A stretch of 64,000 nucleotides of DNA. It comes from Bacteroidaceae bacterium (GTDB lineage Bacteria > Bacteroidota > Bacteroidia > Bacteroidales > Barnesiellaceae_A). Where the stretch lies: assembly GCA_017410245.1 (NCBI GenBank), contig JAFQRE010000017.1, positions 131,296 through 195,295 of the forward strand, read 5' to 3'. Shown here one piece after another: positions 1 through 64,000 of the stretch (positions are counted from its first letter, which is position 1; each line of letters begins with the position of its first letter). Position numbers and translations under genes: made by a program. Below the pieces are notes generated by a model, which made no database searches, was not told the origin of the DNA, and saw only the letters and a list, made by a program, of their open reading frames with translations.

Positions 1-198
1 CGATGACATATCGGTGCGAATGAGCACATTCGATTCTACGATATACTTGTCGGGTGTGATAATCGCGTAAGCTAATGCCAATCCTACACAAGCTACTACC
101 GAGATAACAAAAAGATACCATTTGCTGGTCACTGTCTTAACTATGCTCGATAGGTTTATGCTGTCGTTGTTGAGATTATTTGATGTTGATGAGTTCAT
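1..198 (-). CDS. Wzc/Wzz-type polysaccharide chain-length protein, N-terminal part only
   Basis: The gene starts at an ATG at 198 and runs off the left edge; 66 codons are visible. The visible part has a polar, Asn/Ser-rich cytoplasmic start, then a membrane segment at about residues 27-46, then the beginning of a periplasmic region (TPDKYIVESNVLIRTD). This layout is that of Wzz/Wzc (GumC) proteins, which set chain length of exported capsular or exopolysaccharide. Whether a C-terminal tyrosine kinase follows cannot be seen. It lies 30 nt downstream of the wza-like export gene on the same strand, a classical wza-wzc pair, which supports the call. Alternative: any other Wzz-domain protein. Confidence 0.75.
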   Translation of the reverse strand, partial: MNSSTSNNLNNDSINLSSIVKTVTSKWYLFVISVVACVGLALAYAIITPDKYIVESNVLIRTDMSS

Positions 199-228
199 AT
201 AAACGAGTGTGTTTGTTGCGATGAAATA

Positions 229-1038
229 TTATTTAACGAACAATGCAATGCAAAGCGAAACTATAACCGATACGGCCGATGTAACAGCACTGACAACCGA
301 AACCATATACTGCTTGTCTTGGCTATAACCGGCATATCCTTGACGAGCATCGTTAGGCTCAACGTAGATGATGTCGTTGCGTTGTATGTAGTAGTAGGGC
401 GATGTGAATACATCGGGTTGCGATAGGTCTATGCGATGGAATGAGCGCACACCATTTTGCTCGCGAATGAGCAGTACGTTGGTGTGGTTGCCATATATGG
501 TCATATCGTTGGCTTTGCCCAGCGCATCGAGTATGGTGATGCGTTCGCTGCCAAACTCATAGGCACCGGGTTTGGTGACCTCGCCCAAGATGGTAAATTT
601 GTAGTTGGTGCATTGCACCGATACGATGGGGTCTTCTACATATTCGCTTATGCGCTCCTTGAGCATTTGGGCAACTTGGTCGCGTGTCATTCCCAATACT
701 TTGATGCGACCCAGTACGGGGTAGTCAATATAGCCATTGCTATCTACCATATAGGTCTTGAGCGAAGCTGTTGTAGTAAGGGTAGTCTCGCCCGGTGCAA
801 GGAAGTTTTGCATGGGAAGATTGAAGATTGCTACAGCATTGGGGTCTAATGCTGTAACGGTTATCGCCAACATATCATCGGGCGCTATTGGAGTCTCATA
901 GTTTTTTACCGAATCGGGTATTAACTGTGCTATATCACCGTCTTTGGCCAATTCGGGGAAGTATAACATTTCCTTTTGTGGCTTGCATGAAGTGAGTACT
1001 AATGCAAGAGCCGAGATAAAAAGTAGTATTTTTTTCAT
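229..1038 (-). CDS. polysaccharide export lipoprotein (Wza family)
   Basis: A 269-residue protein starting MKKILLFISALALVLTSC, a lipoprotein signal with lipobox LTSC (Cys at about 18). It contains the poly-export domain (PDDMLAITVTALDP, then YMVDSNGYIDYPVLGRIKVLG) followed by a SLBB-like section (FTILGEVTKPGAYEF) and ends in a hydrophobic segment at about residues 248-268. Wza proteins form the outer-membrane channel for capsule or exopolysaccharide. The frame stays open upstream to 1143, but the ATG at 1038 is chosen because the lipoprotein signal starts there and a TATCTTTG -7 box at 1059-1066 puts transcription start just before it. It is co-oriented with the wzc-like gene that follows after 30 nt. 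Confidence 0.88.
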   Translation of the reverse strand: MKKILLFISALALVLTSCKPQKEMLYFPELAKDGDIAQLIPDSVKNYETPIAPDDMLAITVTALDPNAVAIFNLPMQNFLAPGETTLTTTASLKTYMVDSNGYIDYPVLGRIKVLGMTRDQVAQMLKERISEYVEDPIVSVQCTNYKFTILGEVTKPGAYEFGSERITILDALGKANDMTIYGNHTNVLLIREQNGVRSFHRIDLSQPDVFTSPYYYIQRNDIIYVEPNDARQGYAGYSQDKQYMVSVVSAVTSAVSVIVSLCIALFVK

Positions 1039-1058
1039 TAGGTAAAATTTTAGCGTGG

Positions 1059-1066
1059 CAAAGATA
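1059..1066 (-). promoter_or_regulatory. Bacteroides -7 box of the wza-like gene
   Basis: On the minus strand this reads TATCTTTG, matching the TAnnTTTG consensus of the Bacteroides primary sigma factor. No clear TTTG -33 box was found. The predicted transcript starts near 1052, leaving a very short leader. Confidence 0.55.
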
Positions 1067-1247
1067 TTACTTTTTTCTTTATTATTCTTCTTTTTAACGA
1101 ATAAATACCCCATATTATTGTAGAAGAAAGTGTAAAAAAACATGCCTATGACACTATTTTTATGTATGCAGTTGATATTTAGATGGAAAGGTATATATGG
1201 TTTTGTTTTGTTATTGGTTGTATGAGGTCTATTACAAAAGATTTTCT

Positions 1248-1255
1248 TAATTTTG
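1248..1255 (+). promoter_or_regulatory. -7 box of the GT2 gene
   Basis: TAATTTTG matches TAnnTTTG. Transcription would begin near 1262, so upstream ATGs at 1183 and 1222 would not be in the message; this favours the start at 1285. Confidence 0.45.
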
Positions 1256-1284
1256 TAGCATTAATACCTTTTATAGTAGTAAAT

Positions 1285-2496
1285 ATGTCCTCAAGTATAT
1301 TTTTAGGTTTCACTCTTTGGCAAGTTATTGCGCTTGCATTGCTGTTGGTCTTTTTTATTGTTACACTTGTATATCTTTATGGTGTATACTATAGAGTGTA
1401 TAGGTATGCTCGTTGTGCCGATAATGGTAAGGTGGCTTATGCACAAGAGTTGCCATCGGTATCGGTAATTGTGTATGCCAATGCGCTCGAGGCTGAGGGT
1501 CTGCTTGAGTTGTTGCCTCTTTTACTTGCTCAGAAATATCCTTGTTTTGAGGTGATTGTAGTGAATGATGGAGTGTCGCTCGAGTTGCAGAATGCCATTT
1601 CGGCCTTTGAGTGCGAATACAATAATGTTTACCAAACTTTTGTCCCCGAAACGGTGTACAATGTGAGTCGCAAAAAGTTGGGTATAACATTGGGTATAAA
1701 AGCGGCCAAGAATGATGTTATAGTTCTTACTGAGGCTAATTGCAAACCTTTGAGCGATAATTGGTTGCGTGCAATGGCTCGCAATTTTGTTCCCGGCATA
1801 GATGTGGTGCTGGGATATACCCGAATGGCGAGTGAAGCGGGGGCTAAAGGTCGAGGCTTTCACCTTTTCGATCGCATGACTTTTGCGCTACGCTTTCTCT
1901 CTTATGCTATCATGAAAAAGCCTTATATGGGAGTGGGTAGCAATTTGGCCTATCGCAAGGAATGCTTCTTCGACAACAAAGGTTTTTCGGCTACTCTCAA
2001 TCTGCATTACGGCGATGATGACCTATTGGTCAATGAAATGTCCAATAAGAAGAATACGCGCGTTGAGTTGTCGGCCGATAGTATTGTCGAGAGCTATTAT
2101 GATAATAATATGGAGGCTTGGAACGAGCAACGTATGAAGTATAATTTCACAGCACAGTTTCTACACACATCTTCACGAGTAGTATTTGTGTTAGAGACAA
2201 TATTTCATTGGCTGTGGTGGTGTGCGAGTGGATTTGCCATAGCTATGTTGGTACCACGATTGGCAACAGGTGGTTGGCCTATCGTTGTAGCAATGGTTGT
2301 GGTGTGCTTGTTGATAACATTGTATTGGGTATTGACATGGCTGGTGTATAGTAGGGTAGCCCGAATGTTGGGTGAGCCATGCCGAGCCGCTTTGGTGCCG
2401 TTCTATCAAATTGTGCGGCCTCTCTATTCGCTTTATTATGCCATTGTGGGCAAGGACTTGAAGAAATGTAATTATACATGGCAGTCGATACGTTGA
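1285..2496 (+). CDS. membrane-bound family 2 glycosyltransferase
   Basis: A 403-residue protein with one N-terminal membrane segment (about residues 7-34), a GT-A catalytic domain and two or three C-terminal membrane segments (about residues 295-350). Visible landmarks are the nucleotide-sugar region LPSVSVIVYANALEAEG, FEVIVVNDG, VIVLTEANCKP, the acceptor-side GDDDLLVNEM and an NEQRMKY stretch resembling the QxxRW motif of processive synthases. It may transfer sugars at the inner membrane during capsule or exopolysaccharide synthesis, consistent with the divergent wza/wzc-like genes. The frame is open from 1183, but the ATG at 1285 fits both the membrane segment and the -7 box at 1248. Sugar specificity cannot be read. 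Confidence 0.82.
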   Translation: MSSSIFLGFTLWQVIALALLLVFFIVTLVYLYGVYYRVYRYARCADNGKVAYAQELPSVSVIVYANALEAEGLLELLPLLLAQKYPCFEVIVVNDGVSLELQNAISAFECEYNNVYQTFVPETVYNVSRKKLGITLGIKAAKNDVIVLTEANCKPLSDNWLRAMARNFVPGIDVVLGYTRMASEAGAKGRGFHLFDRMTFALRFLSYAIMKKPYMGVGSNLAYRKECFFDNKGFSATLNLHYGDDDLLVNEMSNKKNTRVELSADSIVESYYDNNMEAWNEQRMKYNFTAQFLHTSSRVVFVLETIFHWLWWCASGFAIAMLVPRLATGGWPIVVAMVVVCLLITLYWVLTWLVYSRVARMLGEPCRAALVPFYQIVRPLYSLYYAIVGKDLKKCNYTWQSIR

Positions 2497-2528
2497 AGTG
2501 GGCTTGTTGAATATAAAATATATAGTGT

Positions 2529-3755
2529 ATGAAAAAAATGTTTTTCTTTATGGCTGTAATGTTTCTGTTGCAGTCGTGTGGTAAAAGTCAAGGAGTTGTG
2601 GTTGAGGTGAGTAACCCAACCGATATGGTGCGAATGAACGAAATGGTTGAGATAGACTATGCCGAGGTTTCGCATCGCCTGAACTTGGCTGAAGATGCAA
2701 CAATAGTGGTACTGAATAGCGAAGATGCTCAAGTTCCTTATCAAGTTACTTTTGATGGGAAGCTGATATTTATGCCTGCGGCATTAGAGGCAATGTCGTC
2801 AAGCCTATATCGCATTGTAGAGGGTACTCCCGATACCTTTGCCACCTATGCCATAGGAGCACAATATCCGCAACGTGTAGATGATATTGCGTGGGAGAAT
2901 AGTTCTATCGCATTCAGAACATATGGCCCTGCTTTGCAAGCCAGTGGCGAACGAGCTTATGGCTATGATGCTTGGGTCAAATGTGTCGATTATCCTGTTG
3001 TTGCCGATCGATATGCTGCCGAGCTCGATTCGGCAACTATTGCCGAGATAGCACGTCTTAAAGAATTTGCACCCGACTCGGCAGCTGCATTATATAATAG
3101 TGTGTCGTATCATGTCGATCATGGTAATGGTCTCGACTATTATAAGGTAGGTCCTACATTGGGTGCAGGAACAGCTGCTTTGATAGATGCGCAAGACAAT
3201 ATTGTATACCCCTATTGCTATGAAGCCTTCAAGATACTCGATAATGGTCCATTGCGTTTCACTGTAGGATTGCGTTATCGTCCTTTCTTGTTTGATGGTG
3301 ATACTGTGGTAGAAACTCGTGTAATAAGGCTCGATGAGGGTAGCCAACTCAATCGTGTAAGGGTTGTCTATCACAATCTCAATAAGCCGGCCCGAGTGGT
3401 GAGTGGTATAGTGCTGCATGACAGAGATGGTGTGATGGAGTATGATGCGAGTCAGGGTTATGCTGCCTATGCCGAACCTGCAGATAGCACAAATGGACAA
3501 ATGTATTTGGGTATGGCTTATGATTCGGCGGTGCAGACTGCCGAGGCTCGATACTTTGATGATAAAGAGCGTGAAGAACGTGGTGCTGAAGGCCATCTTA
3601 TTATGGAACGCTTCTATCAACCGGGAGAGGCGTTTACCTATTATACCGGTGCCGGTTGGAGCAAGTGGGGCTTTGATACGCCCGAAGATTGGTTTGTGTA
3701 TATGCGTTATTACGCCAATGCTTTAGCCAATCCGTTGCTTGTTACTATCAAGTAA
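2529..3755 (+). CDS. DUF4861-like lipoprotein
   Basis: A 408-residue secreted protein: MKKMFFFMAVMFLLQSCGK gives a lipoprotein signal with Cys at about 17. The body resembles the DUF4861 family of Bacteroidota: an N-terminal beta-rich segment (VEVSNPTDMVRMNEMVEI...), then the core (GNGLDYYKVGPTLGAGTAAL, GPLRFTVGLRY, ETRVIRLDEGSQLNRVRV) and a conserved-looking end (GWSKWGFDTPEDWFVYMRYY). DUF4861 proteins often sit with polysaccharide-degrading genes, but no biochemical role can be read from the sequence. It follows the GT2 gene by 32 nt and probably shares its transcript. Assignment is from remembered family features, not a search. Confidence 0.7.
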   Translation: MKKMFFFMAVMFLLQSCGKSQGVVVEVSNPTDMVRMNEMVEIDYAEVSHRLNLAEDATIVVLNSEDAQVPYQVTFDGKLIFMPAALEAMSSSLYRIVEGTPDTFATYAIGAQYPQRVDDIAWENSSIAFRTYGPALQASGERAYGYDAWVKCVDYPVVADRYAAELDSATIAEIARLKEFAPDSAAALYNSVSYHVDHGNGLDYYKVGPTLGAGTAALIDAQDNIVYPYCYEAFKILDNGPLRFTVGLRYRPFLFDGDTVVETRVIRLDEGSQLNRVRVVYHNLNKPARVVSGIVLHDRDGVMEYDASQGYAAYAEPADSTNGQMYLGMAYDSAVQTAEARYFDDKEREERGAEGHLIMERFYQPGEAFTYYTGAGWSKWGFDTPEDWFVYMRYYANALANPLLVTIK

Positions 3756-3778
3756 AGAATGTTTGTGTTGTAATGCAA

Positions 3779-3808
3779 GGGGTATCGATTTTTTTGATAT
3801 CCCTTTTG
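3779..3808 (+). terminator. intrinsic terminator after the DUF4861-like gene
   Basis: An 8-bp stem (3779-3786 with 3796-3803, one G-U pair) with a T-rich loop, followed by TTTTG. It sits 23 nt after the stop codon. Confidence 0.6.
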
Positions 3809-3946
3809 TTTTATCTTACACCAATAATTCCCAAAGCGTTTGCACCATGTTATTACGATTGTGTGTAATGTTTCTATGCTTGTTATATGTCGTAGTAACT
3901 CTATGCTTTTAATCTTTTCGGTTGGGCAAGCCACCATCAATAAAAT

Positions 3947-3985
3947 CAAAGAGAGATTTTCTTTGTCTTAGAAAATCTCTCTTTG
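3947..3985 (-). terminator. 16-bp perfect hairpin, terminator of the small gene at 4097-4381
   Basis: Arms 3947-3962 and 3970-3985 are perfectly complementary with a 7-nt loop. On the minus strand the stem is followed by ATTTTATT, so it most likely ends transcripts coming from the minus-strand gene; the whole gap 3756-4096 otherwise shows no gene. Confidence 0.65.
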
Positions 3986-4096
3986 TATGTCTATGCGATT
4001 CAAAATAAAAAAGCAAACACTCAACCGGTCTGTGTTACTTTCTTTTGAAGCGTTCTCGTTTTATGAGCTGTTAGGATTATATTTACTTAATGAGGA

Positions 4097-4381
4097 TTAT
4101 AAGTTGTCAATGTTGATTTTTACTTCTCCTGTAACCTTATTTAAGGTGTAAATGCATGATTGTAATACTACGTATACCATATCACTTTCATCTACAATAG
4201 CTCTTATCTTATCAACACAAACAGCATTTATAGGATTGTTGCCTTTGCCAAACGAAACTTCGTCACCTTCGTATTTAATATCGAAAAGTTCAACGTATTG
4301 CGACAGTTGAGCTTCAACGCTATTGCGGTCGAGGGTGGGAAGACCGCTGTATTTTTTGTATAGTTCGGTAAAACCGGCCAT
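4097..4381 (-). CDS. small conserved-looking protein of unknown function
   Basis: A 94-residue acidic, soluble-looking protein (MAGFTELYKKYSGLPTLDRN... ending KVTGEVKINIDNL) without signal peptide, membrane segment or motif that I recognise. Codon use matches its neighbours, and it is followed by a strong hairpin, which supports a real gene. It lies 91 nt downstream of the decarboxylase beta subunit on the same strand, separated from it by a hairpin at 4426-4464, so it may be a last, partly uncoupled cistron of that operon or have its own promoter. No function is proposed. Confidence 0.6.
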   Translation of the reverse strand: MAGFTELYKKYSGLPTLDRNSVEAQLSQYVELFDIKYEGDEVSFGKGNNPINAVCVDKIRAIVDESDMVYVVLQSCIYTLNKVTGEVKINIDNL

Positions 4382-4425
4382 GATACAATTTTTTTTGAGT
4401 TAGAAAATTAGTTGTTTTATTGTAT

Positions 4426-4464
4426 ATAATGTTCTTCCAACCACAAGGGTCGGAAGAACATTAT
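4426..4464 (-). terminator. hairpin ending the methylmalonyl-CoA decarboxylase operon
   Basis: 13-bp perfect stem (4426-4438 with 4452-4464), 13-nt loop, directly after the beta-subunit stop. There is no long T-run on the minus side, so it may be a weak terminator or an RNA-stabilising 3' hairpin. Confidence 0.5.
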
Positions 4465-4472
4465 GTTTGATT

Positions 4473-5633
4473 TTAGAGTAAGAATCCAAGAAGCACACCG
4501 GCGGCAACAGCCGAACCGATTACACCTGCAACGTTGGGACCCATTGCGTGCATCAACAAGTAGTTGGTGGGGTCATATTCCAAACCAACGTGTTGTGAGA
4601 TGCGGGCAGAGTCGGGCACTGCCGATACACCAGAGTTACCAATGAGGGGATTGATTTTGTTTTCTTTCTTCAAGAAGAGGTTGAAGAACTTCACGAACAA
4701 AACGCCCGATGTGGTAGCGATGATGAATGACAACGCACCCAAACCAAAGATGAGGATAGAATCGACTGTGAGGAACTCAGATGCTTGAGTTGATGCACCT
4801 ACAGTAACACCCAGGAGAATAGTGATAACGTCGATGAGCGGACCGCGAGCAGTCTCGGCCAAACGGCGAGTTACACCACTTTCTTTCAAAAGGTTACCGA
4901 AGAACAACATACCCAAAAGGGGAAGACCCGAAGGTACGAGGAAGCAAGTGAGCAACAAACCGATGATGGGGAACATCACCTTCTCGGTGTGCGATACAGC
5001 GCGAGGAGGTTTCATGCGGATAACGCGCTCTTTAGATGTTGTGAGCAATCGCATGATAGGCGGTTGTATTACTGGCACGAGGGCCATGTAAGAGTAAGCC
5101 GACACAGCGATAGCACCCATCAAGTTGGGAGCAAGTTTCGACGAAAGGAAGATAGCTGTAGGACCGTCAGCACCACCGATGATACCGATAGCACCTGCTT
5201 GCATGGGGTCGAAACCAAGCGCGAGGGCAATCATGTAGGCAGCGAAGATACCAAATTGGGCAGCAGCACCGATAAGCATCAATTTGGGGTTGGAGATAAG
5301 AGCCGAGAAGTCGGTCATAGCACCAATACCCAAGAAGATGAGCGGGGGATACCAGCCTTGTTGTACACCTTGGTAGAAGATGTTGAGTACCGAGCCTTGT
5401 TCGTAGAGACCTACTTGCAAACCGGCGTCCATGTTGAATGGAATGTTACCGATGAGCATACCAAAGCCGATAGGAATAAGGAGCATAGGCTCAAATTCCT
5501 TGGCAACGGCGAGATAAATGAAGAATATACCGATGGCAATCATGGCGAAGTGTTGCCATGTAGCGTTGTATATACCGGTATATGTCCAGAAATCGCCGAG
5601 GTTTTGAACTAGAAAATTACCAAATTCTCCCAT
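4473..5633 (-). CDS. mmdB: sodium-pumping decarboxylase beta subunit (methylmalonyl-CoA/oxaloacetate)
   Basis: A 386-residue, very hydrophobic protein of the OadB/MmdB family, which decarboxylates carboxybiotin and exports Na+ across the inner membrane. Family landmarks are PPLIFLGIGAMTDFSAL, the signature GAIGIIGGADGPTAIFLSSK, and the C-terminal NYLLMHAMGPNVAGVIGSA. Length is normal for the beta subunit. It is the last main gene of an operon with the epimerase, carboxyltransferase, an OadG-like subunit and the biotin carrier, and begins 1 nt after the carrier stop. Because the methylmalonyl-CoA epimerase heads the operon, methylmalonyl-CoA rather than oxaloacetate is the likely substrate (inference). 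Confidence 0.93.
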   Translation of the reverse strand: MGEFGNFLVQNLGDFWTYTGIYNATWQHFAMIAIGIFFIYLAVAKEFEPMLLIPIGFGMLIGNIPFNMDAGLQVGLYEQGSVLNIFYQGVQQGWYPPLIFLGIGAMTDFSALISNPKLMLIGAAAQFGIFAAYMIALALGFDPMQAGAIGIIGGADGPTAIFLSSKLAPNLMGAIAVSAYSYMALVPVIQPPIMRLLTTSKERVIRMKPPRAVSHTEKVMFPIIGLLLTCFLVPSGLPLLGMLFFGNLLKESGVTRRLAETARGPLIDVITILLGVTVGASTQASEFLTVDSILIFGLGALSFIIATTSGVLFVKFFNLFLKKENKINPLIGNSGVSAVPDSARISQHVGLEYDPTNYLLMHAMGPNVAGVIGSAVAAGVLLGFLL

Positions 5634-5634
5634 A

Positions 5635-6063
5635 TTACTCGATTGTTACGAGAGCAGCACCTTCGAGAACCGACTCTCCTTGTTTAACATTGATGGCCGA
5701 AATCTTACCGTCGCGGTCGGCTTTGATGGCGTTCTCCATCTTCATGGCCTCGAGGATCATGATTGTGTCGCCTTTCTTCACTTCATCACCAACATTAACC
5801 TTAACGTTGAGAATAACGCCGGGTAGAGGCGATTTGATGGTGCCGGCACCGGCAGCAACCGAGGGGCGAGTGAGTTGTGTAGTAGGAGCTGCGGGAGTTG
5901 TGGGGCGTGCTTTTACTACAGGCTTCATAGCGGGTTTTACCACTTTTTCCATTTCGACAAGGTAGGGAGTTCCGTTTACCTCTACGTGAGCAACGTTTTC
6001 TTCGATGTCTCCGATTGTTACCTTATAAATATTGCCGTTAATGGTATATTTATAGTCTTTCAT
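5635..6063 (-). CDS. mmdC: biotin carboxyl carrier subunit of the decarboxylase
   Basis: A 142-residue protein with an N-terminal small beta domain (MKDYKYTINGNIYKVTIGD), a Pro/Ala/Thr-rich flexible hinge at about residues 45-70, and a C-terminal biotinyl domain with the attachment motif LEAMKMEN, whose second-to-last lysine is biotinylated. It shuttles the carboxyl group from the carboxyltransferase to the membrane beta subunit. The hinge and length are typical of MmdC and of the OadA-type carrier tail. It sits between the OadG-like and beta subunit genes, with a 1-nt gap to the latter. Confidence 0.93.
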   Translation of the reverse strand: MKDYKYTINGNIYKVTIGDIEENVAHVEVNGTPYLVEMEKVVKPAMKPVVKARPTTPAAPTTQLTRPSVAAGAGTIKSPLPGVILNVKVNVGDEVKKGDTIMILEAMKMENAIKADRDGKISAINVKQGESVLEGAALVTIE

Positions 6064-6094
6064 TGTTCTGAATTTTGAATGTTAAGAATAAAAA

Positions 6095-7036
6095 TTATTT
6101 TTTAGGAAGGTCACGCAAAGAGTAAATCTTAGAGTTCCAAGGTGAGTAGCGACGCTCTATTTGATGTATAGTAAGGATTGTATCCTCAACGTCGTGTACG
6201 TCGTCTTGCATCTCATGCATAGCCATTGCGATAGCGGCAAATACTTCACCGGGAGTTGCACCTTTGGCCATGGCCTCTTTGGTCTCTTCTTCGCTGAGGC
6301 CTTTAGCCTTACCGGCCTTGCGCAAAGCCCACCAAGTCGATATTTTGCCAATTGTGCGGAAGATGATGTAGAGCAACAACAAGCCCGAGAACACAACAGC
6401 CATGGCCGATACTGCCATACCTATACCGTTCTTGTCTTGAGTTTGGAATTTATCCATCTTCATGTTCTTGTCGAGGGTATAGTTGTTGGAGCTGGGTGTT
6501 ACATACTTGGTAGTGCCTGCACCACATATTTCCCACTCACTCTCTCCATCTACGGTGCGAGCATAAGATTGGTCGGTAGTCAAGATGTTGGCGGGGATAG
6601 TAATTTCATTGAGAAGTTTGTTGCCACTATCAAAGATACCTATCCACGACTCCTTAGTGGGGTCAAGTGTGAAATTAATGTGGAAAGTACCACGGTTGGG
6701 TTGTCCGTCGGCCCAGAAAAGTGTGTGCTGACGAGGTGGAATGAGTGTGAGCACGTCGCCTTTGGGGATAAAGTAAACAGCGGTATCGCCCGGAGTGTCG
6801 CTGTATTTGAGCATGTGAGCTGCTACGTTATAGCTACCGTACGATTTGTTGAATAACTCTATCCAAGCGCTGTGCATACCGTAGTCGTCTTGGAAGTTGG
6901 TCTCGTTGGTCATCAATACCTCATTGATGAGGATTTTGCTACCCGATTCCTCACTTTCAGTGGCGGGCTTACAAGAAGCGAAAGCCACGACAACTGCCAG
7001 CAACATGCTCAATATTCCAAATTTATTTTTGTTCAT
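6095..7036 (-). CDS. OadG-like decarboxylase subunit fused to an extracytoplasmic lamin-tail-like domain
   Basis: A 313-residue protein with lipoprotein-type signal (MNKNKFGILSMLLAVVVAFASCK, Cys at about 22), then a beta-rich domain (about residues 33-180) whose start SKILINEVLMTNETNFQDD and WIELFNKS look like the lamin-tail domain, then one membrane segment (about 204-227, MAVSAMAVVFSGLLLLYIIF) typical of OadG/MmdD, and a cytoplasmic tail ending in a segment with MHEMQDDVHDVEDTILTI. The ordinary OadG subunit is only about 80 residues and holds the complex together. The position between carboxyltransferase and biotin carrier confirms membership. The extra outer domain has no known role here. 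I believe similar fusions occur in other Bacteroidales genomes. Confidence 0.8.
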   Translation of the reverse strand: MNKNKFGILSMLLAVVVAFASCKPATESEESGSKILINEVLMTNETNFQDDYGMHSAWIELFNKSYGSYNVAAHMLKYSDTPGDTAVYFIPKGDVLTLIPPRQHTLFWADGQPNRGTFHINFTLDPTKESWIGIFDSGNKLLNEITIPANILTTDQSYARTVDGESEWEICGAGTTKYVTPSSNNYTLDKNMKMDKFQTQDKNGIGMAVSAMAVVFSGLLLLYIIFRTIGKISTWWALRKAGKAKGLSEEETKEAMAKGATPGEVFAAIAMAMHEMQDDVHDVEDTILTIHQIERRYSPWNSKIYSLRDLPKK

Positions 7037-7055
7037 ATTGAATTGTTTTTAATGA

Positions 7056-8609
7056 TTATAGAGGAATATTACCGTGCTTCTTGGCAGGGTTGGTGAGTTT
7101 CTTGGTGCGCAATTGCTCCAATGCACGAATGATGCGGAAACGAGTGTTGCGAGGCTCGATTACATCATCGATATAGCCGTAGCGAGCTGCGTTGTAGGGG
7201 TTGGCAAACAACTTGTTGTACTCGGCTTCTTTCTCGGCGATGTATGCTTTGGGATCGGCTTGCTCTTTAGCTTCTTTAGCATAGAGAACGGCAGCGGCAC
7301 CCGATGCACCCATAACGGCGATCTCGGCAGTAGGCCATGCATAGTTCATGTCGCCACGGAGTTGCTTACAGCTCATCACAATGTGTGAACCACCATAAGA
7401 CTTACGCAATGTTACAGTTACTTTGGGTACTGTAGCCTCGCCGTAAGCATAGAGCAACTTGGCACCGTGAGAGATAACGGCGTTGTACTCTTGGCCTGTA
7501 CCGGGCAAGAATCCGGGAACGTCAACCAATGTTACCAAAGGAATGTTGAATGCGTCGCAGAAACGAACGAAACGAGCTGCCTTGCGAGATGCGTTGCAGT
7601 CGAGTACACCTGCGAGGTATTGGGGTTGGTTGGCAACGATACCTACCGACTGACCATTGAAGCGAGCAAAACCGATGATGATGTTGCGTGCGAAGTCGCG
7701 TTGTACTTCGAGGAACTCGCCGTTGTCGATGATAGCACCGATAACTTGGTACATATCGTAGGGTTGGTTGGGGCTGTCGGGGATAATTTCGTTGAGTGAG
7801 TCTTCGAGACGATCGATGGGGTCTTCGCAAGGAAGTACGGGAGCCTCTTCAAGGTTGTTTTGAGGTATGTAGCTGATGAGCTTGCGGATAACGGTGAGAC
7901 CTTCGTCGCCTGTCTCGCAAGCAAAGTGAGCAACACCCGATGTCTTAGAGTGCATCTCGGCACCACCCAATTGCTCTTGTGTTACGTCCTCGCCTGTAAC
8001 GGTCTTAACAACCGAAGGACCTGTGAGGAACATGTATGAAATCTCTTTTACCATCACGATGAAGTCGGTGAGGGCGGGAGAGTAAACGGCACCACCGGCG
8101 CAGGGACCAAAGATACCCGAGATTTGGGGTACTACACCCGAAGCCATGATGTTGCGTTGGAAGATTTCAGAGTAACCGGCCAAGGCGTTGATACCCTCTT
8201 GGATACGAGCACCACCCGAGTCGTTGATACCGATAATGGGTGCGCCCATCTTCATGGCCATATCCATTACTTTGCAAATCTTCATAGCCATTTGCTCAGA
8301 GAGTGAACCTCCGAATACGGTGAAGTCTTGTGCAAAAACATAAACAAGACGACCTTCGATTGTACCATAACCTGTTACAACACCATCACCAAGGTAAGAT
8401 TTCTTCTCTTGGCCAAAGTTGTAGCAACGGTGGCGTACAAACATGTCGATTTCTTCAAAACTGCCTTCATCGAGGAGTTGGTTGATGCGCTCACGGGCTG
8501 TGTATTTGCCGCGTTCGTGTTGTTTGGCAATAGCTTTCTCGCCACCACCAAGACGAGCTTCATTACGCAGTGCGATAAGCTCTTTTACTTTTTCGAGTTG
8601 ATTGCTCAT
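7056..8609 (-). CDS. mmdA: methylmalonyl-CoA decarboxylase carboxyltransferase (alpha) subunit
   Basis: A 517-residue acyl-CoA carboxyltransferase with both crotonase-like halves: N-terminal [22 protein letters not shown], the oxyanion-forming SGGARIQEG and [12 protein letters not shown], and C-terminal [39 protein letters not shown] and [14 protein letters not shown]. It moves the carboxyl group from (S)-methylmalonyl-CoA to biotin on the carrier protein, releasing propionyl-CoA. The same family includes propionyl-CoA carboxylase beta; the operon with beta and OadG-like membrane subunits points to the decarboxylase direction. It lies 6 nt after the epimerase gene. Confidence 0.93.
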
Positions 8610-8615
8610 TTTGTA

Positions 8616-9029
8616 TTATTTGTTAGGATTTTCACAAAGTTCGGTTAATACGCCACCTGTCGATTTGGGGTGGAGGAATGCGATGTTGAGGCCTTCGGCA
8701 CCTTTGCGGGGAGCTTTGTCGATGAGACGTACGCCCTTGCCTTCAACTTCGGCGAGTGCATTGGCTACGCCGTCGGCAACGGCAAATGCCAAGTGGTGTA
8801 TTCCTTCGCCACGTTTCTCTATGAAACCGGCTATTGTGCTCTCGGGGCTGGTGGGCTCGAGGAGCTCAATCTTGGTTTGGCCCACTTTGAAGAATGCGGT
8901 TTTTACTTTTTGGTCGGCTACTTCTTCGATTGAATAGCATTTGAGACCAAGAATGTTTTCGTAGTAGGGAATAGCCTCTTCGAGACTTTTTACAGCTATA
9001 CCCAAGTGTTCAATGTGAGAAAGTTCCAT
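8616..9029 (-). CDS. mce: methylmalonyl-CoA epimerase
   Basis: A 137-residue member of the glyoxalase/VOC fold. The start [24 protein letters not shown] provides the first metal histidine, [11 protein letters not shown] the second, and KIELLEP and GVLTELCE carry the acidic ligands. It interconverts (R)- and (S)-methylmalonyl-CoA, linking methylmalonyl-CoA mutase to the decarboxylase encoded downstream. It is the first gene of the five-gene operon; a TACCTTTG -7 box lies 70 nt upstream of the ATG. Confidence 0.93.
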
Positions 9030-9098
9030 TGTAATTTGGTATTAAGTTAAACTATTGTTTTTATGGTTTGATTGTAGGCCAATATGACCATTGCGATG

Positions 9099-9106
9099 CA
9101 AAGGTA
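9099..9106 (-). promoter_or_regulatory. -7 box of the mce-mmd operon
   Basis: On the minus strand TACCTTTG, a perfect TAnnTTTG match. Transcription would start near 9092, leaving a leader of about 60 nt. No second gene or hairpin is seen in 9030-9247. Confidence 0.55.
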
Positions 9107-9247
9107 CGATTTTATATCCGAAATATGGTAAGAAAAACACTAAAAAACACATTATAAATTGCGCTAAAGTGTAGATTTTTTTGTTCTGTTTCTCTGTTGT
9201 CTGTGTGTGAACTGAATGCGGATAGGCGCGAGTGGGCTGTCGGCTCT

Positions 9248-10120
9248 TTATCGCATTACTTTCAAAAGTTCGTCGAAGTTATCGGGAGATTGTGCCTCAA
9301 GACTCTCTTTCAGGCCGGGTATGTTGGTGAAAATGTGTATGTTGGGGTGGTCGGCAAATGAGCTGATAAATTTGCCTATGGCTGTGGCGTTGAAGCGTTC
9401 TTTGTGGGCGTTGTCGTGTTGAGGCTTGTCGAGTATAAGGAGGATAAGCCGAGGTACACTTTTGATGCACTCGCGAGTGGCTGTGATGTGTACGCCGTGA
9501 CCGAAGGTGAGTGATGATATCATGTAGGGCGAGTCGGATATGTTGTACAATGATGCTTTTTCCCATGACGCCCCGGGCGAGTGAGGGTCTATGTCGAAGA
9601 TGCTGCAATGAAAGGGTGAGTCGTATGTTTGCATTACTTGTTGTGCGGCAAAAAAGTTATCGGCGTTGTATTGTATGCCTCGCGATATAGGTAGGCTGCG
9701 AGTGTAGTTTGTAATGATTTTTATGCGGCATATATGTGGTTCTATGGGGTGTATTTGTGAGTTGTCTATGTGGTTGGCTGTAAATAATATATGCTTGCTT
9801 AAAGGCTGCTCTGAGACGGGGCGGTTAAAGTGTGTGAAAAATTCGTTTGTTTGATAGAAGTGGATTTTTTCCCATCTCTTATCTATTGCGTGCTTTTGAG
9901 CCCAAAAGTCGAGTATTTTCTTGCCTACTTCTCCTCCCGGTATGGAGAGTGAAAAGCGCTCTTTGAGAATGATGCTTTTGTACAATCTTATGATGGGTGG
10001 TAGGGTTGTTACTTTGGGTGGACATTGAACAAAGCGGGTAGTGTCCATGTGCTTGAAGAGGCGTTGTGTCATGCCTTCGTAGAGTTCCGACTCGTTGTTG
10101 AAAGTGTGTATCCAGATCAT
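9248..10120 (-). CDS. divergent NagB/6-phosphogluconolactonase-like protein
   Basis: A 290-residue soluble protein. The order of features resembles 6-phosphogluconolactonase and glucosamine-6-phosphate deaminase: a glycine-rich SLSIPGGEVGKKILDFW where these enzymes have LSGGSTP, then WEKIHFYQTNEFF in place of W-x-x-V-x-F-x-x-DER, then PLSKHILFTANHIDNSQIHPIE like the SN-x-x-L segment, and HITATRECIKSVPRLILLILD like the RiTLT strand. The GDGHTASLFP motif holding the catalytic His is not kept; DIDPHSPGASWEKASLYN stands in its place. The protein may be a diverged or repurposed sugar-phosphate binder. This is reading by eye, with moderate support. No operon partner: it stands between the mce promoter and a candidate small RNA. 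Confidence 0.5.
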   Translation of the reverse strand: MIWIHTFNNESELYEGMTQRLFKHMDTTRFVQCPPKVTTLPPIIRLYKSIILKERFSLSIPGGEVGKKILDFWAQKHAIDKRWEKIHFYQTNEFFTHFNRPVSEQPLSKHILFTANHIDNSQIHPIEPHICRIKIITNYTRSLPISRGIQYNADNFFAAQQVMQTYDSPFHCSIFDIDPHSPGASWEKASLYNISDSPYMISSLTFGHGVHITATRECIKSVPRLILLILDKPQHDNAHKERFNATAIGKFISSFADHPNIHIFTNIPGLKESLEAQSPDNFDELLKVMR

Positions 10121-10227
10121 ACCGAGATTGTGTTTTTTGTGATTTTTTGTTGTACTTGTGTGTTGGCGTAGTGTGGCCTATCTGTTGCATTATGTCGCAA
10201 CTACCCCAATTTGTTCCATGAGTAGTG

Positions 10228-10402
10228 AAAAAAAATTTGCACAGACTTTATACCAAGGGTTCTTGAGTATAAAGCCTGTGCTAACTTACAATCATATAAC
10301 CTAATATTCCAACTGCATCGAGTTGTGGTTCTTGGCGTTGTCGCATCGTCGCGTGTGTCGTTACGAACCTGCCAATCGCACCGATTGGCTACGTCATTAA
10401 AA
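10228..10402 (-). ncRNA. candidate ~175-nt small RNA
   Basis: On the minus strand a TATCTTTG -7 box (10409-10416) with TTG 21 nt upstream is followed by about 175 nt of hairpins and no plausible coding frame. Hairpin 1: GCCAATCG/CGATTGGC at 10372-10390 with a 3-nt loop. Hairpin 2: CAACT/AGTTG closing a 6-nt loop at about 10309-10325. The 3' end is a terminator: 15-bp stem with one mismatch (10266-10280 with 10239-10253), then AAA and eight T. I do not recognise it as SRP RNA, RNase P RNA, tmRNA or a riboswitch; 6S RNA cannot be excluded. It would be read toward the NagB-like gene but end before it. Confidence 0.6.
10239..10280 (-). terminator. intrinsic terminator of the candidate small RNA
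   Basis: Stem 10266-10280 with 10239-10253 (14 of 15 pairs), followed on the minus strand by AAATTTTTTTTC. No gene ends nearby on this strand, so it must end a non-coding transcript. Confidence 0.7.
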
Positions 10403-10408
10403 ACAATG

Positions 10409-10416
10409 CAAAGATA
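10409..10416 (-). promoter_or_regulatory. -7 box of the candidate small RNA
   Basis: Minus-strand TATCTTTG; TTG at 10438-10440 is 21 nt upstream, an acceptable -33 position. Confidence 0.55.
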
Positions 10417-10623
10417 CAATGCTCCTTGTGTGTGCTGCAATAACCCAATATAGCTATTTTAAATGGGTTTGCTACCAATATGTGGCTATAATGGGTATGG
10501 GATGTCATGCAGGCGGCGTTGATTGTGATGTGTTTAATGTGTTGATTTATAATTGATTGTCAAATGATGTAAATTCCTTGAAAATTATTCGATTATTATG
10601 GTGCAGAAGCTAATAAAAATTAG

Positions 10624-10631
10624 TATTTTTG
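10624..10631 (+). promoter_or_regulatory. -7 box of purH
   Basis: TATTTTTG matches TAnnTTTG; the predicted start near 10638 lies after the in-frame ATG at 10629, so translation should start at 10659. Confidence 0.5.
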
Positions 10632-10658
10632 CAGACAAATATTGAAAAAAGAATATCT

Positions 10659-12182
10659 ATGGTAGAAGAGAGGAAAATAAAGACTGCGTTGGTTTCGGTC
10701 TTTCATAAAGACGGATTGGACGATATTATCAAAATGTTGCATGCCGATGGCGTGGAGTTTTTGTCAACAGGTGGTACTCAGGCCTTTATAGAGTCGTTGG
10801 GTATTCCTTGTAATGCGGTAGAGGATCTTACCGGCTATCCCTCGATATTGGGCGGCCGTGTTAAGACACTTCACCCCAAAGTGTTTGGTGGAATACTCAA
10901 TCGTCGTGATAATGAGACCGATGCGTCGCAAATTGCAGAGTATGAAATACCTTCGATAGATCTTGTGATAGTAGATTTGTATCCCTTTGAGCAGACTGTT
11001 GCCTCGGGAGCCGACGAAAGTGCCATTATTGAGAAGATAGATATAGGCGGTATATCGCTCATACGTGCGGCTGCCAAAAACTTCAATGATGTGGCTATTG
11101 TAGCATCTAAGGGTCAATATGGTATCTTGCTTGATATACTCAAACGCAATGGTGCCAAAACAACACTTGCCGATCGTCGTTTGCTGGCGCGCGAGGCGTT
11201 TGCTGTATCGTCGGGATATGATTCGGCGATATTTAACTATTTCGATGCTGGTGAAGGGTCTACTTTCCGTGCGGCTGTCAATGGAGACAAGGCATTGCGA
11301 TATGGCGAGAATCCCCATCAAAAGGGTGCATTCTATGGCGACTTTGAGGCGATGTTTGAGCAATTGCATGGTAAGGAAATTTCATATAACAACCTGCTCG
11401 ATATAGATGCTGCAGTGTCGTTGATTGCCGAGTTTGATGAAGTGACATTTGCTATTCTCAAGCACAACAATGCATGTGGTATAGCTTCGCGCGACACTAT
11501 ACTTGATGCTTGGACTGCTGCTCTTGCGTGCGATCCTGTATCGGCTTTTGGTGGTGTACTTATTGCCAATCGCCCCATCGACTTGGCTACAGCCGAGGAG
11601 GTAAACAAGATATTCTTTGAGGTGATAATAGCTCCGGCCTATGCTCCCGAAGCCTTGGAGGTACTCAAGCAAAAGAAAAATCGCATCATTCTTGTACAAA
11701 AACAACCCAATACCACAACCAAACAATATCGCTCGTTGTTGGGAGGTGTATTGGTACAAGATCGTGACTTGCACACCGAGCAGCCTGCCGAGTTGCAACA
11801 AGCAACCGAGAAAGCAGTTGAGGCCGACCGCATTGCCGACCTTCTCTTCGCCAACAAGATAGTGAAGCATAGCAAATCAAATGCTATAGTACTTGCCAAG
11901 AACCGTCAGCTGTGTGCCAGTGGAGTTGGCCAAACATCGCGTGTAGATGCCTTGCGTCAGGCTATTGAGAAAGCCCATTCGTTCGACTTCGATTTGCACG
12001 GTGCTGTGATGGCTTCCGATGCCTTCTTCCCATTTGCCGATTGTGTAGAGATAGCACACAAGGCCGGTGTTGATGCTGTGATACAACCCGGTGGCTCGGT
12101 GCGTGACCAAGAGACTATCGACTATTGCAATGCCAATGGTATAGCGATGGTGATGACAGGTATTCGTCACTTTAAACACTAA
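10659..12182 (+). CDS. purH: bifunctional AICAR transformylase / IMP cyclohydrolase
   Basis: A 507-residue PurH, catalysing the last two steps of IMP synthesis in the cytosol. The N-terminal cyclohydrolase domain shows KTALVSVFHKDGL, FLSTGGTQAFIESLGI, LGGRVKTLHPKVFGGIL and GGISLIRAAAKNF. The C-terminal transformylase domain shows LRYGENPHQKGAFY, LKHNNACGIA, KSNAIVLAKNRQLCASGVGQTSRVDA and SDAFFPFADCVE. Length is normal. The start at 10659 follows the promoter and the family. It leads directly (29 nt) into mreB, the usual order in Bacteroidales, so purine synthesis and cell-shape genes probably share a transcript. Confidence 0.96.
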   Translation: MVEERKIKTALVSVFHKDGLDDIIKMLHADGVEFLSTGGTQAFIESLGIPCNAVEDLTGYPSILGGRVKTLHPKVFGGILNRRDNETDASQIAEYEIPSIDLVIVDLYPFEQTVASGADESAIIEKIDIGGISLIRAAAKNFNDVAIVASKGQYGILLDILKRNGAKTTLADRRLLAREAFAVSSGYDSAIFNYFDAGEGSTFRAAVNGDKALRYGENPHQKGAFYGDFEAMFEQLHGKEISYNNLLDIDAAVSLIAEFDEVTFAILKHNNACGIASRDTILDAWTAALACDPVSAFGGVLIANRPIDLATAEEVNKIFFEVIIAPAYAPEALEVLKQKKNRIILVQKQPNTTTKQYRSLLGGVLVQDRDLHTEQPAELQQATEKAVEADRIADLLFANKIVKHSKSNAIVLAKNRQLCASGVGQTSRVDALRQAIEKAHSFDFDLHGAVMASDAFFPFADCVEIAHKAGVDAVIQPGGSVRDQETIDYCNANGIAMVMTGIRHFKH

Positions 12183-12211
12183 AAATTAACCCCTTAAAAA
12201 CGTAGAAACAG

Positions 12212-13231
12212 ATGGGATTTTTCTCATTAACACAAGAGATAGCTGTAGACCTTGGAACGGCCAATACCATCATCATTCATGATGACAAGATAGTGGTAGA
12301 TGAGCCTTCGGTAGTGGCTCTCGAAAAGAAAACAGAGAAACTGGTGGCCGTAGGAGAAAAGGCTCGCCAGATGCACGAGAAAACGGCTCCACATATCACT
12401 ACCATACGACCCTTGCGCGATGGCGTTATCGCCGACTTCTATGCTGCCGAGCAGATGATACGCGGTATGGTGAAGATGGTAAATCCGCAACGTCGTTGGT
12501 TCACACCTTCCTTGCGCATGGTAGTGTGTATCCCTTCGGGTAGCACCGAGGTAGAGATACGTGCCGTACGCGACTCGGCCGAACATGCCGGAGGTCGTGA
12601 TGTGTATATGATTTATGAGCCTATGGCGGCAGCGATAGGTATTGGTATCGATGTTACAGCTCCCGAGGGTAACATGATTGTCGATATAGGTGGTGGTACT
12701 ACCGAGGTGGCTGTTATTTCGCTGGGTGGTATCGTAACCGACCGTTCAATACGTATTGCAGGTAATGACCTCACAGCCGATATTCAAGAGTATATGCGCC
12801 GTCAGCACAACGTGCGTGTGGGTGAGCGTACTGCCGAGTTGATTAAAATCAACGTTGGCTCGGCATTGACCGAGTTGGCCGATCCTCCCGAAGACTATAT
12901 TGTACATGGTCCAAACCAAATGACCGCTCTTCCTATGGAGATACCGGTATCATACCAAGAGGTTTCGCACTGTATCGAGAAGTCAATCTCGAAGATTGAA
13001 GCAGCTGTGCTCAGTGCATTGGAGCAGACTCCTCCCGAGTTGTATGCCGACCTCGTGCGCAATGGTATTTACCTAACCGGTGGTGGAGCCATGTTGCGTG
13101 GTCTCGACAAACGTTTGACCGACAAGATAGGTATCACATTCCATATCGCCGAAGACCCCTTGCATGCTGTTGCTAAGGGTACAGGTATTGCGCTCAGAAA
13201 TATTGACAAGTTCAACTTCTTGATTCGATAA
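12212..13231 (+). CDS. mreB: rod-shape actin homologue MreB
   Basis: A 339-residue MreB. It begins with a membrane-binding stretch (MGFFSLTQEIAVDLGTAN), with phosphate-1 loop DLGTANTII, IYEPMAAAIGIG, phosphate-2 IVDIGGGTTEVAVISLGG, and adenosine motif NGIYLTGGGAMLRGLDKRL. It polymerises under the inner membrane and guides lateral wall synthesis with MreC, MreD, RodA and PBP2, all encoded directly downstream. Length is normal. No unusual feature. Confidence 0.97.
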   Translation: MGFFSLTQEIAVDLGTANTIIIHDDKIVVDEPSVVALEKKTEKLVAVGEKARQMHEKTAPHITTIRPLRDGVIADFYAAEQMIRGMVKMVNPQRRWFTPSLRMVVCIPSGSTEVEIRAVRDSAEHAGGRDVYMIYEPMAAAIGIGIDVTAPEGNMIVDIGGGTTEVAVISLGGIVTDRSIRIAGNDLTADIQEYMRRQHNVRVGERTAELIKINVGSALTELADPPEDYIVHGPNQMTALPMEIPVSYQEVSHCIEKSISKIEAAVLSALEQTPPELYADLVRNGIYLTGGGAMLRGLDKRLTDKIGITFHIAEDPLHAVAKGTGIALRNIDKFNFLIR

Positions 13232-13257
13232 TCGTTCTATAGAGAAATATATGCCTC

Positions 13258-13292
13258 GCGAGTTACACCCTTTGGTAAGGAGTGTAACTCGC
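13258..13292 (+). other. 11-bp hairpin between mreB and mreC
   Basis: Perfect arms GCGAGTTACAC (13258-13268) and GTGTAACTCGC (13282-13292) with a 13-nt loop and no T-run. In the only wide gap of the mre operon, it could be a processing or stability element that sets different MreB and MreCD levels. Confidence 0.5.
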
Positions 13293-13333
13293 TGTAGGTA
13301 AGATGGATATCGTTTTAATAATGCCGACAATAG

Positions 13334-14179
13334 ATGCGCTCACTTTTTGACTTTCTCATCAAACACTTTTCGTGGATAGTTTTCCTTATCTATGTTGTGC
13401 TAAGTTGTGTGTTGCTCGTTACGTTCAACCCCTATCAGCGTAGTGCTTTCTTTGGCTCTTCCAATGTGGTTGTTGCCTATGTATATGAGTTGTCGGATAG
13501 AGTTTCCGGTTACTTTGGGCTACGTGAAGCCAACGAAGAATTGTTGTACCAGAATGGAGAGCTGATGCAGGAAAATTTATTACTGCGCCGACAATTGCAA
13601 CGTTATAGTTACGTTGCTGCAGCCGATTCTATTGCCTGTAACGATTCCATACTCAATCAGTATGACTTTATATTGGCGCGAGTTATAAACAATAGTGTAC
13701 GGCATCTCGAAAATTATATTACCCTCGACAAGGGTAGTGCCGATGGAGTACAACCCGAGATGGCCGTGGTAGATCATCGTGGCATTGTGGGTATAGTAAC
13801 GGTTGTCAATAAGCATAATTCGGTAGCTATCTCGTTGCTCAATACCAAGTTGCATGTGAGTTGTAAGGTCAAGGATACCGATTGTTTTGGTTCGTTGGTG
13901 TGGGACGGACGCAGTGCAGCCTATGCTGTGCTTGAAGAGATGCCTCGCCACGTCGAGTTTGCCCCCGGCGATACCATTGTTACAAGTGGTTTCTCGGCAG
14001 TATTTCCCGATGGAATGATGGTGGGTACTATTCATGATTACGCTAAGCAGAAAGACGATAATTTCTATGCTATGCAAGTAAAACTATCGACCGATTTTAC
14101 TCAATTGGGTACTGTGCGCATAGTGGCCAACCGAATGCAAGATGAACAGCAAAAACTTGAAAAGGAGGCTCGGAGATGA
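13334..14179 (+). CDS. mreC: rod-shape protein MreC
   Basis: A 281-residue membrane-anchored periplasmic protein: cytoplasmic start MRSLFDFLIKHFSW, membrane segment at about 14-32, coiled coil at about 65-95 (LREANEELLYQNGELMQENL), then the beta-barrel domain (NYITLDKGSADGVQPEMAVV, GIVGIVTVVNKHNSVAISLLN, VTSGFSAVFPDGMMVGTI). MreC links MreB to PBP2. The stop overlaps the mreD start by 4 nt, indicating translational coupling. Confidence 0.95.
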   Translation: MRSLFDFLIKHFSWIVFLIYVVLSCVLLVTFNPYQRSAFFGSSNVVVAYVYELSDRVSGYFGLREANEELLYQNGELMQENLLLRRQLQRYSYVAAADSIACNDSILNQYDFILARVINNSVRHLENYITLDKGSADGVQPEMAVVDHRGIVGIVTVVNKHNSVAISLLNTKLHVSCKVKDTDCFGSLVWDGRSAAYAVLEEMPRHVEFAPGDTIVTSGFSAVFPDGMMVGTIHDYAKQKDDNFYAMQVKLSTDFTQLGTVRIVANRMQDEQQKLEKEARR

Positions 14180-14694
14180 ATATAAATATGTTGCGTGAAG
14201 TGGGCATCGCATTGCTCTTCATACTATTGCAGGCTGTAGTATTTAACCGCATACAGTTGTTTGGTGTGGCCATTCCTATTGTTTTCATCTATGTTATCTT
14301 CCGCTTGCCTATAACGCTCTCCACGTCGTGGGTGCTTACGGTCTCTTTTGTGTTGGGATTGGTAATAGACATCTTTAGCGATACACCGGGTATGAATGCT
14401 TTGGCTTGTACTATTGTGGCCTTTATGCGCCGTCCGATATTGTCGCTCTATATACCGCATGGTAGCGACTATGTCGCCGAAGTACCGTCGATAAGAGGGT
14501 TTGGTATGTGGCTCTATGTTCGATATGCATTGACATTGACATTTCTATATTGTACATTGCTTTTTGTCATAGAGTCGTTCTCGTTGTTCGACTTGCCTTA
14601 TCTACTTTTGCGCATAGTTTGTAGCACGCTACTCACGTTTGTTCTTATTCTTTGTATCGATAGTTTGAGTCAGGGCCGTGAGAAAAGATTATAA
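14176..14694 (+). CDS. mreD: rod-shape protein MreD
   Basis: A 172-residue integral membrane protein with about five membrane segments (MLREVGIALLFILLQAVVFN, IPIVFIYVIFRLPI, TVSFVLGLVIDIF, YALTLTFLYCTLLFVIESF, TLLTFVLILCIDSL). The SDTPGMNALACTIVAFMRRP stretch matches the DxxGxxAL region of MreD. It overlaps mreC upstream and the PBP2 gene downstream (17 nt), so the four genes are tightly coupled. Sequence is weakly conserved in this family; context decides the call. Confidence 0.9.
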   Translation: MNINMLREVGIALLFILLQAVVFNRIQLFGVAIPIVFIYVIFRLPITLSTSWVLTVSFVLGLVIDIFSDTPGMNALACTIVAFMRRPILSLYIPHGSDYVAEVPSIRGFGMWLYVRYALTLTFLYCTLLFVIESFSLFDLPYLLLRIVCSTLLTFVLILCIDSLSQGREKRL

Positions 14695-16531
14695 TCTCGA
14701 AAAACGAAAATATGTTATAGCAGCGGCTGTACTTACAGTCGTGGCTATTTTTATAATACGATTGTTTTCATTGCAGGTAGGCGATAACGACTATAAGCGA
14801 TATGCCGATAGTAATGCCTTTCAGCGCAAAGTGTTATATCCGTCGCGCGGATTTATTTACGACCGTAATGGCGAGTTGTTGGTGTATAATCAGCCTGCCT
14901 ATGATGTGATGATGATACCCCGCGAGATACGCAATCTCGATACGCTCGATTTCTGTAATACGTTGGGTATAACGGTAGAGCAGTTTGAGCGTTATATGAA
15001 GGATTGTCGCAAAAATCCGGGTTACTCTTCCTATACACCACAAGCTTTTATGACACAGTTGTCGGCACGCGACTATGGCCGTCTGCAAGAGAAGTTGTAT
15101 CGTTATCCCGGAGTATATATTCAGAACAGAGTGTTGCGAGAGTATAACAGACCCATCGCGGCCAATGTGTTGGGTAATATACGCGAGGTGTCGCAAAACG
15201 ACATTGAGCGCGACGAGTACTACCGCCGTGGCGACTATACCGGCGACCTTGGGGTAGAAAAGTCATTTGAACACATATTGCGTGGTGTCAAGGGCGAAGA
15301 GATATTGTTGCGCGATGCCTATGGCCGCATCAAAGGCAAATATGAAGACGGTCGCTATGATGTCCAACCTATATCGGGGCGCAATATCACCCTATCTATC
15401 GATGCCGACTTGCAGGCATATGGCGAGAAGTTGATGCAGAACAAGACGGGTGCGATTGTGGCTATAGAACCTTCTACGGGAGAGATATTGGCACTCGTTT
15501 CGAGTCCTACCTACGACCCATCTATGTTGGTGGGACGAGAGCGTGGCAAGAATTATGCACAGCTTACACGCGACCCGGGCAATCCACTCTACGACCGCGC
15601 CATCATGGCTGTATATCCCCCGGGCTCTACCTTTAAACCTACTCAAGGACTCATCTTCCTCGAGGAGGGTATCATTACTCCCGATACACACTTCCCTTGT
15701 GCCGGTGGTTTTGTGGTGGGCGGCTTGCGTGTAGGTTGTCATGCACATGCCGCACCGCTACCGTTAATTCCCTCGTTGGCAACATCGTGCAATGCCTATT
15801 ATTGCTACGGACTGCGAGCCATGCTCGATAAGCGCACCAAGTATGAGAGTACTGCCGAGGCCTTTGAGATATGGAAAAATCATCTTGTCTCAATGGGATA
15901 TGGATATAAACTGGGCATTGACCTGCCGGGCGAGAAGCGAGGTTTCTTACCCAATAGCGCCTACTACGACAAATTCTATGGTAAAAACCGTTGGCGCGCA
16001 CTCACTATCATCTCTATAGCAATAGGACAAGGCGAGATTTTGGCCACTCCGTTGCAGATAGCCAATCTAGCTGCGACAATTGCCAACCGTGGCTACTTCT
16101 ATACTCCTCATGTTGTCAAGGCTATACAAGACAGCATAATAGATAGCACCTATACAGTGCGTCGTTATCCCACCATCGATGCCGAGCACTATGATGCTAT
16201 TGTAGAGGGTATGCGCATGGCTGTGCTCAATGGTACATGTCGTACGGCCAATCTTGATAGTATTGCCGTATGTGGCAAAACCGGTACTGCACAAAATCCT
16301 CATGGTCGCGACCACTCGGCATTTATGGGATTTGCCCCGATGGACAATCCGCAGATTGCCATTGCCGTCTATGTTGAAAATGCCGGATTTGGTGCAACTT
16401 ATGGTGTTCCCATTGGAAGCCTGATGATGGAATACTATCTGAAGGGCGAAATCACCGATCCCGCACGCAAGGATTTGGAGCAAAGAATGTTTAACTCGAA
16501 AGTTGTAGGTAATAGTGGCAAGAAACGTTAA
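14678..16531 (+). CDS. mrdA: penicillin-binding protein 2 (elongation transpeptidase)
   Basis: A 617-residue PBP2: short cytoplasmic start, membrane anchor at about residues 12-31, pedestal domain with PSRGFIYDRNGELLVYNQPAYD, and a transpeptidase domain with SxxK motif STFK (Ser about 317), SCN motif (LATSCNAYY) and KTG motif (VCGKTGTAQN). It crosslinks peptidoglycan for lateral wall growth with RodA, whose gene overlaps its 3' end by 17 nt. Length and motifs are normal. Confidence 0.96.
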   Translation: MRKDYNLEKRKYVIAAAVLTVVAIFIIRLFSLQVGDNDYKRYADSNAFQRKVLYPSRGFIYDRNGELLVYNQPAYDVMMIPREIRNLDTLDFCNTLGITVEQFERYMKDCRKNPGYSSYTPQAFMTQLSARDYGRLQEKLYRYPGVYIQNRVLREYNRPIAANVLGNIREVSQNDIERDEYYRRGDYTGDLGVEKSFEHILRGVKGEEILLRDAYGRIKGKYEDGRYDVQPISGRNITLSIDADLQAYGEKLMQNKTGAIVAIEPSTGEILALVSSPTYDPSMLVGRERGKNYAQLTRDPGNPLYDRAIMAVYPPGSTFKPTQGLIFLEEGIITPDTHFPCAGGFVVGGLRVGCHAHAAPLPLIPSLATSCNAYYCYGLRAMLDKRTKYESTAEAFEIWKNHLVSMGYGYKLGIDLPGEKRGFLPNSAYYDKFYGKNRWRALTIISIAIGQGEILATPLQIANLAATIANRGYFYTPHVVKAIQDSIIDSTYTVRRYPTIDAEHYDAIVEGMRMAVLNGTCRTANLDSIAVCGKTGTAQNPHGRDHSAFMGFAPMDNPQIAIAVYVENAGFGATYGVPIGSLMMEYYLKGEITDPARKDLEQRMFNSKVVGNSGKKR

Positions 16532-17963
16532 TGTATGGAAATCGGTAGATAAGTTTACTATCTTCCTATATTTTGTGCTGGTCCTCTTTGGTTGGATAAG
16601 CATATATGCGTCGAGTTACGACTTCGACCAAGCGAGTATTTTCGATTTTGCCGAGCGTTCGGGCAAACAGTTGGTGTGGATAGGCTTGTCGTTTGTATTG
16701 GCTTCGATTATTATGTTGGTCGATTCGCGAATGTTTGAGACCTATGCCTACATCATCTATGTCGCGTTGATACTATTGCTTGTCGTCACCATATTTGTGG
16801 CCGATGATGTGAAGGGATCGCGATCATGGCTCACTATAACGTCCTCTATACGATTGCAACCGGCCGAGTTTGCCAAGTTTGCTACGGCCTTGGCTGTGGC
16901 TAAGATGTTCAATGGATATAACTTTAAGTTTACCGCACCGGCCAATTTCTTCAAGGTAGTAGGACTTGTCATACTGCCCATGTTGCTTATTGTCATGCAA
17001 AAAGAGACCGGCTCGGCACTCGTCTATCTCTCATTTGTGTTGATGATGTATCGTGAAGGTATGACAGGATTGGTATTGGTAGGAGGCCTGTGTGCTATAC
17101 TATATTTTGTGTTAGGCATAAAGTATAGTGCCGATATGTGGCTGGGAGCTCCATTGGGCGAGAGCATAGTTCTCATTATCATTTGTGTGGTGCTGGTGGG
17201 CATTGTAAGGTTTTTTGCGGCCAATAAGATTGTTGCGCGCAACCTCTCCATCTTCTATATACTCTCGGCTATTGTAGTATATATACTCATAGCTTGTGGT
17301 ATCGCAGTACCCGTGTTATATGTTTTGTTGGGCATTGTGGGTGTATCGATACTCTACCTTGTGGCTATCTATTTCACCAACTTCTCATCGAAGATAATGG
17401 TAGCCGTTGTGGCAACAATAGTGTCGGTAATATTTATGTTTTCTTGCAATTTTGTCTTCAATAAGTTGCAACCCCACCAACGCACACGCATCGAGGTGCT
17501 GTTGGGTATGACCGAGGACTTGCGCGATGCGGGATATAACGTCAATCAGTCTAAGATAGCTATTGGCTCGGGAGGCTTGTGGGGTAAAGGATTCTTGAAT
17601 GGGACGCAGACCAAACTCAAGTATGTACCCGAGCAAGATACCGACTTTATATTCTGTACAATTGGCGAGGAAGAGGGCTTCTTAGGCTCTTGTTTGGTGT
17701 TGCTACTCTTCACGATGTTTATATTGCGCATCATGACTATTGCCGAGCGACAGCCACGACCCTTTGGACGAGTCTATGCCTATTGTGTATTGGGTATATT
17801 CTTTATACATCTATTTATCAACATAGGCATGGTCATTGGATTGTGCCCGGTGATAGGTATTCCGTTACCATTCTTTAGCTATGGAGGCTCGTCGCTATGG
17901 GGTTTTACCATCTTGCTGTTTATCCTACTGCGCATAGATGCTTCTCGCAATGAACACTTCTGA
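16515..17963 (+). CDS. rodA: peptidoglycan glycosyltransferase RodA
   Basis: A 482-residue SEDS-family protein with about ten membrane segments. Motifs include RSWLTITSSIRLQPAEFAKFA, the segment QSKIAIGSGGLWGKGFLNGTQTKL, VPEQDTDFIFCTIGEEEG and GIPLPFFSYGGSSLWGF, all typical of RodA/FtsW. It polymerises glycan strands with PBP2. It is about 100 residues longer than E. coli RodA because of an extra hydrophobic region near residues 215-290, a feature I recall in Bacteroidota RodA. It ends the purH-mre transcript as far as can be seen. Confidence 0.95.
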   Translation: MARNVNVWKSVDKFTIFLYFVLVLFGWISIYASSYDFDQASIFDFAERSGKQLVWIGLSFVLASIIMLVDSRMFETYAYIIYVALILLLVVTIFVADDVKGSRSWLTITSSIRLQPAEFAKFATALAVAKMFNGYNFKFTAPANFFKVVGLVILPMLLIVMQKETGSALVYLSFVLMMYREGMTGLVLVGGLCAILYFVLGIKYSADMWLGAPLGESIVLIIICVVLVGIVRFFAANKIVARNLSIFYILSAIVVYILIACGIAVPVLYVLLGIVGVSILYLVAIYFTNFSSKIMVAVVATIVSVIFMFSCNFVFNKLQPHQRTRIEVLLGMTEDLRDAGYNVNQSKIAIGSGGLWGKGFLNGTQTKLKYVPEQDTDFIFCTIGEEEGFLGSCLVLLLFTMFILRIMTIAERQPRPFGRVYAYCVLGIFFIHLFINIGMVIGLCPVIGIPLPFFSYGGSSLWGFTILLFILLRIDASRNEHF

Positions 17964-18026
17964 TGCCAGAGCATTTCTACATTATTCCCAGGGGTGAGGG
18001 CTGAAAACCAATGCTTTGCCTCCCTG

Positions 18027-18064
18027 AAAAAAAACAAGCCACCGTATTGTGTTATTACGGCGGC
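18027..18064 (-). terminator. terminator of the FtsB-like operon
   Basis: Minus-strand stem 18056-18064 with 18038-18046 (8 of 9 pairs), followed by TTGTTTTTTTT. It ends transcription from the two-gene unit at 18092-18755. Confidence 0.7.
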
Positions 18065-18091
18065 TCGGTGTATGGGTTGAACATCTATAGC

Positions 18092-18433
18092 TTATTGTTC
18101 CTTGGCACGTTCGCGGGGAATCATGATAGATGTGTAGAGTTGCAAGAAAGCCGATATGGTGAGTAGCACAATCCAATCGTTACCGCCACGGAACATGAGG
18201 TATGATGCAAAAATGAGCATCAGGGTTGCCAATAGCTCAATGAGCACAAGACGACGCAGGCGGGTGTTGTTGCCTCGGTAGGGAGTAATGAGACGAATAA
18301 CCGACATGCCGGCTGCTCCTACAGCAAAAATATAGGGTACCCATGTTGCGTGCACGAATAGAGGCAATGCAGCACCTGCTACAACGAGTAGTGCCGATGT
18401 CTTGAATATAATATCTTTTAGATCTATTTTCAT
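18092..18433 (-). CDS. small integral membrane protein of unknown function
   Basis: A 113-residue protein with four likely membrane segments (about residues 8-24, 26-41, 59-75 and 81-102) and a charged end PRERAKEQ. The ATG at 18433 is chosen because it begins 13 nt after the FtsB-like gene; the longer frame would overlap that gene. I do not recognise a family. Its place directly behind a divisome-type gene suggests, but does not prove, a role in the envelope. Confidence 0.7.
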   Translation of the reverse strand: MKIDLKDIIFKTSALLVVAGAALPLFVHATWVPYIFAVGAAGMSVIRLITPYRGNNTRLRRLVLIELLATLMLIFASYLMFRGGNDWIVLLTISAFLQLYTSIMIPRERAKEQ

Positions 18434-18446
18434 CTCTTTTATTGAT

Positions 18447-18755
18447 TTATGGGGCTGTAGTGACAATATAGACATCTTCGTGGGCGCGTTGCATACCATG
18501 TTTTTCGCGAGCAATGCGGTCAATGGTTTCGGCGTCCGACTCCGAGTTGTTTATCTCTTCTTGAAGTTGCCTTATGGCAGCCTCCTCTTGGGCTATTTCC
18601 TGCTTAAGCTCCCTTATGCGTTTGTCGTTATTGCAAATGTCGAGGTAACTATTGTTTTGGGGTACAAACAGATGCCACACAACAAATCCTACAATGAGGA
18701 TTGCCGGGAGGAATTGTCTGATGTACTTCAGTATCAGCAGGCTTTTTTCTTTCAT
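18447..18755 (-). CDS. FtsB/DivIC-family septum formation initiator
   Basis: A 102-residue bitopic protein: short cytoplasmic N-terminus, membrane segment at about 16-32 (FLPAILIVGFVVWHLFV), then a coiled coil (about 45-72, ELKQEIAQEEAAIRQLQEEI) and the family's ending region IDRIAREKHGMQRAHEDVYIV, where the ARE(K)xGM core is the FtsB/DivIC hallmark. It would work in the divisome with FtsL and FtsQ. Separated by 24 nt from the secreted protein gene upstream, possibly one operon. Confidence 0.88.
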   Translation of the reverse strand: MKEKSLLILKYIRQFLPAILIVGFVVWHLFVPQNNSYLDICNNDKRIRELKQEIAQEEAAIRQLQEEINNSESDAETIDRIAREKHGMQRAHEDVYIVTTAP

Positions 18756-18779
18756 AGCATTTCTATACTTGATATAGAG

Positions 18780-19487
18780 TTATAGTATCAGAGTATCGGC
18801 CTCTACAAGTTTGTCGAGGTACTCGGCTACAATCATAAGGCTGTTGATATCTTTCCACTTGATTTTATTGGTTTTCAAGAATGAGTTGAAGTCTTTGCGT
18901 TGTTCTTTTGTGAGCAACTCATTTACGCCACGTTTGGTAGCCTGGCATATAGCGCGGTCGTTTACCACCATTACAGTGCGTTTGATGGTAGGGAGTGTTC
19001 TGGTGTTGTGACGGTCGGCAATCATCTCTTTGTAACGCAAAGCTGCCATGTTGCCATGATCTTTAAACGATGCAACATTTTGTGTAGCCGCAACAGTAGT
19101 GGGTGTGCCATAGGCTCCATTGCTATCGCCCAATGCATTGAAGTCGCATTCACAAGTAGTTCCTATGAGTACATATTGGCTGTGGGCTTTGAGCTCTACA
19201 TATAAGTTGCCACGACGTACCAATTTTGTATTGTCTTCACATACTACCGAGTCTATGCGGGTAGCGTTATCAACAACCATTATTTTGTCATTGTCGGTAA
19301 AGTGTAGAATGTTGCTTGCCAAGTGTACGTTGATGTCGGCACTCTCGGCTTTGCCGTCTTGGTAATAGACAATGGCGGGCTTGAAGTCTTCGTATAAGTA
19401 AGGCCAGCCCTCGGTTGGCTCATATTCGTTGGCTGTACAAAGGATTGTTGCACAAATGAACAAGGCAGTAGAAAGTAATTTTTTCAT
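18780..19487 (-). CDS. secreted protein of unknown function
   Basis: A 235-residue protein with a Sec signal peptide (MKKLLSTALFICATILCTANE, cleavage near 19-20). The body starts with a beta-rich section (DFKPAIVYYQDGKAESADINVHL, ILHFTDNDKIMVVDNATRIDSV, GNLYVELKAHSQYVLIG) and ends in a charged helical part (REQRKDFNSF-type KTNKIKWKDINSLMIVAEYLDKL). I do not recognise a family. It probably acts in the periplasm. It lies upstream of the FtsB-like gene on the same strand. A TAATTTCG sequence at 19529-19536 (minus) is a weak -7 candidate. Confidence 0.75.
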   Translation of the reverse strand: MKKLLSTALFICATILCTANEYEPTEGWPYLYEDFKPAIVYYQDGKAESADINVHLASNILHFTDNDKIMVVDNATRIDSVVCEDNTKLVRRGNLYVELKAHSQYVLIGTTCECDFNALGDSNGAYGTPTTVAATQNVASFKDHGNMAALRYKEMIADRHNTRTLPTIKRTVMVVNDRAICQATKRGVNELLTKEQRKDFNSFLKTNKIKWKDINSLMIVAEYLDKLVEADTLIL

Positions 19488-19768
19488 AATCGTGTGTTGT
19501 TATTTGTTAGTGTACTTGCTTATCGCTACGAAATTACACATATTTTTGTGTTCTCCGAAGTTTTTGTCTTTATTTTATATACATTTTTTTTCTTTTTAGT
19601 TTTTTCTTGATTTATATCATCTCCTTGATAATATTATTTCAATCTTAAAATATCGAAAAACGATAAATTTTTATTGAAAATGTTTTGTTGTGAAATCCTA
19701 AATGTTTAATTTTGCCTCGAAATAACTTTATTTTAAAAAGGTTATATAAGATTGGGTGAAAAATAATG

Positions 19769-19776
19769 TATATTTG
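19769..19776 (+). promoter_or_regulatory. -7 box of the M16 peptidase gene
   Basis: TATATTTG fits TAnnTTTG, 28 nt before the ATG. The rest of the 317-nt gap 19488-19804 is AT-rich and shows no gene. Confidence 0.5.
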
Positions 19777-19804
19777 CGACAATAATAGAAACCTTAAATA
19801 AAAA

Positions 19805-22723
19805 ATGAATAATATGAAAACAAGAAAATTAGGACTATTGTTACTCCTTTTTATTACCACCTGTTTCTACTCGGTGGCACAGTTGAGTACGTTCACTCTT
19901 CGCAACGGAGCAACAGTGTATGTATGGGAGGACAAGTCTCAGCCCGATGTGTATGGTATGGTTACCTTTAACGTGGGATCTATTGACGATCCTGCCAACT
20001 ATACCGGTTTGGCTCACTATCTCGAGCACGTGATGTTTAAGGGAACTCAAACTATCGGTTGCCTCGACTGGGAGAAGGAGAAACCTCTTTATGAGCAAAT
20101 CATAGCCAAGTATGACGAGATGGCTGCTACTACCGATGCTAAGGCCAAAGAGGCTTTGGGATTGGAGATTAATAAGCTCTCGGTTGAGGCTGCTCAATAT
20201 GCTGCAGCCAATGAATTTACATTGTTGGTTGATGGTATGGGTGGTCAAGGTCTCAATGCCGGTACAGGATACGATCAGACCATGTACTTCAATACATTCC
20301 CACCCACACAACTCGAGAAGTGGTTGGAGCTATATAGCGAGCGTCTTATCGACCCCGTTTTCCGTGGTTTTCAAACAGAGCTTGAGGCTGTGTATGAGGA
20401 GTATAATATGTATCAAGACAACATGGGATCTAACCTCTCGCAATTCCTTTTTGGCGAGGCATTCAAGGGTACACCCTATGGCCGTGCTATCATCGGTTTG
20501 CCCGAGCACTTGAAAAATCCCAGCTTGAGCAGCCTTATCGATTTCTATGACAATTGGTATGGTCCTGAGAACATGGCTATCATCTTGGTAGGTAATGTAG
20601 ATGCTGCAACTGCAGTGCCTCTCATTCGTCAGAAGTTTGAGCGCATACCTCGTCGCAACGCACAAGCGCACCAAGAGATTGTGCGCACTCCTTTCCAAGG
20701 TCGTCGCGTTATCAGCGAGAAGCTTTTCTATCAACCCTTTGTGGTGATGATGTACAATGGTGTAGCATCTAACACTCCCGATGAGATACCTTTGTCGGTT
20801 GCTACTCAATTGCTCACCAATGGACAGTCGAGCGGTATTCTCGACAAACTTGCTGTAGATGGTGAGATTATGGGTGCTGCTGCAGGTCCGGCTTCGTTCC
20901 GCAATGCAGGTATCGTTATGATGCAAATCTTCCCTGCTTACGACCAAAGCCAAGGCAAATATGACAGCCACAGCTCGGTTGAGAAGAAGATGTTGGACGC
21001 TATTGAGCAATTGCGCCGAGGCGAGTTTACGGTAGAGCAACTCGAAGCTGTAAAGAATGCCATGATACGCGACTTCCAATTGAGTATGGAATCGAACGAG
21101 ACCAAGGCTCAAAACCTCTCGAGCCTCTTCAATACAGGTACCAATCCTGTCGAATTGGTTAATTACACTCAAAAGGTAGCTGCAGTTACCGCCGAAGACG
21201 TTATCAACGTAGTGAATAAATATATCAACTCTGATGTATTGGTTGTGAACGTACAAGAAATTCGTGGCGACCGCAAGACCGAGAAACTCGACAAAGTGGC
21301 TAAGCCCGGTTATCAAGCTGTAGAGGCTGTTCGCGGTGTGAAGAGCGACTATGCTCAATACCTTGAGTCTATGGACGTGCCCACACCTCAACCCGACTAT
21401 TGCGACTTCAACTCTGTACAAGAGATGCCTATCAATACTCGTAGCAAACTCTACTATACACTCAACCCCGAGAACGAAGTGTACAGTCTCACATTGCAAT
21501 ATGGTGTAGGTACACGTCGTATGCCTATCCTTGAGTATGCAGTACCCTTGATGAACAATGCAGGTACTATGGCCCACCTCACTCCCTATGAGTTCAAGCA
21601 AGCATTGGCCCACCTCAATACCACTATCAATTATTCGGTTTCGGAGGACTATATGACTGTTACTCTCTATGGTTCGGAGAGCTCGCTTACTGCAGCATGC
21701 CAACTCTTGCAACGTCAAATCCTCATGCCTCAATTGGACGAGAAGCAATTGCAAGGTATCATCGGTCAGGAATACAGCTCACGTATGAGCGAGAAGGAGA
21801 GTGTAGAGTCGCAACAACAAGCTCTCTTGCAATACCTCTTGCATGGTGAGAACTCTGATTTCCTCACTCGTATGCCTTTGCAAAAGGTTGTTGAACTCTC
21901 GGCCGGTGAGCTCTCGGCTGCGTTCCGCGAAGCTACCAACTATGAGTTCAAAGCTCACTATGTGGGTACTATGCCCTTTGAGCAAGTATATGATATCTTG
22001 AGCAAGAACTTGCCTCTTATCGAGAATGAGACTGTTTCGATGTCGCCCGAGTTTGAAGAGCGTGTTGCGTATAACGAAAACACAGTTTACTTCTTGCCCA
22101 ACGACAAGGCTAAACAAAGCAATATCTACTTCTTTGTAGAGGGTGAGCCTTTCAATATCGACGACTCTATTCTCTTGCAAGCCTTCACAACTTACTTCGG
22201 TGCCGGTTTTGGTAGCTTGGTAGTTGATGAAATCCGCGAGAAACGTGCTATGGCTTATACTGCTTATGGTGCTATCAGCGCTCCTAAAGTGCCCAACAAA
22301 GACTGGATGTTGATGGGTTATGTAGGTACACAAGCCGATAAGACCATTGAGGCATTGCAAGTATATACCGACTTGCTCAACAATATGCCCGAGGCTCGTG
22401 AGCACTTTGATGTAGTGAAGACCAATATGCGCGAGTCGCTCTTGAGCGAGAAACCCGGTTTCCGTGCTCGCAGTATGGTATTCGACTATTGGAAACGTAT
22501 GGGCTATACCCAAGATCCCGCTATCGAGAACATGAAGCGCATTGACGAACTTACATTTGACGATGTTGTGAAGTTCTACGAAGAGAATATCAAGGGCAAA
22601 CCCATTGCAATTGCCATCGTAGGTAGCCCCAAAGATGTCAAGGAGAAAGACCTTGCCAAGTTTGGTAAAGTTGTGAAAATACAACGCTCGAAACTCTATA
22701 CCGACGACTCTTTGTCGTTCTAA
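19805..22723 (+). CDS. M16-family zinc metallopeptidase (pitrilysin type)
   Basis: A 972-residue secreted peptidase: signal peptide (about residues 4-26, ending SVAQ), N-terminal catalytic domain with inverted zinc motif HYLEH (71-75) and third ligand Glu192 in FQTELEAVYEEYN, and three more M16 repeats up to the C-terminus. Helical insertion residues about 85-140 separate the motif from the third ligand. Pitrilysins cleave short unfolded peptides inside a closed chamber; the signal peptide places this one in the periplasm. It appears to be a single-gene unit with its own promoter and strong terminator. A second ATG (19814) is the alternative start. Confidence 0.93.
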   Translation: MNNMKTRKLGLLLLLFITTCFYSVAQLSTFTLRNGATVYVWEDKSQPDVYGMVTFNVGSIDDPANYTGLAHYLEHVMFKGTQTIGCLDWEKEKPLYEQIIAKYDEMAATTDAKAKEALGLEINKLSVEAAQYAAANEFTLLVDGMGGQGLNAGTGYDQTMYFNTFPPTQLEKWLELYSERLIDPVFRGFQTELEAVYEEYNMYQDNMGSNLSQFLFGEAFKGTPYGRAIIGLPEHLKNPSLSSLIDFYDNWYGPENMAIILVGNVDAATAVPLIRQKFERIPRRNAQAHQEIVRTPFQGRRVISEKLFYQPFVVMMYNGVASNTPDEIPLSVATQLLTNGQSSGILDKLAVDGEIMGAAAGPASFRNAGIVMMQIFPAYDQSQGKYDSHSSVEKKMLDAIEQLRRGEFTVEQLEAVKNAMIRDFQLSMESNETKAQNLSSLFNTGTNPVELVNYTQKVAAVTAEDVINVVNKYINSDVLVVNVQEIRGDRKTEKLDKVAKPGYQAVEAVRGVKSDYAQYLESMDVPTPQPDYCDFNSVQEMPINTRSKLYYTLNPENEVYSLTLQYGVGTRRMPILEYAVPLMNNAGTMAHLTPYEFKQALAHLNTTINYSVSEDYMTVTLYGSESSLTAACQLLQRQILMPQLDEKQLQGIIGQEYSSRMSEKESVESQQQALLQYLLHGENSDFLTRMPLQKVVELSAGELSAAFREATNYEFKAHYVGTMPFEQVYDILSKNLPLIENETVSMSPEFEERVAYNENTVYFLPNDKAKQSNIYFFVEGEPFNIDDSILLQAFTTYFGAGFGSLVVDEIREKRAMAYTAYGAISAPKVPNKDWMLMGYVGTQADKTIEALQVYTDLLNNMPEAREHFDVVKTNMRESLLSEKPGFRARSMVFDYWKRMGYTQDPAIENMKRIDELTFDDVVKFYEENIKGKPIAIAIVGSPKDVKEKDLAKFGKVVKIQRSKLYTDDSLSF

Positions 22724-22745
22724 TAGATACCGCAATACATATACA

Positions 22746-22786
22746 AACGGAGGCTGTCACGATTGTGATGGCCTCCGTTGTTTTTT
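22746..22786 (+). terminator. terminator of the M16 peptidase gene
   Basis: Stem 22746-22754 with 22771-22779, inner TCAC/GTGA stem, then TGTTTTTT. Confidence 0.8.
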
Positions 22787-22937
22787 AGCGAATAAGATTG
22801 ATAGTTTTTGCAATGGAGGTGACTCTATCTCTATGTGCAATAGTTATGAATGCGTTTTGGCGTAGAAATACCATACATTTCGGGCTTTACCATTCGTGAT
22901 GATTGCTTTATTTACTAACCCTTTAAAACAAATAGTT

Positions 22938-23039
22938 ATGTTAGTTTCAGGTACTCTTCATGCGTTGTTTGTACTCGGTTGCACTTATGCTGCAAAAGAG
23001 ATTGGTAAAAAGATTGATGACCTTCGTAGTAAGCGTTAG
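22938..23039 (+). CDS. 33-residue microprotein, possible membrane peptide
   Basis: ATG at 22938 opens a 33-codon frame, MLVSGTLHALFVLGCTYAAK followed by EIGKKIDDLRSKR, ending TAG. A hydrophobic half of about 18 residues is followed by a basic amphipathic half, the usual shape of a small single-span membrane protein. It is preceded by an A-rich leader typical of Bacteroidota genes and followed after 81 nt by the 23121 gene on the same strand. No family is recognised. Chance frames of this length occur, so support is moderate. Confidence 0.45.
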   Translation: MLVSGTLHALFVLGCTYAAKEIGKKIDDLRSKR

Positions 23040-23120
23040 TCTTAGCCACTTGGTATTACTATGTGGTCGAACTTGCTTCGACCACAACTTTTCTATGTTT
23101 ATAACAAATAACTATTAACT

Positions 23121-23600
23121 ATGGATACAATCAGCACAACAACCCGAACCGTACGTCAAGCCATAGAGTGGCTTGAGAAGATGGGAATAGAGGTTAAGGC
23201 TCAACCCTTGACAACCGATATGTATGACTTCAAGTATGACGATGTGTATATGTTCATGCCTTCTATTACGCCCAACGATACTATCAATATCAATTGTCTC
23301 TTTGAGGTGCAAGGATCGACTGAGCAGAAACGCAAGGAGGTCTTTGATATAGTGCGTAGTATAGTGTCGAAAGACTTGAATGACTATGACATTGTGTATG
23401 CGCAAGATGGATTGGCTTGGGTGGGACAAGAATGGGTGATGCCCCGAGGGCGTTACAAGTTGCGTCGTTATCAGCTCAAGAAGATGCTTGAGGAGATGAA
23501 GGCTGCCTACTCGAGAGTGTTCTTTATAAGTCTTGTAGCATCGGCTGTCTGCGATAAGTATCGAGAGCTATTAGACAAGGCATCGTTTCCCGCACCTTAA
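23121..23600 (+). CDS. soluble protein of unknown function
   Basis: A 159-residue protein without signal or membrane segment. The first half looks alpha/beta (TRTVRQAIEWLEKMGIEVKAQ, YDFKYDDVYMFMPSI, INCLFEVQGSTEQKRKEVFDIV), the second helical and basic (RGRYKLRRYQLKKMLEEMKAAY). The pattern of a helix, then several strands and an acidic DYDIVYAQDG, might be a small ligand- or partner-binding fold; nothing more can be said. It may share a transcript with the microprotein upstream and is followed by a strong terminator. Confidence 0.75.
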   Translation: MDTISTTTRTVRQAIEWLEKMGIEVKAQPLTTDMYDFKYDDVYMFMPSITPNDTININCLFEVQGSTEQKRKEVFDIVRSIVSKDLNDYDIVYAQDGLAWVGQEWVMPRGRYKLRRYQLKKMLEEMKAAYSRVFFISLVASAVCDKYRELLDKASFPAP

Positions 23601-23655
23601 GCCGGAGGAGGCGATACCATACTCTGCTATGGCCACGTAAACTCAGTGGCTTGAA

Positions 23656-23704
23656 ATGAAAAAACTGCCTTAAAGACAATTGAGTTTAAGGCAGTTTTTT
23701 TCAT
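23656..23704. terminator. bidirectional terminator between convergent genes
   Basis: A 19-bp stem (23656-23674 with 23685-23704, one bulge) with A-tract on one side and T-tract on the other ends both the 23121 gene and the minus-strand FKBP gene. Confidence 0.85.
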
Positions 23705-23727
23705 GTAAGATTTCTATTACTTGGCCA

Positions 23728-26235
23728 TTATACTATTTCAATAAGCTCAACGTCGAATATGATGGTTGCGCGAGCCGGAACATAGCCGTTCCCATCACCA
23801 AAGGCAAGCTCGGCGGGAATGTACAAGATGTAGTGTGCGCCTTCTTTCATTAGTTGCATTCCTTCGCTCCACCCCGGTATGGTATTGGTTAGGTTAAACC
23901 GAACAGCCTCCTTTCCTTTATTGCTGTCTATCACAGTTCCATCTGTAAGCGAGCAGGTGTAGTTACACAATACCTCGCTATCGGCATCGGGACTCTTGCC
24001 TTTGCCTTTGCTTATCACTTCATACTGCAGTCCGCTTGGCAGTGTCTTAACCTCCTTTCGGGTGGCATTCTCTTTTAGATACATTTTGCCCTCGTCTATA
24101 GCCAAGAATTTGCTGCTTACCCAAGCCTCATTGCCATAGTAGCTGATGCGGGCAAAACCGTTTCTTATCTCATATACTTCCACTTCTTCGTTATATTTAA
24201 GGCCACCCAATTGTTTGGCCGATGAAGAGGGCTCTTGGCGCACGATTACTCCCGACTGAGCTGTGCAGTAGTAGGTTGTTGTATCATCATTTACTACATA
24301 TTCGACAGCCGAGGTAGGTTCATCGTCCGATGAGAATATTGAGAAAAAGGCTCCTATGGCCGGTAAGATATTGAGCGCAATTACAATAAATGCTGTTATG
24401 AGGAATGACCATGCACTGCTGAAGATTAATTGCAGTACCCATAGTGCAATTGTGGTGATATAGCTCATCACAACCGTGGCAAGACTAGCTAAAGCAAATC
24501 CTATAATTCCTACTATAATGGCCCATATAATGCCCTCCTCAATCAATGTAGCTACAACGGCGACGACAAGCACAATGTAAATGAGGATAGTTATCAAGCC
24601 CGAGATGTTTTCTTCGTGGTCTTCAAACCACTCGCCTATATCCCTAATCTTGTTGTCGAAGCGTGTCCATAGTGAGTCGTCATAACTGTGAGTGTGAGTG
24701 CTTGTTTGTTGCTTGCGCTTGAACACCGTAGGCTTGCCTATCTGTACATACGAGGTACTGAGTACTTTGCCCTTATAGCTGATGATTACTTTTATTTTTT
24801 CCGGCTCGGTATAATAGTCGCCTTCGCTACGACCCCAACCGCTCAGTGTGTATTGTCCGGGACCATTGATTGTCACATCGCTATCGGTGCGCGATGTTTT
24901 GCGATTTTCATACTGATACTCTATGTCGAGCGTTATACTGCCTCGGAAGTTGTTGGAAACAACGATGCGGGGTTTCAGGTAATGAATGCCGGTGGGTATG
25001 GGTGAGCCGAAATTGACCTGTATGTTGCCATCGTAGTCGGTGGCTCCGAATATAACATCAGTTATGACAGGATATTGTGCACTATTGGGGTCGGGCTGTA
25101 TAGTTGCACGGCCTTGCCATATCTTCTTGCCTTTCCACTTGAAGGTATATTCGACATAGCTATAGTGCGAGTACGAATCTCCACTCTTGCTACCCCAGCC
25201 GGTAACTTGGTATTTACCCTTGCCTTTGAACTCAATCTCATCGTTGTAGCTGGCTGTTTGGCCATCGGGATACTTGATAATTATCTCTATCTCCTCGGTC
25301 CCATAATAGTCGCTCGACACGATGAGTAGTGGCACAATGTATTGGGTATTGGTGTACAATACCTTACTGTAATCTTTTATTATATCATTATCGTATGTGG
25401 TATCGGCAAATATCACATCGCTGATGAAGATTTGGCTATCGTGTTGTTGAGGAATGGGTGTTTGTTGTTGCTTCTTCTTCTGCGGTATAGGGTCGCGACG
25501 AGGTGGCTGGTGTTTCTTGTAAAACTCGGTAATGCTCTTCTTGAATAAGTCGAACGTCTCCTTGTTGTCATACACCTTGCGAGCTACTGCGCACAAGTTC
25601 TTGCTGTGTTCTATAATCTCACGATTGGACGAGTGTAGCTTGTGTGATGCAACCAGCACCTTAATCAACTCATCAGCCTCCTCCTTCATCATGGGGCTGT
25701 AGGCCGGTTTTTGCCAGAAACTATTCAACTGCTCTATAGCAGTCATTTCGGCAATATCGAGTAGCGGGGTTATAGCCTCGCTCTTGAGGAATTGTATGGC
25801 TTTGCTCCACTTCTCGATGTTTATCATCATCATAGCCTCGTTGTGTTGAGGCGTGGGAGCTGTTTGAGGGGTTGGTGTTGTCTTGGGTGTAGGTACAGGG
25901 GTAGGTTTGCGAGTGGGGGTCCAGCCCATTTCTTTGCGAAATTGGTCAAACGTCGCGCTGTCTTTGGTATAGAATGTTTGTGCAATACCTCTCAAGGTCT
26001 TGCTCTTTTCTATAATTTCGCGATTGGACGAGTGTAGCTTGTCGCACTGTTTGAGTAGCTCGATGCGCTTTTCGCATGCACTTTTGTCAAATTCGTTGTT
26101 CCTCCAATAGTCGCACAAAAAGACAATGGCTTCCTGCTCGTCCGATGCCAGTTGCTTCTTTATATCGGGCGAAGCAAAGAAGTCGCAAGCCTTTTTCCAC
26201 TCGGCAATTTTTTGTAGGAGAAGTGTCTTATCCAT
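23728..26235 (-). CDS. large membrane protein: duplicated helical module, two beta-sandwich repeats, membrane segments, SH3b, FKBP
   Basis: An 835-residue protein with unusual architecture. Residues 1-103 and 140-240 are two copies of a helical module, both with LHSSNREIIE (67-76 and 200-209) followed by a helix with SK-x-L; a Pro/Thr-rich linker joins them. Residues about 269-380 and 390-500 are two beta-sandwich repeats (each starting I-[ST]-DVIF and containing TGWGSKSGD or LSGWGRSEGD). Three or four membrane segments lie at about 545-635. An SH3b-like domain follows (655-712, GVIVRQEPSSSAKQLG, AWVSSKFL) and a C-terminal FKBP prolyl isomerase (about 728-835, with IPGWSEGMQLMKEG and YIPAELAFGDG). 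There is no N-terminal signal peptide. It is the third gene after the GrpE-like and Hsp70 genes, so a folding or assembly role is likely. No HPD (J-domain) motif is present. Confidence 0.85.
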   Translation of the reverse strand: MDKTLLLQKIAEWKKACDFFASPDIKKQLASDEQEAIVFLCDYWRNNEFDKSACEKRIELLKQCDKLHSSNREIIEKSKTLRGIAQTFYTKDSATFDQFRKEMGWTPTRKPTPVPTPKTTPTPQTAPTPQHNEAMMMINIEKWSKAIQFLKSEAITPLLDIAEMTAIEQLNSFWQKPAYSPMMKEEADELIKVLVASHKLHSSNREIIEHSKNLCAVARKVYDNKETFDLFKKSITEFYKKHQPPRRDPIPQKKKQQQTPIPQQHDSQIFISDVIFADTTYDNDIIKDYSKVLYTNTQYIVPLLIVSSDYYGTEEIEIIIKYPDGQTASYNDEIEFKGKGKYQVTGWGSKSGDSYSHYSYVEYTFKWKGKKIWQGRATIQPDPNSAQYPVITDVIFGATDYDGNIQVNFGSPIPTGIHYLKPRIVVSNNFRGSITLDIEYQYENRKTSRTDSDVTINGPGQYTLSGWGRSEGDYYTEPEKIKVIISYKGKVLSTSYVQIGKPTVFKRKQQTSTHTHSYDDSLWTRFDNKIRDIGEWFEDHEENISGLITILIYIVLVVAVVATLIEEGIIWAIIVGIIGFALASLATVVMSYITTIALWVLQLIFSSAWSFLITAFIVIALNILPAIGAFFSIFSSDDEPTSAVEYVVNDDTTTYYCTAQSGVIVRQEPSSSAKQLGGLKYNEEVEVYEIRNGFARISYYGNEAWVSSKFLAIDEGKMYLKENATRKEVKTLPSGLQYEVISKGKGKSPDADSEVLCNYTCSLTDGTVIDSNKGKEAVRFNLTNTIPGWSEGMQLMKEGAHYILYIPAELAFGDGNGYVPARATIIFDVELIEIV

Positions 26236-26255
26236 TGAGTTACTTTGTCAAAAAT

Positions 26256-26286
26256 GAGGTTGTGCCCTGTTGTAAGACACAACCTC
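26256..26286 (-). terminator. hairpin between the Hsp70 and FKBP genes
   Basis: A perfect 9-bp stem (26278-26286 with 26256-26264), 13-nt loop, then ATTTTTG on the minus strand. It could partly end transcription and lower expression of the membrane protein relative to the chaperone. Confidence 0.55.
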
Positions 26287-26318
26287 TATCCTTAGGCAAA
26301 TAGTTAGTTTTACTTGTC

Positions 26319-27911
26319 TTATACGGTGGCGTTCGCGATGAAGTTTTGCGATTTTTTCAGTTCTTCTTCGTTCTTCACGCCGGCAACTTTGAGTTTGAAG
26401 TCAATCACATCGTTCTCGCGTGTGGCATTGACACTCAAGATACCTTCGTTGTCGATACTGAATGTTACTTGTATCTCGGTACCTTTGGGGTGATTACCGG
26501 TAATCTTCAACTCTTGTATCTCTTCGGTAGCCAAGTTACAGAAGCGGTCTTCTACGGTGCGATCTTTCTCCTCATCGGTGAAGTCGCTCTCATAGATGGG
26601 CAGTGTAACACCGGTTTGACCATCGCGAACTGTCTCGAATGTGCGAGTGCGAGATACAGGAAGTGTTGAGTTGGCAAAAATCATGTTACCTACTTGGTTG
26701 TCGATAAGTCCGAGTCCATAGGTCTTGCTGGTTACATTGACAATGCGAGTACGACCCGATGTGCCGAGAGGCATGGGACGAGGACCTTCGCCTTCGTCGG
26801 CTTTTTTGAGTGCTATATCGTATGCCTCGTTCATGGCGAAGATTGCAGCTCCCTTGGCAACACACTCATCGGGGTCGGTGATGTGTGTGGGAAGGCCAAA
26901 CTCTGCTTCTACGCGCTCTTTGATTTGAGGCATTTTACTGCTACCACCCACGAGAATAATCTCATCGATAGTATTATAGCCTTTTTCCTTGGCAATGTCA
27001 ATAATCTTGCGAGTGGCATCGATGGTCTCATTCAAGCGATCTTCGGTAATGGCATTGAATGTTTCGCGGGGAAGGTCGAAATTGACCGATTTGCCTTCGT
27101 AAGAGAAGTTGATTTTGGCTGTTTGACGAGCTGTAAGGTTTTTCTTCCAACCCTCGGCACTGAGCAACAAGTCATACTTGGCATTGGGCGAGAGTGTCTC
27201 AAAGTCGTAAGAAGTGCCGTTTTGTTGGTTGAAGGTGTTGAGTACATATTTAGCCAACTCGGTATCCCAATCGACACCACCCAAGTGGTGGTCTCCACCG
27301 GTGGCAATTACCTTAATGGCACCACCATTTACAACGATAATGGTAACATCGAATGTACCGCCACCCAAGTCGTAAACGAGAATTGTGCGACGCTCGTCAA
27401 CCTTCAAGCCGTATGAGATAGCCGCAGCTGTAGGCTCATTGATGATAGCCAATACGTTGAGGCCGGCACTGATACCTGCTTGTTTGGTTTGCAAACGCTC
27501 TTTGTTACCAAAGTATGCAGGGCAAGTGATAACAACATCTTTGATGGGCTCGGGGTTTTCGCCCATGTCGTTGGCATCTTTTACAAGTTTCTTAAGAATG
27601 AGTGCCGAAATCTCTACAGGGTCGCAGTGGAATGGAGTTGTATTCTTGGTCTTGTCGAAAGCCTCATCGTTACCAATCTGACGTTTGATGAACGATACAG
27701 TCTTTTCAGGCTCTATAGGCAACATGTTTTTAGCCTCTTTACCAACAATCATATTGCTTTCCGACTCGAAGTAAACTACCGATGGAGTGGTTGAGTCGCC
27801 TTCGAAGTTGCGTAGTACGACTGCTTGATCATATTTGTCAACTTGTGAAATACAACTGTATGTTGTTCCCAAGTCAATGCCGTAAACGGCTCTGCTTTTA
27901 TCGTCTGCCAT
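26319..27911 (-). CDS. Hsp70 chaperone without the C-terminal lid
   Basis: A 530-residue Hsp70. The nucleotide-binding domain is complete: GIDLGTTYSC (11-20), NEPTAAA (158-164), DLGGGTFD (181-188), VGGSSKMPQI (321-330). The beta substrate-binding domain spans about 395-512 (TLPVSRTRTFETVRDGQTGV, GNHPKGTEIQVTFSIDNEGILSVNA). The protein then ends within 20 residues, so the alpha-helical lid and tail of DnaK (about 100 residues more) are absent. The interdomain linker, VLLLDV in DnaK, is replaced by a run reading TRIVNVTSKTYGLGL. It follows its GrpE-like gene by 27 nt and is clearly not the housekeeping DnaK. It probably uses the encoded GrpE-like protein as exchange factor; substrate unknown. 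Confidence 0.92.
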   Translation of the reverse strand: MADDKSRAVYGIDLGTTYSCISQVDKYDQAVVLRNFEGDSTTPSVVYFESESNMIVGKEAKNMLPIEPEKTVSFIKRQIGNDEAFDKTKNTTPFHCDPVEISALILKKLVKDANDMGENPEPIKDVVITCPAYFGNKERLQTKQAGISAGLNVLAIINEPTAAAISYGLKVDERRTILVYDLGGGTFDVTIIVVNGGAIKVIATGGDHHLGGVDWDTELAKYVLNTFNQQNGTSYDFETLSPNAKYDLLLSAEGWKKNLTARQTAKINFSYEGKSVNFDLPRETFNAITEDRLNETIDATRKIIDIAKEKGYNTIDEIILVGGSSKMPQIKERVEAEFGLPTHITDPDECVAKGAAIFAMNEAYDIALKKADEGEGPRPMPLGTSGRTRIVNVTSKTYGLGLIDNQVGNMIFANSTLPVSRTRTFETVRDGQTGVTLPIYESDFTDEEKDRTVEDRFCNLATEEIQELKITGNHPKGTEIQVTFSIDNEGILSVNATRENDVIDFKLKVAGVKNEEELKKSQNFIANATV

Positions 27912-27938
27912 AGTTTTATATGTTTTTAATTGTTATTC

Positions 27939-28730
27939 TTATTCTGTTGGTTCTTCCCATTTGTAGCAAGCTACACGTGCCGGACGTATGATTTTTTGTG
28001 TGTCTACATCGCGGAATCCACCATAGTATGTTTTGGCTATACGGCGGTTTTGCTCGGGTGTAGTAGCGGGTATGACGTTGAAAGGTTTGTGTGCTTTGGG
28101 GTTAAATTCTTCATTCTCCTCGGGGGTGAAGTACTCTACACCGAAGTCGTTGTACACTTGGTTGCTCAGAGCATCTACCGCACTCTTAAATTCATTTAGC
28201 AAGTTTTTGTACAACTCAGTCATATCGGTGGCTGTGTTGTCGAGTTGGTCGAAGTGTGAGTATGTGTCGAAGAAGCGACGGTGCAGGTCGAGAAGGGCTA
28301 CCAAGTAGGGTTGCGTTACCTTGGCAAAGAAGTCTCCTTTGTAGCGTTCCAATTCTTTGTGCATAGCACGCATATTCTCGTCTTGTATGTCACGATGGCC
28401 TATCAAGGTTTTTAGTTCATCTTGTTGCGCTTTCAGTTCGCCTATTGATGCAGTCAATGCTTCTAACGCCTTCGTGTAGTCAATAGACTGTGCATCGGGG
28501 ACAATTGAGGGCTTAGGCTCCTGCTCGCATTCGCATTGGGGTGTAGGTGTTTCTTGGGATTGCTCACCTTGTGACTGAGCCTCCAATTGTGCAATGCGCT
28601 CTTTCAAGCGTACTATCTCTTGGTCTCGTTGAGCAATCTCTTGTTTCTGTTGTTCATAGTCGGCCTTGATTATTTCAAGAGCTTGTTCAATGCTCTTTCG
28701 GTCGCTCTCTTGATTGCTAAAAATACTCAT
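27939..28730 (-). CDS. GrpE-like nucleotide exchange factor with a long coiled-coil extension
   Basis: A 263-residue protein (GrpE is usually about 190). It opens with a coiled coil (about residues 8-55), an acidic Pro/Cys-containing linker (ETPTPQCECEQEPKP), a second coiled coil (about 78-130), a four-helix-bundle-like middle, and a recognisable GrpE beta wing: FNPKAHKPFNVIPATTPEQN, then IRPARVACYK, where GrpE has DPxxHEAV and RPAxVxV. It should dimerise and release ADP from the adjacent Hsp70. The ATG at 28730 is chosen; an ATG 27 nt upstream is the alternative. A full-consensus promoter stands upstream. Confidence 0.85.
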   Translation of the reverse strand: MSIFSNQESDRKSIEQALEIIKADYEQQKQEIAQRDQEIVRLKERIAQLEAQSQGEQSQETPTPQCECEQEPKPSIVPDAQSIDYTKALEALTASIGELKAQQDELKTLIGHRDIQDENMRAMHKELERYKGDFFAKVTQPYLVALLDLHRRFFDTYSHFDQLDNTATDMTELYKNLLNEFKSAVDALSNQVYNDFGVEYFTPEENEEFNPKAHKPFNVIPATTPEQNRRIAKTYYGGFRDVDTQKIIRPARVACYKWEEPTE

Positions 28731-28814
28731 GATATATTCTATTATTGGTGATTTCATTGTTCGGAACTACTTGTTTCTGCTTGAATATCGAGTGTATAAA
28801 TACTCATGCTATTA

Positions 28815-28845
28815 CAAAGGTACTAATAATTATTAGATAACCAAA
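28815..28845 (-). promoter_or_regulatory. promoter of the GrpE-like/Hsp70/FKBP operon
   Basis: Minus-strand TTTG (28842-28845), 19-nt spacer, TACCTTTG (28815-28822): a full match to the vegetative Bacteroides promoter. Transcription would start near 28808. Nothing resembling a CIRCE or other heat-shock operator is seen. Confidence 0.75.
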
Positions 28846-28925
28846 GGAATGTTCAAATTTTTTATGCATTCACTCTATCGCACTCAATGTTGCAAAGTCT
28901 ATTGCATCTTTGCAATAAAAAAGAT

Positions 28926-29162
28926 ATGATGAAGGTAGATAAAATGACAATACAACTATGGGTTGCATGCATAATGTGTATGGCCGGATTGGTTTTGATA
29001 TTTTCGGGGTTCTGGGTAGCTCCAGAAGGGGAGATACACCAGAGCGTGTTGGTCGCTTTTGGCGAGGTGGCAACTTTTGCCGGTGCTTTGTTTGGGGTTG
29101 ATTACAGTTATCGCATGCGTGGTAGAGGTGCGAATGATGATAAACAGGGAGGCGTGTCATGA
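28926..29162 (+). CDS. phage-type holin
   Basis: A 78-residue protein with two membrane segments (about residues 9-29 and 42-61) joined by a short loop APEGEIHQSVLVAFGEVATF and a basic/polar tail (YSYRMRGRGANDDKQ). The GEIHxSVLVAFGE loop is what I recall from holins of Bacteroides phages. It would form the inner-membrane lesion that releases the endolysin. The ATG at 28926 or 28929 is the likely start. Its last 4 nt overlap the M15 peptidase start, as in compact phage lysis cassettes. It is divergent from the chaperone operon. Confidence 0.7.
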   Translation: MMKVDKMTIQLWVACIMCMAGLVLIFSGFWVAPEGEIHQSVLVAFGEVATFAGALFGVDYSYRMRGRGANDDKQGGVS

Positions 29163-29566
29163 AGTATTTTGTATTGGCCGAACTGACAGATAGCGCCGTA
29201 GCTCGTCGGCTGCATATCGATAATACTCCTACACCCCAAGTGACAGAAAACCTGATAGCTTTGGTTGAGAATATTCTTGACCCGGCTCGCGAACTGATGG
29301 GTTGCCCGGTGCGTGTTAATAGCGGGTATAGGTGTGAGTTGCTCAATAGGTGTGTAGGTGGTGTGCCCGATAGTCAGCATCTGCAAGGACAAGCTGCCGA
29401 TGTGACAACAACCTCGTTGAGTGAAAATAAAAGGTTATTTGAGGTGTTGCTTTCGCTCCCATTTGACCAGTTGATATGGGAACGTGGCAATGAGCATGGG
29501 CCGGCTTGGATACATGTGAGTTTTTGTAAAGATGGTGATAACAGGAAGGAGGTGCTGAGATTATGA
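29159..29566 (+). CDS. M15-family peptidase (endolysin type)
   Basis: A 135-residue zinc peptidase cleaving peptidoglycan peptide bonds. Ligands and catalytic residues are visible: SQHLQGQAADV (His74, Asp81), Glu108 in DQLIWE, and His119 in AWIHVSF. The N-terminal part contains LMGCPVRVNSGYRCELLNR, typical of the small D-Ala-D-Ala carboxypeptidase-like phage enzymes. There is no signal peptide, which fits an enzyme released through the upstream holin. It overlaps both neighbours by 4 nt. Confidence 0.88.
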   Translation: MKYFVLAELTDSAVARRLHIDNTPTPQVTENLIALVENILDPARELMGCPVRVNSGYRCELLNRCVGGVPDSQHLQGQAADVTTTSLSENKRLFEVLLSLPFDQLIWERGNEHGPAWIHVSFCKDGDNRKEVLRL

Positions 29567-30006
29567 GACGAATTGTTTGGGTGCCGGTTGTATGTGCTGT
29601 AGCGATTGCGTTGTCTTGCACCAAAACGGTATATGTGCCTATACAACAGCATCGTAGTTGTGTAGCTCAGTTGCGCGATACGATGGTTGCAATTGTTGCC
29701 GATGGCGAGCAGTATGACAATAAAACAATCGATACTATTAGTTGTATTTATGGTAATAGAGCAATGAGTTGTGCCACTGTGTCGCAAGGCGTTTTGTCGC
29801 ATTCGCTCACAATATATCCACAACGCGATACCATAGACATGCAACTGCGCGATACCTATATTATCGACTCGGTGCCCTACATAGTTGCACCACCCGATAA
29901 TGAAGGACGGTCGAAGCCGCATTTTTCATACTGGCCTATAGTTGCATGGTCGCTACTTGTCATGGTATTGTGTATTGTAGTGTTGCTACGCAGTGTGAGA
30001 AATTGA
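29563..30006 (+). CDS. spanin-like lipoprotein with C-terminal membrane anchor
   Basis: A 147-residue protein with a lipobox-like signal (MRRIVWVPVVCAVAIALSC, Cys at about 19), a beta-rich, Thr/Asp-containing middle (SHSLTIYPQRDTIDMQLRDTYIIDSVPYIV) and a C-terminal membrane segment (about 124-143, IVAWSLLVMVLCIVVLL). A lipidated N-terminus combined with an inner-membrane C-terminus is the layout of a unimolecular spanin, and the gene is coupled to holin and endolysin; this is inference from layout, not sequence similarity. It may equally be a lysis-cassette accessory of unknown function. Confidence 0.6.
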   Translation: MRRIVWVPVVCAVAIALSCTKTVYVPIQQHRSCVAQLRDTMVAIVADGEQYDNKTIDTISCIYGNRAMSCATVSQGVLSHSLTIYPQRDTIDMQLRDTYIIDSVPYIVAPPDNEGRSKPHFSYWPIVAWSLLVMVLCIVVLLRSVRN

Positions 30007-30110
30007 AAAATATTAAGATTTATTTCATGGGTTTGGCTCTTTTTTAGATGATATTGGCCTCCTTGACAAAAAAAAGCGGTGCGAAATTTCGTATATCGAA
30101 AGAAAACAAT

Positions 30111-30118
30111 TAATTTTG
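30111..30118 (+). promoter_or_regulatory. -7 box of the TPR protein gene
   Basis: TAATTTTG with TTTC (30087-30090) 20 nt upstream. The leader to the ATG at 30176 is about 50 nt and A-rich. No phage gene is seen in the gap 30007-30175. Confidence 0.5.
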
Positions 30119-30175
30119 TCGGTCGAATTGAAAAATGCACATTAAAAGCAAAGAATAAAAAAATTATACAAGAAT

Positions 30176-30835
30176 ATGGCAGAAAAAAAACAAGACGAAA
30201 TGGTAAATGAAGTAGTTTCGTCGTCAGAGAAATTCTTAGTGAAAAATCAAAAGACAATTATCAGTGTCTTAGTAGCAGTTATCGCTTTTATTGCGATTGT
30301 ATTGTCAGTAAAACAATTCTACTTTGAGCCTCGTGAAGCAAAGGCTCACGAAGCAATGTTCCAATCGGTATTGGCATTTGAGAAAGACTCGATGGATCTT
30401 GCATTGAATGGCAACGATGAGTTTGATGGTTTGCTCGCAGTTATTGACAACTATGGCTCAACTGAAGCAGGTAATCTTGCTTGTGCATATGCAGGTTTGG
30501 CTTACTATGAAAAAGGCGAGTATGAGAATGCCAAGAACTACTTGAGCAAGTTTAGCGCCAATGATGTATTGTTGGCACCTGCTGTAACAGCTGCTATCGG
30601 TAATGCTCTTGTTAATATGGACAATGCTACTGAGGCTGTAAAATACTTTGAAAAAGCTGCTAAAGAGGCTGCTAACGAAGTTTTCTCTCCCCTCTATCTC
30701 ATCAAGGCTGCCAACGTTTATGAGAAACTTGGCGATAAAGCTGCAGCTTTGAGAGTGTATGAGCAAATCAAAAAAGAGTATCCTGCATCTCAACAAGCAT
30801 CTACAATCGATGCTTATATTGAGCGTGTAAAATAA
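30176..30835 (+). CDS. YfgM-like membrane-anchored TPR protein
   Basis: A 219-residue protein: charged cytoplasmic start (MAEKKQDEMVNEVVSSSEKF), one membrane segment at about 26-46, and TPR helices beyond (GNLACAYAGLAYYEKGEYENAKNYL, AIGNALVNMDNATEAVKYFEKAA, LYLIKAANVYEKLGDKAAALRVYEQIKKEYP). This matches YfgM-type proteins, which associate with SecYEG and periplasmic chaperones in E. coli. The role in this organism is inferred. The gene precedes ribH, an order I recall in other Bacteroidales, but a terminator-like hairpin separates them. Confidence 0.8.
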   Translation: MAEKKQDEMVNEVVSSSEKFLVKNQKTIISVLVAVIAFIAIVLSVKQFYFEPREAKAHEAMFQSVLAFEKDSMDLALNGNDEFDGLLAVIDNYGSTEAGNLACAYAGLAYYEKGEYENAKNYLSKFSANDVLLAPAVTAAIGNALVNMDNATEAVKYFEKAAKEAANEVFSPLYLIKAANVYEKLGDKAAALRVYEQIKKEYPASQQASTIDAYIERVK

Positions 30836-30857
30836 TAGAATGATAAAATCATTATGT

Positions 30858-30898
30858 GGGGCTGTGCTATCTTCTTGTAAGATCTCAGCCCCCTTTTT
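30858..30898 (+). terminator. terminator between the TPR gene and ribH
   Basis: Stem GGGGCTG/CAGCCCC (30858-30864 with 30886-30892), inner ATCTT/AAGAT stem, then CTTTTTAT. It ends 22 nt before the ribH start. Confidence 0.7.
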
Positions 30899-30919
30899 AT
30901 AACTTGTAACTTGTAATTT

Positions 30920-31447
30920 ATGGCTGTTGTAGCAGAAAACACACAGGTGTTTATGATGGGAGTGCCCTCAATGGAGCATTGTGGTAAACTCAAGATAGGT
31001 ATCGTCGCTGCCGAGTGGAACGATAATGTTATTGCTCCGTTGTTGCAAGGAGCTGTCGATACACTTGCCGAGCGAGGCGTGAAGGCCGAGAATATATATG
31101 TGTCGCGTGTGCCGGGCACTGTCGAGCTCACTTATGGTGCGCGTCGTATGATGGAGGCATTGCACCCCGATGCTGTTATTGTGTTGGGTTGTGTAGTGCG
31201 TGGCGATACGCCTCACTTCGACTACGTGTGCGATAGTGTGACACATGGTGTCACCGAGCTCAACCTTATGTGCAACTCGCGCATACCGGTTATATTTGGT
31301 GTTATCACTACCAATACGATGGAGCAAGCTCTCGAGCGTGCTGGAGGTAAAGTGGGCAATAAAGGCAGTGAGTGTGCTGCAACTGCACTCAAAATGACTG
31401 CTATGAATGCTATGACTCTGGCTGGAGTTGTTAAAAACATAAAGTGA
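30920..31447 (+). CDS. ribH: 6,7-dimethyl-8-ribityllumazine synthase
   Basis: A 175-residue lumazine synthase, the penultimate step of riboflavin synthesis, forming cytosolic pentamers or icosahedral shells. Motifs: [47 protein letters not shown] (with the catalytic-site histidine), [22 protein letters not shown] and [14 protein letters not shown]. An extension of about 22 residues precedes the core. It lies behind the TPR gene and a terminator, so it may depend on readthrough or an internal promoter. No FMN riboswitch is seen upstream. Confidence 0.95.
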
Positions 31448-31549
31448 TAAAGACTTTATTTATAGTCGTTTACTGATGATGTGAAATAAAAATATCGATA
31501 AACGGTAAAAAAAGTGATTGCAAAGTTGCATGTTTAATATTTTTATTTG

Positions 31550-31557
31550 TATCTTTG
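31550..31557 (+). promoter_or_regulatory. -7 box of tRNA-Tyr
   Basis: TATCTTTG, 12 nt before the mature 5' end; TTG at 31526-31528 lies 21 nt upstream. Confidence 0.6.
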
Positions 31558-31569
31558 CAATCGCAAAAA

Positions 31570-31652
31570 GGGCGAATACCAGAGTGGCCAAATGGGGCAG
31601 ACTGTAAATCTGCTGGTTTTTACCTTCGGTGGTTCGAATCCATCTTCGCCCA
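31570..31652 (+). tRNA. tRNA-Tyr (GTA)
   Basis: An 83-nt class II tRNA. The acceptor stem GGGCGAA pairs with TTCGCCC, the anticodon stem-loop is GCAGA-CTGTAAA-TCTGC with anticodon GTA, a long variable arm follows, and the T arm is GGTGG-TTCGAAT-CCATC. The discriminator is A. The 3' CCA is not encoded (ACAAAG follows), so it must be added enzymatically. Confidence 0.96.
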
Positions 31653-31659
31653 CAAAGAG

Positions 31660-31686
31660 AGCTGTCACAACCGACAGCTTTTTTTG
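31660..31686 (+). terminator. terminator of tRNA-Tyr
   Basis: AGCTGTC/GACAGCT (31660-31666 with 31673-31679), 6-nt loop, then seven T. Confidence 0.85.
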
Positions 31687-31755
31687 TATAGTTACTATAC
31701 ATAGGCATTGCATGGCGCAGGCCTTGAGTGATATTGGTTAATAATAAAGTGAGTG

Positions 31756-32502
31756 ATGGATATATTAGAGATGATGCGCAATAGACGCACAATAAGAAAG
31801 TATGCCCAGCGTGATGTAAGTGACAAGTTGCTACAACAACTTCTTGAGGTTGCGTTTCGTGCTCCCACTACTGGTGGCATGCAGTTGTATAGTGTGGTAG
31901 TGACTCGTAGTGATGAAATGAAACGTCGTCTTGCCCCTACGCACTTCAATCAGCCTACAGTAACAACAGCCCCTATAGTACTTACCATTTGTGCCGATTA
32001 TAATCGCTTCGTTAAGTGGTGTGAACTGAGCAATGCACAGCCCGGATATGATAATTATGCCTCTTTTACCACTGCCATGATAGATGCCTTGTTGGTGGCA
32101 CAACAATTCAATACCGCAGCCGAAGCTGCCGGCTTGGGCTGTTGCTATCTGGGTACTACAACCTACAATGCGCCTCAAATAGCCGAGATACTCAATCTGC
32201 CCCGTAGGGTAGTTCCTATCACAACATTGACAGTAGGATACCCCGATGGTATGCCCGAGCAAGTTGAGCGACTGCCACTTGAGGCTTGTGTGCACTATGA
32301 GCAATACAAAGACTATACAGCTGATGACATAGCTCGCCTATATGCCGAGAAAGAGCAACTGCCTGCCAATCGTCGTTTTGTAGAGGAGAACGGCAAGCAG
32401 ACCTTGGCACAAGTCTTTACCGATGTGCGCTATACCAAGAAAGACAATGAATACTTCTCGCGTATATGGCGCGACTTTATTGCCACACAAGGCTTTGAGT
32501 AA
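31756..32502 (+). CDS. nitroreductase-family FMN oxidoreductase
   Basis: A 248-residue protein of the NfsA/FRase-type nitroreductases: MRNRRTIRKYAQRDV holds the FMN-phosphate-binding Arg cluster, FRAPTTGGMQLYSVVV contacts the flavin, and AAEAAGLGCCYLGTT and TTLTVGYPDGMPEQVERLPLEACVHYEQYK fit the C-terminal part that wraps over the dimer. Such enzymes reduce nitroaromatics, quinones or flavins with NAD(P)H; the natural substrate here is unknown. The ATG at 31756 is chosen over a GTG 3 nt before. It stands alone, downstream of tRNA-Tyr. Confidence 0.88.
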   Translation: MDILEMMRNRRTIRKYAQRDVSDKLLQQLLEVAFRAPTTGGMQLYSVVVTRSDEMKRRLAPTHFNQPTVTTAPIVLTICADYNRFVKWCELSNAQPGYDNYASFTTAMIDALLVAQQFNTAAEAAGLGCCYLGTTTYNAPQIAEILNLPRRVVPITTLTVGYPDGMPEQVERLPLEACVHYEQYKDYTADDIARLYAEKEQLPANRRFVEENGKQTLAQVFTDVRYTKKDNEYFSRIWRDFIATQGFE

Positions 32503-32525
32503 TATTAATTCTTATTATAATCATA

Positions 32526-32556
32526 AAAAACGACCGCTTTAATAGCGGCCGTTTTT
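32526..32556. terminator. bidirectional terminator (nitroreductase / Mrp ATPase)
   Basis: Stem 32526-32538 with 32544-32556 (12 of 13 pairs), five A before and five T after, between two convergent genes. Confidence 0.8.
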
Positions 32557-32582
32557 GTATTCTATGCGATTGTATTATAAGA

Positions 32583-33689
32583 TTAGTGGTTAAGCTCTAC
32601 TTTCTGTGTAGCGGGTTGATTTGCGTTACGTTGGGCTACCGCATCTATTACCTCCGAAGCAAGCAGACGGAAAGCTACGCCCGAAGCTGTGTCGTCGAGT
32701 GCTACCGGGTGTCCGGCATCGCCACCATCGCAAATACTTTGTACCAAAGGTATCTGTCCAAGGAGTTTCACACCCATCTCCTCGGCCAGGCGTTTACCAC
32801 CTTCTCGACCGAAGATGTAGTAACGATTGTTGGGTAACTCGGCCGGTGTAAACCAACTCATATTCTCAACAAGACCCAATATGGGGACATTTACTTTGTC
32901 ACCCATAAACATGCTTATGCCTTTGCGGGCATCGGCAAGCGCCACCTCTTGTGGTGTAGTAACAACAATAGCACCGGTGATGCCAAGTGTTTGTACAAGC
33001 GTGAGGTGTATGTCGCTTGTGCCGGGAGGAAGGTCGAGTACAAAGAAGTCGAGCTCGTCCCAGGCTGCATCGGTGATAAGTTGCTTCAACGCATTGCTGG
33101 CCATACCGCCACGCCATAGTACAGCGTCTTCTTTATTGACAAAGAAACCTATCGACAGTATTTTTACGCCATATTTCTCGATGGGTATGATGTAGCTGTG
33201 GCCGTTTCGCTCCTCGGCATATACCTTCTCGTCCTCTATATCGAACATCTTAGGAGCCGATGGACCAAAGATATCGGCATCGAGCAATCCTACTTTGTAG
33301 CCCGACATGGCAAGTGCTACGGCGAGGTTAGATGCTACGGTCGATTTTCCTACACCTCCTTTGCCCGACGATACGGCTATAATATTCTTGACACCGGGTA
33401 GCGGATTTTCGCGGGTGGGACGTGCAGCTACGCGATACTTCACTGAAATATTGCCTTGTATCTCTATGTCGGGAGCTGCAAATGTGAGTATGGCAGCCTC
33501 GGCAGCTTTCACAACCGAACGGATAAAAGGGTCGTTCTCTTTCTCAAAGATAATAGAAAACGATACCTTGCGTCCATCAATGCGAATGTCGTCCTCTATC
33601 ATGTTGTTCTCAACAAGGCTTTTGCCATTGCCTGGATAACGTACCTGAGCCAAAGCATCAAGTATAAGCTGGGGGTATAATGCATTCAT
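32583..33689 (-). CDS. Mrp/NBP35-family P-loop ATPase (iron-sulfur carrier type), lacking the CxxC motif
   Basis: A 368-residue protein: N-terminal MIP18/DUF59-like domain (about 1-90), then an ATPase domain with deviant Walker A SSGKGGVGKST (109-117), KVGLLDADIFGPSAP, DFFVLDLPPGTSDIHL and VTTPQEVALADARKG. ApbC/Mrp proteins transfer Fe-S clusters. In most of them NMSxF is followed by a CPHC-type cysteine pair; here the segment reads NMSWFTPAELPNNRYYIFG with no cysteine. The cluster-bridging motif is therefore missing, which I recall in other Bacteroidota Mrp proteins. Transcribed alone from one or both promoters in the tandem repeat upstream. Confidence 0.92.
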   Translation of the reverse strand: MNALYPQLILDALAQVRYPGNGKSLVENNMIEDDIRIDGRKVSFSIIFEKENDPFIRSVVKAAEAAILTFAAPDIEIQGNISVKYRVAARPTRENPLPGVKNIIAVSSGKGGVGKSTVASNLAVALAMSGYKVGLLDADIFGPSAPKMFDIEDEKVYAEERNGHSYIIPIEKYGVKILSIGFFVNKEDAVLWRGGMASNALKQLITDAAWDELDFFVLDLPPGTSDIHLTLVQTLGITGAIVVTTPQEVALADARKGISMFMGDKVNVPILGLVENMSWFTPAELPNNRYYIFGREGGKRLAEEMGVKLLGQIPLVQSICDGGDAGHPVALDDTASGVAFRLLASEVIDAVAQRNANQPATQKVELNH

Positions 33690-33715
33690 ATCTTTTATCT
33701 ATAAATAATATATGT

Positions 33716-33778
33716 GCAAAGATACGATGAAACGAGCGAGAAATATGAAGTTTACTTCAATATTTATCACTGCGAGTG
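33716..33778 (-). repeat. 63-bp promoter-carrying repeat, copy A
   Basis: Matches copy B (33800-33862) at 58 of 63 positions without gaps. It contains CAAAGATA at 33717-33724, TATCTTTG on the minus strand, a perfect -7 box for the Mrp gene, and an inverted repeat centred on GTTTAC (AAATATGAAG ... CTTCAATATTT). Confidence 0.8.
33717..33724 (-). promoter_or_regulatory. -7 box of the Mrp gene (proximal)
   Basis: Minus-strand TATCTTTG, 28 nt before the ATG. A second identical box lies at 33801-33808 in the other repeat copy. Confidence 0.6.
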
Positions 33779-33799
33779 AAAGTATCTTCGCAGATGTCT

Positions 33800-33862
33800 G
33801 CAAAGATACGAAGAAACGAGCGAGAAATATGATGTTTACTTCGATATTTTTCACAGCGAGTG
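33800..33862 (-). repeat. 63-bp promoter-carrying repeat, copy B
   Basis: Second member of the tandem pair, starting 84 nt after copy A. It keeps TATCTTTG (minus strand, 33801-33808) and the inverted repeat. Similar, more diverged copies precede gltX at 59366 and 59441. Confidence 0.8.
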
Positions 33863-33914
33863 CGCCATATCTTCGAGGTTTACCTCAATGACACAACAAA
33901 TAGATGAGAGTATA

Positions 33915-33947
33915 TTTGTTGTAATAGTAAAATAAAGAGTACTTTTG
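33915..33947 (+). promoter_or_regulatory. promoter of the purine permease gene
   Basis: TTTG (33915-33918), 21-nt spacer, TACTTTTG (33940-33947): a full consensus match. Leader of about 30 nt; no purine riboswitch is seen. Confidence 0.7.
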
Positions 33948-33981
33948 CAACAGATTATAAACGCAAAAGAACTACAATCGC

Positions 33982-35271
33982 ATGGAATTGCTAAAAAAAC
34001 TATTTGGATTTGATGCTAAAAAAACAACGGTGCGTACCGAGATTATGGCCGGTATAACAACTTTTCTTGCCATGGCTTATATTTTGGCTGTCAATCCCAA
34101 TATTTTGAGCGATACGGGTATGGATAAAGGTGCCTTGTTTACAACGACAGCTCTTATTGCCGGTATTGCTACTATATTTATGGGACTATATGCCAAGCTG
34201 CCCTTTGCATTGGCACCGGGCATGGGTCTGAATGCCTTTTTTGCCTACTCGATATGTTCGGTAATGGGTTACTCATGGCAGTTTGCTCTCACAGCGGTTT
34301 TCTTGGAGGGTATTATATTTATATTACTTACGATAACCAATCTGCGTGAGAAAATTGTTGATGTTATACCCGAGACATTGAAGAATGCCATCAGTGTTGG
34401 TATTGGTCTTTATATTGCATTTATAGGATTGCAAAGTTGTGGTATCATTGTCAATAACGACATGACCCTGGTGAGCCTCGGTACGCTATCTACTCCTGCT
34501 CCGTTGTTGGCTATTGTAGGTATTATATTTACCTCTCTATTGCTTGTTAAGAAGGTGCAAGGTGCCTTACTCTGGGGTATATTGGTTACTACTATTGTAG
34601 GTATCCCTATGGGTGTGACTCATATGACCGGAGTTCTCAGTGTGCCACCTTCGATAGAGCCTATAGCAATGAAGTTTGAGTGGGGTAAAATCTTTACACC
34701 CGATATGTTTGTAGTTGTCTTTACCTTGCTCTTTGTCGATTTGTTCGATACCATAGGTACGCTTATTGGTGTTTCGGCCAAGGCCGGCATGGTGAAGAAT
34801 GGCAAAATTCCTCGTTTAAAACAAGCATTCCTTGTCGATGCGGTTGCCACAACAACCGGTGCCATGATGGGAACAAGTACTGTTACTACATTTGTAGAGA
34901 GTGCTGCGGGTGTAAACGAAGGGGGTTGTAGTGGTCTCACTGCCTTTGTTACCGGTGTGTGCTTCTTGTTATCGTTGTTTTTTGCTCCGTTCTTCTTGGC
35001 TATACCAGCATCGGCAACTGCTCCAGCCCTTATATTGGTGGGTCTGATGATGATGTCGTCGGTAGTTAATGTCAAGTTTAATGATTATAGCGAGGCAATA
35101 CCGGCATTTGTATGTATTGTCTTTATGCCTCTTTCGTATAGTATATCAGATGGTATTGTGATGGGACATTTGTGCTATGTGCTCATCAACCTACTGAGTG
35201 GTAATTATAAGAAAGTGACTATGGGTATGTATATCTTGTCGGCATTCTTTGTGCTCAAGTTTTTCTTGTAA
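33982..35271 (+). CDS. NCS2/AzgA-family purine permease
   Basis: A 429-residue inner-membrane transporter with about 12-14 segments. Family landmarks: TVRTEIMAGITTFLAMAYILAVNP, FALAPGMGLNAFFAYS, ETLKNAISVGIGLYIAFIGLQ, FVVVFTLLFVDLFDTIGTLIGV, and TSTVTTFVESAAGVNEGG. The AzgA branch imports adenine, guanine or hypoxanthine by proton symport; exact substrate cannot be read. The gene stands alone with its own promoter and terminator. A guanine-deaminase-like gene lies 29 kb downstream but is not linked. Confidence 0.9.
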   Translation: MELLKKLFGFDAKKTTVRTEIMAGITTFLAMAYILAVNPNILSDTGMDKGALFTTTALIAGIATIFMGLYAKLPFALAPGMGLNAFFAYSICSVMGYSWQFALTAVFLEGIIFILLTITNLREKIVDVIPETLKNAISVGIGLYIAFIGLQSCGIIVNNDMTLVSLGTLSTPAPLLAIVGIIFTSLLLVKKVQGALLWGILVTTIVGIPMGVTHMTGVLSVPPSIEPIAMKFEWGKIFTPDMFVVVFTLLFVDLFDTIGTLIGVSAKAGMVKNGKIPRLKQAFLVDAVATTTGAMMGTSTVTTFVESAAGVNEGGCSGLTAFVTGVCFLLSLFFAPFFLAIPASATAPALILVGLMMMSSVVNVKFNDYSEAIPAFVCIVFMPLSYSISDGIVMGHLCYVLINLLSGNYKKVTMGMYILSAFFVLKFFL

Positions 35272-35288
35272 GAGCATAGTAATAGATA

Positions 35289-35331
35289 AAAACAACGCGC
35301 AGACTCCATTGTGATGTCTGCGCGTTGTTTT
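35289..35331. terminator. bidirectional terminator (purine permease / lysS-gpsA-pgi operon)
   Basis: 16-bp perfect stem (35289-35304 with 35316-35331), A-rich before and T-rich after, between convergent genes. Confidence 0.85.
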
Positions 35332-35347
35332 CTATATAACCTGTTTT

Positions 35348-36694
35348 TTACAATCTCTCGCGTATGGCTTTGCTCTCGGCCTCATAGCCGGGCTTGTCGA
35401 GTAGGGCAAACATGTTGCGTTTGTAATCCTCAACACCGGGTTGGTTGAAGGGGTTTACGCCCAATATGTAACCACTGATGCCACAAGCCTTCTCAAAGAA
35501 GTAGATGAGCTGACCCAGGTAGCGCTCAGTGAGAGCGGGTATCTCTATCTTGAGGTTGGGTACTCCTCCATCAACGTGGGCTATTTGTGTACCAAGCTCG
35601 GCCATCTGGTTTACTTCATCTACACGCTTGCCGGCGAGGAAGTTGAGACCGTCGAGGTTGTCTTTGTCGGAAGGTATGATAACGGTATGACGCATCTCAC
35701 CAACCGACAACACTGTCTCGAAGATGGTGCGTTCGCCGTCTTGTATCCATTGACCCATCGAGTGCAAGTCGGTTGTGAAATCGACCGATGCGGGGAAGAT
35801 GCCCAGATGATCCTTGCCCTCACTTTCGCCGTATAGTTGTTTCCACCATTCGGCAAGGTAGTGTAGCTTAGGATTGAAGTTTACAAGTATCTCTATCTTT
35901 TTACCGGCTTGGTAGAGTGCATTGCGGGTAGCTGCATAGATAGCGGCAGGATTTTGGGCAAATGGTACATCTTCGTCACAAGCCTTTTGCATCTCAACAG
36001 CACCGGCTACAAGAGCACGAATGTCAAATCCTGCTATGGCTATAGGCAATAAGCCTACGGGAGAGAGTACCGAGAAGCGGCCACCAACATTGTCCTCGAT
36101 AACGAATGTCTTATAGCCTTCGGTGTCGGCCAACTTGCGTAGTGCGCCACGAGCAGCATCGGTTACAGCAACGATACGGCTACCGGCTTCTTCTTTACCC
36201 ACTTGCTTCTCGAGTTGCTCTTTGAGCAGACGGAATGCAATAGCAGGCTCGGTGGTAGTTCCCGATTTGGAGATAACCACGATGCCAAATTGTTTGTCGG
36301 CAAGCAACTCTTGCAATTCAAACAGATAATCTTCACCAATATTTTGTCCGGCAAAGAGTACAATGGGGGCATCATGCTTGCTACGAAGGTGCTCAAAGCT
36401 GTTTGATAATGCTTCGATGACAGCTTTAGCTCCAAGGTAGCTACCGCCAATACCTATTACCACTACAATCTCACATTTCGATTGCAGTGTACGAGCGGCA
36501 TTTTCTACGTCTTGCAGATGCTCCTCGGTTATTTCAGCGGGAAGGTTGAGCCAACCAAGAAAGTCGTTGCCAAGACCTGTCCCTTTGTGTAGTTGTTCTA
36601 TGCCGTTTATAGCTTTACCTTCCAAGGCAAAGATTTCCTCACGGCTTACAGCTCCAAGAGCTTTGTCTATTACCAAATTAATCTTTTTTTCCAT
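35348..36694 (-). CDS. pgi: glucose-6-phosphate isomerase
   Basis: A 448-residue isomerase of the short bacterial PGI class, interconverting glucose-6-phosphate and fructose-6-phosphate. Motifs: [78 protein letters not shown] and the end [17 protein letters not shown], which carries the catalytic lysine region. It is the last gene of lysS-gpsA-pgi, 31 nt behind gpsA. Confidence 0.96.
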
Positions 36695-36725
36695 CTCTAT
36701 CTATTGAAAATTAGTGGTCGTTGTT

Positions 36726-37724
36726 CTACAAGAAAGTATCGGCCATGCGGGCAATAGCTTTCTTGACGGGTGTGCGACGATATAAAATTTCATACATACA
36801 ATCGAGGATAGGCATTGCTACGTTGTAACGTTTGTTTACCTCGTGCATACATTTTGTACCGTAGTATCCCTCGGCTATCATATCCATCTCTACTTGGGCA
36901 GCCTTTACCGAGTAACCTCTACCTATCATGGTTCCGAAGTTGTGGTTGCGGCTGAAGCGTGAGTAGGCTGTCACCAACAAGTCGCCCAAATATACCGAGT
37001 CGCTCATGTCGCGAACAATGTCGGGTGATGCTGCTTGTAGGAAGTGCGACATCTCTTTGAGTGCATTCGATACAAGCATTGCTTGGAAGTTGTCGCCATT
37101 GCGTGAACCTTGGCACACACCCGATGCTATGGCATATACGTTCTTGAGTACGGCGCAGTACTCAATGCCTATCACGTCGGACGATACGATGGTGCGAAGT
37201 TTGTTGCACGAGAGCGCCTTGGCAAAGCTTCGTGCGCGTTCTATATCTTGACAACCTACTGTCAGATAGGATAGACGCTCGAGCGCTACTTCCTCGGCGT
37301 GACAAGGACCGCCGATGACGGCCATCATATTATCTTCTACACCATATACTTGCTTGAAGTAGTCGGTAACAATCAAGTTCTCGTCGGGGACAATACCCTT
37401 GATGGCTGTTACGATAAATTTGTCTTTGAGGTCGGCTGTCAATTTCTCAAGGTGCGACTTGAGATACGGCGAAGGAGTTGCCAATAGCAATGTATCGGCT
37501 TCTTCTACCACTGCATTGATGTCGGAACTGAAATCGATGCGGCTGGGGTCGAATGCCACGTCGGACAAGTATGCGGGGTTGTGACCATCGCGAATGAAGT
37601 CGGCAATACGATCATCGCGACGCATATACCATAATATGCGTTTCTCATTGTTGAGTATCAACTTAGCCAATGCGGTAGCCCAGCTACCTCCTCCCATGAT
37701 GGCTATTTTACCGGTGGGCTGCAT
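36726..37724 (-). CDS. gpsA: NAD(P)-dependent glycerol-3-phosphate dehydrogenase
   Basis: A 332-residue enzyme making sn-glycerol-3-phosphate for phospholipid synthesis. The N-terminal Rossmann motif is GKIAIMGGGSWATALAKL (two-Gly variant GGGSW), followed by LLATPSPYLKSHLEKL, ATAIKGI-type VTAIKGIVPDENL, GGPCHAEEVALERL, and the catalytic VLKNVYAIASGVCQG with the active-site Lys. The ATG at 37724 begins 5 nt after the lysS stop; ten extra in-frame residues upstream would overlap lysS. Co-transcription with lysS and pgi is likely. Confidence 0.95.
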   Translation of the reverse strand: MQPTGKIAIMGGGSWATALAKLILNNEKRILWYMRRDDRIADFIRDGHNPAYLSDVAFDPSRIDFSSDINAVVEEADTLLLATPSPYLKSHLEKLTADLKDKFIVTAIKGIVPDENLIVTDYFKQVYGVEDNMMAVIGGPCHAEEVALERLSYLTVGCQDIERARSFAKALSCNKLRTIVSSDVIGIEYCAVLKNVYAIASGVCQGSRNGDNFQAMLVSNALKEMSHFLQAASPDIVRDMSDSVYLGDLLVTAYSRFSRNHNFGTMIGRGYSVKAAQVEMDMIAEGYYGTKCMHEVNKRYNVAMPILDCMYEILYRRTPVKKAIARMADTFL

Positions 37725-37729
37725 GATAT

Positions 37730-39460
37730 TTATTTTTGTATTTGCGCAATCCATTCGGCTACGTTATCGACTGTAGGATTGGGCAAATTGAGTTTGTATT
37801 TTTTGTTTACACCACATATCTCTTGATGTAGTTTTTGCGGATTTACCTCGGCCATGTCGGCAACTGTGAGGTAGCCGGCTTTCTGTATGGGAGCTACCCA
37901 CTCGGCCGGTACACCAATGGCTGTGTATGCTGCTTCGTTGTCGCGTTTTTGTGTCTTCTCGGGACGCATTTGGGGGAAGAGCAACACCTCTTGTATGGTG
38001 GGCTGATTGGTCATGAACATAACCAAGCGGTCGATACCGATACCAATACCAGCTGTAGGTGGCATGCCATATTCGAGGGCTCGCAAGAAGTCTTGGTCGA
38101 TATACATAGCTTCGTCATCGCCCTTTTCCGATAGACTGAGCTGGTACATGAAGCGCTCGCGCTGATCTACGGGGTCGTTCAACTCCGAGTATGCGTTGGC
38201 AAGCTCTTTACCATTTACCATCAACTCAAAGCGCTCTGTGAGGTTGGGGTTGTTGCGGTGACGCTTGGTAAGGGGCGACATCTCAATGGGATAATCGGTA
38301 ATGAATGTGGGTTGTATATAGTTACCCTCACATTTCTCTCCAAATATTTCGTCGATGAGTTTGCCCTTACCCATGGTCTCATCGGTCTCAATACCCAGTT
38401 GGCGGCATACATCGCGAAGTTGCTCTTCTTCCATGCCGGTGATGTCTATGCCGGTGTGCTCCTTGATGGCCTCTATCATGGTTACGCGTTTGTAGGGAGC
38501 CTTGAAGCTGACTTGGTTGTCGCCGATGGTTATCTCAGTAGTGCCGTTTACGGCTATACATATCTTCTCGAGCATCTCCTCGGTAAAGGTCATGAGCCAA
38601 TTGTAGTCTTTGTACGACACGTACAACTCCATGCAGGTAAACTCGGGGTTGTGAGTGCGATCCATGCCTTCGTTGCGGAAGTTGCGTGAAAACTCATACA
38701 CACCCTCAAAACCACCTACGATGAGGCGTTTGAGATACAACTCATTGGCAATACGCAGGTAAAGAGGTATGTCAAGAGCATTGTGGTGAGTGATGAAGGG
38801 TCGAGCCGATGCACCACCGGGGATAGCTTGCAATACGGGAGTATCTACCTCAACATAGCCGTGCGAGTTCATAAAGTCGCGCATGGTGTTGAATACTGTT
38901 GCACGTTTCATGAAGATGTCTTTCACGCCTTCGTTCACCACCAAGTCAACGTAGCGTTGGCGGTAGCGCAACTCGGGATCGGAGAAGGCATCATATACCA
39001 CGCCGTCTTTCATCTTGACAACGGGGAGTGGACGCAATGACTTCGACAATACGGTGAGCTCTTGGGCATGAATGGTTATCTCGCCCATCTGGGTGCGGAA
39101 AACATATCCCTTGATACCTACGAAGTCGCCTATATCAAGAAGTTTCTTGAATACTGTGTTATACAACTCTTTGTCCTCGCCGGGGCATAGGTCATCGCGC
39201 GAGATATATACTTGAATACGACCTTGCGAGTCTTTCAACTCCATAAACGAAGCCTTACCCATGATGCGACGGCTCATGATACGACCGGCAACCGATACTT
39301 GTCGAGGCTCGGCATCATCGCTAAAAGACTCTTTTATCTCTGTTGTATATGCGTTTACTACATATTCGGCGGCGGGATAAGGTTCAATGCCTATGCGACG
39401 CAGTTCCTCCATGCTATTGCGGCGGATAATTTCCTGTTCGCTCAATTCTAAGATATTCAT
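37730..39460 (-). CDS. lysS: lysyl-tRNA synthetase (class II) with C-terminal extension
   Basis: A 576-residue LysRS. An OB-fold anticodon domain (VAGRIMSRRIMGKASFMELKDSQGRIQVYI) is followed by the class II core: FMNSHGYVEVDTPVLQAIPGGASARPF, FRNEGMDRTHNPEFTCMELY (motif 2) and GIGIGIDRLVMFMTNQPTIQEVLLFP (motif 3). After motif 3 the protein continues about 75 residues (ending VDNVAEWIAQIQK), longer than the ~505 residues of E. coli LysRS; the tail is predicted helical and is known to me from other Bacteroidales. First gene of the lysS-gpsA-pgi operon. Confidence 0.96.
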   Translation of the reverse strand: MNILELSEQEIIRRNSMEELRRIGIEPYPAAEYVVNAYTTEIKESFSDDAEPRQVSVAGRIMSRRIMGKASFMELKDSQGRIQVYISRDDLCPGEDKELYNTVFKKLLDIGDFVGIKGYVFRTQMGEITIHAQELTVLSKSLRPLPVVKMKDGVVYDAFSDPELRYRQRYVDLVVNEGVKDIFMKRATVFNTMRDFMNSHGYVEVDTPVLQAIPGGASARPFITHHNALDIPLYLRIANELYLKRLIVGGFEGVYEFSRNFRNEGMDRTHNPEFTCMELYVSYKDYNWLMTFTEEMLEKICIAVNGTTEITIGDNQVSFKAPYKRVTMIEAIKEHTGIDITGMEEEQLRDVCRQLGIETDETMGKGKLIDEIFGEKCEGNYIQPTFITDYPIEMSPLTKRHRNNPNLTERFELMVNGKELANAYSELNDPVDQRERFMYQLSLSEKGDDEAMYIDQDFLRALEYGMPPTAGIGIGIDRLVMFMTNQPTIQEVLLFPQMRPEKTQKRDNEAAYTAIGVPAEWVAPIQKAGYLTVADMAEVNPQKLHQEICGVNKKYKLNLPNPTVDNVAEWIAQIQK

Positions 39461-39485
39461 AAGCTTCAAAATCTACTATTTTGTG

Positions 39486-39493
39486 CAAATGTA
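39486..39493 (-). promoter_or_regulatory. -7 box of lysS
   Basis: Minus-strand TACATTTG, 26 nt before the ATG. Confidence 0.5.
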
Positions 39494-39624
39494 CAAAAAA
39501 TATGCTTACGACATATACTTTATGAGGCAATTTCGCATAGTGCAACTCTATGTTGTATGTAATGCTCTAAGTATGAGTGTATATTGTATGCTAAATGTAA
39601 TTTAATTCAGATAACTATGGCTTT

Positions 39625-39636
39625 GCAAACGTTTGC
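39625..39636. promoter_or_regulatory. LacI-type operator, distal copy
   Basis: GCAAACGTTTGC, a perfect 12-bp palindrome with central CG as bound by LacI-family regulators. An identical palindrome stands between susC and the LacI gene at 50890-50901; the match extends to TTGCAAACGTTTGCGTT (17 bp). It lies 55 nt upstream of the -7 box at 39692. Confidence 0.7.
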
Positions 39637-39691
39637 GTTTTTCATTTGCAGAAAAAATTATTTTGTTGTTGCCCAATTTGTTGTATGCTCG

Positions 39692-39699
39692 TACCTTTG
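39692..39699 (+). promoter_or_regulatory. -7 box of the ~340-nt RNA candidate
   Basis: TACCTTTG, perfect TAnnTTTG. A -33 box is poor (TTG about 20 nt upstream), as expected for an activated promoter. Transcription would start near 39706. Confidence 0.55.
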
Positions 39700-39705
39700 T
39701 GTCGT

Positions 39706-40045
39706 GAATGAGAAAGTAATCAATTTCACACTCCACATATTGCATGTGGACCTCATACAATAGGTTAAGGTAAAGATTGGTTTTATTATTACAGAGATTA
39801 AGGTTAAAAATAGGTTTTTAGGTAAGATTGTTTTAAAGGTAGATTTGATTGTTTGTAAGGTTTTCAATAAGATTAAGAAGATTGTTAGTGAATATGGTGC
39901 TGTCGTGAGATAGGGAAGCCATCAAGTCCCCGAAGGGGCAAACATGCAGGTTGCGAGTAATCGCAACCTTCCGAGAGAGCAGGAAACTGCCTCCTCAAGA
40001 ATACACAAAGGAGAATATCGCGAGATGTTCTCCTTTGTTGCTTTA
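39706..40045 (+). ncRNA. candidate ~340-nt structured RNA with a C-depleted segment
   Basis: Between lysS and the HTH gene lies a transcript-like unit: -7 box at 39692, hairpin TCCACAT/ATGTGGA (39732-39738 with 39744-39750), then 141 nt (39759-39899) holding only two C residues, then hairpins CCCC-GAA-GGGG (39928-39938), GGTTGCGA-GTAA-TCGCAACC (39949-39968) and GCAG-GAAA-CTGC (39979-39990), and a terminator (40005-40038). Two loops are GNRA tetraloops. The C-poor part is open in one frame (39764-39913) but has no ATG. I do not recognise RNase P, tmRNA, a cobalamin riboswitch or group II intron motifs. A LacI-type operator lies upstream. Confidence 0.55.
40005..40038. terminator. terminator of the RNA candidate, shared with the HTH gene
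   Basis: 11-bp stem (40005-40015 with 40028-40038), inner ATC-GCGA-GAT, followed by TGCTTTATG. Confidence 0.65.
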
Positions 40046-40059
40046 TGTGATAACGATGT

Positions 40060-40458
40060 TTAACGGGTTTGTTTTAGCTCTTTGAGCATTTCTTGATTGA
40101 TAGATACTTGTGTGCGCAAATAGTCAAGTTGGCTGATGAGTAAATCTATCTTTTCTTGTTGTTTCTTTAGCATTGCATTTTGTGATGCAATGGTTGTAAT
40201 GATGTTTGACATGGTATTGACAGTATCGGCTGCACCTTTGAGTAGCATATCGCCTGTTCCCATGATAAACCATGTAGGGTTGAGTTCGGGGTACGCTGTA
40301 AGGATTTTGACTATTGTGTCGTAAGACAATCCCTTGCCCGACCGTCTCTGTTTGCCCAGAGTGCCCACGGCTATCTTGGCTTGTATCGTTATGCGATTGT
40401 CGTTTAGGCCTTTGTATTGCATGAATTCATCAAGGCGGGTGAATAATGTGCTCTCCAT
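40060..40458 (-). CDS. HTH (Xre/CI-like) transcriptional regulator with coiled coil
   Basis: A 132-residue protein. Residues about 1-70 resemble a helix-turn-helix of the Xre/CI type (RLDEFMQYKGLNDNRITIQAKI, GKGLSYDTIVKILTAYPELNPTWFIMGTGDMLL); the NPTWFIMGTGDML ending is typical of Bacteroidota phage-repressor-like HTH proteins. Residues about 85-128 form a coiled coil (NAMLKKQQEKIDLLISQLDYLRTQV) likely used for dimerisation. No protease domain. Target unknown; it is convergent with the RNA candidate, so it may be unrelated. Confidence 0.8.
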   Translation of the reverse strand: MESTLFTRLDEFMQYKGLNDNRITIQAKIAVGTLGKQRRSGKGLSYDTIVKILTAYPELNPTWFIMGTGDMLLKGAADTVNTMSNIITTIASQNAMLKKQQEKIDLLISQLDYLRTQVSINQEMLKELKQTR

Positions 40459-40516
40459 TTTGTAAATAATAATTGGGTAGTAATAGGTGAATATATTTGA
40501 TGCTTCTTTTACGGTA

Positions 40517-40524
40517 CAAATATA
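40517..40524 (-). promoter_or_regulatory. -7 box of the HTH gene
   Basis: Minus-strand TATATTTG, 58 nt before the ATG. Confidence 0.4.
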
Positions 40525-40584
40525 AATATAAATCTTAAATCCTTATATACAAATGTTTCAAAAATGCATATTTTTTATAAAAAA

Positions 40585-40615
40585 TGAGCCTGAACTTAAG
40601 TTTAGTTCAGGCTCA
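40585..40615 (-). terminator. terminator of the sus-type operon
   Basis: 11-bp stem (40605-40615 with 40585-40595), then ATTTTTTATAA on the minus strand, 28 nt beyond the amylase stop. Confidence 0.8.
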
Positions 40616-40642
40616 AATTATATTTCGATAGAAAAATGTCAA

Positions 40643-43390
40643 TTATTTTTTTACAAATTTCATGCTTTGATTGTTGTTACCATTGGCAATGTTGAGTATA
40701 TACATACCGGCGGGGAGGTCACTTACTTCTACGCAGTTGCCCTCGGCCTCGCGTACCATTGCTCCCGACAGATTGTACACTGTGAGCTTGCCTTGTGCGT
40801 TGGTGTAAACGTAGTTGGTGGCGGGGTTGGGATATACAGTATATTCAACCTTGTCGCTCATGGTGTTATCCACTCCTGTTACCTCAAAGTTGGTGTATAT
40901 AACGCAACTATTGGCGGGAACGGTGTGTGAGAAACTATTGGTGCTTACTTCCAATGTCTCGTCGGTGAGGAGGTTGGTCCATGTGCCGGTCTTGGGGAAC
41001 ATGATGGTGTAGTTGCCATCTTTCTCGGTGAGGTTGATAGCTGCCACAACGCTCTTGTTGCCATCGGCACTCACAAGAGTGACAAAGCGGCCATTGCTCC
41101 AATTGCTCTCGTTGAGTTGGTAGGTAAATGAAGCATCGTCGGCAAACAACTCTGAGTGGAAGTTGCGCAAGGTATTGAGTTGTGCATAGGCATAGCGCAG
41201 ACGATAGCGGTCTTCGTCCTCGAGATAGTTCCATACTACGGGCTTTTCGGCAGTGCGGTCGCCGTTGTAATTTATGCTATAGTCGTAGCCGAGTTCGCCA
41301 AACTGCCATATCATCTTAGGTCCGGGAATGGTGAGGAACTGAGCAACGTTGGCAATAGCTTGGTTCATGCGAGTTTTGTGGTCGGTCTTAACTTTCAAGT
41401 TGCCCCATTGAGTAGCCTTGTATGTGGTGCGCTCCTCATCGTGACTCTCCATGAAGCCTACGTAGGCATTCTTGGGCATACTGCTACCGTTGGCATATAT
41501 ACCGGCAACACCGCTACGCTCTTGGTGTCCCATAGCCGATTGACAGTAAGCATCGTTCATGTTGCGCCACACCATCATACCTTCTTGAGCCAATGCTTTC
41601 TCCTCATTCTCGGCACAGAAGTGCTCAAGAATTACACAAGCATCGGGGCGAACGGCCTTGATAGCATTGTTGTACTCCTTGAGAATGTTGATACGAGATT
41701 GGTCGTAGTTGCTTGCTGTGCTCTCGTTGCAATAGCGATTGGTAAAGCCTTTGGTCAAGTCGAAGCGGAAACCGTCAATCTTGTACTCTTCGAGAAGATA
41801 TACAAGGTTGCGTTTGATATACTCCTTCACCTCGGGAACTTCGTGGTTGAAGTCGTGGAATACACTATAGGGGTGGGGGGCATCTACGTTAAACCAAGGG
41901 TTGTTTGCGGCTGTTTTGTTGTTCTTCTCGTCCCACCACAACTTGCAGTAGGGGAAGTTTCCTGTAGCGTGGTTATATACCACATCAAGGAATACGGCTA
42001 TACCCAACTTGTGACACTCGTCGATAAACATGCGGTAGTCCTCATCGGTACCGTATGCCTTGTCGAGTGCAAAGAAGTAGGCGGGGTTGTAGCCCCAGCT
42101 GAGGTTGCCGTCAAACTCTTGTACGGGCATCAACTCAATGGCATTTACACCCAAACCTTGCAAGTAGGGCAGCTTGCCCATGGCATCTTTGAGCGATTTT
42201 TTCGATGTGAAGTCGCGGAGCAACAACTCATAGATGACAAGGTTGCTACGGTTTTCTACTTTAAAGTCGGTCACTTGCCATTGGTAGTCCGAGCCTGTGG
42301 TTTTGAATGCAGTTGCGGGCTGTTCCCAAGCCTTGGCGGGGAAATCGCGCAAGCCGGGATATATTGACTCGTCTATCCATTTGTCGTTCCAAGGGTCGAG
42401 TATCTTGGTAGAGTAGGGGTCGGCAAATCGTATGGCGTTGCCATTTTGGGGTACAACGTGGTACTGGAAGGCATACTCTTTGCCGGGCTCCAAGCCATCG
42501 ATGGTAATCCACCAGCACTTGTTGGCAAGGTCGCGTTTCATCATGTAGTCGTTGCTGATGTTCCAGTCGGTGTTATCACCTACCCAGAATACATATTTGC
42601 TGTAAGCACCATTCTTGTCACAGTCGAAGAGAACGAATGTAACAGTGTTCTCATCAATGATATTGATACCTTCTTTGGTTCCCTCGGGGCGTGATTCATT
42701 TACTACAGCACCGCAAACGGTGAGGGCAGCACTTGTATCGTGTTGCTCGGTAGCTGTAGCAGCTTGAGCATCGATTGTGTAGTCGCCCGTAGTGGCAAAA
42801 GTATAGTTCTGAGTCAATGTAGTAGCGTTGTCGGCTGTAAATGTATCGGTACCATTGGGGCCTGTGATAGTGAGGGTGATAGTGGCACTCTTGGTAGATT
42901 TTACAGTGATGGGCATTTGAGTTCCCTCCGATGCGATACCCGATGTGGGAAGTCCGCTTATCTCGGCATAGAGGGCGGCATCTTCGCAAGGTATCATGAT
43001 GTCGGGGCGTGTTTGCTTTGAGCCATCGGCGTTGCGCACTACTACACCAATAGTGTTAATCTCGATTGTAGCACCAAAATACTCACGTACAGTGGGGCTG
43101 AGAGTTATTGACCATGTTTTGTCGGCATCTTTGGTCATCTTATATTTGGGACTGTTGTCGCACCATTGTGCGGGACCGTTGTGCCATGTTTCGGTTGCAT
43201 CTACTACTCCTATGTGTACATACAATTCGTCTGTATCCGAAAAGATGTTATTGGTATCAATCCAAGTTATTTTACCCTCCTTGTCGGCATTAAGAGGGTT
43301 GGGTGTTGTCATATATGTTCCCGTTCCCTGTGCCCATGCCATCATTGCTGTGGCGATGGTTGCTATAAGAAGAAATAATCTCTTTTGCAT
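40643..43390 (-). CDS. secreted GH13 alpha-amylase with type IX secretion sorting domain
   Basis: A 915-residue enzyme for starch or maltodextrin hydrolysis outside the cell. Signal peptide MQKRLFLLIATIATAMMAWA; N-terminal beta domains including a probable starch-binding/early-set region (about 20-360); GH13 barrel with DVVYNHATG, GFRFDLTKGF (nucleophile Asp about 541), ILEHFC (acid/base Glu about 588) and MESHDEER (third Asp about 648). The C-terminal about 75 residues (YPNPATNYVYTNAQGKLTVYNL ... PAGMYILNI ... SMKFVKK) are a type A sorting domain for the type IX secretion system. It closes the operon behind susF; a hairpin separates them. In Bacteroides the equivalent SusG is instead a lipoprotein. 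Confidence 0.93.
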   Translation of the reverse strand: MQKRLFLLIATIATAMMAWAQGTGTYMTTPNPLNADKEGKITWIDTNNIFSDTDELYVHIGVVDATETWHNGPAQWCDNSPKYKMTKDADKTWSITLSPTVREYFGATIEINTIGVVVRNADGSKQTRPDIMIPCEDAALYAEISGLPTSGIASEGTQMPITVKSTKSATITLTITGPNGTDTFTADNATTLTQNYTFATTGDYTIDAQAATATEQHDTSAALTVCGAVVNESRPEGTKEGINIIDENTVTFVLFDCDKNGAYSKYVFWVGDNTDWNISNDYMMKRDLANKCWWITIDGLEPGKEYAFQYHVVPQNGNAIRFADPYSTKILDPWNDKWIDESIYPGLRDFPAKAWEQPATAFKTTGSDYQWQVTDFKVENRSNLVIYELLLRDFTSKKSLKDAMGKLPYLQGLGVNAIELMPVQEFDGNLSWGYNPAYFFALDKAYGTDEDYRMFIDECHKLGIAVFLDVVYNHATGNFPYCKLWWDEKNNKTAANNPWFNVDAPHPYSVFHDFNHEVPEVKEYIKRNLVYLLEEYKIDGFRFDLTKGFTNRYCNESTASNYDQSRINILKEYNNAIKAVRPDACVILEHFCAENEEKALAQEGMMVWRNMNDAYCQSAMGHQERSGVAGIYANGSSMPKNAYVGFMESHDEERTTYKATQWGNLKVKTDHKTRMNQAIANVAQFLTIPGPKMIWQFGELGYDYSINYNGDRTAEKPVVWNYLEDEDRYRLRYAYAQLNTLRNFHSELFADDASFTYQLNESNWSNGRFVTLVSADGNKSVVAAINLTEKDGNYTIMFPKTGTWTNLLTDETLEVSTNSFSHTVPANSCVIYTNFEVTGVDNTMSDKVEYTVYPNPATNYVYTNAQGKLTVYNLSGAMVREAEGNCVEVSDLPAGMYILNIANGNNNQSMKFVKK

Positions 43391-43422
43391 GTGATTGTTG
43401 TTATATGTCATTATTAAAATAA

Positions 43423-43459
43423 ACAAGGTGGCATACACCAATGGGTATGCCAGCCTTGT
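43423..43459 (-). terminator. attenuator-like hairpin between susF-like and amylase genes
   Basis: Stem ACAAGG-GGCATAC with GTATGCC-CCTTGT (43423-43459, one mismatch on each side), followed on the minus strand by TTATTTTAAT. May reduce amylase expression relative to the sus genes. Confidence 0.55.
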
Positions 43460-43479
43460 AGTTATTTACACACTCTTTA

Positions 43480-44940
43480 TTAGAGTTTTGTTACTGTGTA
43501 ATAGGGCTCTTGAGCGCAGAAGTAGAAACGTACCTCATAGTCGCCAGCTTCGGCAACAGAGATGTCAGCTCCATCGCGAGCAAGAGTACCATTACCGGCA
43601 CCTGCATCACCATAGTTGATAGGCCAATCTTCGTTGGCACGAATCTTGAACTTGGCATCAGCTTCCAATGTAACTGTAGCTACCAAGTAGTCGGCACCGG
43701 CCTCGGTAGAGAGGTTCATAGCTACGTCGGGAGCAGCCCAACCATTGAAGGTACCAACAAGACCCCAAGTGTTCACTGTGTTGAGAATGTTGAGTGTCAA
43801 GTTTGTTGCATCGAAAGCAACTTCGTAGCTGAATGCGCTGTATTGAGTGATGTTGCCTGCGCCACCGTCGGTAGAGAGGAGCATCGAGGGAGCCTCGGCT
43901 GCTGCTTCTTCACCGGCACCGTAGTTGATACCATTCCAGTCGGCTTGAGTAGAAATCTTCCAACCATTGGCACCTGCGCCGTTCAATACAATCCAACCTT
44001 GTGCGGGAGCACCGGCTACACTGTAAAGACGTTGGCCATCAACTTGGCTCCAACCGCTGAAGTCACCTACTACGAAGTACTCGATAACATCGGGAACTAC
44101 CTCTACAGTGTAAGTGTAAGACTCCATGTTGAGGGTAATCTTGTAGTTACCGGCACCGGGGAATTTCATGGCACCGGCAGCTGTAGCGTTGTCGGCGAGT
44201 GAGCCTTCGGTAGATGTGCTACCATCGGCCTCAGTGTTACCAAGAACTGTATCCCATGAACCGCTGTCGATAGCCGATTGAGGAGCTACCTTCCAGTATT
44301 TCTCACCATCAACTGTTACTGTGAGGGTGAAGATAGGATCTTCGTAAACATCTTTACCACTGTGGCTGAAGGGCATAGTAGCGGCAGCAGCGAAGTCCCA
44401 ACCGGGTACATCACCGATGAGGTAGTATGCACTCTCGATGGGAGTGGCAATGGGAGTAGCTGTAGCAGTAACTACATTTGAGTAGAGTTCGATGTTACGG
44501 CCTGAAGGGCTGCTGACAATACCTCTTACCGATGCATAGAAAGTATCGGGTTGAGGACGTTTGCCAAAGAGTGTTTGAATCTTGGCGTTGAGGTCGGCAG
44601 CTGCAATAGCAACGTTATCACCTGTAATAGTAGCAGGAATTGTTACTTTGCCTTGCATGTCGGCTGTAGCAGCCATGAAGAGTTCATACGCAACTGTTGA
44701 GCCGGCCTCCAACTCAGGAGTGGCGCTCAAGTCGATAGTAAATGCTGCAATTGAGTCGGCAGTATAAGAGTTGAGGTCGATAGGTTGAGCCAACTCATTG
44801 GCTGCGATTGTGATAACAGTCTCAGCGGGATCTACGGGGTCGTAGCTTACAGGAGGCAATGCGGGCTCTATCTCGGGAGTACATGCCGAGAATGCTACCA
44901 CTCCTGCCAACAATGTGCTGAAAATCGATATTTTTTTCAT
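43480..44940 (-). CDS. SusF-like starch-binding outer-membrane lipoprotein
   Basis: A 486-residue surface lipoprotein: MKKISIFSTLLAGVVAFSAC lipobox (Cys about 20), an N-terminal Ig-like SusE-type domain with PEIEPALPPVSYDPVDPAETV, then three CBM-like modules each opening with a strand-turn such as YYLIGDVPGWDFA, YFVVGDFSGWSQ and WGLVGTFNGWAAPD. Each carries aromatic residues as in SusE/SusF, which bind starch on the cell surface. Fourth gene of the operon; the C-terminal module ends with AQEPYYTVTKL. Same family as the gene before it, probably by duplication. Confidence 0.88.
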   Translation of the reverse strand: MKKISIFSTLLAGVVAFSACTPEIEPALPPVSYDPVDPAETVITIAANELAQPIDLNSYTADSIAAFTIDLSATPELEAGSTVAYELFMAATADMQGKVTIPATITGDNVAIAAADLNAKIQTLFGKRPQPDTFYASVRGIVSSPSGRNIELYSNVVTATATPIATPIESAYYLIGDVPGWDFAAAATMPFSHSGKDVYEDPIFTLTVTVDGEKYWKVAPQSAIDSGSWDTVLGNTEADGSTSTEGSLADNATAAGAMKFPGAGNYKITLNMESYTYTVEVVPDVIEYFVVGDFSGWSQVDGQRLYSVAGAPAQGWIVLNGAGANGWKISTQADWNGINYGAGEEAAAEAPSMLLSTDGGAGNITQYSAFSYEVAFDATNLTLNILNTVNTWGLVGTFNGWAAPDVAMNLSTEAGADYLVATVTLEADAKFKIRANEDWPINYGDAGAGNGTLARDGADISVAEAGDYEVRFYFCAQEPYYTVTKL

Positions 44941-44971
44941 TTTTATTCGATATTAATGGTTTTTGTTGAGA

Positions 44972-45006
44972 GAGGGGAGCGGGGCGGTTTCTGTCCCGCT
45001 CTCCTC
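44972..45006 (-). other. GC-rich hairpin between the susE-like and susF-like genes
   Basis: 12-bp stem (44972-44983 with 44995-45006, one G-U pair), no T-run. Likely an intra-operon stability or processing hairpin. Confidence 0.5.
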
Positions 45007-45025
45007 GTGATATTATCTCGGTCTG

Positions 45026-46195
45026 TTATTTCGCAAAGAAATAGTAGTTACCGTCGATATCGTTGAATACAACTTCGTAAGTACCGGCTTTGATTTGAAT
45101 GTTGTTGCCCGACTTAACTGTTGAGTAGGGGAATGAATCACCACCCCAGTTGTTATCCCAAGCAGAATTGGCGCGGAACTTACCTTCGTAGTCGGCATCG
45201 AATGTCATGGTAGCATACCAGAGGTGTTTCATGTTCATAGGAGTCATCATGATGGGAGCCTCACCCCAGTTGTCGAATGAGCCAACGAACTCCATCGAGG
45301 TGTACTCGTTGGGAGTAATATCGGCAGCCTCAAACTTACCTTCGAATTTCTCTGAGTTGGCAGTGAGTGTGTAGTAACCGCTCTCGGCAACAGTGATGTT
45401 GCCCGAACCACCGTCGTTGAATACGAGGTTGGTACCGTCCGAACCTACTTGGATATCCCAGCTACCGGGAACGAGAACGAGCTTGTAGCCCAAGCCTGCC
45501 TCGAAGTAGCCTGTGAATGTGAAGTCACCGGCACCTGTTACAGTGTTGTAGCTGAAGCCATCTACCAAGCTCATAGGAACAAGACCGGCAGCGGCACCAT
45601 CGGCGCTGTTTGACCAGCTGTTGAAGTCACCAACAAGCCAGTAGGGTTGAGGAAGTGCATCTACCAACAACATGTAGTAGGGTTGAATGCTCAATTTGAT
45701 AACGTTAGAGTAGCAATCCTTGATAGTGGGAACAGATTCGGTCACAGAGGGAGTTGCGTCAGAGAGGTGTGCGCGCAAACGAACGTAGATGTCCATAACA
45801 CCGGGGTTCTCGTTTACGTTGTCACCTTGCAACAATGTGATGGCTTTGTTCATATCCTTGGTGTTGATAGGATATGTTTGACGAGAACCTACCGACTCGA
45901 GTTCTACGAAAGTAGCCTCTTCGAAAGTCTCACCAAAGCTCACTTGAGCATAGTATTGTGTAGCGGCAGTGAAACCATAGTCGGGTTGCTCGCGTACATA
46001 GATAGTCTCCATAGTCTCGGCACCTTTAGCTTCGCTCAAGACGTATGTGTAGCCGGCATAGGCGGGAGTATTGATCTCAAATGAGAGTGTGCCTTCTGTT
46101 GCAGCCGGATTGATGGTGGTCATGGGGTGCTCTTGGCAACCTACAAGAAGTGCCAACCCCATTACGCCGGAGATAATATAATTTAACTTTTTCAT
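45026..46195 (-). CDS. SusE-like starch-binding outer-membrane lipoprotein
   Basis: A 389-residue lipoprotein (lipobox ALLVGC, Cys about 20) with an N-terminal SusE-type Ig domain (GTLSFEINTPAYAGYTYVL, DIYVRLRAHLSD, YSNVIKLSIQPYYMLL) and two glycan-binding modules starting PYWLVGDFNSWSNSADG and MEFVGSFDNWGEAPIMM. It should hold starch chains near the SusCD channel. Third gene of the operon, 25 nt behind susD. Confidence 0.88.
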   Translation of the reverse strand: MKKLNYIISGVMGLALLVGCQEHPMTTINPAATEGTLSFEINTPAYAGYTYVLSEAKGAETMETIYVREQPDYGFTAATQYYAQVSFGETFEEATFVELESVGSRQTYPINTKDMNKAITLLQGDNVNENPGVMDIYVRLRAHLSDATPSVTESVPTIKDCYSNVIKLSIQPYYMLLVDALPQPYWLVGDFNSWSNSADGAAAGLVPMSLVDGFSYNTVTGAGDFTFTGYFEAGLGYKLVLVPGSWDIQVGSDGTNLVFNDGGSGNITVAESGYYTLTANSEKFEGKFEAADITPNEYTSMEFVGSFDNWGEAPIMMTPMNMKHLWYATMTFDADYEGKFRANSAWDNNWGGDSFPYSTVKSGNNIQIKAGTYEVVFNDIDGNYYFFAK

Positions 46196-46220
46196 ATTAT
46201 TTCAGTTTTAAGGCAGTTTA

Positions 46221-47756
46221 TTAATAACCGTCGTTTTGTTCCAAATTGGGGTTAGCGTTCAAATCCGAAACGGGGAGGGGGAGAATGTTGTACTTGGCAT
46301 CGAATGAAGTACCGTTGGCAACACCTGCTTTCCAGTCCCAGTTGTAGTTTGTATTACCACCGAAGCTGTTGAAACGAACGAGATCGATACGACGACGACC
46401 CTCGAAGTAGAACTCACGGCACCACTCGTCGCGGAGAACATCGAGTGTGAGGTTGCTTACCTCTTGAGCGTTGGCACGTTGGCGCAATGCGTTGAATTTC
46501 TCGATAGCAGCTGCTGACTCGCCCAAGCGGAATTTAGCCTCGGCATAAGTCAAGTAAGCCTCTGCAGCGCGAAGGAAAGGAATGTCGGTCTCGGGAACCT
46601 TCACCTCTACGTCGTTGCTGGCAACGGGAAGACCTGTCTCTGAATCGAGGTTGTTCCATTTGGTTACACCCCAACCGCTTGTGAAAGCATTGGGATCGCT
46701 GATGGTGGGATCGTTAGATGTTTGGTAGAACAAAGCACGGTCATCGGCACCATTTTGGAATTTCTCAACGAGCGATTTACGAGCGCGGATACCACCCCAA
46801 CCATCGATTGTACCCCACTCGGGCATGCCTGCAGTGTGAGTAGAAGCAACAAGGAAGTAAGAACCAGAGTAAGTCTTGGTGTAGTTACCGTGTTGTGCGA
46901 TGGGAAGAATGATTTCTTGCATAGCATCGGCATTGGTGTCGTTGTTACCCATGAAGAGGGCAGCATAGTTGTCGGCCAATTTGTAGTTTGAGTTGATTAC
47001 TTTCTCGGCATAAGTAGCAGCATCGGCCCAGCGAGCAGTACCGGTGTAAACCTCGGCGTTGAGGTAGATACGAGAGAGAAGCAACCAAGCAGCAGCGCGG
47101 TCAACACGATAGTACATGCCGGCACCGGGTTGGCTCATGTCGTTTTGCATTTCGAGCAACTCTTGCTCAAGGAAAGCAAAGATATCGGCGCGAGTGCTTT
47201 GTTTGGGCGACTCACTCTCAACCTTGGTTACCAAAGGAACGTTGGCGTACATATCCATGAGGTAGTAGTAGTTGAGGGCGCGGATAAAGCGAGCCTCGGC
47301 ACGTTGCAATTTAGTCTCTTCGTTATCGATGTCGGCAGTCATCTCCAAGAAGTGGTTGCAGAGAGTAACACCGAAGTAGAGACGATAGTAAAGACCTTGT
47401 ACGAATACGTCGGTATCGGTCCAGCCTGTATAGTTGGCTTCGGTAACACCTTGGTCGCTAAACCAGCAGCAGAGAGCCTCATCACCGGCCAAGTTGTTGA
47501 GATACCACAATGTTCGGTAGAAACCCGATTGACCTTCGTCGATACCCATGGCATCGAGGTCACCACCACCGGCAGTACCGGTCATACCGGTCATACCCAT
47601 AGAGGCATAGATTTTGGTGAAAACGGCTTGTTGGTCGAACTCTTGCGACACTTGGGGGTTGATAGGTGTCACATTCAAGTCGTCCACGCAAGAGGTAAGT
47701 GAGAGAGCCAATGCCATCGCACTACCTACAATTATATTTTTGATATTAAGTTTCAT
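46221..47756 (-). CDS. SusD/RagB-family glycan-binding lipoprotein
   Basis: A 511-residue surface lipoprotein with signal MKLNIKNIIVGSAMALALSLTSC (Cys about 23). SusD hallmarks: QAVFTKIYASMGM near the N-terminus, helical TPR region (RAEARFIRALNYYYLMDMYANVPLV, RADIFAFLEQELLEMQNDM, AAAWLLLSRIYLNAEVYTG), and the C-terminal core (IPFLRAAEAYLTYAEAKFRLGES, LRDEWCREFYFEGRRRIDLVRF). It forms the lid of the SusC channel and binds the sugar; substrate starch/maltodextrin is inferred from the locus. Starts 26 nt after susC. Confidence 0.95.
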   Translation of the reverse strand: MKLNIKNIIVGSAMALALSLTSCVDDLNVTPINPQVSQEFDQQAVFTKIYASMGMTGMTGTAGGGDLDAMGIDEGQSGFYRTLWYLNNLAGDEALCCWFSDQGVTEANYTGWTDTDVFVQGLYYRLYFGVTLCNHFLEMTADIDNEETKLQRAEARFIRALNYYYLMDMYANVPLVTKVESESPKQSTRADIFAFLEQELLEMQNDMSQPGAGMYYRVDRAAAWLLLSRIYLNAEVYTGTARWADAATYAEKVINSNYKLADNYAALFMGNNDTNADAMQEIILPIAQHGNYTKTYSGSYFLVASTHTAGMPEWGTIDGWGGIRARKSLVEKFQNGADDRALFYQTSNDPTISDPNAFTSGWGVTKWNNLDSETGLPVASNDVEVKVPETDIPFLRAAEAYLTYAEAKFRLGESAAAIEKFNALRQRANAQEVSNLTLDVLRDEWCREFYFEGRRRIDLVRFNSFGGNTNYNWDWKAGVANGTSFDAKYNILPLPVSDLNANPNLEQNDGY

Positions 47757-47782
47757 GACTAATAATTTTGCGTAGTTTTAGA

Positions 47783-50737
47783 TTAGAAATCGAGAGTCAA
47801 ACCGATCAACGATACGAGAGGACGGGGATACATGTTGTTGTCGATACCACCATTTACCTCGGGGTCGATACCATTGTAGCCGGTAATCACGAAGGGATTT
47901 TGTACTGTTGCATATACACGACCGCTGAATACGCTACCCTTGAATGAGTAACCAAGAGTGATGTTGTCGCAGCGGAGGAATGATGCGTTTTGTACATAGT
48001 AGTCGCTTGCATAAGAGTCGTCAGTTCCGAAGAATTGAGTGTCAAGAGCCGACAAGGGACGGTTCGAGAAGAAACCGAGTGTCGAGTAGATGTCGAGGTT
48101 AGAGTTGCAAGCATCGTTGTTGTTATATACGTAGTTGCCGAGAGCAGCACGCAATGAGAAGCTGAAGTCCCAGTTCTTCCACATCAACTTAGATGTGAAG
48201 CCCATAGTAACGTCGGCTGCGGGGTTCTCATATACATATTTATCGGCACCTGTGATTTGACCATCGGCGTTGCGGTCAACGAAGCAACCTTGAATGGGTT
48301 TGCCTGTCTCGGGGTCATACACTTGCTCATATACATAGAATGAACCGGCGGGATAACCTACCTTGTGGATCTTGATGGGCGAACCTGTACCGGCCGAAGC
48401 ATAACCTGCCTCTACGTAGTAGTCGTCGCTTACACCATTAGAGAGTTTGGTAATCTCGTTTTGGTTGTATGTTACGTTGTAACCAACTTCCCAAGTCCAG
48501 TCTTTGGTTTGTACGGGAGTAGCCTCGATAGAGAACTCAACACCTTGGTTGCGGAGTGAACCTACGTTGCTCATCACAGCGGGACCGAAGTTAGTACCGG
48601 CCGATACGCTTGTCATGTTCAAGAGGTCTTTGGTGTCGCGCAAGTAATAGTCGATAGCACCACGGATACGGCCGTTCAAGAAACCGAAGTCAAGACCGGC
48701 GTTGTAGGTAGTAGTCTCCTCCCACTTGAGGTCGGGGTTGTATGCATCGGGACGAGCATAGGGATAGTAGATGTAGTTGCCATTCTCATCGATGCCGATG
48801 GGATAGAAGGCGTGGTCTTTACTTTGTGAGTAAACGGGGATATAGTCGTAGTAACCACCAATCTCTTGTTGACCGGTGATACCCCAACCCAAGCGGAGCT
48901 TGAGGTCGCTCAACCAATTAACGTCTTGCAAGAATGACTCTTCTTTGATCTTCCATGCGAGAGCAACTGAGGGGAAGAGACCCCAACGGTTGTCGCCAGA
49001 GAAGCGGCTGGTACCATCGTAACGTACTGTTGCAGTCAAGAGGTAACGGCTGAAGAGTTGATAGTTCAAACGACCGAAGAACGATACCAAGTAGTTCTCC
49101 ATTTTCCATAGATCGCCAGTGGGGTTGTCACCGTCCAAGTTGTTGTATGCGCTTTCGCCTTCGTTGTAGAAATGTTGCCACTCGTAACCGGCCATCACGT
49201 CAATGTTGTTTGCACCAAACTCCTTGGCATATTGCAAGTAGGCATTCAACATCTTGTTTGATTTGTACTTGGTTGTGTAACCGTTGCTACCTTTGTTCAA
49301 TGTGCTGGCAGCTTCGCGGGGCAAATAAGTGTTTTGAGTACCACCAGCAACGTCGATACCGATGTTGGCATGAACGCGCATGTCGGGGAAGAAGTGGAGC
49401 TTATAGTCGGCCTCGATGTTACCGATGAAGTCCCATGAAGTAGCCTCATCACGTTTTTGCTCGAGCAATGAAACGGGGTTGATAGGAGCTTGAGTGTTCC
49501 ATACGTTGCCGTTCATCCATTGCCAGTAGCCACCATTGGCAGCGATGTCGCTATTTACGGGTTGAGTGGGGTCGAAGGCAGCTGCACCACCAATGGCACC
49601 ACCGTCGGCATAACGGTTGTTTACCAACATACCCTTAGCGTTGATATTAAATTTCAAATAGTCTTCGAAGAATGTGGGAGCCAAGTTCACCGATGCAGTG
49701 AAACGCTCGAAGTTAGAAGTCTTAACGATACCGTTTTGGTTGGTGTAGCCAACAGAAACGCGGTAGGGCATCCAGCTGAGACCACCGGCGAGAGTCAAGT
49801 TTTGGTCGTGGCTGAGCGCATTGCGGTAGATAAGGCTTTGCCAGTCGGTGTTGGCAGTACCTAACAGGCCAAGAATGTCGCTGGCGTTCTCACGCTCGCC
49901 ATAGATGTCTTGAGCAAGAGCACGGAATTGGTCACCGGTCATCACCTCGCGCAAGCGAACGGGAGTACTTACCGATACGTTGCCGTTGTAAGAGAGACGG
50001 GGCTTAGAACCTTTGTCACCCTTCTTGGTAGTGATGATGATCACACCATTGGCAGCACGCGAACCGTAGATGGCAGTTGCCGAAGCGTCTTTGAGGACTG
50101 TGAAAGACTCGATGTCGTTGGGGTTGATTGTGCTTAAGGGGTTGGCAACACCTTGGATACCATTGTTGTCGAGGGCAAGACCGTCGATAACAACGAGGGG
50201 TGAGTTGCTAGCCGAGAGTGAAGAACCACCACGAATAGTGATAGTAGCACCAGCACCGGGAGTACCACCGTCCGAAACAACGTTTACACCGGCGATTTTA
50301 CCGGTAATCATGTCTTGAGCGTTGGTAACGAGACCCTTGTTCATGGCATCGGGCTCGATGGCTGTTACAGAACCGGTAGCATCGGCTTTCTTAACAACAC
50401 CATAACCAATCACCACAGCCTCTTCGAGAACGTGAGCATCTTCTTCAAGAGTGATCACGAGCGAAGGTGCAGCTGCAACTTCTTGGGGTTTGTAACCAAT
50501 GTAGCTAACCTTGATGGTAGCTCCTTGTTCGGCTTTCAATGAGAAGTTACCATCGATGTCGGTGGTAGTTCCCGTTGTCGTACCTACTAGCATAGCGTTT
50601 GCGCCAATGATAGGCTCGCCATACGCGTCTTTTACGTGTCCCGATACTACGATTTGCTGTGCAAATGCGGCGATAGAGAAGCAGAGCAGCATGGCTGCTG
50701 CGAGCACTCTGGGGACTTTTTTACTAACGTAATTCAT
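47783..50737 (-). CDS. SusC/RagA-family TonB-dependent transporter
   Basis: A 984-residue outer-membrane channel. Signal peptide (about 1-26, ending AFAQ), an N-terminal carboxypeptidase-D-like domain (VSGHVKDAYGEPIIGANAMLVG), TonB box region (LEEAVVIGYG), plug with DMITGKIAGVNVVSDGG, IRGGSSLSASNSPLVVIDG, FTVLKDASATAIYGSRAANGVIIITTKKG, and a 22-strand barrel ending YPRPLVSLIGLTLDF with terminal Phe. It imports maltooligosaccharides with the SusD lid, driven by TonB. First gene of the minus-strand operon; its promoter lies behind a LacI-type operator. Confidence 0.95.
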   Translation of the reverse strand: MNYVSKKVPRVLAAAMLLCFSIAAFAQQIVVSGHVKDAYGEPIIGANAMLVGTTTGTTTDIDGNFSLKAEQGATIKVSYIGYKPQEVAAAPSLVITLEEDAHVLEEAVVIGYGVVKKADATGSVTAIEPDAMNKGLVTNAQDMITGKIAGVNVVSDGGTPGAGATITIRGGSSLSASNSPLVVIDGLALDNNGIQGVANPLSTINPNDIESFTVLKDASATAIYGSRAANGVIIITTKKGDKGSKPRLSYNGNVSVSTPVRLREVMTGDQFRALAQDIYGERENASDILGLLGTANTDWQSLIYRNALSHDQNLTLAGGLSWMPYRVSVGYTNQNGIVKTSNFERFTASVNLAPTFFEDYLKFNINAKGMLVNNRYADGGAIGGAAAFDPTQPVNSDIAANGGYWQWMNGNVWNTQAPINPVSLLEQKRDEATSWDFIGNIEADYKLHFFPDMRVHANIGIDVAGGTQNTYLPREAASTLNKGSNGYTTKYKSNKMLNAYLQYAKEFGANNIDVMAGYEWQHFYNEGESAYNNLDGDNPTGDLWKMENYLVSFFGRLNYQLFSRYLLTATVRYDGTSRFSGDNRWGLFPSVALAWKIKEESFLQDVNWLSDLKLRLGWGITGQQEIGGYYDYIPVYSQSKDHAFYPIGIDENGNYIYYPYARPDAYNPDLKWEETTTYNAGLDFGFLNGRIRGAIDYYLRDTKDLLNMTSVSAGTNFGPAVMSNVGSLRNQGVEFSIEATPVQTKDWTWEVGYNVTYNQNEITKLSNGVSDDYYVEAGYASAGTGSPIKIHKVGYPAGSFYVYEQVYDPETGKPIQGCFVDRNADGQITGADKYVYENPAADVTMGFTSKLMWKNWDFSFSLRAALGNYVYNNNDACNSNLDIYSTLGFFSNRPLSALDTQFFGTDDSYASDYYVQNASFLRCDNITLGYSFKGSVFSGRVYATVQNPFVITGYNGIDPEVNGGIDNNMYPRPLVSLIGLTLDF

Positions 50738-50826
50738 GCAGATTAGATTAAAAAAGTTGTTAATATTTGGGTTTTTGTGTTAGTCATGATTATAAATGGC
50801 TACAATGAGCCATAATATTCCGATTG

Positions 50827-50834
50827 CAAATATA
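50827..50834 (-). promoter_or_regulatory. -7 box of the susC operon
   Basis: Minus-strand TATATTTG, about 90 nt before the susC ATG. The palindromic operator ends exactly 55 nt upstream. No TTTG -33 box is present at the usual distance, compatible with a promoter needing an activator. Confidence 0.6.
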
Positions 50835-50889
50835 AATTTATTTAGCATCTTGTCTTATTTATTTAAGTGAAAAAAAATAATTTAACATT

Positions 50890-50901
50890 GCAAACGTTTG
50901 C
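50890..50901. promoter_or_regulatory. LacI-type operator between susC and the regulator gene
   Basis: GCAAACGTTTGC, perfect palindrome. Its right half contains the TTTG used as -33 box of the regulator gene (50897-50900), so binding should repress the regulator while the site is about -70 from the susC start. Confidence 0.8.
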
Positions 50902-50927
50902 GTTACTTTTTTTCTTTATTATTTTTG
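50897..50927 (+). promoter_or_regulatory. promoter of the LacI-family gene
   Basis: TTTG (50897-50900), 19-nt spacer, TATTTTTG (50920-50927), full consensus; the -33 element lies inside the operator. Confidence 0.7.
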
Positions 50928-50998
50928 TGCAGGGAATTAAATTCCTCAATAAGTTGCAAATTTGAAACATGAAATAATACCTTAATTCTAATCGGCTT

Positions 50999-52015
50999 AT
51001 GTCTTCACACATTACCATTAAAGATATTGCCAAGGCAATGGGCTGCGCCCCCTCTACGGTGTCGCGTGCGCTGAATAATAGTGCCAATATCAGTCCGGCT
51101 GTGCGCGAGGCTATACAACGTTATGCGCTCGAACACAATTATCGTCCCAATGAGTTTGCATTGAGTTTACGCAACAATCGCTCCAACACGATAGGTGTTA
51201 TATTGCCTCAGATAGTACACTACTTCTTTTCGAGTGTCTTGTCGGGTATTGAAAAGGCTGCTGCTGCTGCCGGATACAATATTATTGTGGCACAGAGCAA
51301 TGAGGAGTATGAGAAGGAGGTGGCTATCGTGGAGTCTTTTCGTAAAGCAAAGGTTTGCGGAGTGATAGCTTCGTTGGCCAAAGGTACGTATGACTTCACT
51401 CACTTCCGTCGTTTGGTCGATGAGGAGGTGCCATTGGTCTTTTACGACCGCATATGCACCGAACTCAATACGTCGCGCGTGGTGGTCGATGACTATACAG
51501 GAGCCTTTGCCGCAGTCGAGCACCTTATTGAGACAGGGTGTAGCAAGATTGCTTTTTATACTTCGCCCTTGCATCTGGAGATTTCGAAAAATCGTCGCAA
51601 TGGCTATGTTGATGCCCTGCGCAAGCATCGTATTGAGGTAGATAATGATATGATAATAGAGTGTGACAATCGTGCCCGTGCACGCGAGCTTACTATGAAA
51701 CTCATATCGAGCCCGGAACGCCCCGATGCCTTCTTTGCCGTCAATGCCGATACGGCAGCGGGCATCTTGTATGCTTGTAAAGATGCCGGATTGCGTGTGC
51801 CCGAAGATGTGTCGATATGCGGCTTCTCGGATAACGAGATGGCACGTTCTACCGAGCCTCGCTTGTCGATGGTAGATCAGCCGGGCGAAGCCGTTGGGCA
51901 AGGGGCTATGGAGTTGCTCTTGGCCAAGATTGATGGCAATGAGGAGAAACTTGTGTATAAAAATAAGATAGTAAAGACCTCGCTCATATTGCGCGGAACT
52001 ACTCGTGAAAAATAA
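50999..52015 (+). CDS. LacI-family regulator of the starch locus
   Basis: A 338-residue regulator. The N-terminal helix-turn-helix TIKDIAKAMGCAPSTVSRAL (6-25) is followed by the hinge region YRPNEFALSLRNN and a periplasmic-binding-protein-like effector domain (NTIGVILPQIVHYFFSSVLSGIEKAAAAAGYNI, LPLVFYDR-type VPLVFYDRICTEL, FAAVEHLIETGC, PDAFFAVNADTAAGILYACKDAGLRVPEDVSICGFSDNE). The effector is probably a maltooligosaccharide or derived sugar (inference). First of three plus-strand genes with the MFS permease and the GH13 enzyme; divergent from susC with the shared operator between. Confidence 0.94.
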   Translation: MSSHITIKDIAKAMGCAPSTVSRALNNSANISPAVREAIQRYALEHNYRPNEFALSLRNNRSNTIGVILPQIVHYFFSSVLSGIEKAAAAAGYNIIVAQSNEEYEKEVAIVESFRKAKVCGVIASLAKGTYDFTHFRRLVDEEVPLVFYDRICTELNTSRVVVDDYTGAFAAVEHLIETGCSKIAFYTSPLHLEISKNRRNGYVDALRKHRIEVDNDMIIECDNRARARELTMKLISSPERPDAFFAVNADTAAGILYACKDAGLRVPEDVSICGFSDNEMARSTEPRLSMVDQPGEAVGQGAMELLLAKIDGNEEKLVYKNKIVKTSLILRGTTREK

Positions 52016-52053
52016 TGAACAAATCGAAATCATAAATCTAAATATTAATATGT

Positions 52054-53406
52054 ATGAAAACTAAACCCGACTTGTCTTTTATGAAACTCTTCAACTTGAG
52101 TTTCGGATTTTTCGGTGTACAGATTGCGTATGCCTTGCAGAGTGCCAATTGCAGCCGTATTTTTGCTACTCTTGGTGCCGACCCACACAGCCTTAGTTTC
52201 TTTTGGATTTTACCCCCGTTGATGGGTATTATCGTACAACCCCTTGTGGGAAAATGGAGCGATAATACTTGGACTCGCTTTGGCCGCCGCATTCCTTACC
52301 TCTTCTTGGGTGCGCTTGTAGCTGTATTGGTGATGTTTATGTTGCCCAATGCCGGTAGCTTTGGCCTCTCGGTGAGTGCCGCTATGCTCTTTGGTGTTGT
52401 GGCTTTGATGTTCCTCGATACTTCTATCAACATGGCCATGCAACCCTTCAAGATGATGGTGGGTGATATGGTGAATGAGAAGCAAAAGACTCTTGCCTAC
52501 TCGATACAGAGCTTCTTGTGCAATGCAGGTAGTTTGGTGGGTTATTTGTTCCCCTATATCTTCACTGCGTTGGGCGTTGCAAGTGTTGCTTCGGCCGGTG
52601 AGATACCCGACTCGGTGAAATGGTCGTTCTATATTGGTGCCATTATCCTCATACTTTGTGTTATCTATACTACAATGACTGTGAAGGAGATGCCTCCCAA
52701 AGAGTATGCCGAGTATCATGGTATAAAGGAGGAGGATAACAGCGAGAAGGTGAGTATGCTGAAACTGCTTGTCAAAGCTCCTAAAACTTTCTGGACCGTA
52801 GGCTTGGTACAGTTTTTCTGTTGGGCTGCCTTTATGTATATGTGGACCTATACCAATGGTGCTATCGCCGAGACTGCCTTCAATGCTCCCATCGTGAATG
52901 GTATGCTCGATACTGCATCTGAGCAGTATCAGGCTGCCGGTAACTGGGTGGGTGTGCTCTTTGCCGTACAAGCTGTAGGCTCGGTTTTGTGGGCTGTCGT
53001 GTTGCCTATGTTCCGTAGTCGCAAGTTGGCATACTCTTTGAGCCTTGTATTGGGTGCGGTAGGTTTTATTTCAACCTATTACATTCATGACCAATATATG
53101 CTATTTGTCTCTTATGCGCTCATTGGTTGTGCTTGGGCTGCTATGTTGGCTATGCCTTTTACAATCCTTACCAACTCATTGTCGGGCAAGCACATGGGCA
53201 CATACTTGGGCTTGTTCAATGGAACTATTTGTCTGCCCCAAATCATAGCAGCCGCTACCGGTGGTCTTGTATTGAGCTTGATGCCTCACACAGCCAGTGG
53301 CATTGCTCCGCAAGGCATGATGCTCGTATTGGCCGGTGTATTCTTGTTGTTGGGTGCTGTTTCGGTATTTATCATCAACGAGAAGAAGCAAGACGAGGAG
53401 GCTTGA
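52054..53406 (+). CDS. MFS sugar permease (SLC45/maltose type)
   Basis: A 450-residue inner-membrane protein with 12 segments. Features: QIAYALQSANCSRIFATLGADPHSL, the loop 2-3 motif GKWSDNTWTRFGRRIPY, VNEKQKTLAYSIQSFLCNAG and LTNSLSGKHMGTYLGLFNGTICLPQII. This fits bacterial maltose/sucrose proton symporters related to SLC45. It should bring maltose or short maltodextrins from the periplasm to the cytoplasm. It lies 38 nt behind the LacI gene and 34 nt before the GH13 gene, a natural operon. Confidence 0.9.
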   Translation: MKTKPDLSFMKLFNLSFGFFGVQIAYALQSANCSRIFATLGADPHSLSFFWILPPLMGIIVQPLVGKWSDNTWTRFGRRIPYLFLGALVAVLVMFMLPNAGSFGLSVSAAMLFGVVALMFLDTSINMAMQPFKMMVGDMVNEKQKTLAYSIQSFLCNAGSLVGYLFPYIFTALGVASVASAGEIPDSVKWSFYIGAIILILCVIYTTMTVKEMPPKEYAEYHGIKEEDNSEKVSMLKLLVKAPKTFWTVGLVQFFCWAAFMYMWTYTNGAIAETAFNAPIVNGMLDTASEQYQAAGNWVGVLFAVQAVGSVLWAVVLPMFRSRKLAYSLSLVLGAVGFISTYYIHDQYMLFVSYALIGCAWAAMLAMPFTILTNSLSGKHMGTYLGLFNGTICLPQIIAAATGGLVLSLMPHTASGIAPQGMMLVLAGVFLLLGAVSVFIINEKKQDEEA

Positions 53407-53440
53407 TTGTAGATTACTAATTATATAATGTATAGATAAT

Positions 53441-55369
53441 ATGAAAAAAATATTATTGGTAGCTTGTAGTGCTGTCATGGCAACTATGTTGCTGACAGGT
53501 TGCAACAATACATCGGCCGACAGTGCTGCTATGGCACTGCCCGATAGTGTGGTGGTGAATATTGACAAAGTAGATCCTCCCTGTTGGTATGTGGGTATGA
53601 AAAACCCCTCATTGCAGGTGATGCTATATGGTCAAGGTGTGGGCAACGCATCGACCGCAGTGACCGACTATGCCGGTGTGAAGGTAGATAGCGTGGTGCA
53701 TCTCGATAGCAAGAACTATCTGCTTGTGTATATGAATGTAGCCAAGGCTCAACCCGGTACAGTGAACCTGAACTTGGTCTTTGATAATTGCAAGCAACCG
53801 GTTGCCTATGAGTTGCGTGCCCGCGATATGGCCCCCGAAGCTCGTATGGGATTTGATGCCGGTGATGTACTCTATATGCTCATGCCCGATCGCTTTGCCA
53901 ATGGCGATCCTACAAATGACAATATAGAGGGTATGAAACCTTATAAAGTAGATCGTGAGCAACCCAGTGCTCGTCATGGTGGCGATATCAAGGGTATTGA
54001 AGACCATCTCGACTATTTCAACGAGTTGGGCGTAACTGCATTGTGGTTTACTCCTCTGCTTGAGAATGATATGAGCGACTTCCACTTTGGTGATCGCCGT
54101 CAGAGTTGCTATCATGGCTATGCCACAACCGACTATTATGCTGTCGATCCTCGTTTTGGCTCGAATGATGACTATCGTCGTCTTATAGACAAAGCCCACG
54201 AGAAAGGCTTGAAGATTGTCATGGACATGATTTTCAATCACTGTGGTAGCGACCATGTGTGGCTGACCGATATGCCATCGAAAGATTGGTTTAACAACCC
54301 CGACTATGAAAATAACTTTGTGCAGACTTCATACAAACTCACACCTCATGTAGATCCTTATGCTTCGCAATACGATTTCAGCGAGATGAATGATGGTTGG
54401 TTTGTATTGACCATGCCCGACCTCAACCAACGCAATCCCCACGTAACTCGCTACTTGATACAGAATAGTTTCTGGTGGATTGAGACTGTAGGTATCGATG
54501 GTATTCGTATGGATACTCACCCTTATGCCTACTACGATGCTATGTCGCAATGGCTCAAAGAGTTGAATGAGGAGTATCCCAACTTCAATGTTGTAGGTGA
54601 AACATGGTGCGAAAATCCTGCTTTCACAGCTTGGTGGCAGAAAGACTCTAAATTGTCGGCTCCTCTTAACAGTAATCTTAAGAGTGTCATGGACTTCCAC
54701 TTGTGGCAAGTTGTCAATAATAGTCTTACCGAAGAGACCGATAGCTATATGATGGGGCTTAACAAGGTATATCACCACTTTGTATATGACTATCTCTATC
54801 CCGATCCTTCATCGGTTATGGCATTTGTTGAAAATCATGATACCGACCGTTTCTTGCGCAATGGCGAGAATATCGATGCCCTCAAGCAAGCTATGGTGTT
54901 GTTGCTCACTACTCGTCGCATACCTCAGCTCTATTATGGTACCGAGGTGATGATGAATGGTACAAAAGAGGTGACCGATGGTTATGTGCGTAAAGACTTC
55001 CCCGGTGGCTGGGAGGGTGACAAACGCAACCTCTTCAATGCCGAGGAGCGCAATGCCAAAGAGGCTGAGATGTTCAATTTCTTGAGCAATATTCTCCATT
55101 GGCGCAAGGGTAATGACGTGATAGCCAAGGGCGACTTGAAGCACTTCATTCCCCAACAAGGTGTGTATGCCTATGCACGTAGCTATGAGGGTAAGACTGT
55201 GTTTGTGTTGCTCAATGGTTGCGACAAGGCTGTAGATCTTCGTGTTAAACCCTATGCCGAGGTTTTGGGCGATGCCAAGCAAGGTCGCGATGTGATATCG
55301 GGTAATGTAGTAGAGTGGGATACCACAATAGCATTGCCTGCTCGTGGCAATATGATTATTGAGTTGTAA
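53441..55369 (+). CDS. SusA-like neopullulanase/cyclomaltodextrinase lipoprotein (GH13)
   Basis: A 642-residue enzyme with lipobox MATMLLTGC (Cys about 21), an N-terminal beta domain (CWYVGMKNPSLQVMLYG, the neopullulanase early-set domain) and a GH13 barrel: LYMLMPDRFANGDPTND, GVTALWFTPLLEND, VMDMIFNHCG, GIDGIRMDTH (nucleophile Asp about 356), VVGETW (Glu about 385), VENHDTDRF (Asp about 465). Such enzymes cut imported maltodextrins in the periplasm. The C-terminal beta domain ends ALPARGNMIIEL. Last gene of the LacI-MFS-GH13 operon; followed by a bidirectional terminator. Confidence 0.93.
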   Translation: MKKILLVACSAVMATMLLTGCNNTSADSAAMALPDSVVVNIDKVDPPCWYVGMKNPSLQVMLYGQGVGNASTAVTDYAGVKVDSVVHLDSKNYLLVYMNVAKAQPGTVNLNLVFDNCKQPVAYELRARDMAPEARMGFDAGDVLYMLMPDRFANGDPTNDNIEGMKPYKVDREQPSARHGGDIKGIEDHLDYFNELGVTALWFTPLLENDMSDFHFGDRRQSCYHGYATTDYYAVDPRFGSNDDYRRLIDKAHEKGLKIVMDMIFNHCGSDHVWLTDMPSKDWFNNPDYENNFVQTSYKLTPHVDPYASQYDFSEMNDGWFVLTMPDLNQRNPHVTRYLIQNSFWWIETVGIDGIRMDTHPYAYYDAMSQWLKELNEEYPNFNVVGETWCENPAFTAWWQKDSKLSAPLNSNLKSVMDFHLWQVVNNSLTEETDSYMMGLNKVYHHFVYDYLYPDPSSVMAFVENHDTDRFLRNGENIDALKQAMVLLLTTRRIPQLYYGTEVMMNGTKEVTDGYVRKDFPGGWEGDKRNLFNAEERNAKEAEMFNFLSNILHWRKGNDVIAKGDLKHFIPQQGVYAYARSYEGKTVFVLLNGCDKAVDLRVKPYAEVLGDAKQGRDVISGNVVEWDTTIALPARGNMIIEL

Positions 55370-55392
55370 GCACAATTATATGTATAGTAATA

Positions 55393-55426
55393 AAATGGCG
55401 TGTGTCATACTCGACACACGCCATTT
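55393..55426. terminator. bidirectional terminator (susA-like / GNAT)
   Basis: 14-bp perfect stem (55393-55406 with 55413-55426), 6-nt loop, A-rich before and TGTTTTGG after. Confidence 0.85.
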
Positions 55427-55455
55427 GTTTTGGTCTATCCTATACATTATATGTT

Positions 55456-55992
55456 CTATGGCATTGCTGTCCGTTGCATTACTATGGCATCGATGTATCC
55501 ATGAGGAGTCTTTATCCACATAGGGAGGGTAGCGGTATGTGTAAATTGACATTTGGCAAAGATGCTAATAGAAGCAGCGTTGTCGTTGCCTATGTGTGCA
55601 TAGAGCATGTGTATGCCTAAAAACTCTTGAGCATATCGGCATAGAGCGTGCAAGGCCGATGTGCCATACCCTCGATGGCGCATGGAGGGTGTAATGTATA
55701 TGCCTACACCGGCGCGACTATTGCGCACGTCGTAGTCGTACAAATCTACAATGCCTATGCGCTCGCCGTTGTCGGTGCGCTCGGCAATGAGACGTAGCTG
55801 GTGGTCGCGATAGAGATCGGCGCTATACTGTTCGATGTAATGTTGCAACATGAGTCGAGACATGGGTGCTGTTGTCGATGCAATATTCCATGCTTGCGCA
55901 TCGTTCTCGGCGATGTATAGAAAGTCGAGGTCGTGTGGTTCGACCGCTCTCAATACTATATTGCCCTCTTGGGTTGCTGTTGTAGTGATCAT
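55456..55992 (-). CDS. GNAT-family N-acetyltransferase
   Basis: A 178-residue acetyltransferase of the RimJ/RimL/SpeG branch: VLRAVEPHDLDFLYIAEND at the start, GIVDLYDYDVRNSRAGVGIYI as the core strand, the acetyl-CoA loop RHRGYGTSALHAL, and HMLYAHIGNDNAASISIFAKCQF. Substrate unknown. The ATG at 55992 is chosen; a TTG frame would run into recR. Last gene of gltX-OMP-recR-GNAT, 29 nt after recR. Confidence 0.87.
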   Translation of the reverse strand: MITTTATQEGNIVLRAVEPHDLDFLYIAENDAQAWNIASTTAPMSRLMLQHYIEQYSADLYRDHQLRLIAERTDNGERIGIVDLYDYDVRNSRAGVGIYITPSMRHRGYGTSALHALCRYAQEFLGIHMLYAHIGNDNAASISIFAKCQFTHTATLPMWIKTPHGYIDAIVMQRTAMP

Positions 55993-56021
55993 ATCGATTG
56001 TGGCTTGGTTAGGAGGGTGTA

Positions 56022-56645
56022 TCAACCCTTGAAACTATCGCTGAAAGGAGTGCGGTTGAGTATAGAGCGACCGAGGGTTATTTCATCGGTGTATTCGAGT
56101 TCATCGCCAACCGAAACGCCTCGGGCAATGAGGCTGATGCGTACATCGTAGGGGGCAAGTTTGCGGAATATATAGAAATTGGTGGTGTCGCCTTCCATAG
56201 TTGCGCTGAGAGCCAATATTATCTCTTTTATATCACCGGCGGCAACACGTCGCACAAGGCTTTCTATCTGAAGGTCGGCCGGACCTATGCCGTCCATAGG
56301 CGATATGACACCTCCCAATACATGATACAACCCCCGAAATTGGCCGGTAGCCTCTACAGCCATAACTTCGCGCACATTCTCTACAACGCACACTGTAGAG
56401 CTGTCGCGAGTGGTATCGGCGCATAGGGCGCATACCTCGGTGTCGCTGATGTTGTGGCAAACCCTGCAATATTTTATGTCGTGGCGCATACGTGTCAGTG
56501 TATGAGCAAAGTTATCGACCGAAGAGGTGTCTTGACGCAATAGATGCAGTACAAGGCGCAGGGCGGTTTTGCGTCCTATTCCGGGCAGTTTGGCAAATTC
56601 ATTGACTGCATTTTCGAGTAGTGTCGATGCAAAATTTTGCTCCAT
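56022..56645 (-). CDS. recR: recombination mediator RecR
   Basis: A 207-residue RecR, which with RecO (and RecF) loads RecA at gaps. Order: helix-hairpin-helix [20 protein letters not shown], zinc finger [16 protein letters not shown], Toprim domain ([38 protein letters not shown]), and the end TRGVSVG-like [22 protein letters not shown]. The start at 56645 gives the family N-terminus ([20 protein letters not shown]). Gap of 35 nt to the barrel protein gene upstream. Confidence 0.95.
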
Positions 56646-56680
56646 GAGGTTAGCTTGTTTGCGGGTTGTTGATGTGGTTG

Positions 56681-57766
56681 CTAATGAAATATATTGGATA
56701 TAGCAGTGTGCGATTTGTTTCTCTTCTTGAATGCTTGGTCGATGTATGCTCTTACGACAAATTGTTGTTGCCACCCCAGTTTTTCGGGGGTAAAATAGAA
56801 ATTGACCGATGCAAAACAATTGACAAAACTATTGCGGAAAATGTATGCATAGATATCGAGTCTGTCGTGCCATGGCACACGGTAGTAGCTCTCGCCTTGG
56901 TACAACTCGCTTCCCATGCGGTCGTAGAAATTCATAGCCGGAGTTCCGTAGTAGAATTTGTTACGTAGTCCCAAGAAACGCCATTCGACTGTGAGGTCGG
57001 CAACAAATGCGTGCGATACTATCCAGTCGGTAACGCTACGTTCGCGGTCGAGAGTGACCAAATATCCACAGCGCAGTGTGAGCGAATCGAGTACGGTGCG
57101 ATGTGAGAAATCGACTCCGACGTATGGACGTATCATAAAGTTGTCGGTAACATTGTCATAGAAGTCGGGCGATGTCTTTTGCTTGAGTGCCAAATGGTTG
57201 AGTGCTACGGCGCCACCTGCGTTGAGCCAAGGATTGAGGTAGGCGCGACCTTGTGCCACAACCATAAAGGCTTCGCGGGTTGTTTCTGAAACTATCCCTC
57301 GCCAATCTATCAGAGCCTCGACATAGCCTTTGTCACTACGATGCTGAAAGAGAGCGCCTTGTATGTTGGGGCTGTAGAATATGGTGGAGTCACTACACAT
57401 AAAGTCGTCGAGTGGCTCGATGAGTTGTGTGCGTGGGAATATACCCATCGACATGGCAAATGGCTTAGTGTCGTAACGATAGTAGATGGTGGGCTTAAAC
57501 TTGGCAGTTTCCAATCGGCTGTCGATGGGTTGTATCCACGATATGCCGGCCGATATGCTATGATGCTCAAATGCAACGCCAAGGGTGGGGGTGAGTCGGG
57601 TTGCAAAGAGTGTGCCCAAAGGCATATCTTTGTATTTATACTCCCAGTTGTCAAAGAATGAAACAAACTCGGCACTCCATATAAAATTTTGTGCCGAAAT
57701 AGAAGCAGTGCCTGAGAGTATCAGGCACTGCAAAAGTGTCAATATGCGAGGGAGTATCTTTTGCAT
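56681..57766 (-). CDS. putative outer-membrane beta-barrel protein
   Basis: A 361-residue protein with signal peptide ([26 protein letters not shown], cleavage about 25). The rest alternates polar and hydrophobic residues in short strands ([88 protein letters not shown]), rich in Tyr, Phe and Arg, as in outer-membrane barrels. No family recognised. The start codon overlaps the gltX stop by one base (TGATG), so translation is coupled to gltX. Confidence 0.75.
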
Positions 57767-59283
57767 CAGCCAAGACGCTCTATTGCTGTGCGCAGACGTG
57801 CTATGGTCTCTTCACGTCCCATTATCTCCGATATCTCAAACATGTGCGGGCCTTTGCAATAGCCTACTACAGCCAATCGATAGGCATTCATGACGTTGCC
57901 CATGTGATAGCCTTTGTCGGTAATCCAGCCGAGTACCACCTCTTCGGCAGCTTTCGACTCCATAGAAGGTAATCCTTCAATGATCGCTATAAGCTCGTTC
58001 ATGCGAGCACCCATACCTTCGTCCCAACGTTTGCGCACCGATTTCTCTTCATATTCGGTGGGAGCCTCAAAGAAGAATGCTGTTTGCTCCCACAACTCGG
58101 TTACGAAGTTTACACGGCTTTTGACGAGCGAAACAATACGTGTAAGAGTCTCTATATCGCATGTGTGTCCTTTTGCCTCAACGATGGGCATGAACATCTC
58201 GGCTACCTCTCGATCGCTACGCATTTGCAAGTATTGGTGGTTGAACCATTTGCCTTTTTCGTAATCAAATTTTGCTCCACTCTTGCTGCAACGTTGCAAG
58301 TCATACAACTTGATGAGCTCGTCCATCGACATAATTTCTTGTTCGGTACCGGGGTTCCAGCCCAACAGAGCCAAGAAATTGACTACGGCCTCGGGCAGAT
58401 AACCGGCTTCGCGATAACCCGATGATACCTCGCCGCTCTTGGGGTCGTGCCACTCCAAGGGGAATACGGGGAAGCCCAAACGATCGCCATCTCGTTTGCT
58501 CAACTTGCCTTTGCCATCGGGCTTGAGCAAGAGGGGAAGGTGGGCAAAACGAGGCATGGTGTCTTCCCAACCAAAGGCGCGATATAGCAGTACGTGCAAG
58601 GGGGCCGAGGGCAACCACTCTTCGCCGCGAATAACGTGCGATACTTCCATCAAGTGGTCATCGACAATGTTGGCCAAGTGATAGGTGGGCAGATTATCGG
58701 CCGACTTATATAATACTTTATCGTCGAGTATCGATGAGTTGATGACAACCTCGCCACGAATGATGTCGTTTACTTTTACATCTTCGCCCGGCTCTATCTT
58801 GAAGCGTACTACGTATTTCTCTCCGGCTTCTATGGCAGCCTTTACCTCGTCGGCACTCATTGTGAGTGAGTTGCGCATGCTCATGCGAGTTGAGGCATCG
58901 TATTGGAAGTTGGCTATCTCGTTGCGTTTGGCATCGAGTTCTTCGGGTGTGTCGAAGGCAATGTAACCTTTGCCGTTCTCAAGCAGAATATCAACGTATT
59001 TGCGATATATATCTTTGCGTTCCGATTGGCGGTAGGGACCATAATTGCCACCATAACCTACACCTTCGTCAAATTTGATACCCAACCACTCAAGAGCCTC
59101 CATGATATACTCTTCGGCTCCGGGTACAAAACGTTGCGAATCGGTATCTTCTATGCGGAAAATCATGTCGCCGCCATGTTGGCGAGCAAATAGGTAGTTG
59201 TACAATGCAGTGCGTACACCGCCAATGTGAAGTGCCCCTGTGGGACTGGGTGCAAAACGCACTCTTACTTTACGTTCGGTCAT
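57766..59283 (-). CDS. gltX: glutamyl-tRNA synthetase
   Basis: A 505-residue class I GluRS. The start [23 protein letters not shown] contains the HIGG form of the HIGH motif; [27 protein letters not shown] and GKLSKRDGD (KMSKS equivalent) follow, then the helical anticodon domain. Twenty-four in-frame codons exist upstream but the ATG at 59283 fits the family start. First gene of an operon with a barrel protein, recR and a GNAT. The leader of about 80 nt starts inside a dispersed repeat. Confidence 0.96.
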
Positions 59284-59365
59284 GCTTATTATAGTGTTTA
59301 TTGTTCTATTAATGCTTTGTTTATCTCTTTTGTTCTCGCTCTGTTGGCGAGACAACTTTCATTCT

Positions 59366-59428
59366 GCAAATATACAAAAAGGTGAGCGAAGAAAGACCAT
59401 GTTTACTTGGGTTTTTCTTCCGAACAGT
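59366..59428 (-). repeat. promoter-carrying repeat, diverged copy C
   Basis: Aligns without gaps to copies A and B (33716, 33800) in its first part: GCAAATATAC for GCAAAGATAC and ATGTTTACTT in the middle. It holds CAAATATA (59367-59374), TATATTTG on the minus strand, the likely gltX -7 box. Confidence 0.55.
59367..59374 (-). promoter_or_regulatory. -7 box of gltX
   Basis: Minus-strand TATATTTG inside repeat copy C; transcription start near 59360. Confidence 0.5.
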
Positions 59429-59440
59429 CCTCTATATGCT

Positions 59441-59503
59441 ACAAAAATAGCATGAAACGAACGAGAAATAAGAAGTTTGCTTCGATATTTTTTACTGCGA
59501 GTA
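59441..59503 (-). repeat. promoter-repeat copy D without intact -7 box
   Basis: A 63-nt, gap-free match to copy A with ATGAAACGA, ACGAGAAATA and CTGCGAGT preserved. The box position reads CAAAAATA (minus TATTTTTG), which still fits TAnnTTTG. It starts 75 nt after copy C. Confidence 0.65.
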
Positions 59504-59553
59504 TGTGTAGTAGGCTGTGAAATGCCGTCGATAGTTTCTGTATGACAATGAAA

Positions 59554-59585
59554 AAAGTCCCTAAATGGTGTGATTTAGGGACTTT
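59554..59585 (-). terminator. terminator of the metalloprotease gene
   Basis: 13-bp perfect stem (59573-59585 with 59554-59566), followed on the minus strand by TTTCATTG after the T-rich stem end. Confidence 0.75.
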
Positions 59586-59607
59586 GTGGCTTGCTTCTAA
59601 GATGTTC

Positions 59608-62166
59608 TTATTTAGGATCGAGTGCTTGTTCTATAAGCAGTAGTTGATAGTCGTAGAAGTTGCGTGTTTCGCTATCGGTTGTATTGGCGCGAGCTGTGCG
59701 ATAGATCGATTGAATCTTTTTGAGGGCACCCAGCATGTAGGGTGCTGCCTCAAATTTGTTGAAGCCCGGAGTATTGATGGTGATGCGAGAGAAGTCGTCG
59801 CTGAACTCGTCATCGTGATGGTTGCAACCATAGTGGCTGCAGGGCATGGCAGGAGCTTGTTCATACAAGCGGTCGTACTCTTCAGCCAATGCTGTTTTGT
59901 CGTTCATCTTAGTGCTTGGTGTGTAGTGTGTTATGAGTTCGCGTACTACGGCACTTTGCATATCAAGCTCAACGAGTGACAAGCGCTTTCCGGCTTGTGA
60001 GTCGCGGAATACCTCGCCGATGAGGTCGTTGAGATATTGAGTTACGGTGTAGTGTGTGGCTGGAGAGAGTTTGCCTCCTTCGTATATGCGATAAAGCACA
60101 TCTTTGCTCAACAGACGGCCAAACATCGATGTATGCATGGTTTGATATGCATCGAGGGGTAGCCCCAATTGCAAGAGAAGAGAGTCGGGCATGAGCCATT
60201 CGCGGTAACTGCGATTTTGTTTCATAAGCCACTGCAAAGCCTTCTTTTGCTGTGCTTTGTCGATATAGCGGTAGGGCATCGCGCCATCGCCTTGTCGCAC
60301 CTCTTTATGCTCAATGCCACCAATATAGGGTACTACGTGGCCTATGTGGCGACGGTATTGCGATACGATGGCCGAGTAGGTGGTGACCATATCATCATAG
60401 TCTTCGCCCTCTTCTTTGAGCCAGTCGAGCATGTTGGCTGTGATGATGCGTAAGTTGCTGATGCTATATTCTCCGGCACGCAGGTGGTCGTTGCCCAAGT
60501 CTTCGGTTTGGTCGGTGGGGTCGATGGTAATGGGGAATTGTTGTGCGCCAAATTCATACATGGCGTCATCGCCTTTTGATAGAATGAGGGCTGTGAGCGC
60601 TTCGCGTTCGTCTTGGGGCTTCTCTATGTTGGGGTAGTAGCGATATCCCCATTCTACGGCAAATATGTCGTGAACGCCCAAGATGGGAGGTGTGAGGCGT
60701 ACACCGCGTTCAAAGTCGCCCGGTTGGGCAACAAAATTGTTGCGGGCATAGTCCATGATACTGGGTGTGGTGCCATATTTCTGTGTGAAAGAGGGACTGC
60801 GAAGAGAGTCGAGAGGGAAAGAGAAGCTCGCACCCATGTTGTGCATGAGACCTATGGTGTGGCCTATCTCGTGCGATGCAACATAGCGCAATGACTCGCA
60901 CATTACATCATCGTCAAATATGTTTTTGCGTACACGTTCATCGACGGCGGCAGTCTGTGTGAAGCGCCAGTTGTGTACCAATGACAAGATGTTGTGAAAC
61001 CACAAAACATCGGCAGTGAGTATCTCGCCACTACGGGGATCGACATAGCTGGGACCTCGCGCATTGGCTATAGAGGTGGTAGCATATTTTACACAGCTAT
61101 AGCGAATGTCGTCGGGGTTGAAGTCGGGATCTTCCTCGGGCGATGGGTAGTCGCGTGCGATGATGGCATCTTTAAAGCCGGCTTTCTCAAAGGCTGTCTG
61201 CCAGTCCTCGACACCTTGTCGTATTGTGGCACGCCATTTTACGGGAAATGCGGTATCGATGTAGAATACAATGGGTTTGGCTGGAACTACCAACTCGCCA
61301 CGGAAGTATGCTTCGCGGTCCTCCTCGCGAGGTTCGAGTCTCCAACGATGAATGAAGGTCTCTGTATCTACCTTGTCGATGTTGCTCGAATATATGCGCT
61401 TGGTGGTAGAGAAAAATCCTACTCGCTTGTCGCGCAAGCGGGGCATCATGGGCTCCTCGGGCAACAGAACCAGCGAACGGTGCATGGTGAGTGTCAATGG
61501 GTTTTCGTCGGAGTAGCTGATGACCGAGCGTACTTCTATATTGTTGGGGAAGTTCTTTACTTGCTCAAAGTGTCCCTTGCCGCCTTTCTTGCGATCTTTT
61601 TTGGCAGTTTCGCCTTGAGGATTGATGATGTCGCTGTTCTCGTTGAAGAACTTAGTGACGTTTACAACAACAGCTTTCTTGTCGTTGGTTTTAGCCTCTA
61701 TCTTGAAAGATGCAACAATAGGGTCGGCAAAGTTTTTGTTGAATGAGGGTGTAATCTCATCGCCCTCGGCTACCACATCGCGCACTTGTGCACGGTGTAG
61801 AAATACCATCTGCTCATTACGGCTGAAGCGTATCATAGTAGGACGTCCTATCATTTGTCCGGCTACGGTTGTGGTGGGATTGCTGGTGGCAGCCATGCGA
61901 TTGGTTATCAGGTAGTCGCGCTCAAGTAAAGAGTCGGGTATCTCAAAGAATAATTCATTCTTGTCGTTGAGGTAGGTTGTGAATAGGCCCTCCTGCTTCT
62001 GGCAACCCTTGATTAACTTGGCGTAGGGTGTTTCGGGAGGAGTCTCCACTTGTTCGGTCTTTCCTTTTTTCTTTTTCTCCTTTTTCTTGGGAGCGGCTTC
62101 GGCAGTAACTCCGGTAAGCGAAATGGCAGCTATGAGCAACCATGAGAAGATACGTGTCAATTTCAT
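59608..62166 (-). CDS. large secreted zinc metalloprotease (DUF5117/DUF5118 type)
   Basis: An 852-residue protein: signal peptide (MKLTRIFSWLLIAAISLTGVTAEA), a Lys-rich segment (PKKKEKKKKGK), then the N-terminal DUF5118-like and DUF5117-like regions (GCQKQEGLFTTYLNDKNELFFEIPDSLL, PTTTVAGQMIGRPTMIRFSR), and a metzincin-type active site HEIGHTIGLMHN (first His about residue 432), followed by the NMGASFSFPLDSL Met-turn-like region and a long helical C-terminus. It would act in the periplasm or outside the cell; substrate unknown. The ATG at 62166 matches the signal peptide; a longer frame exists upstream. Single gene. Confidence 0.88.
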   Translation of the reverse strand: MKLTRIFSWLLIAAISLTGVTAEAAPKKKEKKKKGKTEQVETPPETPYAKLIKGCQKQEGLFTTYLNDKNELFFEIPDSLLERDYLITNRMAATSNPTTTVAGQMIGRPTMIRFSRNEQMVFLHRAQVRDVVAEGDEITPSFNKNFADPIVASFKIEAKTNDKKAVVVNVTKFFNENSDIINPQGETAKKDRKKGGKGHFEQVKNFPNNIEVRSVISYSDENPLTLTMHRSLVLLPEEPMMPRLRDKRVGFFSTTKRIYSSNIDKVDTETFIHRWRLEPREEDREAYFRGELVVPAKPIVFYIDTAFPVKWRATIRQGVEDWQTAFEKAGFKDAIIARDYPSPEEDPDFNPDDIRYSCVKYATTSIANARGPSYVDPRSGEILTADVLWFHNILSLVHNWRFTQTAAVDERVRKNIFDDDVMCESLRYVASHEIGHTIGLMHNMGASFSFPLDSLRSPSFTQKYGTTPSIMDYARNNFVAQPGDFERGVRLTPPILGVHDIFAVEWGYRYYPNIEKPQDEREALTALILSKGDDAMYEFGAQQFPITIDPTDQTEDLGNDHLRAGEYSISNLRIITANMLDWLKEEGEDYDDMVTTYSAIVSQYRRHIGHVVPYIGGIEHKEVRQGDGAMPYRYIDKAQQKKALQWLMKQNRSYREWLMPDSLLLQLGLPLDAYQTMHTSMFGRLLSKDVLYRIYEGGKLSPATHYTVTQYLNDLIGEVFRDSQAGKRLSLVELDMQSAVVRELITHYTPSTKMNDKTALAEEYDRLYEQAPAMPCSHYGCNHHDDEFSDDFSRITINTPGFNKFEAAPYMLGALKKIQSIYRTARANTTDSETRNFYDYQLLLIEQALDPK

Positions 62167-62405
62167 AGGTATATTGTTTTTATGTGTTGCAATAATATTG
62201 TTCTGAATATACGACCCGAATGCGATGGGTTTTGCAGGGGAGTCTTGTATATTCATGATTTACAGCAAACATAGCTATTTTATTTTAAATGAGAGGTGTG
62301 ATTTCTTCTTTTTTTTAAAATAAATAAGCCCTTTCGGGGGTGAATGTAATTGTCGATGAGTGATAAAAAGGGTAGAACTTGTTTTTTTCTTCTCTTTCCT
62401 TTCAT

Positions 62406-62413
62406 TATCTTTG
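62406..62413 (+). promoter_or_regulatory. -7 box of engB
   Basis: TATCTTTG; start near 62420 leaves a 17-nt leader, so the ATG at 62437 is preferred over upstream in-frame starts. Confidence 0.55.
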
Positions 62414-62436
62414 CACACCACAAATGCAAAAGAAGT

Positions 62437-63045
62437 ATGGAAATAAAGAAGGCCCAATTTGTGATAAGCAATAGTGATGTGAGTAAATGTCCCGATACGG
62501 GGCTGCCCGAGTATGCATTTATCGGACGGTCGAATGTGGGTAAGTCGTCGTTGATTAATATGCTTACCAACCGCAATGGAATGGCTAAGACCTCAGCAAC
62601 GCCCGGAAAAACTACTCTTATCAACCATTTTATTATCAATGATAGTTGGTATATTGTAGATTTGCCCGGATATGGATATGCTCGTAGAGGCAATGAAGGT
62701 CGTGAGGCTATATGGCGCATTATTAATGCTTATGTGCTCAAGCGTGAAGCTATGACCTGCCTGTTTGTACTGCTCGACTGCCGTCATGAACCTCAGAAGA
62801 TCGACCTCGAGTTTATGGAGTTTTTGGGCGAAAATGGTGTGCCTTTTGCCATTGTCTTCACCAAGGCCGATAAGTTGTCGAAAGGTGCTCTGGCTCGTAA
62901 TGTAGAGGCTTATAAGGCTCGTCTGTTGGAGTCTTGGGAGGAGTTGCCTCCTATCTTCTATACCTCTTCCGAGAAGCGTCAGGGTAGGGAAGAGTTGCTC
63001 GATTACATCGATGAGATAAATAGCTCGTTGGCACATAATGATTAG
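62437..63045 (+). CDS. engB: ribosome-assembly GTPase EngB (YihA/YsxC)
   Basis: A 202-residue TRAFAC GTPase needed for late 50S assembly. G1 [11 protein letters not shown] (30-38), G2 region [15 protein letters not shown]3 [12 protein letters not shown]4 IVFTKADK, and G5 area [14 protein letters not shown]. The family start [14 protein letters not shown] is at 62437. It precedes the deaminase gene by 82 nt, which has its own promoter. Confidence 0.96.
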
Positions 63046-63075
63046 ACCTTTTTAGTTTTATTATAAGTAAAATCG

Positions 63076-63106
63076 TTGCGTAGGGCGAGTATATTGTTTA
63101 TCTTTG
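63076..63106 (+). promoter_or_regulatory. promoter of the deaminase gene
   Basis: TTG (63076-63078), 20-nt spacer, TATCTTTG (63099-63106). Transcription start near 63113 rules out the in-frame start at 63104 and supports the ATG at 63128. Confidence 0.6.
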
Positions 63107-63127
63107 AGTGCTAATTGGGAAGTTGAT

Positions 63128-63604
63128 ATGATAACAGAACAGCAGAAAAAGTTGATGCGTGAGGCAATAGCACTCTCATCGCGCAATATCGATAATGGCG
63201 GAGGACCGTTTGGTGCTGTCATTGTGAAAGATGGCAAGATATTGGCTCGTGGAGCCAATAGGGTAACGGCCGATAATGACCCTACTGCACATGCCGAGGT
63301 AAATGCTATTCGCGAGGCAGCACGCATATTGGGTACCTTTGACTTGTCGGGGTGCGAGATATATACCTCGTGCGAGCCTTGTCCTATGTGTTTGTCGGCC
63401 ATATATTGGGCTCGGATAGACCACATATATTATGCCAACACGCAGTATGATGCCAAAGCCATAGACTTTGACGATTCGTTTATATACGAGGAGCTATCAT
63501 TGCCCAAGCAACAACGCTCTATCCCGGCCGAACGCATGCTGGGAGAGGAGGCGATTGAGGCTTTTGACAAGTGGCGCAATAAAGAGGATAAAGTAGAATA
63601 TTAA
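63128..63604 (+). CDS. cytidine/deoxycytidylate deaminase-family protein, probable guanine deaminase
   Basis: A 158-residue zinc deaminase: HAE (55-57) in TAHAEVNAIREAARILGTFDL, and CEPCPMC (82-88) with the two zinc cysteines. The set FDLSGCEIYTSCEPCPMCLSAIYWARIDHIYYANTQYDAKAIDFDD resembles Bacillus GuaD guanine deaminase, including the end TKAID-like AKAIDFDDSFIYEEL; tRNA adenosine deaminase TadA is a less likely alternative because of the C-terminal part. It would convert guanine to xanthine in the cytosol. Confidence 0.88.
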   Translation: MITEQQKKLMREAIALSSRNIDNGGGPFGAVIVKDGKILARGANRVTADNDPTAHAEVNAIREAARILGTFDLSGCEIYTSCEPCPMCLSAIYWARIDHIYYANTQYDAKAIDFDDSFIYEELSLPKQQRSIPAERMLGEEAIEAFDKWRNKEDKVEY

Positions 63605-63628
63605 TCGTTTATATAAGAGATAAAAACA

Positions 63629-64000
63629 ATGGCAAACTGGTTTGAATGTAAAGTAAAATATGGTAAGACTCTTGAAACAGGCATACAAAAGACTGTTACT
63701 GAGTCGTTTCTTGTAGATGCACTATCGTTTACCGAGGCCGAAGGTCGCATCATTGAGGAGGTGCGTCCCTTTGTATCGGGAGAATTCTCTGTGTCGGCTA
63801 TCAAGCGTGCCAATTACAGCGAAGTCTATTTTGATGCAACCGGCGATCGTTGGTTTCGTTGTCGTGTCAGCTTCATCACTATCGATGAAAAAACCGGAGT
63901 AGAAAAACTTACTCCCACCAATATTCTTGTGCAAGCCTCCGAGCATGCTCAAGCAGTAGAAAACCTCAACCTCTGCATGAAGGGTACTATGGCCGATTGG
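63629..64000 (+). CDS. DUF4494-like protein, 5' part
   Basis: The ATG at 63629 opens a frame that runs off the right edge (124 codons visible). It reads MANWFECKVKYGKTLETGIQ..., then VDALSFTEAEGRIIEEVRPF, DRWFRCRVSFITIDEKTG and NILVQASEHAQAVENL. This is the pattern of DUF4494, a small Bacteroidota protein family of unknown function. No signal or membrane segment is visible. It follows the deaminase by 24 nt, probably on one transcript. Confidence 0.8.
   Translation, partial: MANWFECKVKYGKTLETGIQKTVTESFLVDALSFTEAEGRIIEEVRPFVSGEFSVSAIKRANYSEVYFDATGDRWFRCRVSFITIDEKTGVEKLTPTNILVQASEHAQAVENLNLCMKGTMADW

Follow-up and report, generated by a model that had tools for sequence, protein, structure and literature searches.

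J-domain proteins are described as obligatory co-chaperones of Hsp70 (PMC7289447). In DnaK, residues R167, Q378, D393 and D477 contact the HPD motif or the J-domain, or form the switch that the J-domain opens (PMC8215388, PMC7289447), and the HPD aspartate is received by a residue that is R167 in DnaK (PMC8215388). The specialised paralogue HscC is lid-bearing, works with the J-domain proteins DjlB and DjlC, which are tail-anchored in the membrane, and is described as needing no nucleotide exchange factor (NEF) (PMC8215388). An HSP70-GrpE theme was reported by Kaur et al. (2020; PMC7159879) in GAP1-N2 GTPase-centric systems, mainly of actinobacteria and firmicutes, where the two accompany a protein of FNIII repeats that carries a DnaJ or TPR fusion.

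The window analysed here, a stretch of 64,000 nucleotides from a Bacteroidaceae genome, contains genes for a GrpE-like protein, an Hsp70 and a membrane protein (Table 1). Their closest published relative is the HSP70 and GrpE theme of GAP1-N2 neighbourhoods (PMC7159879), which likewise encodes a repeat protein with HSP70 and GrpE, is membrane-associated and includes, past a C-terminal transmembrane (TM) segment, beta-sandwich or bacterial SH3 domains; the operon differs in having no GTPase, in a genome without GAP1-N2, and its membrane partner has no detectable J domain or TPR. A sequence-only reading of this DNA had been aware of no described system with this combination, which needs qualifying since a related theme is published and the operon is not wholly unprecedented. 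HscC resembles it in being a specialised Hsp70 paralogue whose work at the inner membrane involves membrane partners of its own, but the operon Hsp70 has no lid, its partner has no J domain by Pfam and it has its own GrpE, which sets it apart from the HscC system. The Hsp70 ATPase domain, beta substrate domain and GrpE homologue are shared with DnaK-DnaJ-GrpE, whereas the lid is absent, J-docking residues are lost, the linker is changed, DnaJ is missing from the operon and the Hsp70 falls in a separate clade. Judged from sequence, some gut Bacteroidales have a second, stripped-down Hsp70 without lid and DnaJ docking site. Our main reading, to which we give a probability of about 0.5, is that Hsp70 and GrpE form a dedicated motor for a trans-envelope protein, on whose cytosolic face they act and whose periplasmic modules are exchangeable.

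Table 1. Features of the operon, listed in the direction of transcription
Feature	Coordinates in window	Strand	Basis
Bacteroidota-type promoter match TTTG-N19-TACCTTTG, upstream of GrpE-like gene	28815..28845	-	motif match
GrpE-like nucleotide exchange factor gene, 272 aa	27939..28757	-	ORF, Pfam
Region matching Pfam GrpE profile: dimer helices, beta wing	27969..28466	-	Pfam, alignments
Lidless Hsp70 gene, 530 aa	26319..27911	-	ORF, Pfam, alignment
Nucleotide-binding domain (NBD); ATPase residues retained, J-docking R167 replaced	26832..27887	-	alignment
NBD end (Q378 position = F) and lengthened interdomain linker	26730..26831	-	alignment
Substrate-binding beta domain, pocket/arch residues altered	26400..26729	-	alignment
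Stub of lid helix A; protein end in all relatives	26322..26399	-	alignment
Intercistronic hairpin then T-rich sequence, between hsp70 and membrane gene	26256..26286	-	conserved
Membrane partner gene, 835 aa	23728..26235	-	ORF, Pfam
N-terminal helical repeat 1: five helices, DKLHSSNREII motif	25915..26235	-	alignment/fold analysis
N-terminal helical repeat 2	25504..25854	-	alignment/fold analysis
Two tandem beta-sandwich (Ig-like) domains, predicted cytosolic	24736..25434	-	prediction
Three predicted TM helices, N-in/C-out	24343..24603	-	prediction
Bacterial SH3 domain (SH3_3), predicted periplasmic	24103..24255	-	Pfam, topology prediction
FKBP_N remnant and FKBP_C prolyl isomerase domain, family-variable module	23734..24099	-	Pfam, Foldseek

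Layout and distribution of the operon

The three co-directional open reading frames lie where the sequence-only reading had placed them, and Pfam matches to GrpE, HSP70, FKBP_C and SH3_3 bear out its description of a GrpE-Hsp70-membrane protein operon. This gene order is kept in 14/14 family loci, found in eight of the nine genomes of the genus and in six other Bacteroidales MAGs (Alistipes/Rikenellaceae and uncultured Bacteroides MAGs). Full-length DnaK, GrpE and DnaJ are encoded separately elsewhere in the genome. It had been allowed that this Hsp70 might be a mis-assembled sole DnaK, which is ruled out by the conserved order and lidlessness in all 14 loci together with the separate DnaK; a dedicated second Hsp70 system apart from DnaK is thus supported at the level of gene content. 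One partner (G180, L086) is interrupted by a contig end, and Ig-like hits in G215 (L052) and a hit in G278 (L053) were left out as members because Hsp70/GrpE neighbours are absent from the stretch read. Identity between the Hsp70s is 84–90% among the closer relatives and falls to 66% for two Bacteroides MAGs, with dN/dS of ~0.03–0.09, and the partner proteins diverge faster. The contigs of G008 separate the M16 gene from the TPR gene, so that a clean empty site is not readable there.

The likeness to GAP1-N2 neighbourhoods suggests an alternative in which the operon is a conflict or defence system, with chaperone-regulated assembly, a membrane effector, and variable ends as effectors or sensors. 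The published pairing of HSP70 and GrpE with a DnaJ- or TPR-fused repeat protein, and the SH3 or beta-sandwich domains past a TM segment elsewhere in those systems (PMC7159879), are in line with this, as are distant relatives carrying GrpE, Hsp70, a J-like (HPD-less) protein and TPR or Ig repeats, the variable ends, and a sporadic distribution (two further carriers among 295 genomes in the order). However, the whole genome has no GAP1-N2 (PF20013) match, and PADLOC returned weak coiled-coil matches to the GrpE-like protein and none for the other two. Relatives in viral contigs were not found, plasmid and phage matches among those listed were only DnaK-level, GC content at the operon is ordinary, and the neighbourhood with an M15 gene is kept in genomes of the genus. 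We therefore consider a conflict system unlikely. A mobile-element origin was rejected on the viral-contig and GC results and on plasmid and phage matches which, among those listed, were 31–38% identical and DnaK where annotated.

The membrane partner and its variable end

The constant part of the partner consists of the two N-terminal helical repeats, each a compact five-helix domain of ~105 aa, and the Ig-like domains. The part that follows the TM helices and SH3b varies: it is FKBP with or without thioredoxin, TonB_C or additional Ig-like domains, or is missing altogether. In the window, Pfam scores are 64.9 bits for FKBP_C and 52.1 bits for SH3_3; the FKBP is ~40% identical to FkpA/Mip over 123 columns and matches Mip/FkpA in Foldseek with E ~1e-11, so that both domain and fold identify it as an FKBP prolyl isomerase. 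The domain is shared with the periplasmic FkpA/Mip, but here it sits as a module at the end of a protein with three TM helices and is optional in the family. TonB_C at the C-terminus of one partner (L120, 76.7 bits) and a TlpA-like thioredoxin in another (L044) are envelope-type modules.

TM segments were called from simple hydropathy together with a moderately confident AlphaFold model. Loop 1–2 is acidic, loop 2–3 mostly basic and the sequence past TM3 acidic; the partner in locus L118 has a single TM segment after KKKKKKK. From hydropathy, charge and the nature of the modules we infer an N-in/C-out topology, which would place SH3b and the end module in the periplasm and the repeats and Ig-like domains in the cytosol. 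In all the family loci the hsp70 gene is flanked by that of its own GrpE and that of a membrane partner whose outer end varies between species. This arrangement suggests that the chaperone is a motor specialised for one membrane protein.

The sequence-only reading had attached prolyl isomerase activity to a folding machine in which the membrane protein takes over from DnaJ; on this view, Hsp70, NEF and an integral FKBP would jointly fold clients. FKBP and the thioredoxin-like additions of three relatives are folding catalysts, the NEF is dedicated and the J-docking site is lost, all as such a machine would have it. Yet FKBP is missing or replaced, for instance by TonB_C, in six of the 14 loci with the same Hsp70, the predicted topology puts it in the periplasm, across the membrane from the cytosolic Hsp70, and two of the three thioredoxins lack one CXXC cysteine. 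These results do not support prolyl isomerase as the defining activity and make a joint folding machine quite unlikely.

The lidless Hsp70 and its co-chaperones

The Hsp70 matches the Pfam HSP70 profile with 343.9 bits over positions 1–501 of 599, and its phosphate and adenosine motifs, catalytic residues and ensuing beta substrate domain place it in the Hsp70 superfamily. NCBIfam scores lie below the cut-offs for DnaK (327.8 and 320.6 bits versus 648 and 822.55) and HscA (318.6, 310.8 and 195 bits versus 708.55, 620 and 743), and the lidless clade is split from DnaK in the tree (SH-aLRT 99). The NBD is without the ~20-residue insert found in the genome's own DnaK. That the protein ends after the beta domain, as had been read from the sequence, is genuine: the C-terminus corresponds to about residue 523 of E. 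coli DnaK, with a helix-A stub, in all 14 family members and four distant relatives, and the alpha-helical lid (SBD-alpha), a DnaK feature, is absent in 14/14. No natural lidless Hsp70 was found in the literature searched.

The ATPase residues D8, T11, K70, P143, R151, E171, D194, T199 and D201 are retained in 14/14. At the J-domain interface, all 14 lidless proteins have A/G for R167 and F/Y for Q378 (R and Q in 41/41 DnaKs), N for D393 and S/N for D477 (D in 40/40 DnaKs at both). In the window's Hsp70, the interdomain linker has RTRIVN where DnaK has DVLLLD. P419, N170/T173 and the NEPT segment are still present, and since P419 and NEPT remain at the interface, weak J binding is possible. 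By alignment, most of the J-domain docking site has been lost, with the catalytic residues intact.

The GrpE-like protein scores 35.5 bits against the Pfam cut-off of 25.8, carries the signature FNPKxH ... GGF ... RPAR in the profile region and has the beta-wing signature, which together identify it as GrpE; by comparison with relatives, its start may be at 28730 (MSIF...). The GrpE-contact loop of the Hsp70 (N29/E31/G32) is kept, and the operon GrpE is a putative NEF for the adjoining Hsp70. Apparently J-uncoupled but NEF-equipped, the Hsp70 looks like a mirror image of HscA/HscC.

An ordinary DnaJ-dependent paralogue might borrow DnaJ from the housekeeping system, and loss of the lid and of docking residues would then only tune affinity. 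The one J-domain protein found in the genome is a DnaJ with HPD, and P419 and N170/T173 would fit such borrowing, but the four residues lost in 14/14 are invariant in the DnaKs examined and include, in R167, a residue receiving the HPD aspartate (PMC8215388), which leaves this alternative improbable. The membrane partner has no Pfam J-domain match (PF00226) and no HPD string, and its helical repeats gave hhalign probabilities of 0.1–0.2% against HPD-less J-like domains. Their best Foldseek E was 1.9 and the best VIA match (Z 7.7) was to a designed four-helix protein, in the range usual for helical bundles without kinship; no J domain was among the fold matches listed by either. The idea that DnaJ is replaced agrees with the lost J-docking residues and the absence of a J domain from the operon; the membrane protein would be a putative stand-in only, because its repeats have no detectable J-domain or lid homology. 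That the repeats are a detached lid acting in trans on the substrate domain, to which their size near that of the DnaK lid and the constant lidlessness of the Hsp70 might point, is highly improbable given hhalign probabilities <1% against 41 DnaK lids and, though not conclusive, no lid among the Foldseek and VIA matches listed.

A possible cycle and the expression signals

In the dedicated motor that we favour, the lidless cytosolic Hsp70 and its own GrpE would cycle on the partner's helical repeats and Ig-like domains. The repeats would replace a J-domain protein as the ATPase trigger, or be the constant client, or both; the absent lid would make substrate binding fast and reversible, GrpE would reset the ADP state, and the conformational state would pass through the membrane to the periplasmic module. 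A stricter version, in which the Hsp70 is freed from J-domain control, has its ATPase triggered by the repeats, is reset by GrpE and through its ATP-driven cycle alters a periplasmic module of FKBP, thioredoxin or TonB type, is speculative and seems doubtful to us; if true, a cytosolic chaperone would power work or signalling in a compartment without ATP. A clade that keeps catalysis and NEF, minus lid and J-docking, would test what the Hsp70 cycle can do without and show what else can trigger ATP hydrolysis. Because the partner is fixed and its periplasmic ends are interchangeable, Hsp70 action might be relayed through the inner membrane.

The operon had been said to start from a full-consensus promoter. 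A match of Bacteroidota type is present upstream of the GrpE-like gene, and its pattern occurs seven times in the window versus 1.13 expected, but its position is not conserved in relatives. The sole E. coli sigma-70-type 12/12 match that the minus strand holds is internal to the hsp70 gene and was discarded as chance or irrelevant. The hairpin between hsp70 and the membrane gene is kept in sequence and position across the genus, as well as at one Alistipes locus; the third gene may therefore have a different expression level, and the hairpin could uncouple expression of the second and third genes.

Conservation of the operon apart from the housekeeping chaperones

ORF analysis of the window agreed with the sequence-only reading in the place and nature of three genes, encoding a GrpE-like protein, an Hsp70 and a membrane protein. 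The genome (2.53 Mb, 99% complete) encodes a separate 637-amino-acid DnaK with a lid on another contig and a grpE-dnaJ pair on a third, which sets the operon apart from the housekeeping system; only one J-domain protein was found in this genome. The operon was present in 8 of 9 genomes of the genus examined (split over two contigs in one) and in six further named MAGs: two Alistipes sp., Rikenellaceae SIG185, a Bacteroidaceae MAG and two uncultured Bacteroides. Named carriers with a source in their title came from ruminant and deer guts. The order GrpE-Hsp70-membrane protein was kept in all 14 distinct loci, and this recurrence, together with the lid-bearing DnaK, shows that the lidless Hsp70 is no assembly error. 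Identity of the Hsp70s to the window's copy was 84-90% (66% in two Bacteroides MAGs), with dN/dS of ~0.03-0.09 (dN 0.07-0.09, dS 0.9-3.1) indicating strong purifying selection; GC content was ordinary.

The promoter proposed for the operon does match TTTG-N19-TACCTTTG, the Bacteroidota consensus (7 such sites in the window versus 1.13 expected). Its position was not kept upstream in relatives. A strong hairpin with a T-rich tail (GAGGTTGTGTC...GACACAACCTC), the sole copy in the window, lies between hsp70 and the membrane gene, and recurs at this junction in one Alistipes locus and in the genus loci whose junction was read. It may set the Hsp70:partner ratio through attenuation or processing of the message.

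Coordinates of the operon and of genes noted in the window and at loci of relatives (L-numbers; G-numbers denote their genomes)
Feature	Location	Strand	Observation
Membrane partner	window 23728-26235	-	835 aa; Pfam SH3_3 and FKBP_C at C-terminal end
Hsp70	window 26319-27911	-	530 aa; Pfam HSP70 343.9 bits, profile positions 1-501 of 599
GrpE-like protein	window 27939-28757	-	Pfam GrpE 35.5 bits (cut-off 25.8)
Promoter match	window 28815-28845		
Divergent cassette	window 28887-30006	+	resembles phage lysis cassette
Partner orthologue	L120:7674-10271		buffalo-caecum MAG; TonB_C instead of FKBP
Two tandem FGE-sulfatase proteins	L108:3513-6563 (G643)		3' of lidless Hsp70; J-like-looking N-termini; one with TM helix, one without
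Small secreted or lipoprotein-like genes	L119:6782-8771		near lidless Hsp70; no convincing family match
Small secreted or lipoprotein-like genes	L107:1736-3791		near lidless Hsp70 of another distant lineage; one protein weakly CsgG/FlgT-like, below cut-offs
Three tandem genes	L052:7651-11319 (G215)		beta-sandwich domains like the membrane partner's
MORN-repeat protein	L053:8066-10906 (G278)		C-terminal WHH-type nuclease domain

The Hsp70 and its J-domain docking surface

In all 14 members the Hsp70 keeps only ~15 residues of lid helix A and ends near E. coli DnaK residue 523, as do those of four distant relatives. A tree placed these 18 lidless Hsp70s apart from 26 DnaKs (SH-aLRT 99), the four distant rows being long branches. 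Nine ATPase and allostery residues were kept in 14 of 14, and N29, E31 and G32 of the GrpE-contact loop are retained (numbering from an E. coli DnaK sequence, checked at 16 positions). Residues receiving the J-domain are replaced (R167 by A/G, Q378 by F/Y, D393 by N, D477 by S/N, L390 by R/V), and pocket positions V407 and A429 are altered as well. Among Bacteroidota DnaKs, R167 and Q378 were invariant in 41 sequences, and D393 and D477 in the 40 extending that far. When DnaK engages a J-domain, its R167 and Q378 form bonds with the HPD aspartate and its D477 with J-domain K48 (PMC8215388); R167 and linker D393 form part of the switch opened by the J-domain (PMC7289447). From these residues we infer a probably catalytically competent Hsp70 that would still use a NEF but not a canonical J-domain, at odds with the rival reading as a DnaJ-dependent Hsp70 paralogue. 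The reverse arrangement has been described for HscA and HscC, which work with J-proteins of their own and do not require a NEF (PMC8215388).

The membrane partner

Constant in the partner, from N to C, are two helical repeats, beta-sandwich domains of Ig-like type, TM segments and SH3b. Both repeats (five helices, ~105 aa each, motif DKLHSxNREII, AlphaFold pLDDT 84) are homologous to one another (hhalign 99.8%). A further rival has the lid supplied in trans; neither lid nor J-domain homology was detectable in the repeats. Hydropathy and charge predict three TM helices, N inside and C outside, and the L118 partner has one TM immediately past KKKKKKK. One Alistipes locus carries a tandem paralogue of 599 aa composed of a repeat and Ig-like domains, soluble and with no predicted TM.

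The C-terminal module was FKBP in 5 of the 14 loci, FKBP followed by a TlpA-like thioredoxin in 3, TonB_C in 1 (76.7 bits) and extra Ig-like domains in 2, with none past SH3b in 3; FKBP is thus accessory and does not define the system. Modules such as TonB_C and those of the TlpA type belong to the cell envelope. Among the thioredoxins (L044, L046, L050), one has the active site WCGPC and the others WAGPC and WAAPC, where the missing cysteine suggests that redox activity was lost.

Distant relatives, proposed action and neighbouring genes

Lidless Hsp70s outscoring every DnaK occurred in only two other genomes among 295 of the order and two more among 395 of the phylum. A GrpE homologue lies upstream in three of these four, and in each of the four the partner encoded downstream begins with a J-like or J-like-looking N-terminus that lacks HPD: PF00226 scored 28.2 bits in L087 and 16.1, below the cut-off, in L107, the likeness in L086 and L108 being judged by eye only. 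These N-termini are fused to TPR and TM, to HYDIN-type Ig repeats, or to FGE-sulfatase with or without TM. This repetition of lidless Hsp70 and variably ended partner, with or without GrpE, shows that the theme extends beyond the window's genus.

Among published themes, the nearest is the HSP70+GrpE subset of GAP1-N2 neighbourhoods, where a repeat protein carries a DnaJ or TPR fusion and SH3-type domains stand past TM segments (PMC7159879). No GAP1-N2 was found in the window's genome, so the resemblance is to the theme and not one of membership. Our search, which covered few subscription papers, met no report of natural lidless Hsp70s, so this absence is weak evidence; a survey of DnaK paralogues showed none that were truncated in the passages covered (PMC11019930).

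The operon's existence is confirmed, as are its conservation and its unusual character. It adds a novel variant to the known Hsp70 machines, and its putative function is a mechanistic prediction, specific and testable. Genes, gene order, the loss of residues and the variable C-terminus are established by sequence, and the topology, the binding and the direction of action are predicted. The reading that we prefer, over a folding relay or a conflict system, is a dedicated motor in which Hsp70 and GrpE would work on a trans-envelope protein. Given the presumed topology, Hsp70 would bind the partner and, with GrpE, act from the cytosol on its repeats/Ig-like part, setting the state of its periplasmic end.

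The divergent cassette comprises a small, possibly 2-TM (holin-like) ORF, a peptidase of the M15 type that matches endolysins of phages (phrog_894, 108.6 bits) and a 147-aa protein of lipoprotein-like character; the latter two genes adjoin the operon in genus genomes also. The beta-sandwich genes of L052 adjoin one for an ion-channel-like protein whose RCK-type and RyR matches are weak, and the L053 protein resembles a polymorphic toxin.

Follow-up and report, generated by a model that had tools for sequence, protein, structure and literature searches.

A three-gene cassette of Bacteroidales encodes a lidless Hsp70, a GrpE-like protein and a membrane protein with an exchangeable C-terminal end

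Kaur et al. 2020 described systems in which Hsp70 and GrpE accompany FnIII-repeat proteins that carry a fused DnaJ or TPR and often also transmembrane segments and outer domains (PMC7159879). The modules of these systems are mostly acquired in an inactive form, and their FnIII repeats evolve rapidly (PMC7159879). A different arrangement is that of HscC, a second, specialised Hsp70 that the nearby-encoded, tail-anchored J-domain partners DjlB and DjlC recruit to the inner membrane; HscC has a shortened lid and no GrpE signature (PMC8215388). In DnaK itself, R167 binds the aspartate of the J-domain HPD motif, and D393 is required for linker stimulation of the ATPase (PMC8215388).

Here we describe a locus that recalls both systems. 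The window, i.e. the whole 64,000-nucleotide stretch of DNA that was analysed, carries in this order on its minus strand a gene for a GrpE-like protein (gene 1, 27939..28757, 272 aa), one for a lidless Hsp70 of 530 residues (gene 2, 26319..27911) and one for a membrane protein of 835 aa (gene 3, 23728..26235), the last supported by the list of open reading frames, its translation and its orthologues. All cassette features listed below lie on the same strand. The first-pass annotation had dealt with gene 3; its account lacked the operon with the lidless Hsp70 and GrpE-like genes as well as the swapping of C-terminal domains, and these two features bear most on the function of gene 3.

Like the GAP1-N2 systems, the cassette places Hsp70 and GrpE beside an FnIII/Ig-like repeat protein with a membrane link and variable ends (PMC7159879), although the repeats match Ig/FnIII folds only structurally. 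In contrast to those systems, which occur in actinobacteria and firmicutes, it is found in Bacteroidales, has mostly folding-type end domains and two novel helical modules, and is devoid of GAP1-N2, DO-GTPase and J-domain. Neither GAP1-N2 (PF20013) nor DO-GTPase2 (PF19993) was found anywhere in the genome by a search that gave the control matches in C. glutamicum. With HscC the cassette shares a second, specialised Hsp70 that is presumably held at the inner membrane by a partner encoded nearby. However, its Hsp70 has no lid at all and comes with a GrpE-like gene, and its membrane partner has a large, probably periplasmic part in place of the J-domains that HscC uses (PMC8215388). By the tests run, the cassette shows features of both systems and is a member of neither. 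A published description of this gene set was not found in the open-access papers searched.

Gene 1 encodes a coiled coil and a GrpE head (PF01025, 35.5 bits against a cut-off of 25.8) and matches the GrpE structure 3a6m over the head. The product of gene 2 scores 343.9 bits with PF00012 (cut-off 20.6), but the profile is matched only up to position 501 of 599, and the protein stops where the helical lid of DnaK starts. The ATPase motifs are retained and the SBD-alpha lid is absent. Scores with the NCBIfam equivalogs stay below the cut-offs both for DnaK (320.6 against 822.55 bits) and for HscA (318.6 against 708.55 bits). The genome's own ordinary DnaK (G000:C40) and the gene 2 product share a nucleotide-binding domain and SBD-beta, and are about a third identical; gene 2 differs from it in the missing lid, an altered linker, replaced J-contact residues and insertions both ahead of the linker and in SBD-beta.

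An alignment of operon Hsp70 copies with this DnaK, which has R167 and D393, revealed A or G at position 167 and N at position 393 (DnaK numbering) in ten out of ten copies. All ten therefore differ from canonical J-dependent Hsp70s in the helical lid and in both residues. Elsewhere, the genome encodes one other full-length Hsp70 (the DnaK), one J-domain protein (G000:C37) and one ordinary GrpE; a third HSP70 match is, judging from its position, MreB-like. There is no J-domain gene near the cassette, and the sole one in the genome lies far away. Judged from sequence, the operon Hsp70 has a GrpE-like gene of its own, no J-domain partner nearby and part of the J contact gone, and it appears to have lost the usual contact with J-domains. 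The housekeeping DnaJ might still serve it.

The product of gene 3 begins with two helical modules of five helices each, at residues 1-104 (25924..26235) and 132-239 (25519..25842), delimited by module alignment, profile and structure model. Two Ig/FnIII-like sandwiches follow at residues 269-379 (25099..25431) and 390-500 (24736..25068), for which a structure search was used in addition. In the model, an amphipathic helix (residues 522-539, 24619..24672) precedes the membrane part. Behind the membrane part come an SH3b domain (residues 661-711, 24103..24255; PF08239, 7.5e-14) and an FKBP domain with an FKBP_N piece (residues 713-834, 23734..24099; PF00254, 8.4e-18; PF01346, 1.3e-6), both probably periplasmic and the latter exchangeable. 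With 52.1 bits for SH3_3 (Pfam cut-off 27) and 64.9 bits for FKBP_C (cut-off 21.1), the presence of both domains on one chain, as annotated before, was confirmed. The Pfam search gave no DnaJ match in gene 3, i.e. no J-domain with its HPD motif.

Eight of the nine genomes that represent the genus, its own included, encode orthologues of the same layout with 55-60% identity; one of these is split across two contigs of a draft assembly. Since seven other species have the same layout, gene 3 is not a misjoin of separate genes, which had been named beforehand as an outcome that would overturn the annotation. Mean identity is highest in the helical modules (72-74%) and lower in the FKBP (50%) and membrane (42%) parts; the beta modules are among the better-conserved parts. 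A match in the genome G034 was discarded as an unrelated kinase carrying an SH3 domain.

Both internal duplications proposed for gene 3 hold up: the helical modules are 35% identical (E = 3e-17), and the beta modules 30% (E = 2e-19). The motif KLHSSNREIIE is present twice, at residues 66-76 and 199-209. The near-identity of DNA that had been noticed around 25611 and 26011 is real, but it is local, being a single stretch of 50 nt with 90% identity (25594-25643 and 25993-26042) confined to this motif. It is no sign of a recent duplication, and a recent doubling of the whole module was ruled out. According to profile searches, every complete close relative has two helical modules, and close relatives have two beta modules; a distant Muribaculaceae protein, L055, has one helical and three beta modules. 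As both doublings are also found in relatives from other families, the duplications are old, and module copy number changes among family members. Synonymous codons agree between the two motif copies at 11 of 13 positions in the window and at 12 of 13 in L050, which is not so in most relatives; between motif copies of different species, the agreement is about half. Local gene conversion in the window and in L050 is possible.

The folds were examined with AlphaFold models, both built on 10-11 alignment rows. Residues 1-240 were modelled as two five-helix bundles (pLDDT 85), and residues 262-660 as two sandwiches plus the membrane helices. The structure search proposed for residues 1-103 and 269-380 gave different answers for the two kinds of module. 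For the helical modules, neither Foldseek nor VIA found a PDB match over the helical-bundle background (best E 0.85 and best Z 8.0, the latter to a designed bundle; module 1 was barely covered). A PDB profile match to Tako8 was set aside, as it spans 32 residues. The beta modules resemble tandem Ig/FnIII-type domains (Foldseek E about 1e-6), a generic fold, and the likeness is structural only.

A profile search with the helical module alone, also proposed earlier, gave matches only within the gene 3 family, whereas beta modules were also seen in other, unrelated proteins of Bacteroidales. One such case is an array of four consecutive genes (L073:7654-12706, minus strand). Another is a coiled-coil membrane protein near vWA-like and NTPase genes (L075:7030-8409, minus strand). 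A third, judged by eye, is a protein with a signal-peptide-like start that lies near kinase, FHA and PP2C-like frames (L074:7105-8175, minus strand).

The first-pass annotation had singled out membrane topology as the key question and had reported no signal peptide. The hydropathy scan bears this out, since it finds no hydrophobic stretch ahead of residue 541. Both the scan and the model predict exactly three membrane helices, at residues 541-567 (24535..24615), 569-604 (24424..24531; a long one) and 608-634 (24334..24414), and not four. Three segments were likewise seen in 11 out of 11 close members, and one, preceded by KKKKKTR, in L055. Among gene 3 relatives, the loop between the first two helices is acidic and without K or R, the stretch ahead of the third contains, in most members, K/R but not D/E, and the stretch following it is acidic. 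The missing signal peptide, the 540 residues ahead of the first helix and the count of three together place residues 1-540, with all four modules, probably in the cytosol, and SH3b with the C-terminal domain (here FKBP) most likely in the periplasm. Known homologues of TonB_C and AhpC/TSA thioredoxin-like domains act outside the cytosol, and the replacement or extension of the C-terminal domain by such domains gives this orientation independent support. The likeness of the FKBP to the FkpA/Mip types also agrees with it.

The C-terminal end is exchangeable within the family. FKBP stands there alone in the window and in L021-L024, and is followed by a thioredoxin-like domain of the AhpC/TSA type in three species (L025, 8.5e-17; L026; L027). 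There is no domain beyond SH3b in L050 and L051; FKBP is replaced by TonB_C (2e-21) in L052, known from one contig only; and L055 has yet another tail. The TlpA/AhpC-type domains behind FKBP lie at L025:4807-5220, L026:3557-4000 and L027:5869-6300. The L052 gene (7980-10601, plus strand), a single case, adjoins a lidless Hsp70 and encodes a charged linker ahead of its TonB_C, which makes its product a TonB-like protein linked to an Hsp70.

The window FKBP is nearest to the FkpA/Mip types. Like the FkpA/FklB/Mip-type FKBPs and BamJ, it combines FKBP_C with an FKBP_N piece, and for it, too, a periplasmic location is predicted. Those, however, are stand-alone proteins, whereas here the FKBP is the tail of a protein with three membrane segments. 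Its scores stay below the NCBIfam cut-offs for FkpA (91.5 against 215 bits), FklB (93 against 198 bits) and BamJ (63.1 against 100 bits). Most of its catalytic residues are retained, with equivalents of Y26, D37, F46, I56, W59 and F99 (FKBP12 numbering). Across the family, W59 is kept in 3 of 8 and D37 in 7 of 8, and the thioredoxin CxxC is intact in one of three (WCGPC in L025; WAGPC and WAAPC in L026 and L027). Given these losses, and the absence of a helper domain in L050 and L051, folding is not a general function of the outer end; binding or holding may matter more there than catalysis.

Of 41 genomes, the same 8 carry all three genes, which are jointly absent from G007 and 32 other genera. 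Outside the genus, gene 3 was matched in these 41 genomes only through its widespread FKBP or SH3 part. Neither the operon Hsp70 nor a full-length gene 3 relative turned up in further genera when larger samples of the order were searched. A scan of genome contigs did find relatives, most from ruminant gut, in MAGs that bear the labels Bacteroidaceae, Rikenellaceae/Alistipes and Muribaculaceae; these host names are MAG labels. Distant MAGs labelled as other families (L050-L052) have the same three-gene order at different loci, and L055 encodes a gene 3-type protein with no adjoining Hsp70. Within the genus, the cassette occupies one fixed locus beside housekeeping genes.

The operon Hsp70 diverges by 9-16% between families and by 2-14% within the genus; for the ordinary DnaK the values are 18-22% and, among cassette carriers, 2-4%. 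Horizontal spread of the cassette is suggested by these figures, but we do not claim it, because the genus stays together in the gene 3 tree (99/99) and because saturation is possible. Neither a phage nor a plasmid source was retained: phages match only the FKBP, the helical modules are encoded on no viral contig, and the Hsp70 matches on plasmids are general DnaK below 60%. A named defence system was also rejected, the PADLOC matches being only coiled-coil likenesses of the GrpE-like protein. Throughout the genus, the cassette is flanked by a divergent group of genes that resembles a phage lysis set and has a fixed position in the chromosome, namely a holin-like small membrane protein, a peptidase M15_3 and a small lipoprotein-like gene (28887-30006, plus strand). 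Just behind gene 3, a plus-strand gene (23121-23600) encodes a 159-aa protein with no family match and no relative in the loci of neighbouring species.

At the junction of the Hsp70 gene and gene 3 there is a terminator-like hairpin conserved in the genus (26256..26286), with the stem GAGGTTGTGTC. It reads GAGGTTGTGTC-loop-GACACAACCTC followed by ATTTTT, and in the window one base is changed, giving a G-U pair. The stem, 10-11 nt long, is invariant in all eight species of the genus, whereas its loop and the remainder of the gap have diverged. No second copy of it was found elsewhere in the genus genomes that were searched, and Rfam gave no credible match; other families have unrelated hairpins at this junction. 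The hairpin resembles an internal terminator, which would hold expression of gene 3 below that of the Hsp70. The constancy of the stem sequence, which goes beyond pairing, suggests a bound factor. Behind gene 3, an inverted repeat with 21-nt arms (90% complementary) and T/A runs (23659..23700) is the likely operon terminator.

We propose, with middling confidence, that the gene 3 product serves a dedicated Hsp70 system as its membrane platform. Its helical (and beta) modules would tether the lidless Hsp70 and its GrpE to the inner face of the membrane, in the recruiting role that a J-domain has elsewhere. At the membrane, ATP turnover by the Hsp70 would then serve to handle proteins or to alter the platform's state. 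The outer end, kept near the wall by SH3b, would offer exported proteins a folding or envelope helper (FKBP, thioredoxin-like or TonB_C). We infer that gene 3 supplies the missing Hsp70 partner from the gene order, the strict co-occurrence, the cytosolic placement of the modules and the helical modules being the best conserved part. Against the proposal speaks L055, where the platform has no Hsp70 gene beside it, and so do the possible service of the housekeeping DnaJ to the operon Hsp70 and the eroded or missing helper domains at the outer end. The periplasm is without ATP, and we know of no Hsp70 in the periplasm itself. A fuller version, in which a J-domain-independent Hsp70 on a trans-membrane adaptor lets cytosolic ATP power action on the periplasm by way of exchangeable outer domains (a prolyl isomerase, a thioredoxin-like domain or even a TonB C-terminal domain), is a speculation that we consider improbable as it stands.

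A less probable but serious alternative is that the cassette is a membrane-linked conflict (defence-like) system with the GAP1-N2 Hsp70 layout minus its GTPase. Here Hsp70 and GrpE would act as an NTP-driven switch, the Ig/FnIII-like repeats as a sensor, and the swappable, often inactive C-terminal module as an effector. The trio of genes is that of Kaur et al. (PMC7159879), with repeats that are FnIII/Ig-like in structure, and the patchy distribution with possible horizontal spread also agrees. We keep this alternative because swapped end domains with partly lost active sites fit it. However, the genome lacks GAP1-N2 and DO-GTPase2, by which those systems are defined, the PADLOC matches are coiled coils only, the genus carries the cassette at a single fixed housekeeping locus, and the end domains are of folding or envelope types and not toxins. 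Moreover, the beta modules rank among the better-conserved parts, unlike the FnIII repeats in Kaur et al., which evolve rapidly (PMC7159879).

More doubtful is an envelope stress sensor, in which the outer domains would bind misfolded protein or wall and an inward signal would set Hsp70/GrpE activity, with no folding machine involved. An outer part of SH3b and FKBP-like domains with catalysis eroded in several species, together with conserved cytosolic modules, would suit such a sensor, but the operon has no kinase, phosphatase, protease or transcription factor. Finally, four membrane segments, which would make SH3b and FKBP cytosolic and the whole protein a membrane-anchored cytosolic co-chaperone, are very improbable: the predicted second helix is indeed long (36 residues) and residues 593-607 are fairly hydrophobic, but all close relatives have three segments and L055 one, TonB_C takes the same end in L052, and SH3b and TlpA-like domains are mostly located outside the cytosol.

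With gene 3 read as a platform, the cassette connects a dedicated Hsp70/GrpE pair in the cytosol with a membrane protein whose probably periplasmic folding or envelope domain is swappable. This suggests a chaperone system working across the inner membrane and makes such work directly testable. The operon Hsp70 would also be an example of an Hsp70 that apparently does without the usual J-domain contact.

Follow-up and report, generated by a model that had tools for sequence, protein, structure and literature searches.

Our comparison of nine congeneric genomes indicates that a short palindrome, GCAAACGTTTGC, and its variants lie at a nearly constant distance of 54 to 56 nt upstream of the -7 box of promoters serving a susC-like gene, a noncoding RNA and rRNA operons. 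Taken as a whole, this arrangement is probably best explained by a LacI-family regulator that uses the palindrome as its operator and, from this fixed spacing, activates susC, the RNA and the P1 promoter of the rRNA (rrn) operons.

The window, i.e., the whole stretch of 64,000 nt that was analyzed, contains exact copies of GCAAACGTTTGC at positions 39625 to 39636 (plus strand) and 50890 to 50901 (minus strand) and nowhere else. A first-pass annotation had reported two occurrences in these 64 kb, and we can add that the 2.53-Mb genome (2,527,947 bases searched) has no further exact copy. The two copies are 11 kb apart, a distance that is similar in the other genomes having both on one contig. 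The annotated separation of 55 nt from a TAnnTTTG box is likewise exact to the base on both sides: on the plus strand, positions 39637 to 39691 lie between GCAAACGTTTGC and the -7 box TACCTTTG of the RNA promoter (39692 to 39699), and on the minus strand, positions 50889 to 50835 lie between the palindrome and the -7 box TATATTTG (50834 to 50827), 5' of susC. The pattern GCAAACGTTTGCN{45,65}TANNTTTG recovers both sites, and it was found in none of 100 dinucleotide shuffles.

The primary sigma promoter of Bacteroidetes combines a TTTG element (-33, located 19 to 21 nt upstream) with a TAnnTTTG element (-7), and the boxes at the RNA and at susC both conform to the latter. With respect to the -33 element, which had been described as missing at both sites, the two promoters differ. 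No TTG is present 19 to 21 nt 5' of the TA in the susC promoters of any of the nine genomes, as annotated; the RNA promoter, on the other hand, carries a -33-like box, GTTG (39668 to 39671), exactly 20 nt 5' of the TA of its -7 box, and NTTG occurs at precisely this position in nine of nine genomes. Since it has this -33-like box of its own, the RNA promoter may depend on the bound protein less than the susC promoter does.

The susC-side palindrome separates two divergent operons. On the minus strand, the gene for the susC-like TonB-dependent transporter (47783 to 50737) is followed by susD-like (46221 to 47756), susE-like (45026 to 46195) and susF-like (43480 to 44940) genes and by a gene for an alpha-amylase with a C-terminal sorting domain (40643 to 43441). 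On the plus strand lie the genes for the LacI-family regulator (50999 to 52015), an MFS sugar transporter (52054 to 53406) and a cyclomaltodextrinase/neopullulanase-like enzyme (53441 to 55369). The predicted operator would be common to the susC promoter and the divergent lacI promoter, for which the likely -7 box, TATTTTTG (50920 to 50927, plus strand), begins 18 nt 3' of it. A strict TAnnTTTG box is present 18 to 19 nt after the operator on the lacI side in six of the nine genomes, and this one shared operator makes autoregulation of lacI likely. The other palindrome stands in front of the RNA gene, which is located in a region divergent from a class II tRNA synthetase gene.

Across the genus, the distance is conserved far better than the sequence that fills it, as the spacers are largely free while their length is kept. 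The RNA operator is retained in all nine genomes, in the forms GCAAACGTTTGC, GCAAACGGTTGC, GCAAACGATTGC, GCAATCGGTTGC and GCACACGTTTGC, and lies 55 nt from the -7 box in eight genomes and 56 nt in one. The susC operator is present in the lacI-susC intergenic region of all nine as well, at 55 nt in five genomes and at 56 nt in four. For a genome-wide search, as the first-pass annotation had proposed, we compiled all 59 distinct places at which the nine genomes match TGCAANCGNTTGC. A TAnnTTTG box follows at 54 nt (6 sites), 55 nt (20 sites) or 56 nt (6 sites) in 32 of these 59; the 32 comprise 8 RNA sites, 9 susC sites, 5 rrn sites and 10 others, and two more sites with the same geometry, that of the RNA in G008 and one in G001:C1, lie beyond the census list. 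Boxes occur at a density of about 10.7 per spacing at 54 to 56 nt and of about 0.13 per spacing elsewhere between 15 and 109 nt, where only 12 were counted in total, six of them at 18 to 19 nt, the position of the lacI promoter. The concern that the palindrome might be common and unrelated to promoters was not borne out, as 26 of the 27 box-less sites lie inside open frames of 168 to 682 codons and the remaining one (G004:C40) is cut by a contig end.

The palindrome is CG centered, which we take to be typical of LacI operators, and the target sequence predicted for the 50999-52015 protein can be written as TGCAAACGTTTGC. This protein combines a LacI helix-turn-helix domain (PF00356, 1.6e-12) with a periplasmic-binding-protein-like sensor (PF13377, 1e-32; PF00532, 1.2e-25). 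It is the product of the only PF00356 gene in its genome; all nine genomes have exactly one such gene, adjoining susC, and because there is a single LacI gene per genome, the family offers no other candidate regulator. Its close relatives in our search come from metagenome-assembled genomes (MAGs) of herbivore rectum samples.

Of 119 genomes sampled across the order, 42 have an ortholog, and two of the 42 belong to this genus. In other families of the order, too, similar operators adjoin a SusC-like gene, some of them at 54 to 55 nt. An upstream operator-like site with at most two mismatches was found at 19 of the 28 order-level lacI loci (L099 to L126, of which L121 could not be placed). A strict box at 54 to 55 nt occurs at 4 of the 28 lacI loci outside the genus, although for two of the four the distance starts at an additional, weaker site that lies 12 bp 3' of the first one; when one box mismatch is allowed, a distance of 55 nt is seen more often than any other (5 of 14). 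At L104, L111, L114, L116, L118, L120, L122 and L123, all from other families, the lacI-susC region contains paired operator-like sites exactly 12 bp apart, which look as if two dimers were bound in tandem.

These observations lead us to the following model. The palindrome would be the operator of the genus's single LacI-family protein (50999 to 52015), with the dimer centered some 74 bp 5' of the transcription start and its spacing fixed within one base pair, and the bound dimer would contact RNA polymerase and thereby activate the promoter. An operator near -74 that is held to one base pair, together with a -33 box that is often missing, is the anatomy expected of an activator, and it is from this position that we deduce the sign of control. 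The comparison thus supports the original proposal that the LacI-family protein activates susC and the RNA from about -70, with both binding and activation being read from the arrangement of sites. The RNA, encoded at the distal end of the sus cluster, would be a core member of the regulon in all nine species. Its annotated place in a starch regulon is supported as far as membership is concerned; the regulon appears to extend beyond starch, since rRNA operons have this site, at this spacing, in front of them as well. Because the predicted targets include susC, starch-binding proteins and a GH97 gene, the regulator is probably a sensor of starch or malto-oligosaccharides, which are the likely signal, and the rrn sites allow for a wider growth signal.

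Five rRNA-operon leaders lie behind the operator in four genomes, two in the window's genome (L174 from G000:C27 and L175 from G000:C30, in each case at positions 1501 to 1574 of the locus) and one each in G002, G005 and G007 (L192, L193 and L188). All five have the same P1 layout of operator, 54 or 55 nt and TACCTTTG. The L192 leader continues into 16S rRNA (RF00177, E 8.2e-48), and the other four, which contig ends interrupt, were assigned from common leader words. A second rrn promoter, TATCTTTG, follows 155 to 159 nt 3' of the operator. From the operator onward, the two unlinked copies in the window's genome agree at 74 of 75 positions, as against 56 of 120 upstream of it, so that the homogenized rrn unit begins near the operator. 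These leaders were detected through the operator pattern, a procedure that could miss rrn copies without an operator. No further leaders were found at the contig ends of G001 and G008, at ten contig starts of G003 or at 42 of the 46 contig starts of G000. The genomes are mostly MAGs, and five of the nine gave no leader; of these five, the contig ends of G001 and G008 and part of G003 were covered. In G023, the rrn leader is truncated by the contig before the place where the operator would be. A LacI-type site before P1 would make direct control of rRNA synthesis by a sugar possible, and because rrn P1 carries the same operator and spacing, ribosome synthesis is probably linked to the supply of glucan through the regulator.

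Several other explanations have to be weighed against this model. Coincidence could be entertained as long as there were only two sites in one window, a small sample; with the geometry present for the RNA and for susC in nine of nine genomes each and at 32 of 59 census sites, it is refuted by the census, and we assign it practically no probability. It also seems very unlikely that a different, non-LacI protein binds the operator, given that the palindrome recurs in the lacI-susC region of nine genomes and at many lacI loci of other families and that each genome has one LacI gene. The regulator might instead be a classical repressor released by malto-oligosaccharide, with susC and the RNA being derepressed and the -70 site acting through looping or polymerase trapping. 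Most characterized sugar-responsive LacI regulators are repressors, and protein bound to the operator 18 to 19 nt before the lacI -7 box would cover the -33 region there. A repressor at about -70, however, would have no need for the 54 to 56 nt that are held in all 32 promoter sites, and the susC promoters, lacking a -33 box in nine of nine genomes, fit the need for an activator; repression is therefore improbable at these promoters.

A stronger competitor, if still an unlikely one, has the protein sensing a central metabolite and regulating growth or catabolism in general; the RNA would then share a growth regulon with the rRNA genes and not be part of a response to starch. The site and spacing at the rrn P1 promoters agree with this, as does the -7 box, which is TACCTTTG in eight of nine RNA promoters and five of five rrn P1 promoters, unlike at susC, where it is TATATTTG or TATTTTTG. 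Such a role is harder to reconcile with the position of the regulator gene in the sus cluster, beside the MFS and cyclomaltodextrinase genes, or with the other annotated targets, most of which bind or degrade starch. We tentatively put forward, at close to even chances, the specific form of our model in which a LacI-family starch sensor directly drives rrn P1, susC, starch-binding proteins and the C-poor RNA from an operator at 54 to 56 nt.

Judged from its sequence, the RNA of about 335 nt (39705 to 40041, plus strand, with ends that we infer from the promoter and the terminator) is real, restricted to the genus and not previously described. It was found in all nine genomes, in eight by DNA search and in the ninth by the core pattern and the covariance model R1, and it is single copy apart from a weak second match in G001 (E 0.06). 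It has no match among the Rfam 15 covariance models. Outside the genus, the core pattern gave five matches in 393 genomes of the order, all apparently unrelated, and R1 gave one weak match (E 0.07) in 129 genomes. The predicted fold (39700 to 40041) has a z score of -4.5. The nine-sequence alignment supports six helices with 95.3% of cells paired, including a 5' hairpin (helix 1, 39704 to 39729) and a second hairpin (helices 2 and 3, 39732 to 39750). Both sides have changed in 19 of 36 pairs, a number reached by none of 500 shuffles and not approached by slid versions (maximum of 8); as the structure was derived from the same alignment, which favors it, more weight attaches to the shuffles and to the 15-pair terminator helix. 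That terminator-like 3' hairpin (40005 to 40038) has compensatory changes in 9 of its 15 pairs. A coding reading of the region was rejected, as the alignments contain no conserved open reading frame, with gaps and absent starts.

Between the hairpins lies a C-depleted, mostly unpaired core (39759 to 39898), whose 140 nt include 2 C and 33 G; no other 140-nt stretch of the window, on either strand, has fewer than 9 C. Counted across the genus, the 140-nt core has 3 to 5 C in all nine RNAs, and it contains TTAAGGTAAAGATTGGTTTTAT, which is invariant in nine of nine genomes. Avoidance of structure, pairing with G-poor leaders and protein binding are candidate reasons for this depletion. With its own promoter, terminator and conserved structure and no conserved open reading frame, the gene has the form of a trans-acting small RNA, and the RNA is most likely a riboregulator that uses the C-poor unpaired core. 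This role is deduced from form because the core is not predicted to pair with the G-poor susC leader any better than shuffled cores: duplexes with the susC start region did not exceed shuffled controls in any of the nine genomes, and susC ranked 12th of 48 window genes. Outside the RNA gene, sites antisense to two conserved core blocks were scattered, with one or two mismatches, and none was kept at a start codon across genomes. The susC leader itself (50738 to 50790, minus strand; AACCCAAATATTAACAAC...TTTTTAATCTAATC), just 5' of the ATG, is G free and nearly identical in nine genomes, and it is possibly a translational or riboregulatory target.

To our knowledge, the control of rRNA synthesis and of starch use outside Bacteroides has been little explored in Bacteroidales. 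Small RNAs under a LacI-family carbon regulator are known from Firmicutes, where CcpA controls RsaI among others; there, CcpA represses, the phylum is another one and the RNA is unrelated. The regulator described here resembles MalR, MdxR, MalI, CcpA and Cra/FruR in its LacI fold and in its connection with maltose/maltodextrin pathways or global carbon control. According to passages of a survey of LacI regulons, Cra and, by prediction, PckR act as activators at some genes, and the maltose regulators named there include none in Bacteroidetes (PMC4052901). Those survey passages contain no LacI-family starch activator in Bacteroidetes (PMC4052901), and strict spacing and rRNA operon targets are absent from the texts consulted. 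At the level of literature search results, too, neither such an activator nor rRNA operons controlled by a LacI-family protein were described for this phylum. SusR, described in part of PMC3878776 as the membrane-bound, non-LacI activator of the sus operon of Bacteroides thetaiotaomicron, offers a parallel in the starch-induced activation of susC-type genes; here, by contrast, a soluble LacI-family protein would act from a CG palindrome whose position is fixed at -70. The LacI regulators given for B. thetaiotaomicron in the same passages act on uronates (PMC3878776). Among the Bacteroides small RNAs with roles in glycan control, the passages available on GibS and FopS report that FopS represses SusC translation (PMC7366714, PMC11697453). 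Like these members of the RbpB network, the present RNA is noncoding, linked to glycans and endowed with long unpaired conserved regions. As described there, GibS has promoter motif 2, and FopS belongs to a 14-member family with canonical promoters and a shared R1 seed; the present RNA, in contrast, is single copy, about 335 nt long, restricted to its genus and preceded by a LacI operator.

If the model is correct, the complete regulon can be predicted from one protein and one movable operator rule, the 54 to 56 nt, and a dietary-glucan signal governs both ribosome production and a new RNA family. A single sugar sensor would then set uptake, ribosome synthesis and a posttranscriptional arm together, a nutrient-specific route of growth control that is undescribed for the LacI family in the parts of the literature surveyed. 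For gut bacteria of plant-eating mammals, this suggests a link between food supply and the growth machinery through one sugar-sensing protein. A few promoter fusions would suffice to test so simple a spacing rule.

The remaining sites fit this picture to various degrees. CBM26 proteins lie behind a spaced operator in G004, G005 and G002, and the targets in G008 are a protein with a glycogen/starch-recognition domain and a GH97 protein; one target protein in G001 and one in G003, the latter 333 nt downstream, have no Pfam match. In G001 (L178, G001:C9) and G004 (L183, G004:C5), a short stretch that includes a terminator-like hairpin lies between the operator, 55 nt and TAnnTTTG box on one side and rpe on the other; it may represent a second small RNA in this regulon. 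On the minus strand of L011 (G008:C1), at about 1280 to 1575, the operator, 54 nt and TATTTTTG precede about 220 nt that contain only a short open reading frame and end in a strong terminator-like hairpin, which makes this stretch another candidate small transcript.

Follow-up and report, generated by a model that had tools for sequence, protein, structure and literature searches.

A candidate structured RNA gene beside lysS, restricted to one genus of Bacteroidales, carries a cytosine-poor linker with repeated short motifs

What might a bacterial genome gain from a 141-nt segment that holds almost no cytosine? In the window, by which we mean the whole 64,000-nt stretch of DNA that was analyzed, positions 39759-39899 of the + strand contain just two C, one at 39792 and one at 39865 (A49 C2 G34 T56), far below the 20.9% of C across the window, and our base count agrees with the preliminary description on this point. 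The segment was the C minimum of the window when all 141-nt stretches of both strands were compared (C or G counted); the G minimum per 141 nt anywhere in the window was 10, and no other cluster with eight or fewer C or eight or fewer G per 141 nt was found elsewhere in it. In a further 365,198 bases of the same genome (14% of 2,527,947), none of 362,398 stretches of 141 nt had four or fewer C or four or fewer G, the lowest C count being five. Similarly, two or fewer C or G per 141 nt occurred at none of 74 lysS loci of other, non-genus Bacteroidales (789,479 bases), and the poorest 100 nt at each of the six genus loci in that scan had 0-1 C.

The segment forms part of what appears to be a free-standing RNA gene of about 335 nt (39704-40039, + strand), whose reality is strongly supported by sequence conservation and covariation within the genus. 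The order is promoter box, 5′ hairpins, C-poor linker, 3′ hairpins, and terminator, with the following features.

37730 to 39469, - strand: lysS, lysine--tRNA ligase, the divergent left neighbor in 9/9 genomes
39669 to 39699, + strand: putative Bacteroidetes-type promoter, with TTG at 39669-39671 and a -7 box TACCTTTG at 39692-39699
39704 to 39750, + strand: 5′ domain (P1 and P2), from covariation and folds
39704-39708 with 39725-39729, + strand: P1, one pair changed on both sides (alignment A1)
39732-39737 with 39745-39750, + strand: P2, two pairs changed on both sides (alignment A1)
39759 to 39899, + strand: C-poor linker, with seven AGGT and four GATTG
39762, 39768, 39801, 39812, 39820, 39837, and 39858, + strand: AGGT sites, from a motif count in the window
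39775, 39826, 39847, and 39880, + strand: GATTG sites, from the same motif count
39765 to 39786, + strand: invariant 22-mer TTAAGGTAAAGATTGGTTTTAT, identical in 9/9 genomes
39894 to 39994, + strand: 3′ domain (P3-P6), from covariation (P3) and individual folds (P4-P6)
39894 to 39922, + strand: P3, GUGA loop, six pairs changed on both sides over its two parts
39926 to 39939, + strand: P4, from individual folds
39948 to 39969, + strand: P5, from individual folds
about 39973 to 39994, + strand: P6, from individual folds
40005 to 40038, + strand: 15-bp terminator hairpin, 11 core pairs 97% kept, six both-sided changes
40060 to 40458, - strand: convergent gene of 132 aa, HTH-regulator-like by eye, with no NCBIfam match

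The Bacteroidetes promoter consensus is TTG/TAnnTTTG. The -7 box, which the preliminary description had already recognized, reads TACCTTTG in eight of the nine genomes and TATCTTTG in the ninth. That description had also proposed an RNA of about 340 nt starting at 39706, with hairpins closed by GNRA-type loops and a terminator. These elements are present (the P3 loop is GUGA, and GAGA in genome G003), and the gene is conserved and covarying in the genus, but the 5′ end is likely nearer 39704, where P1 starts, than 39706. The terminator, a near-palindrome, may be used by the convergent HTH-like gene as well as by the RNA.

The 334-nt RNA fold was 4.1 s.d. better than that of dinucleotide shuffles. 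When P1, P2, P3, and the terminator were scored on an alignment of the sequences of all nine genomes, 93.2% of 279 cells were paired, compared with 83.7% in shuffles and 38-57% when the structure was slid, and both-sided changes were seen in 15 of the 31 pairs. The covariation score was 0.418, compared with 0.239 for shuffles (0/500 as high) and 0.08-0.22 for slid versions, over which the tested structure has an advantage, being derived from one of the nine sequences. P4-P6 are visible in individual folds, with weaker support than P1-P3 and the terminator. Because the comparison of P5 and P6 assumes one register across hairpins of unequal length, the covariation claim is based on the nine-sequence test. 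The stem-by-stem counts omit G007 (P3-P6), G006 (P5 and P6), and G002, G008, and G007 (outer P3). In G007, alignable P3-P6 are lost, and its folds show other hairpins and a terminator; since its 3′ domain does not align, alignment A3 and the model of the 3′ half (R1) were built without it.

A BLAST search placed the RNA beside lysS in 9/9 genomes of the genus, with identities of 73-81% among the copies. To its right, the HTH-like gene and then an alpha-amylase-like gene (the GH13 end of a Sus locus) follow in eight of the nine genomes; in G007, the remaining one, the contig stops short of the position of the HTH-like gene. The Sus-type starch/maltodextrin locus, which abuts the RNA at 40643-55369, encodes SusC (47783-50737), SusD, SusE/F-like lipoproteins, a GH13 protein with a T9SS sorting tail, a LacI-type regulator, a transporter, and a second GH13 protein. 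By BLAST, the RNA occupies one place per genome; the only additional matches were another fragment of the one copy in G003 and the palindromic terminator matching itself.

The covariance-model search among Bacteroidales that the preliminary description had proposed returned no relative outside the genus, and neither did the search with the 22-mer nor the scan of lysS loci, where no such linker lay upstream of lysS in the 74 non-genus loci. The model of the 5′ half and linker (R2) matched 3 of 198 genomes, all of them in the genus and each with one match. With up to two mismatches, the 22-mer was found in 11 of 393 genomes, namely six of the genus and five with single two-mismatch matches; a reversed 22-mer control gave four matches, about as many as these five. 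R1 matched 13 of the 198 genomes, two of them in the genus. Inspection covered 8 of the 11 non-genus genomes (nine places), leaving aside the weak matches in G056, G017, and G037 and the second place in G095, and the inspected matches were rejected as relatives: they were mainly terminator hairpins of other genes (rpsO-like, tRNA, and Trp-tRNA ligase-like, named by eye), and one lay within an ORF. No relative of the RNA was found in phages or plasmids, nor any exact match of the 22-mer in viral contigs. In Rfam 15, tRNA was the only match at gathering score in the whole window, and near the locus the best E value was 0.82, from unrelated families. We found no published report of the RNA or of a C-free bacterial small RNA in open-licence PMC papers, a scope that makes this absence weak evidence. 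A separate C-poor stretch was seen in another family (genome G075, locus L138, approximately 1473-1607 of the reverse complement), with 2 C per 100 nt before a terminator hairpin; no sequence relation to the genus RNA was seen.

Within the genus, the aligned linker columns held 2-4 C in 120-139 nt in 9/9 genomes. Columns varying between A and G and those varying between C and T stood at 30:10 in the linker and 82:68 in the flanks (Fisher p = 0.029), a modest test on nine genomes that are related by descent. This excess suggests that C is excluded from the linker, its rarity being more than an effect of descent, and the C-poverty thus seems to be maintained by evolution in the genus. In fold predictions, the C residues outside the linker were mostly paired. 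The mean unpaired probability was 0.37-0.44 in the linker and 0.41-0.44 in random AT-rich linkers, whereas for G alone it was 0.41-0.52 in the linker and 0.30-0.36 in the random ones, which means that G is predicted to be freer in the linker. The preliminary description had pictured a single-stranded bait between structured parts. The conserved exclusion of C agrees with such a bait or docking strip, but the linker is not predicted to be wholly unpaired: its predicted overall unpairedness does not exceed that of random linkers, which disfavors a literally single-stranded linker.

The linker is also rich in short motifs. AGGT occurs 6-8 times per linker, compared with 1.7-2.1 times in dinucleotide shuffles (p 0.00-0.01 in each of the nine genomes), and GATTG occurs 2-5 times, compared with 0.1-0.2 times; the site arrays share descent, so that the nine genomes do not count as independent tests. 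In the 365-kb sample of the same genome, the maximum was five AGGT per 141 nt, and no stretch had seven. Each of the nine genomes has 7-9 AGGW sites, several of which occupy different alignment columns; columns 79/80 and 86 hold a site in every genome, and the remaining sites appear and vanish by lineage. A steady count with shifting positions is as expected if the number of sites, and not their place, is under selection. A weak 7-bp hairpin can form around the 22-mer (39765-39786), its outermost G-U being G-C in four genomes, and apart from it the genus alignment gave no consensus fold of the linker. The composite motif AGGTNNNGATTGNTTT had no other position, common to the genus, at which target leaders could be suspected. 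Taken together, these comparisons give good support to a structured RNA gene that is confined to the genus and whose linker is poor in C, bears motifs, and is under selection.

As the best explanation of this gene, we tentatively propose a trans-acting RNA whose multi-site, C-free strip would titrate an RNA-binding protein in the manner of CsrB or CrcZ. In this proposal, the hairpins at both ends would shield the RNA, give it its fold, and hold most of its C in pairs, the linker would display repeated AGGU(A/U) and GAUUG sites, and the exclusion of C would keep the G of these sites from being buried in strong G-C pairs, so that the sites could titrate the protein. By analogy, the gene is laid out like that of a titrating RNA, with many short sites between folded ends and C where the RNA is predicted to be paired. 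The transcript itself would start from the putative promoter described above. The length of the invariant 22-mer counts against the proposal, since a simple repeated site for a protein could be shorter.

CsrB and RsmZ carry GGA (ANGGA) in hairpin loops and titrate CsrA, and CrcZ carries A-rich CA motifs and titrates Hfq/Crc. Like these RNAs, the genus RNA is free-standing, is a few hundred nt long, and has many short sites, structured parts, and a terminator. However, its sites are AGGU and GAUUG in a C-poor linker; the 6-8 AGGT found in 9/9 genomes reproduce the repetition seen in CsrB and RsmZ, but as AGGU, not ANGGA. The protein partners also differ. Searches of the nine genomes detected no CsrA (PF02599; controls matched), on which CsrB and RsmZ depend, no Hfq (PF17209; controls matched), on which CrcZ depends, no RRM protein (PF00076; matched in the Bacteroides ihuae control), and no cold-shock (CSD) protein. 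In these searches the Bacteroides control matched for RRM only, two of the nine genomes are less than 90% complete, and divergent family members can escape. Since none of the four families was detected, no partner can be named, and CsrA, Hfq, and cold-shock proteins were set aside as candidates. A sponge for an RRM protein was attractive because RbpB of B. thetaiotaomicron is reported, in a passage of PMC12119571, to bind GUAGGAUA, and AUAGGAUU stands at the linker start in four genomes; this candidate was rejected as well, no RRM protein having been found in the nine genomes.

The FopS/GibS RNAs, which act with RbpB, are Bacteroidales small RNAs that combine a terminator with a single-stranded part, and they are described in PMC11697453 as lying near or acting on polysaccharide loci. 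They resemble the genus RNA in these respects but are multicopy and have an RRM partner, whereas the genus RNA is about 335 nt long, sits at a single place in each genome, has 5′ and 3′ domains that covary, and lacks an Rfam match, and no RRM protein was detected in the genomes that carry it (0/9). Similarly, 6S RNA is a free-standing conserved bacterial RNA but forms a long rod-like hairpin, which is absent from the folds of the genus RNA; the 6S model RF00013 had no match in the nine genomes, nor in the Bacteroides control, so that this negative carries little weight. In all, the RNA resembles a protein-titrating RNA but, on the tested features, does not belong with CsrB, CrcZ, or FopS.

The strongest competitor of the titrating RNA, which we consider possible and somewhat doubtful, is a base-pairing small RNA. 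Its AGGU and GAUUG seeds would pair with ACCU and CAAUC in C-containing, G-poor stretches of several mRNAs, with the 22-mer as main seed and C excluded to keep the seeds open. The invariance of the 22-mer and the repetition of the short motifs accord with this reading, and it is a natural one because the RNA abuts a Sus-type locus and, according to PMC11697453, Bacteroides small RNAs such as FopS and GibS act on polysaccharide loci. The target prediction suggested in the preliminary description, however, yielded no specific C-containing target. Complements of the 22-mer core (AACCAATCTTTACC, with one mismatch or none, in nine genomes) were scattered, lay mostly within or antisense to coding sequence, and never fell in a leader shared by the genus. 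No pairing was predicted at the starts of the five sus genes at 40643-50737 (z 0.3 to 1.7), and the best of 49 ORFs in the window reached z -2.8, which chance allows; the prediction over these ORFs used no accessibility term, and short seeds would evade both the complement and the pairing tests. Three narrower forms were rejected: a long antisense to a single conserved target (no conserved long complement in nine genomes), pairing with the neighboring sus genes (none predicted at their starts), and a Shine-Dalgarno mimic, as the linker paired with the 16S anti-SD tail worse than most shuffles in 9/9 genomes (0.86-0.995 of shuffles pairing equally well or better).

Two further explanations turn on Rho, which requires C in unstructured RNA. 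The linker could be a C-free spacer that lets a long untranslated RNA escape Rho while its structured ends do the work; this agrees with an unstructured part without C and with C-bearing parts that form hairpins, but it predicts neither a motif array nor an invariant 22-mer, both of which are present, and we consider it quite unlikely. Alternatively, the minus strand could be a C-rich, G-poor rut site, read from the convergent HTH-like gene, that halts antisense transcription. The minus strand has 22-24% C, 2-5% G, and 16-19 YC dimers in every genome, reproducing the C-over-G bias and YC dimers of Rho utilization sites, and the convergent gene is present in 8/8 resolved genomes. However, the exact 22-mer, the promoter box, and the covarying hairpins are features of an RNA gene on the + strand, an architecture that together with exact sequence conservation sets the locus apart from such sites; a palindromic terminator already lies in between; and the identity of the 22-mer goes beyond what rut needs, as rut sites require no such sequence identity. 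We give this explanation only a slight chance.

An array of binding sites in DNA with no RNA function, for example for the neighboring HTH protein, would account for short repeated motifs that adjoin a putative regulator gene, but the sites lie in one orientation, C is excluded from the spacers too, which DNA binding would not require, and the flanks show RNA covariation, making this very improbable. A small protein gene, in the 39764-39913 frame or a minus-strand frame, has almost no probability left: the 39764-39913 frame, whose codon-level conservation the preliminary description had named as the finding that would overturn its view of a region with no credible gene, is open for 48 codons in the window but has no ATG, GTG, or TTG near its start and is broken in the other eight genomes (at most 29 stop-free codons on the + strand), whose length differences are not multiples of three.

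Returning to the titrating RNA, a more specific form of it can be imagined, which we consider unlikely as a whole. One base would have been selected out of a 140-nt linker so that the site array stays open, C would be confined to the locking hairpins, and the partner would be an undescribed Bacteroidales RNA-binding family that takes the place of the Hfq, CsrA, RRM, and cold-shock proteins, which went undetected. The locus adds an RNA family with no Rfam 15 match, present in every genome of the genus examined, in which four familiar families of RNA-binding proteins went undetected. Should the linker prove to be a titrating strip, it would be a bait for a global RNA-binding protein in gut Bacteroidales, and the design rule that it would follow, in which dropping one base keeps the sites open, can be searched for elsewhere.
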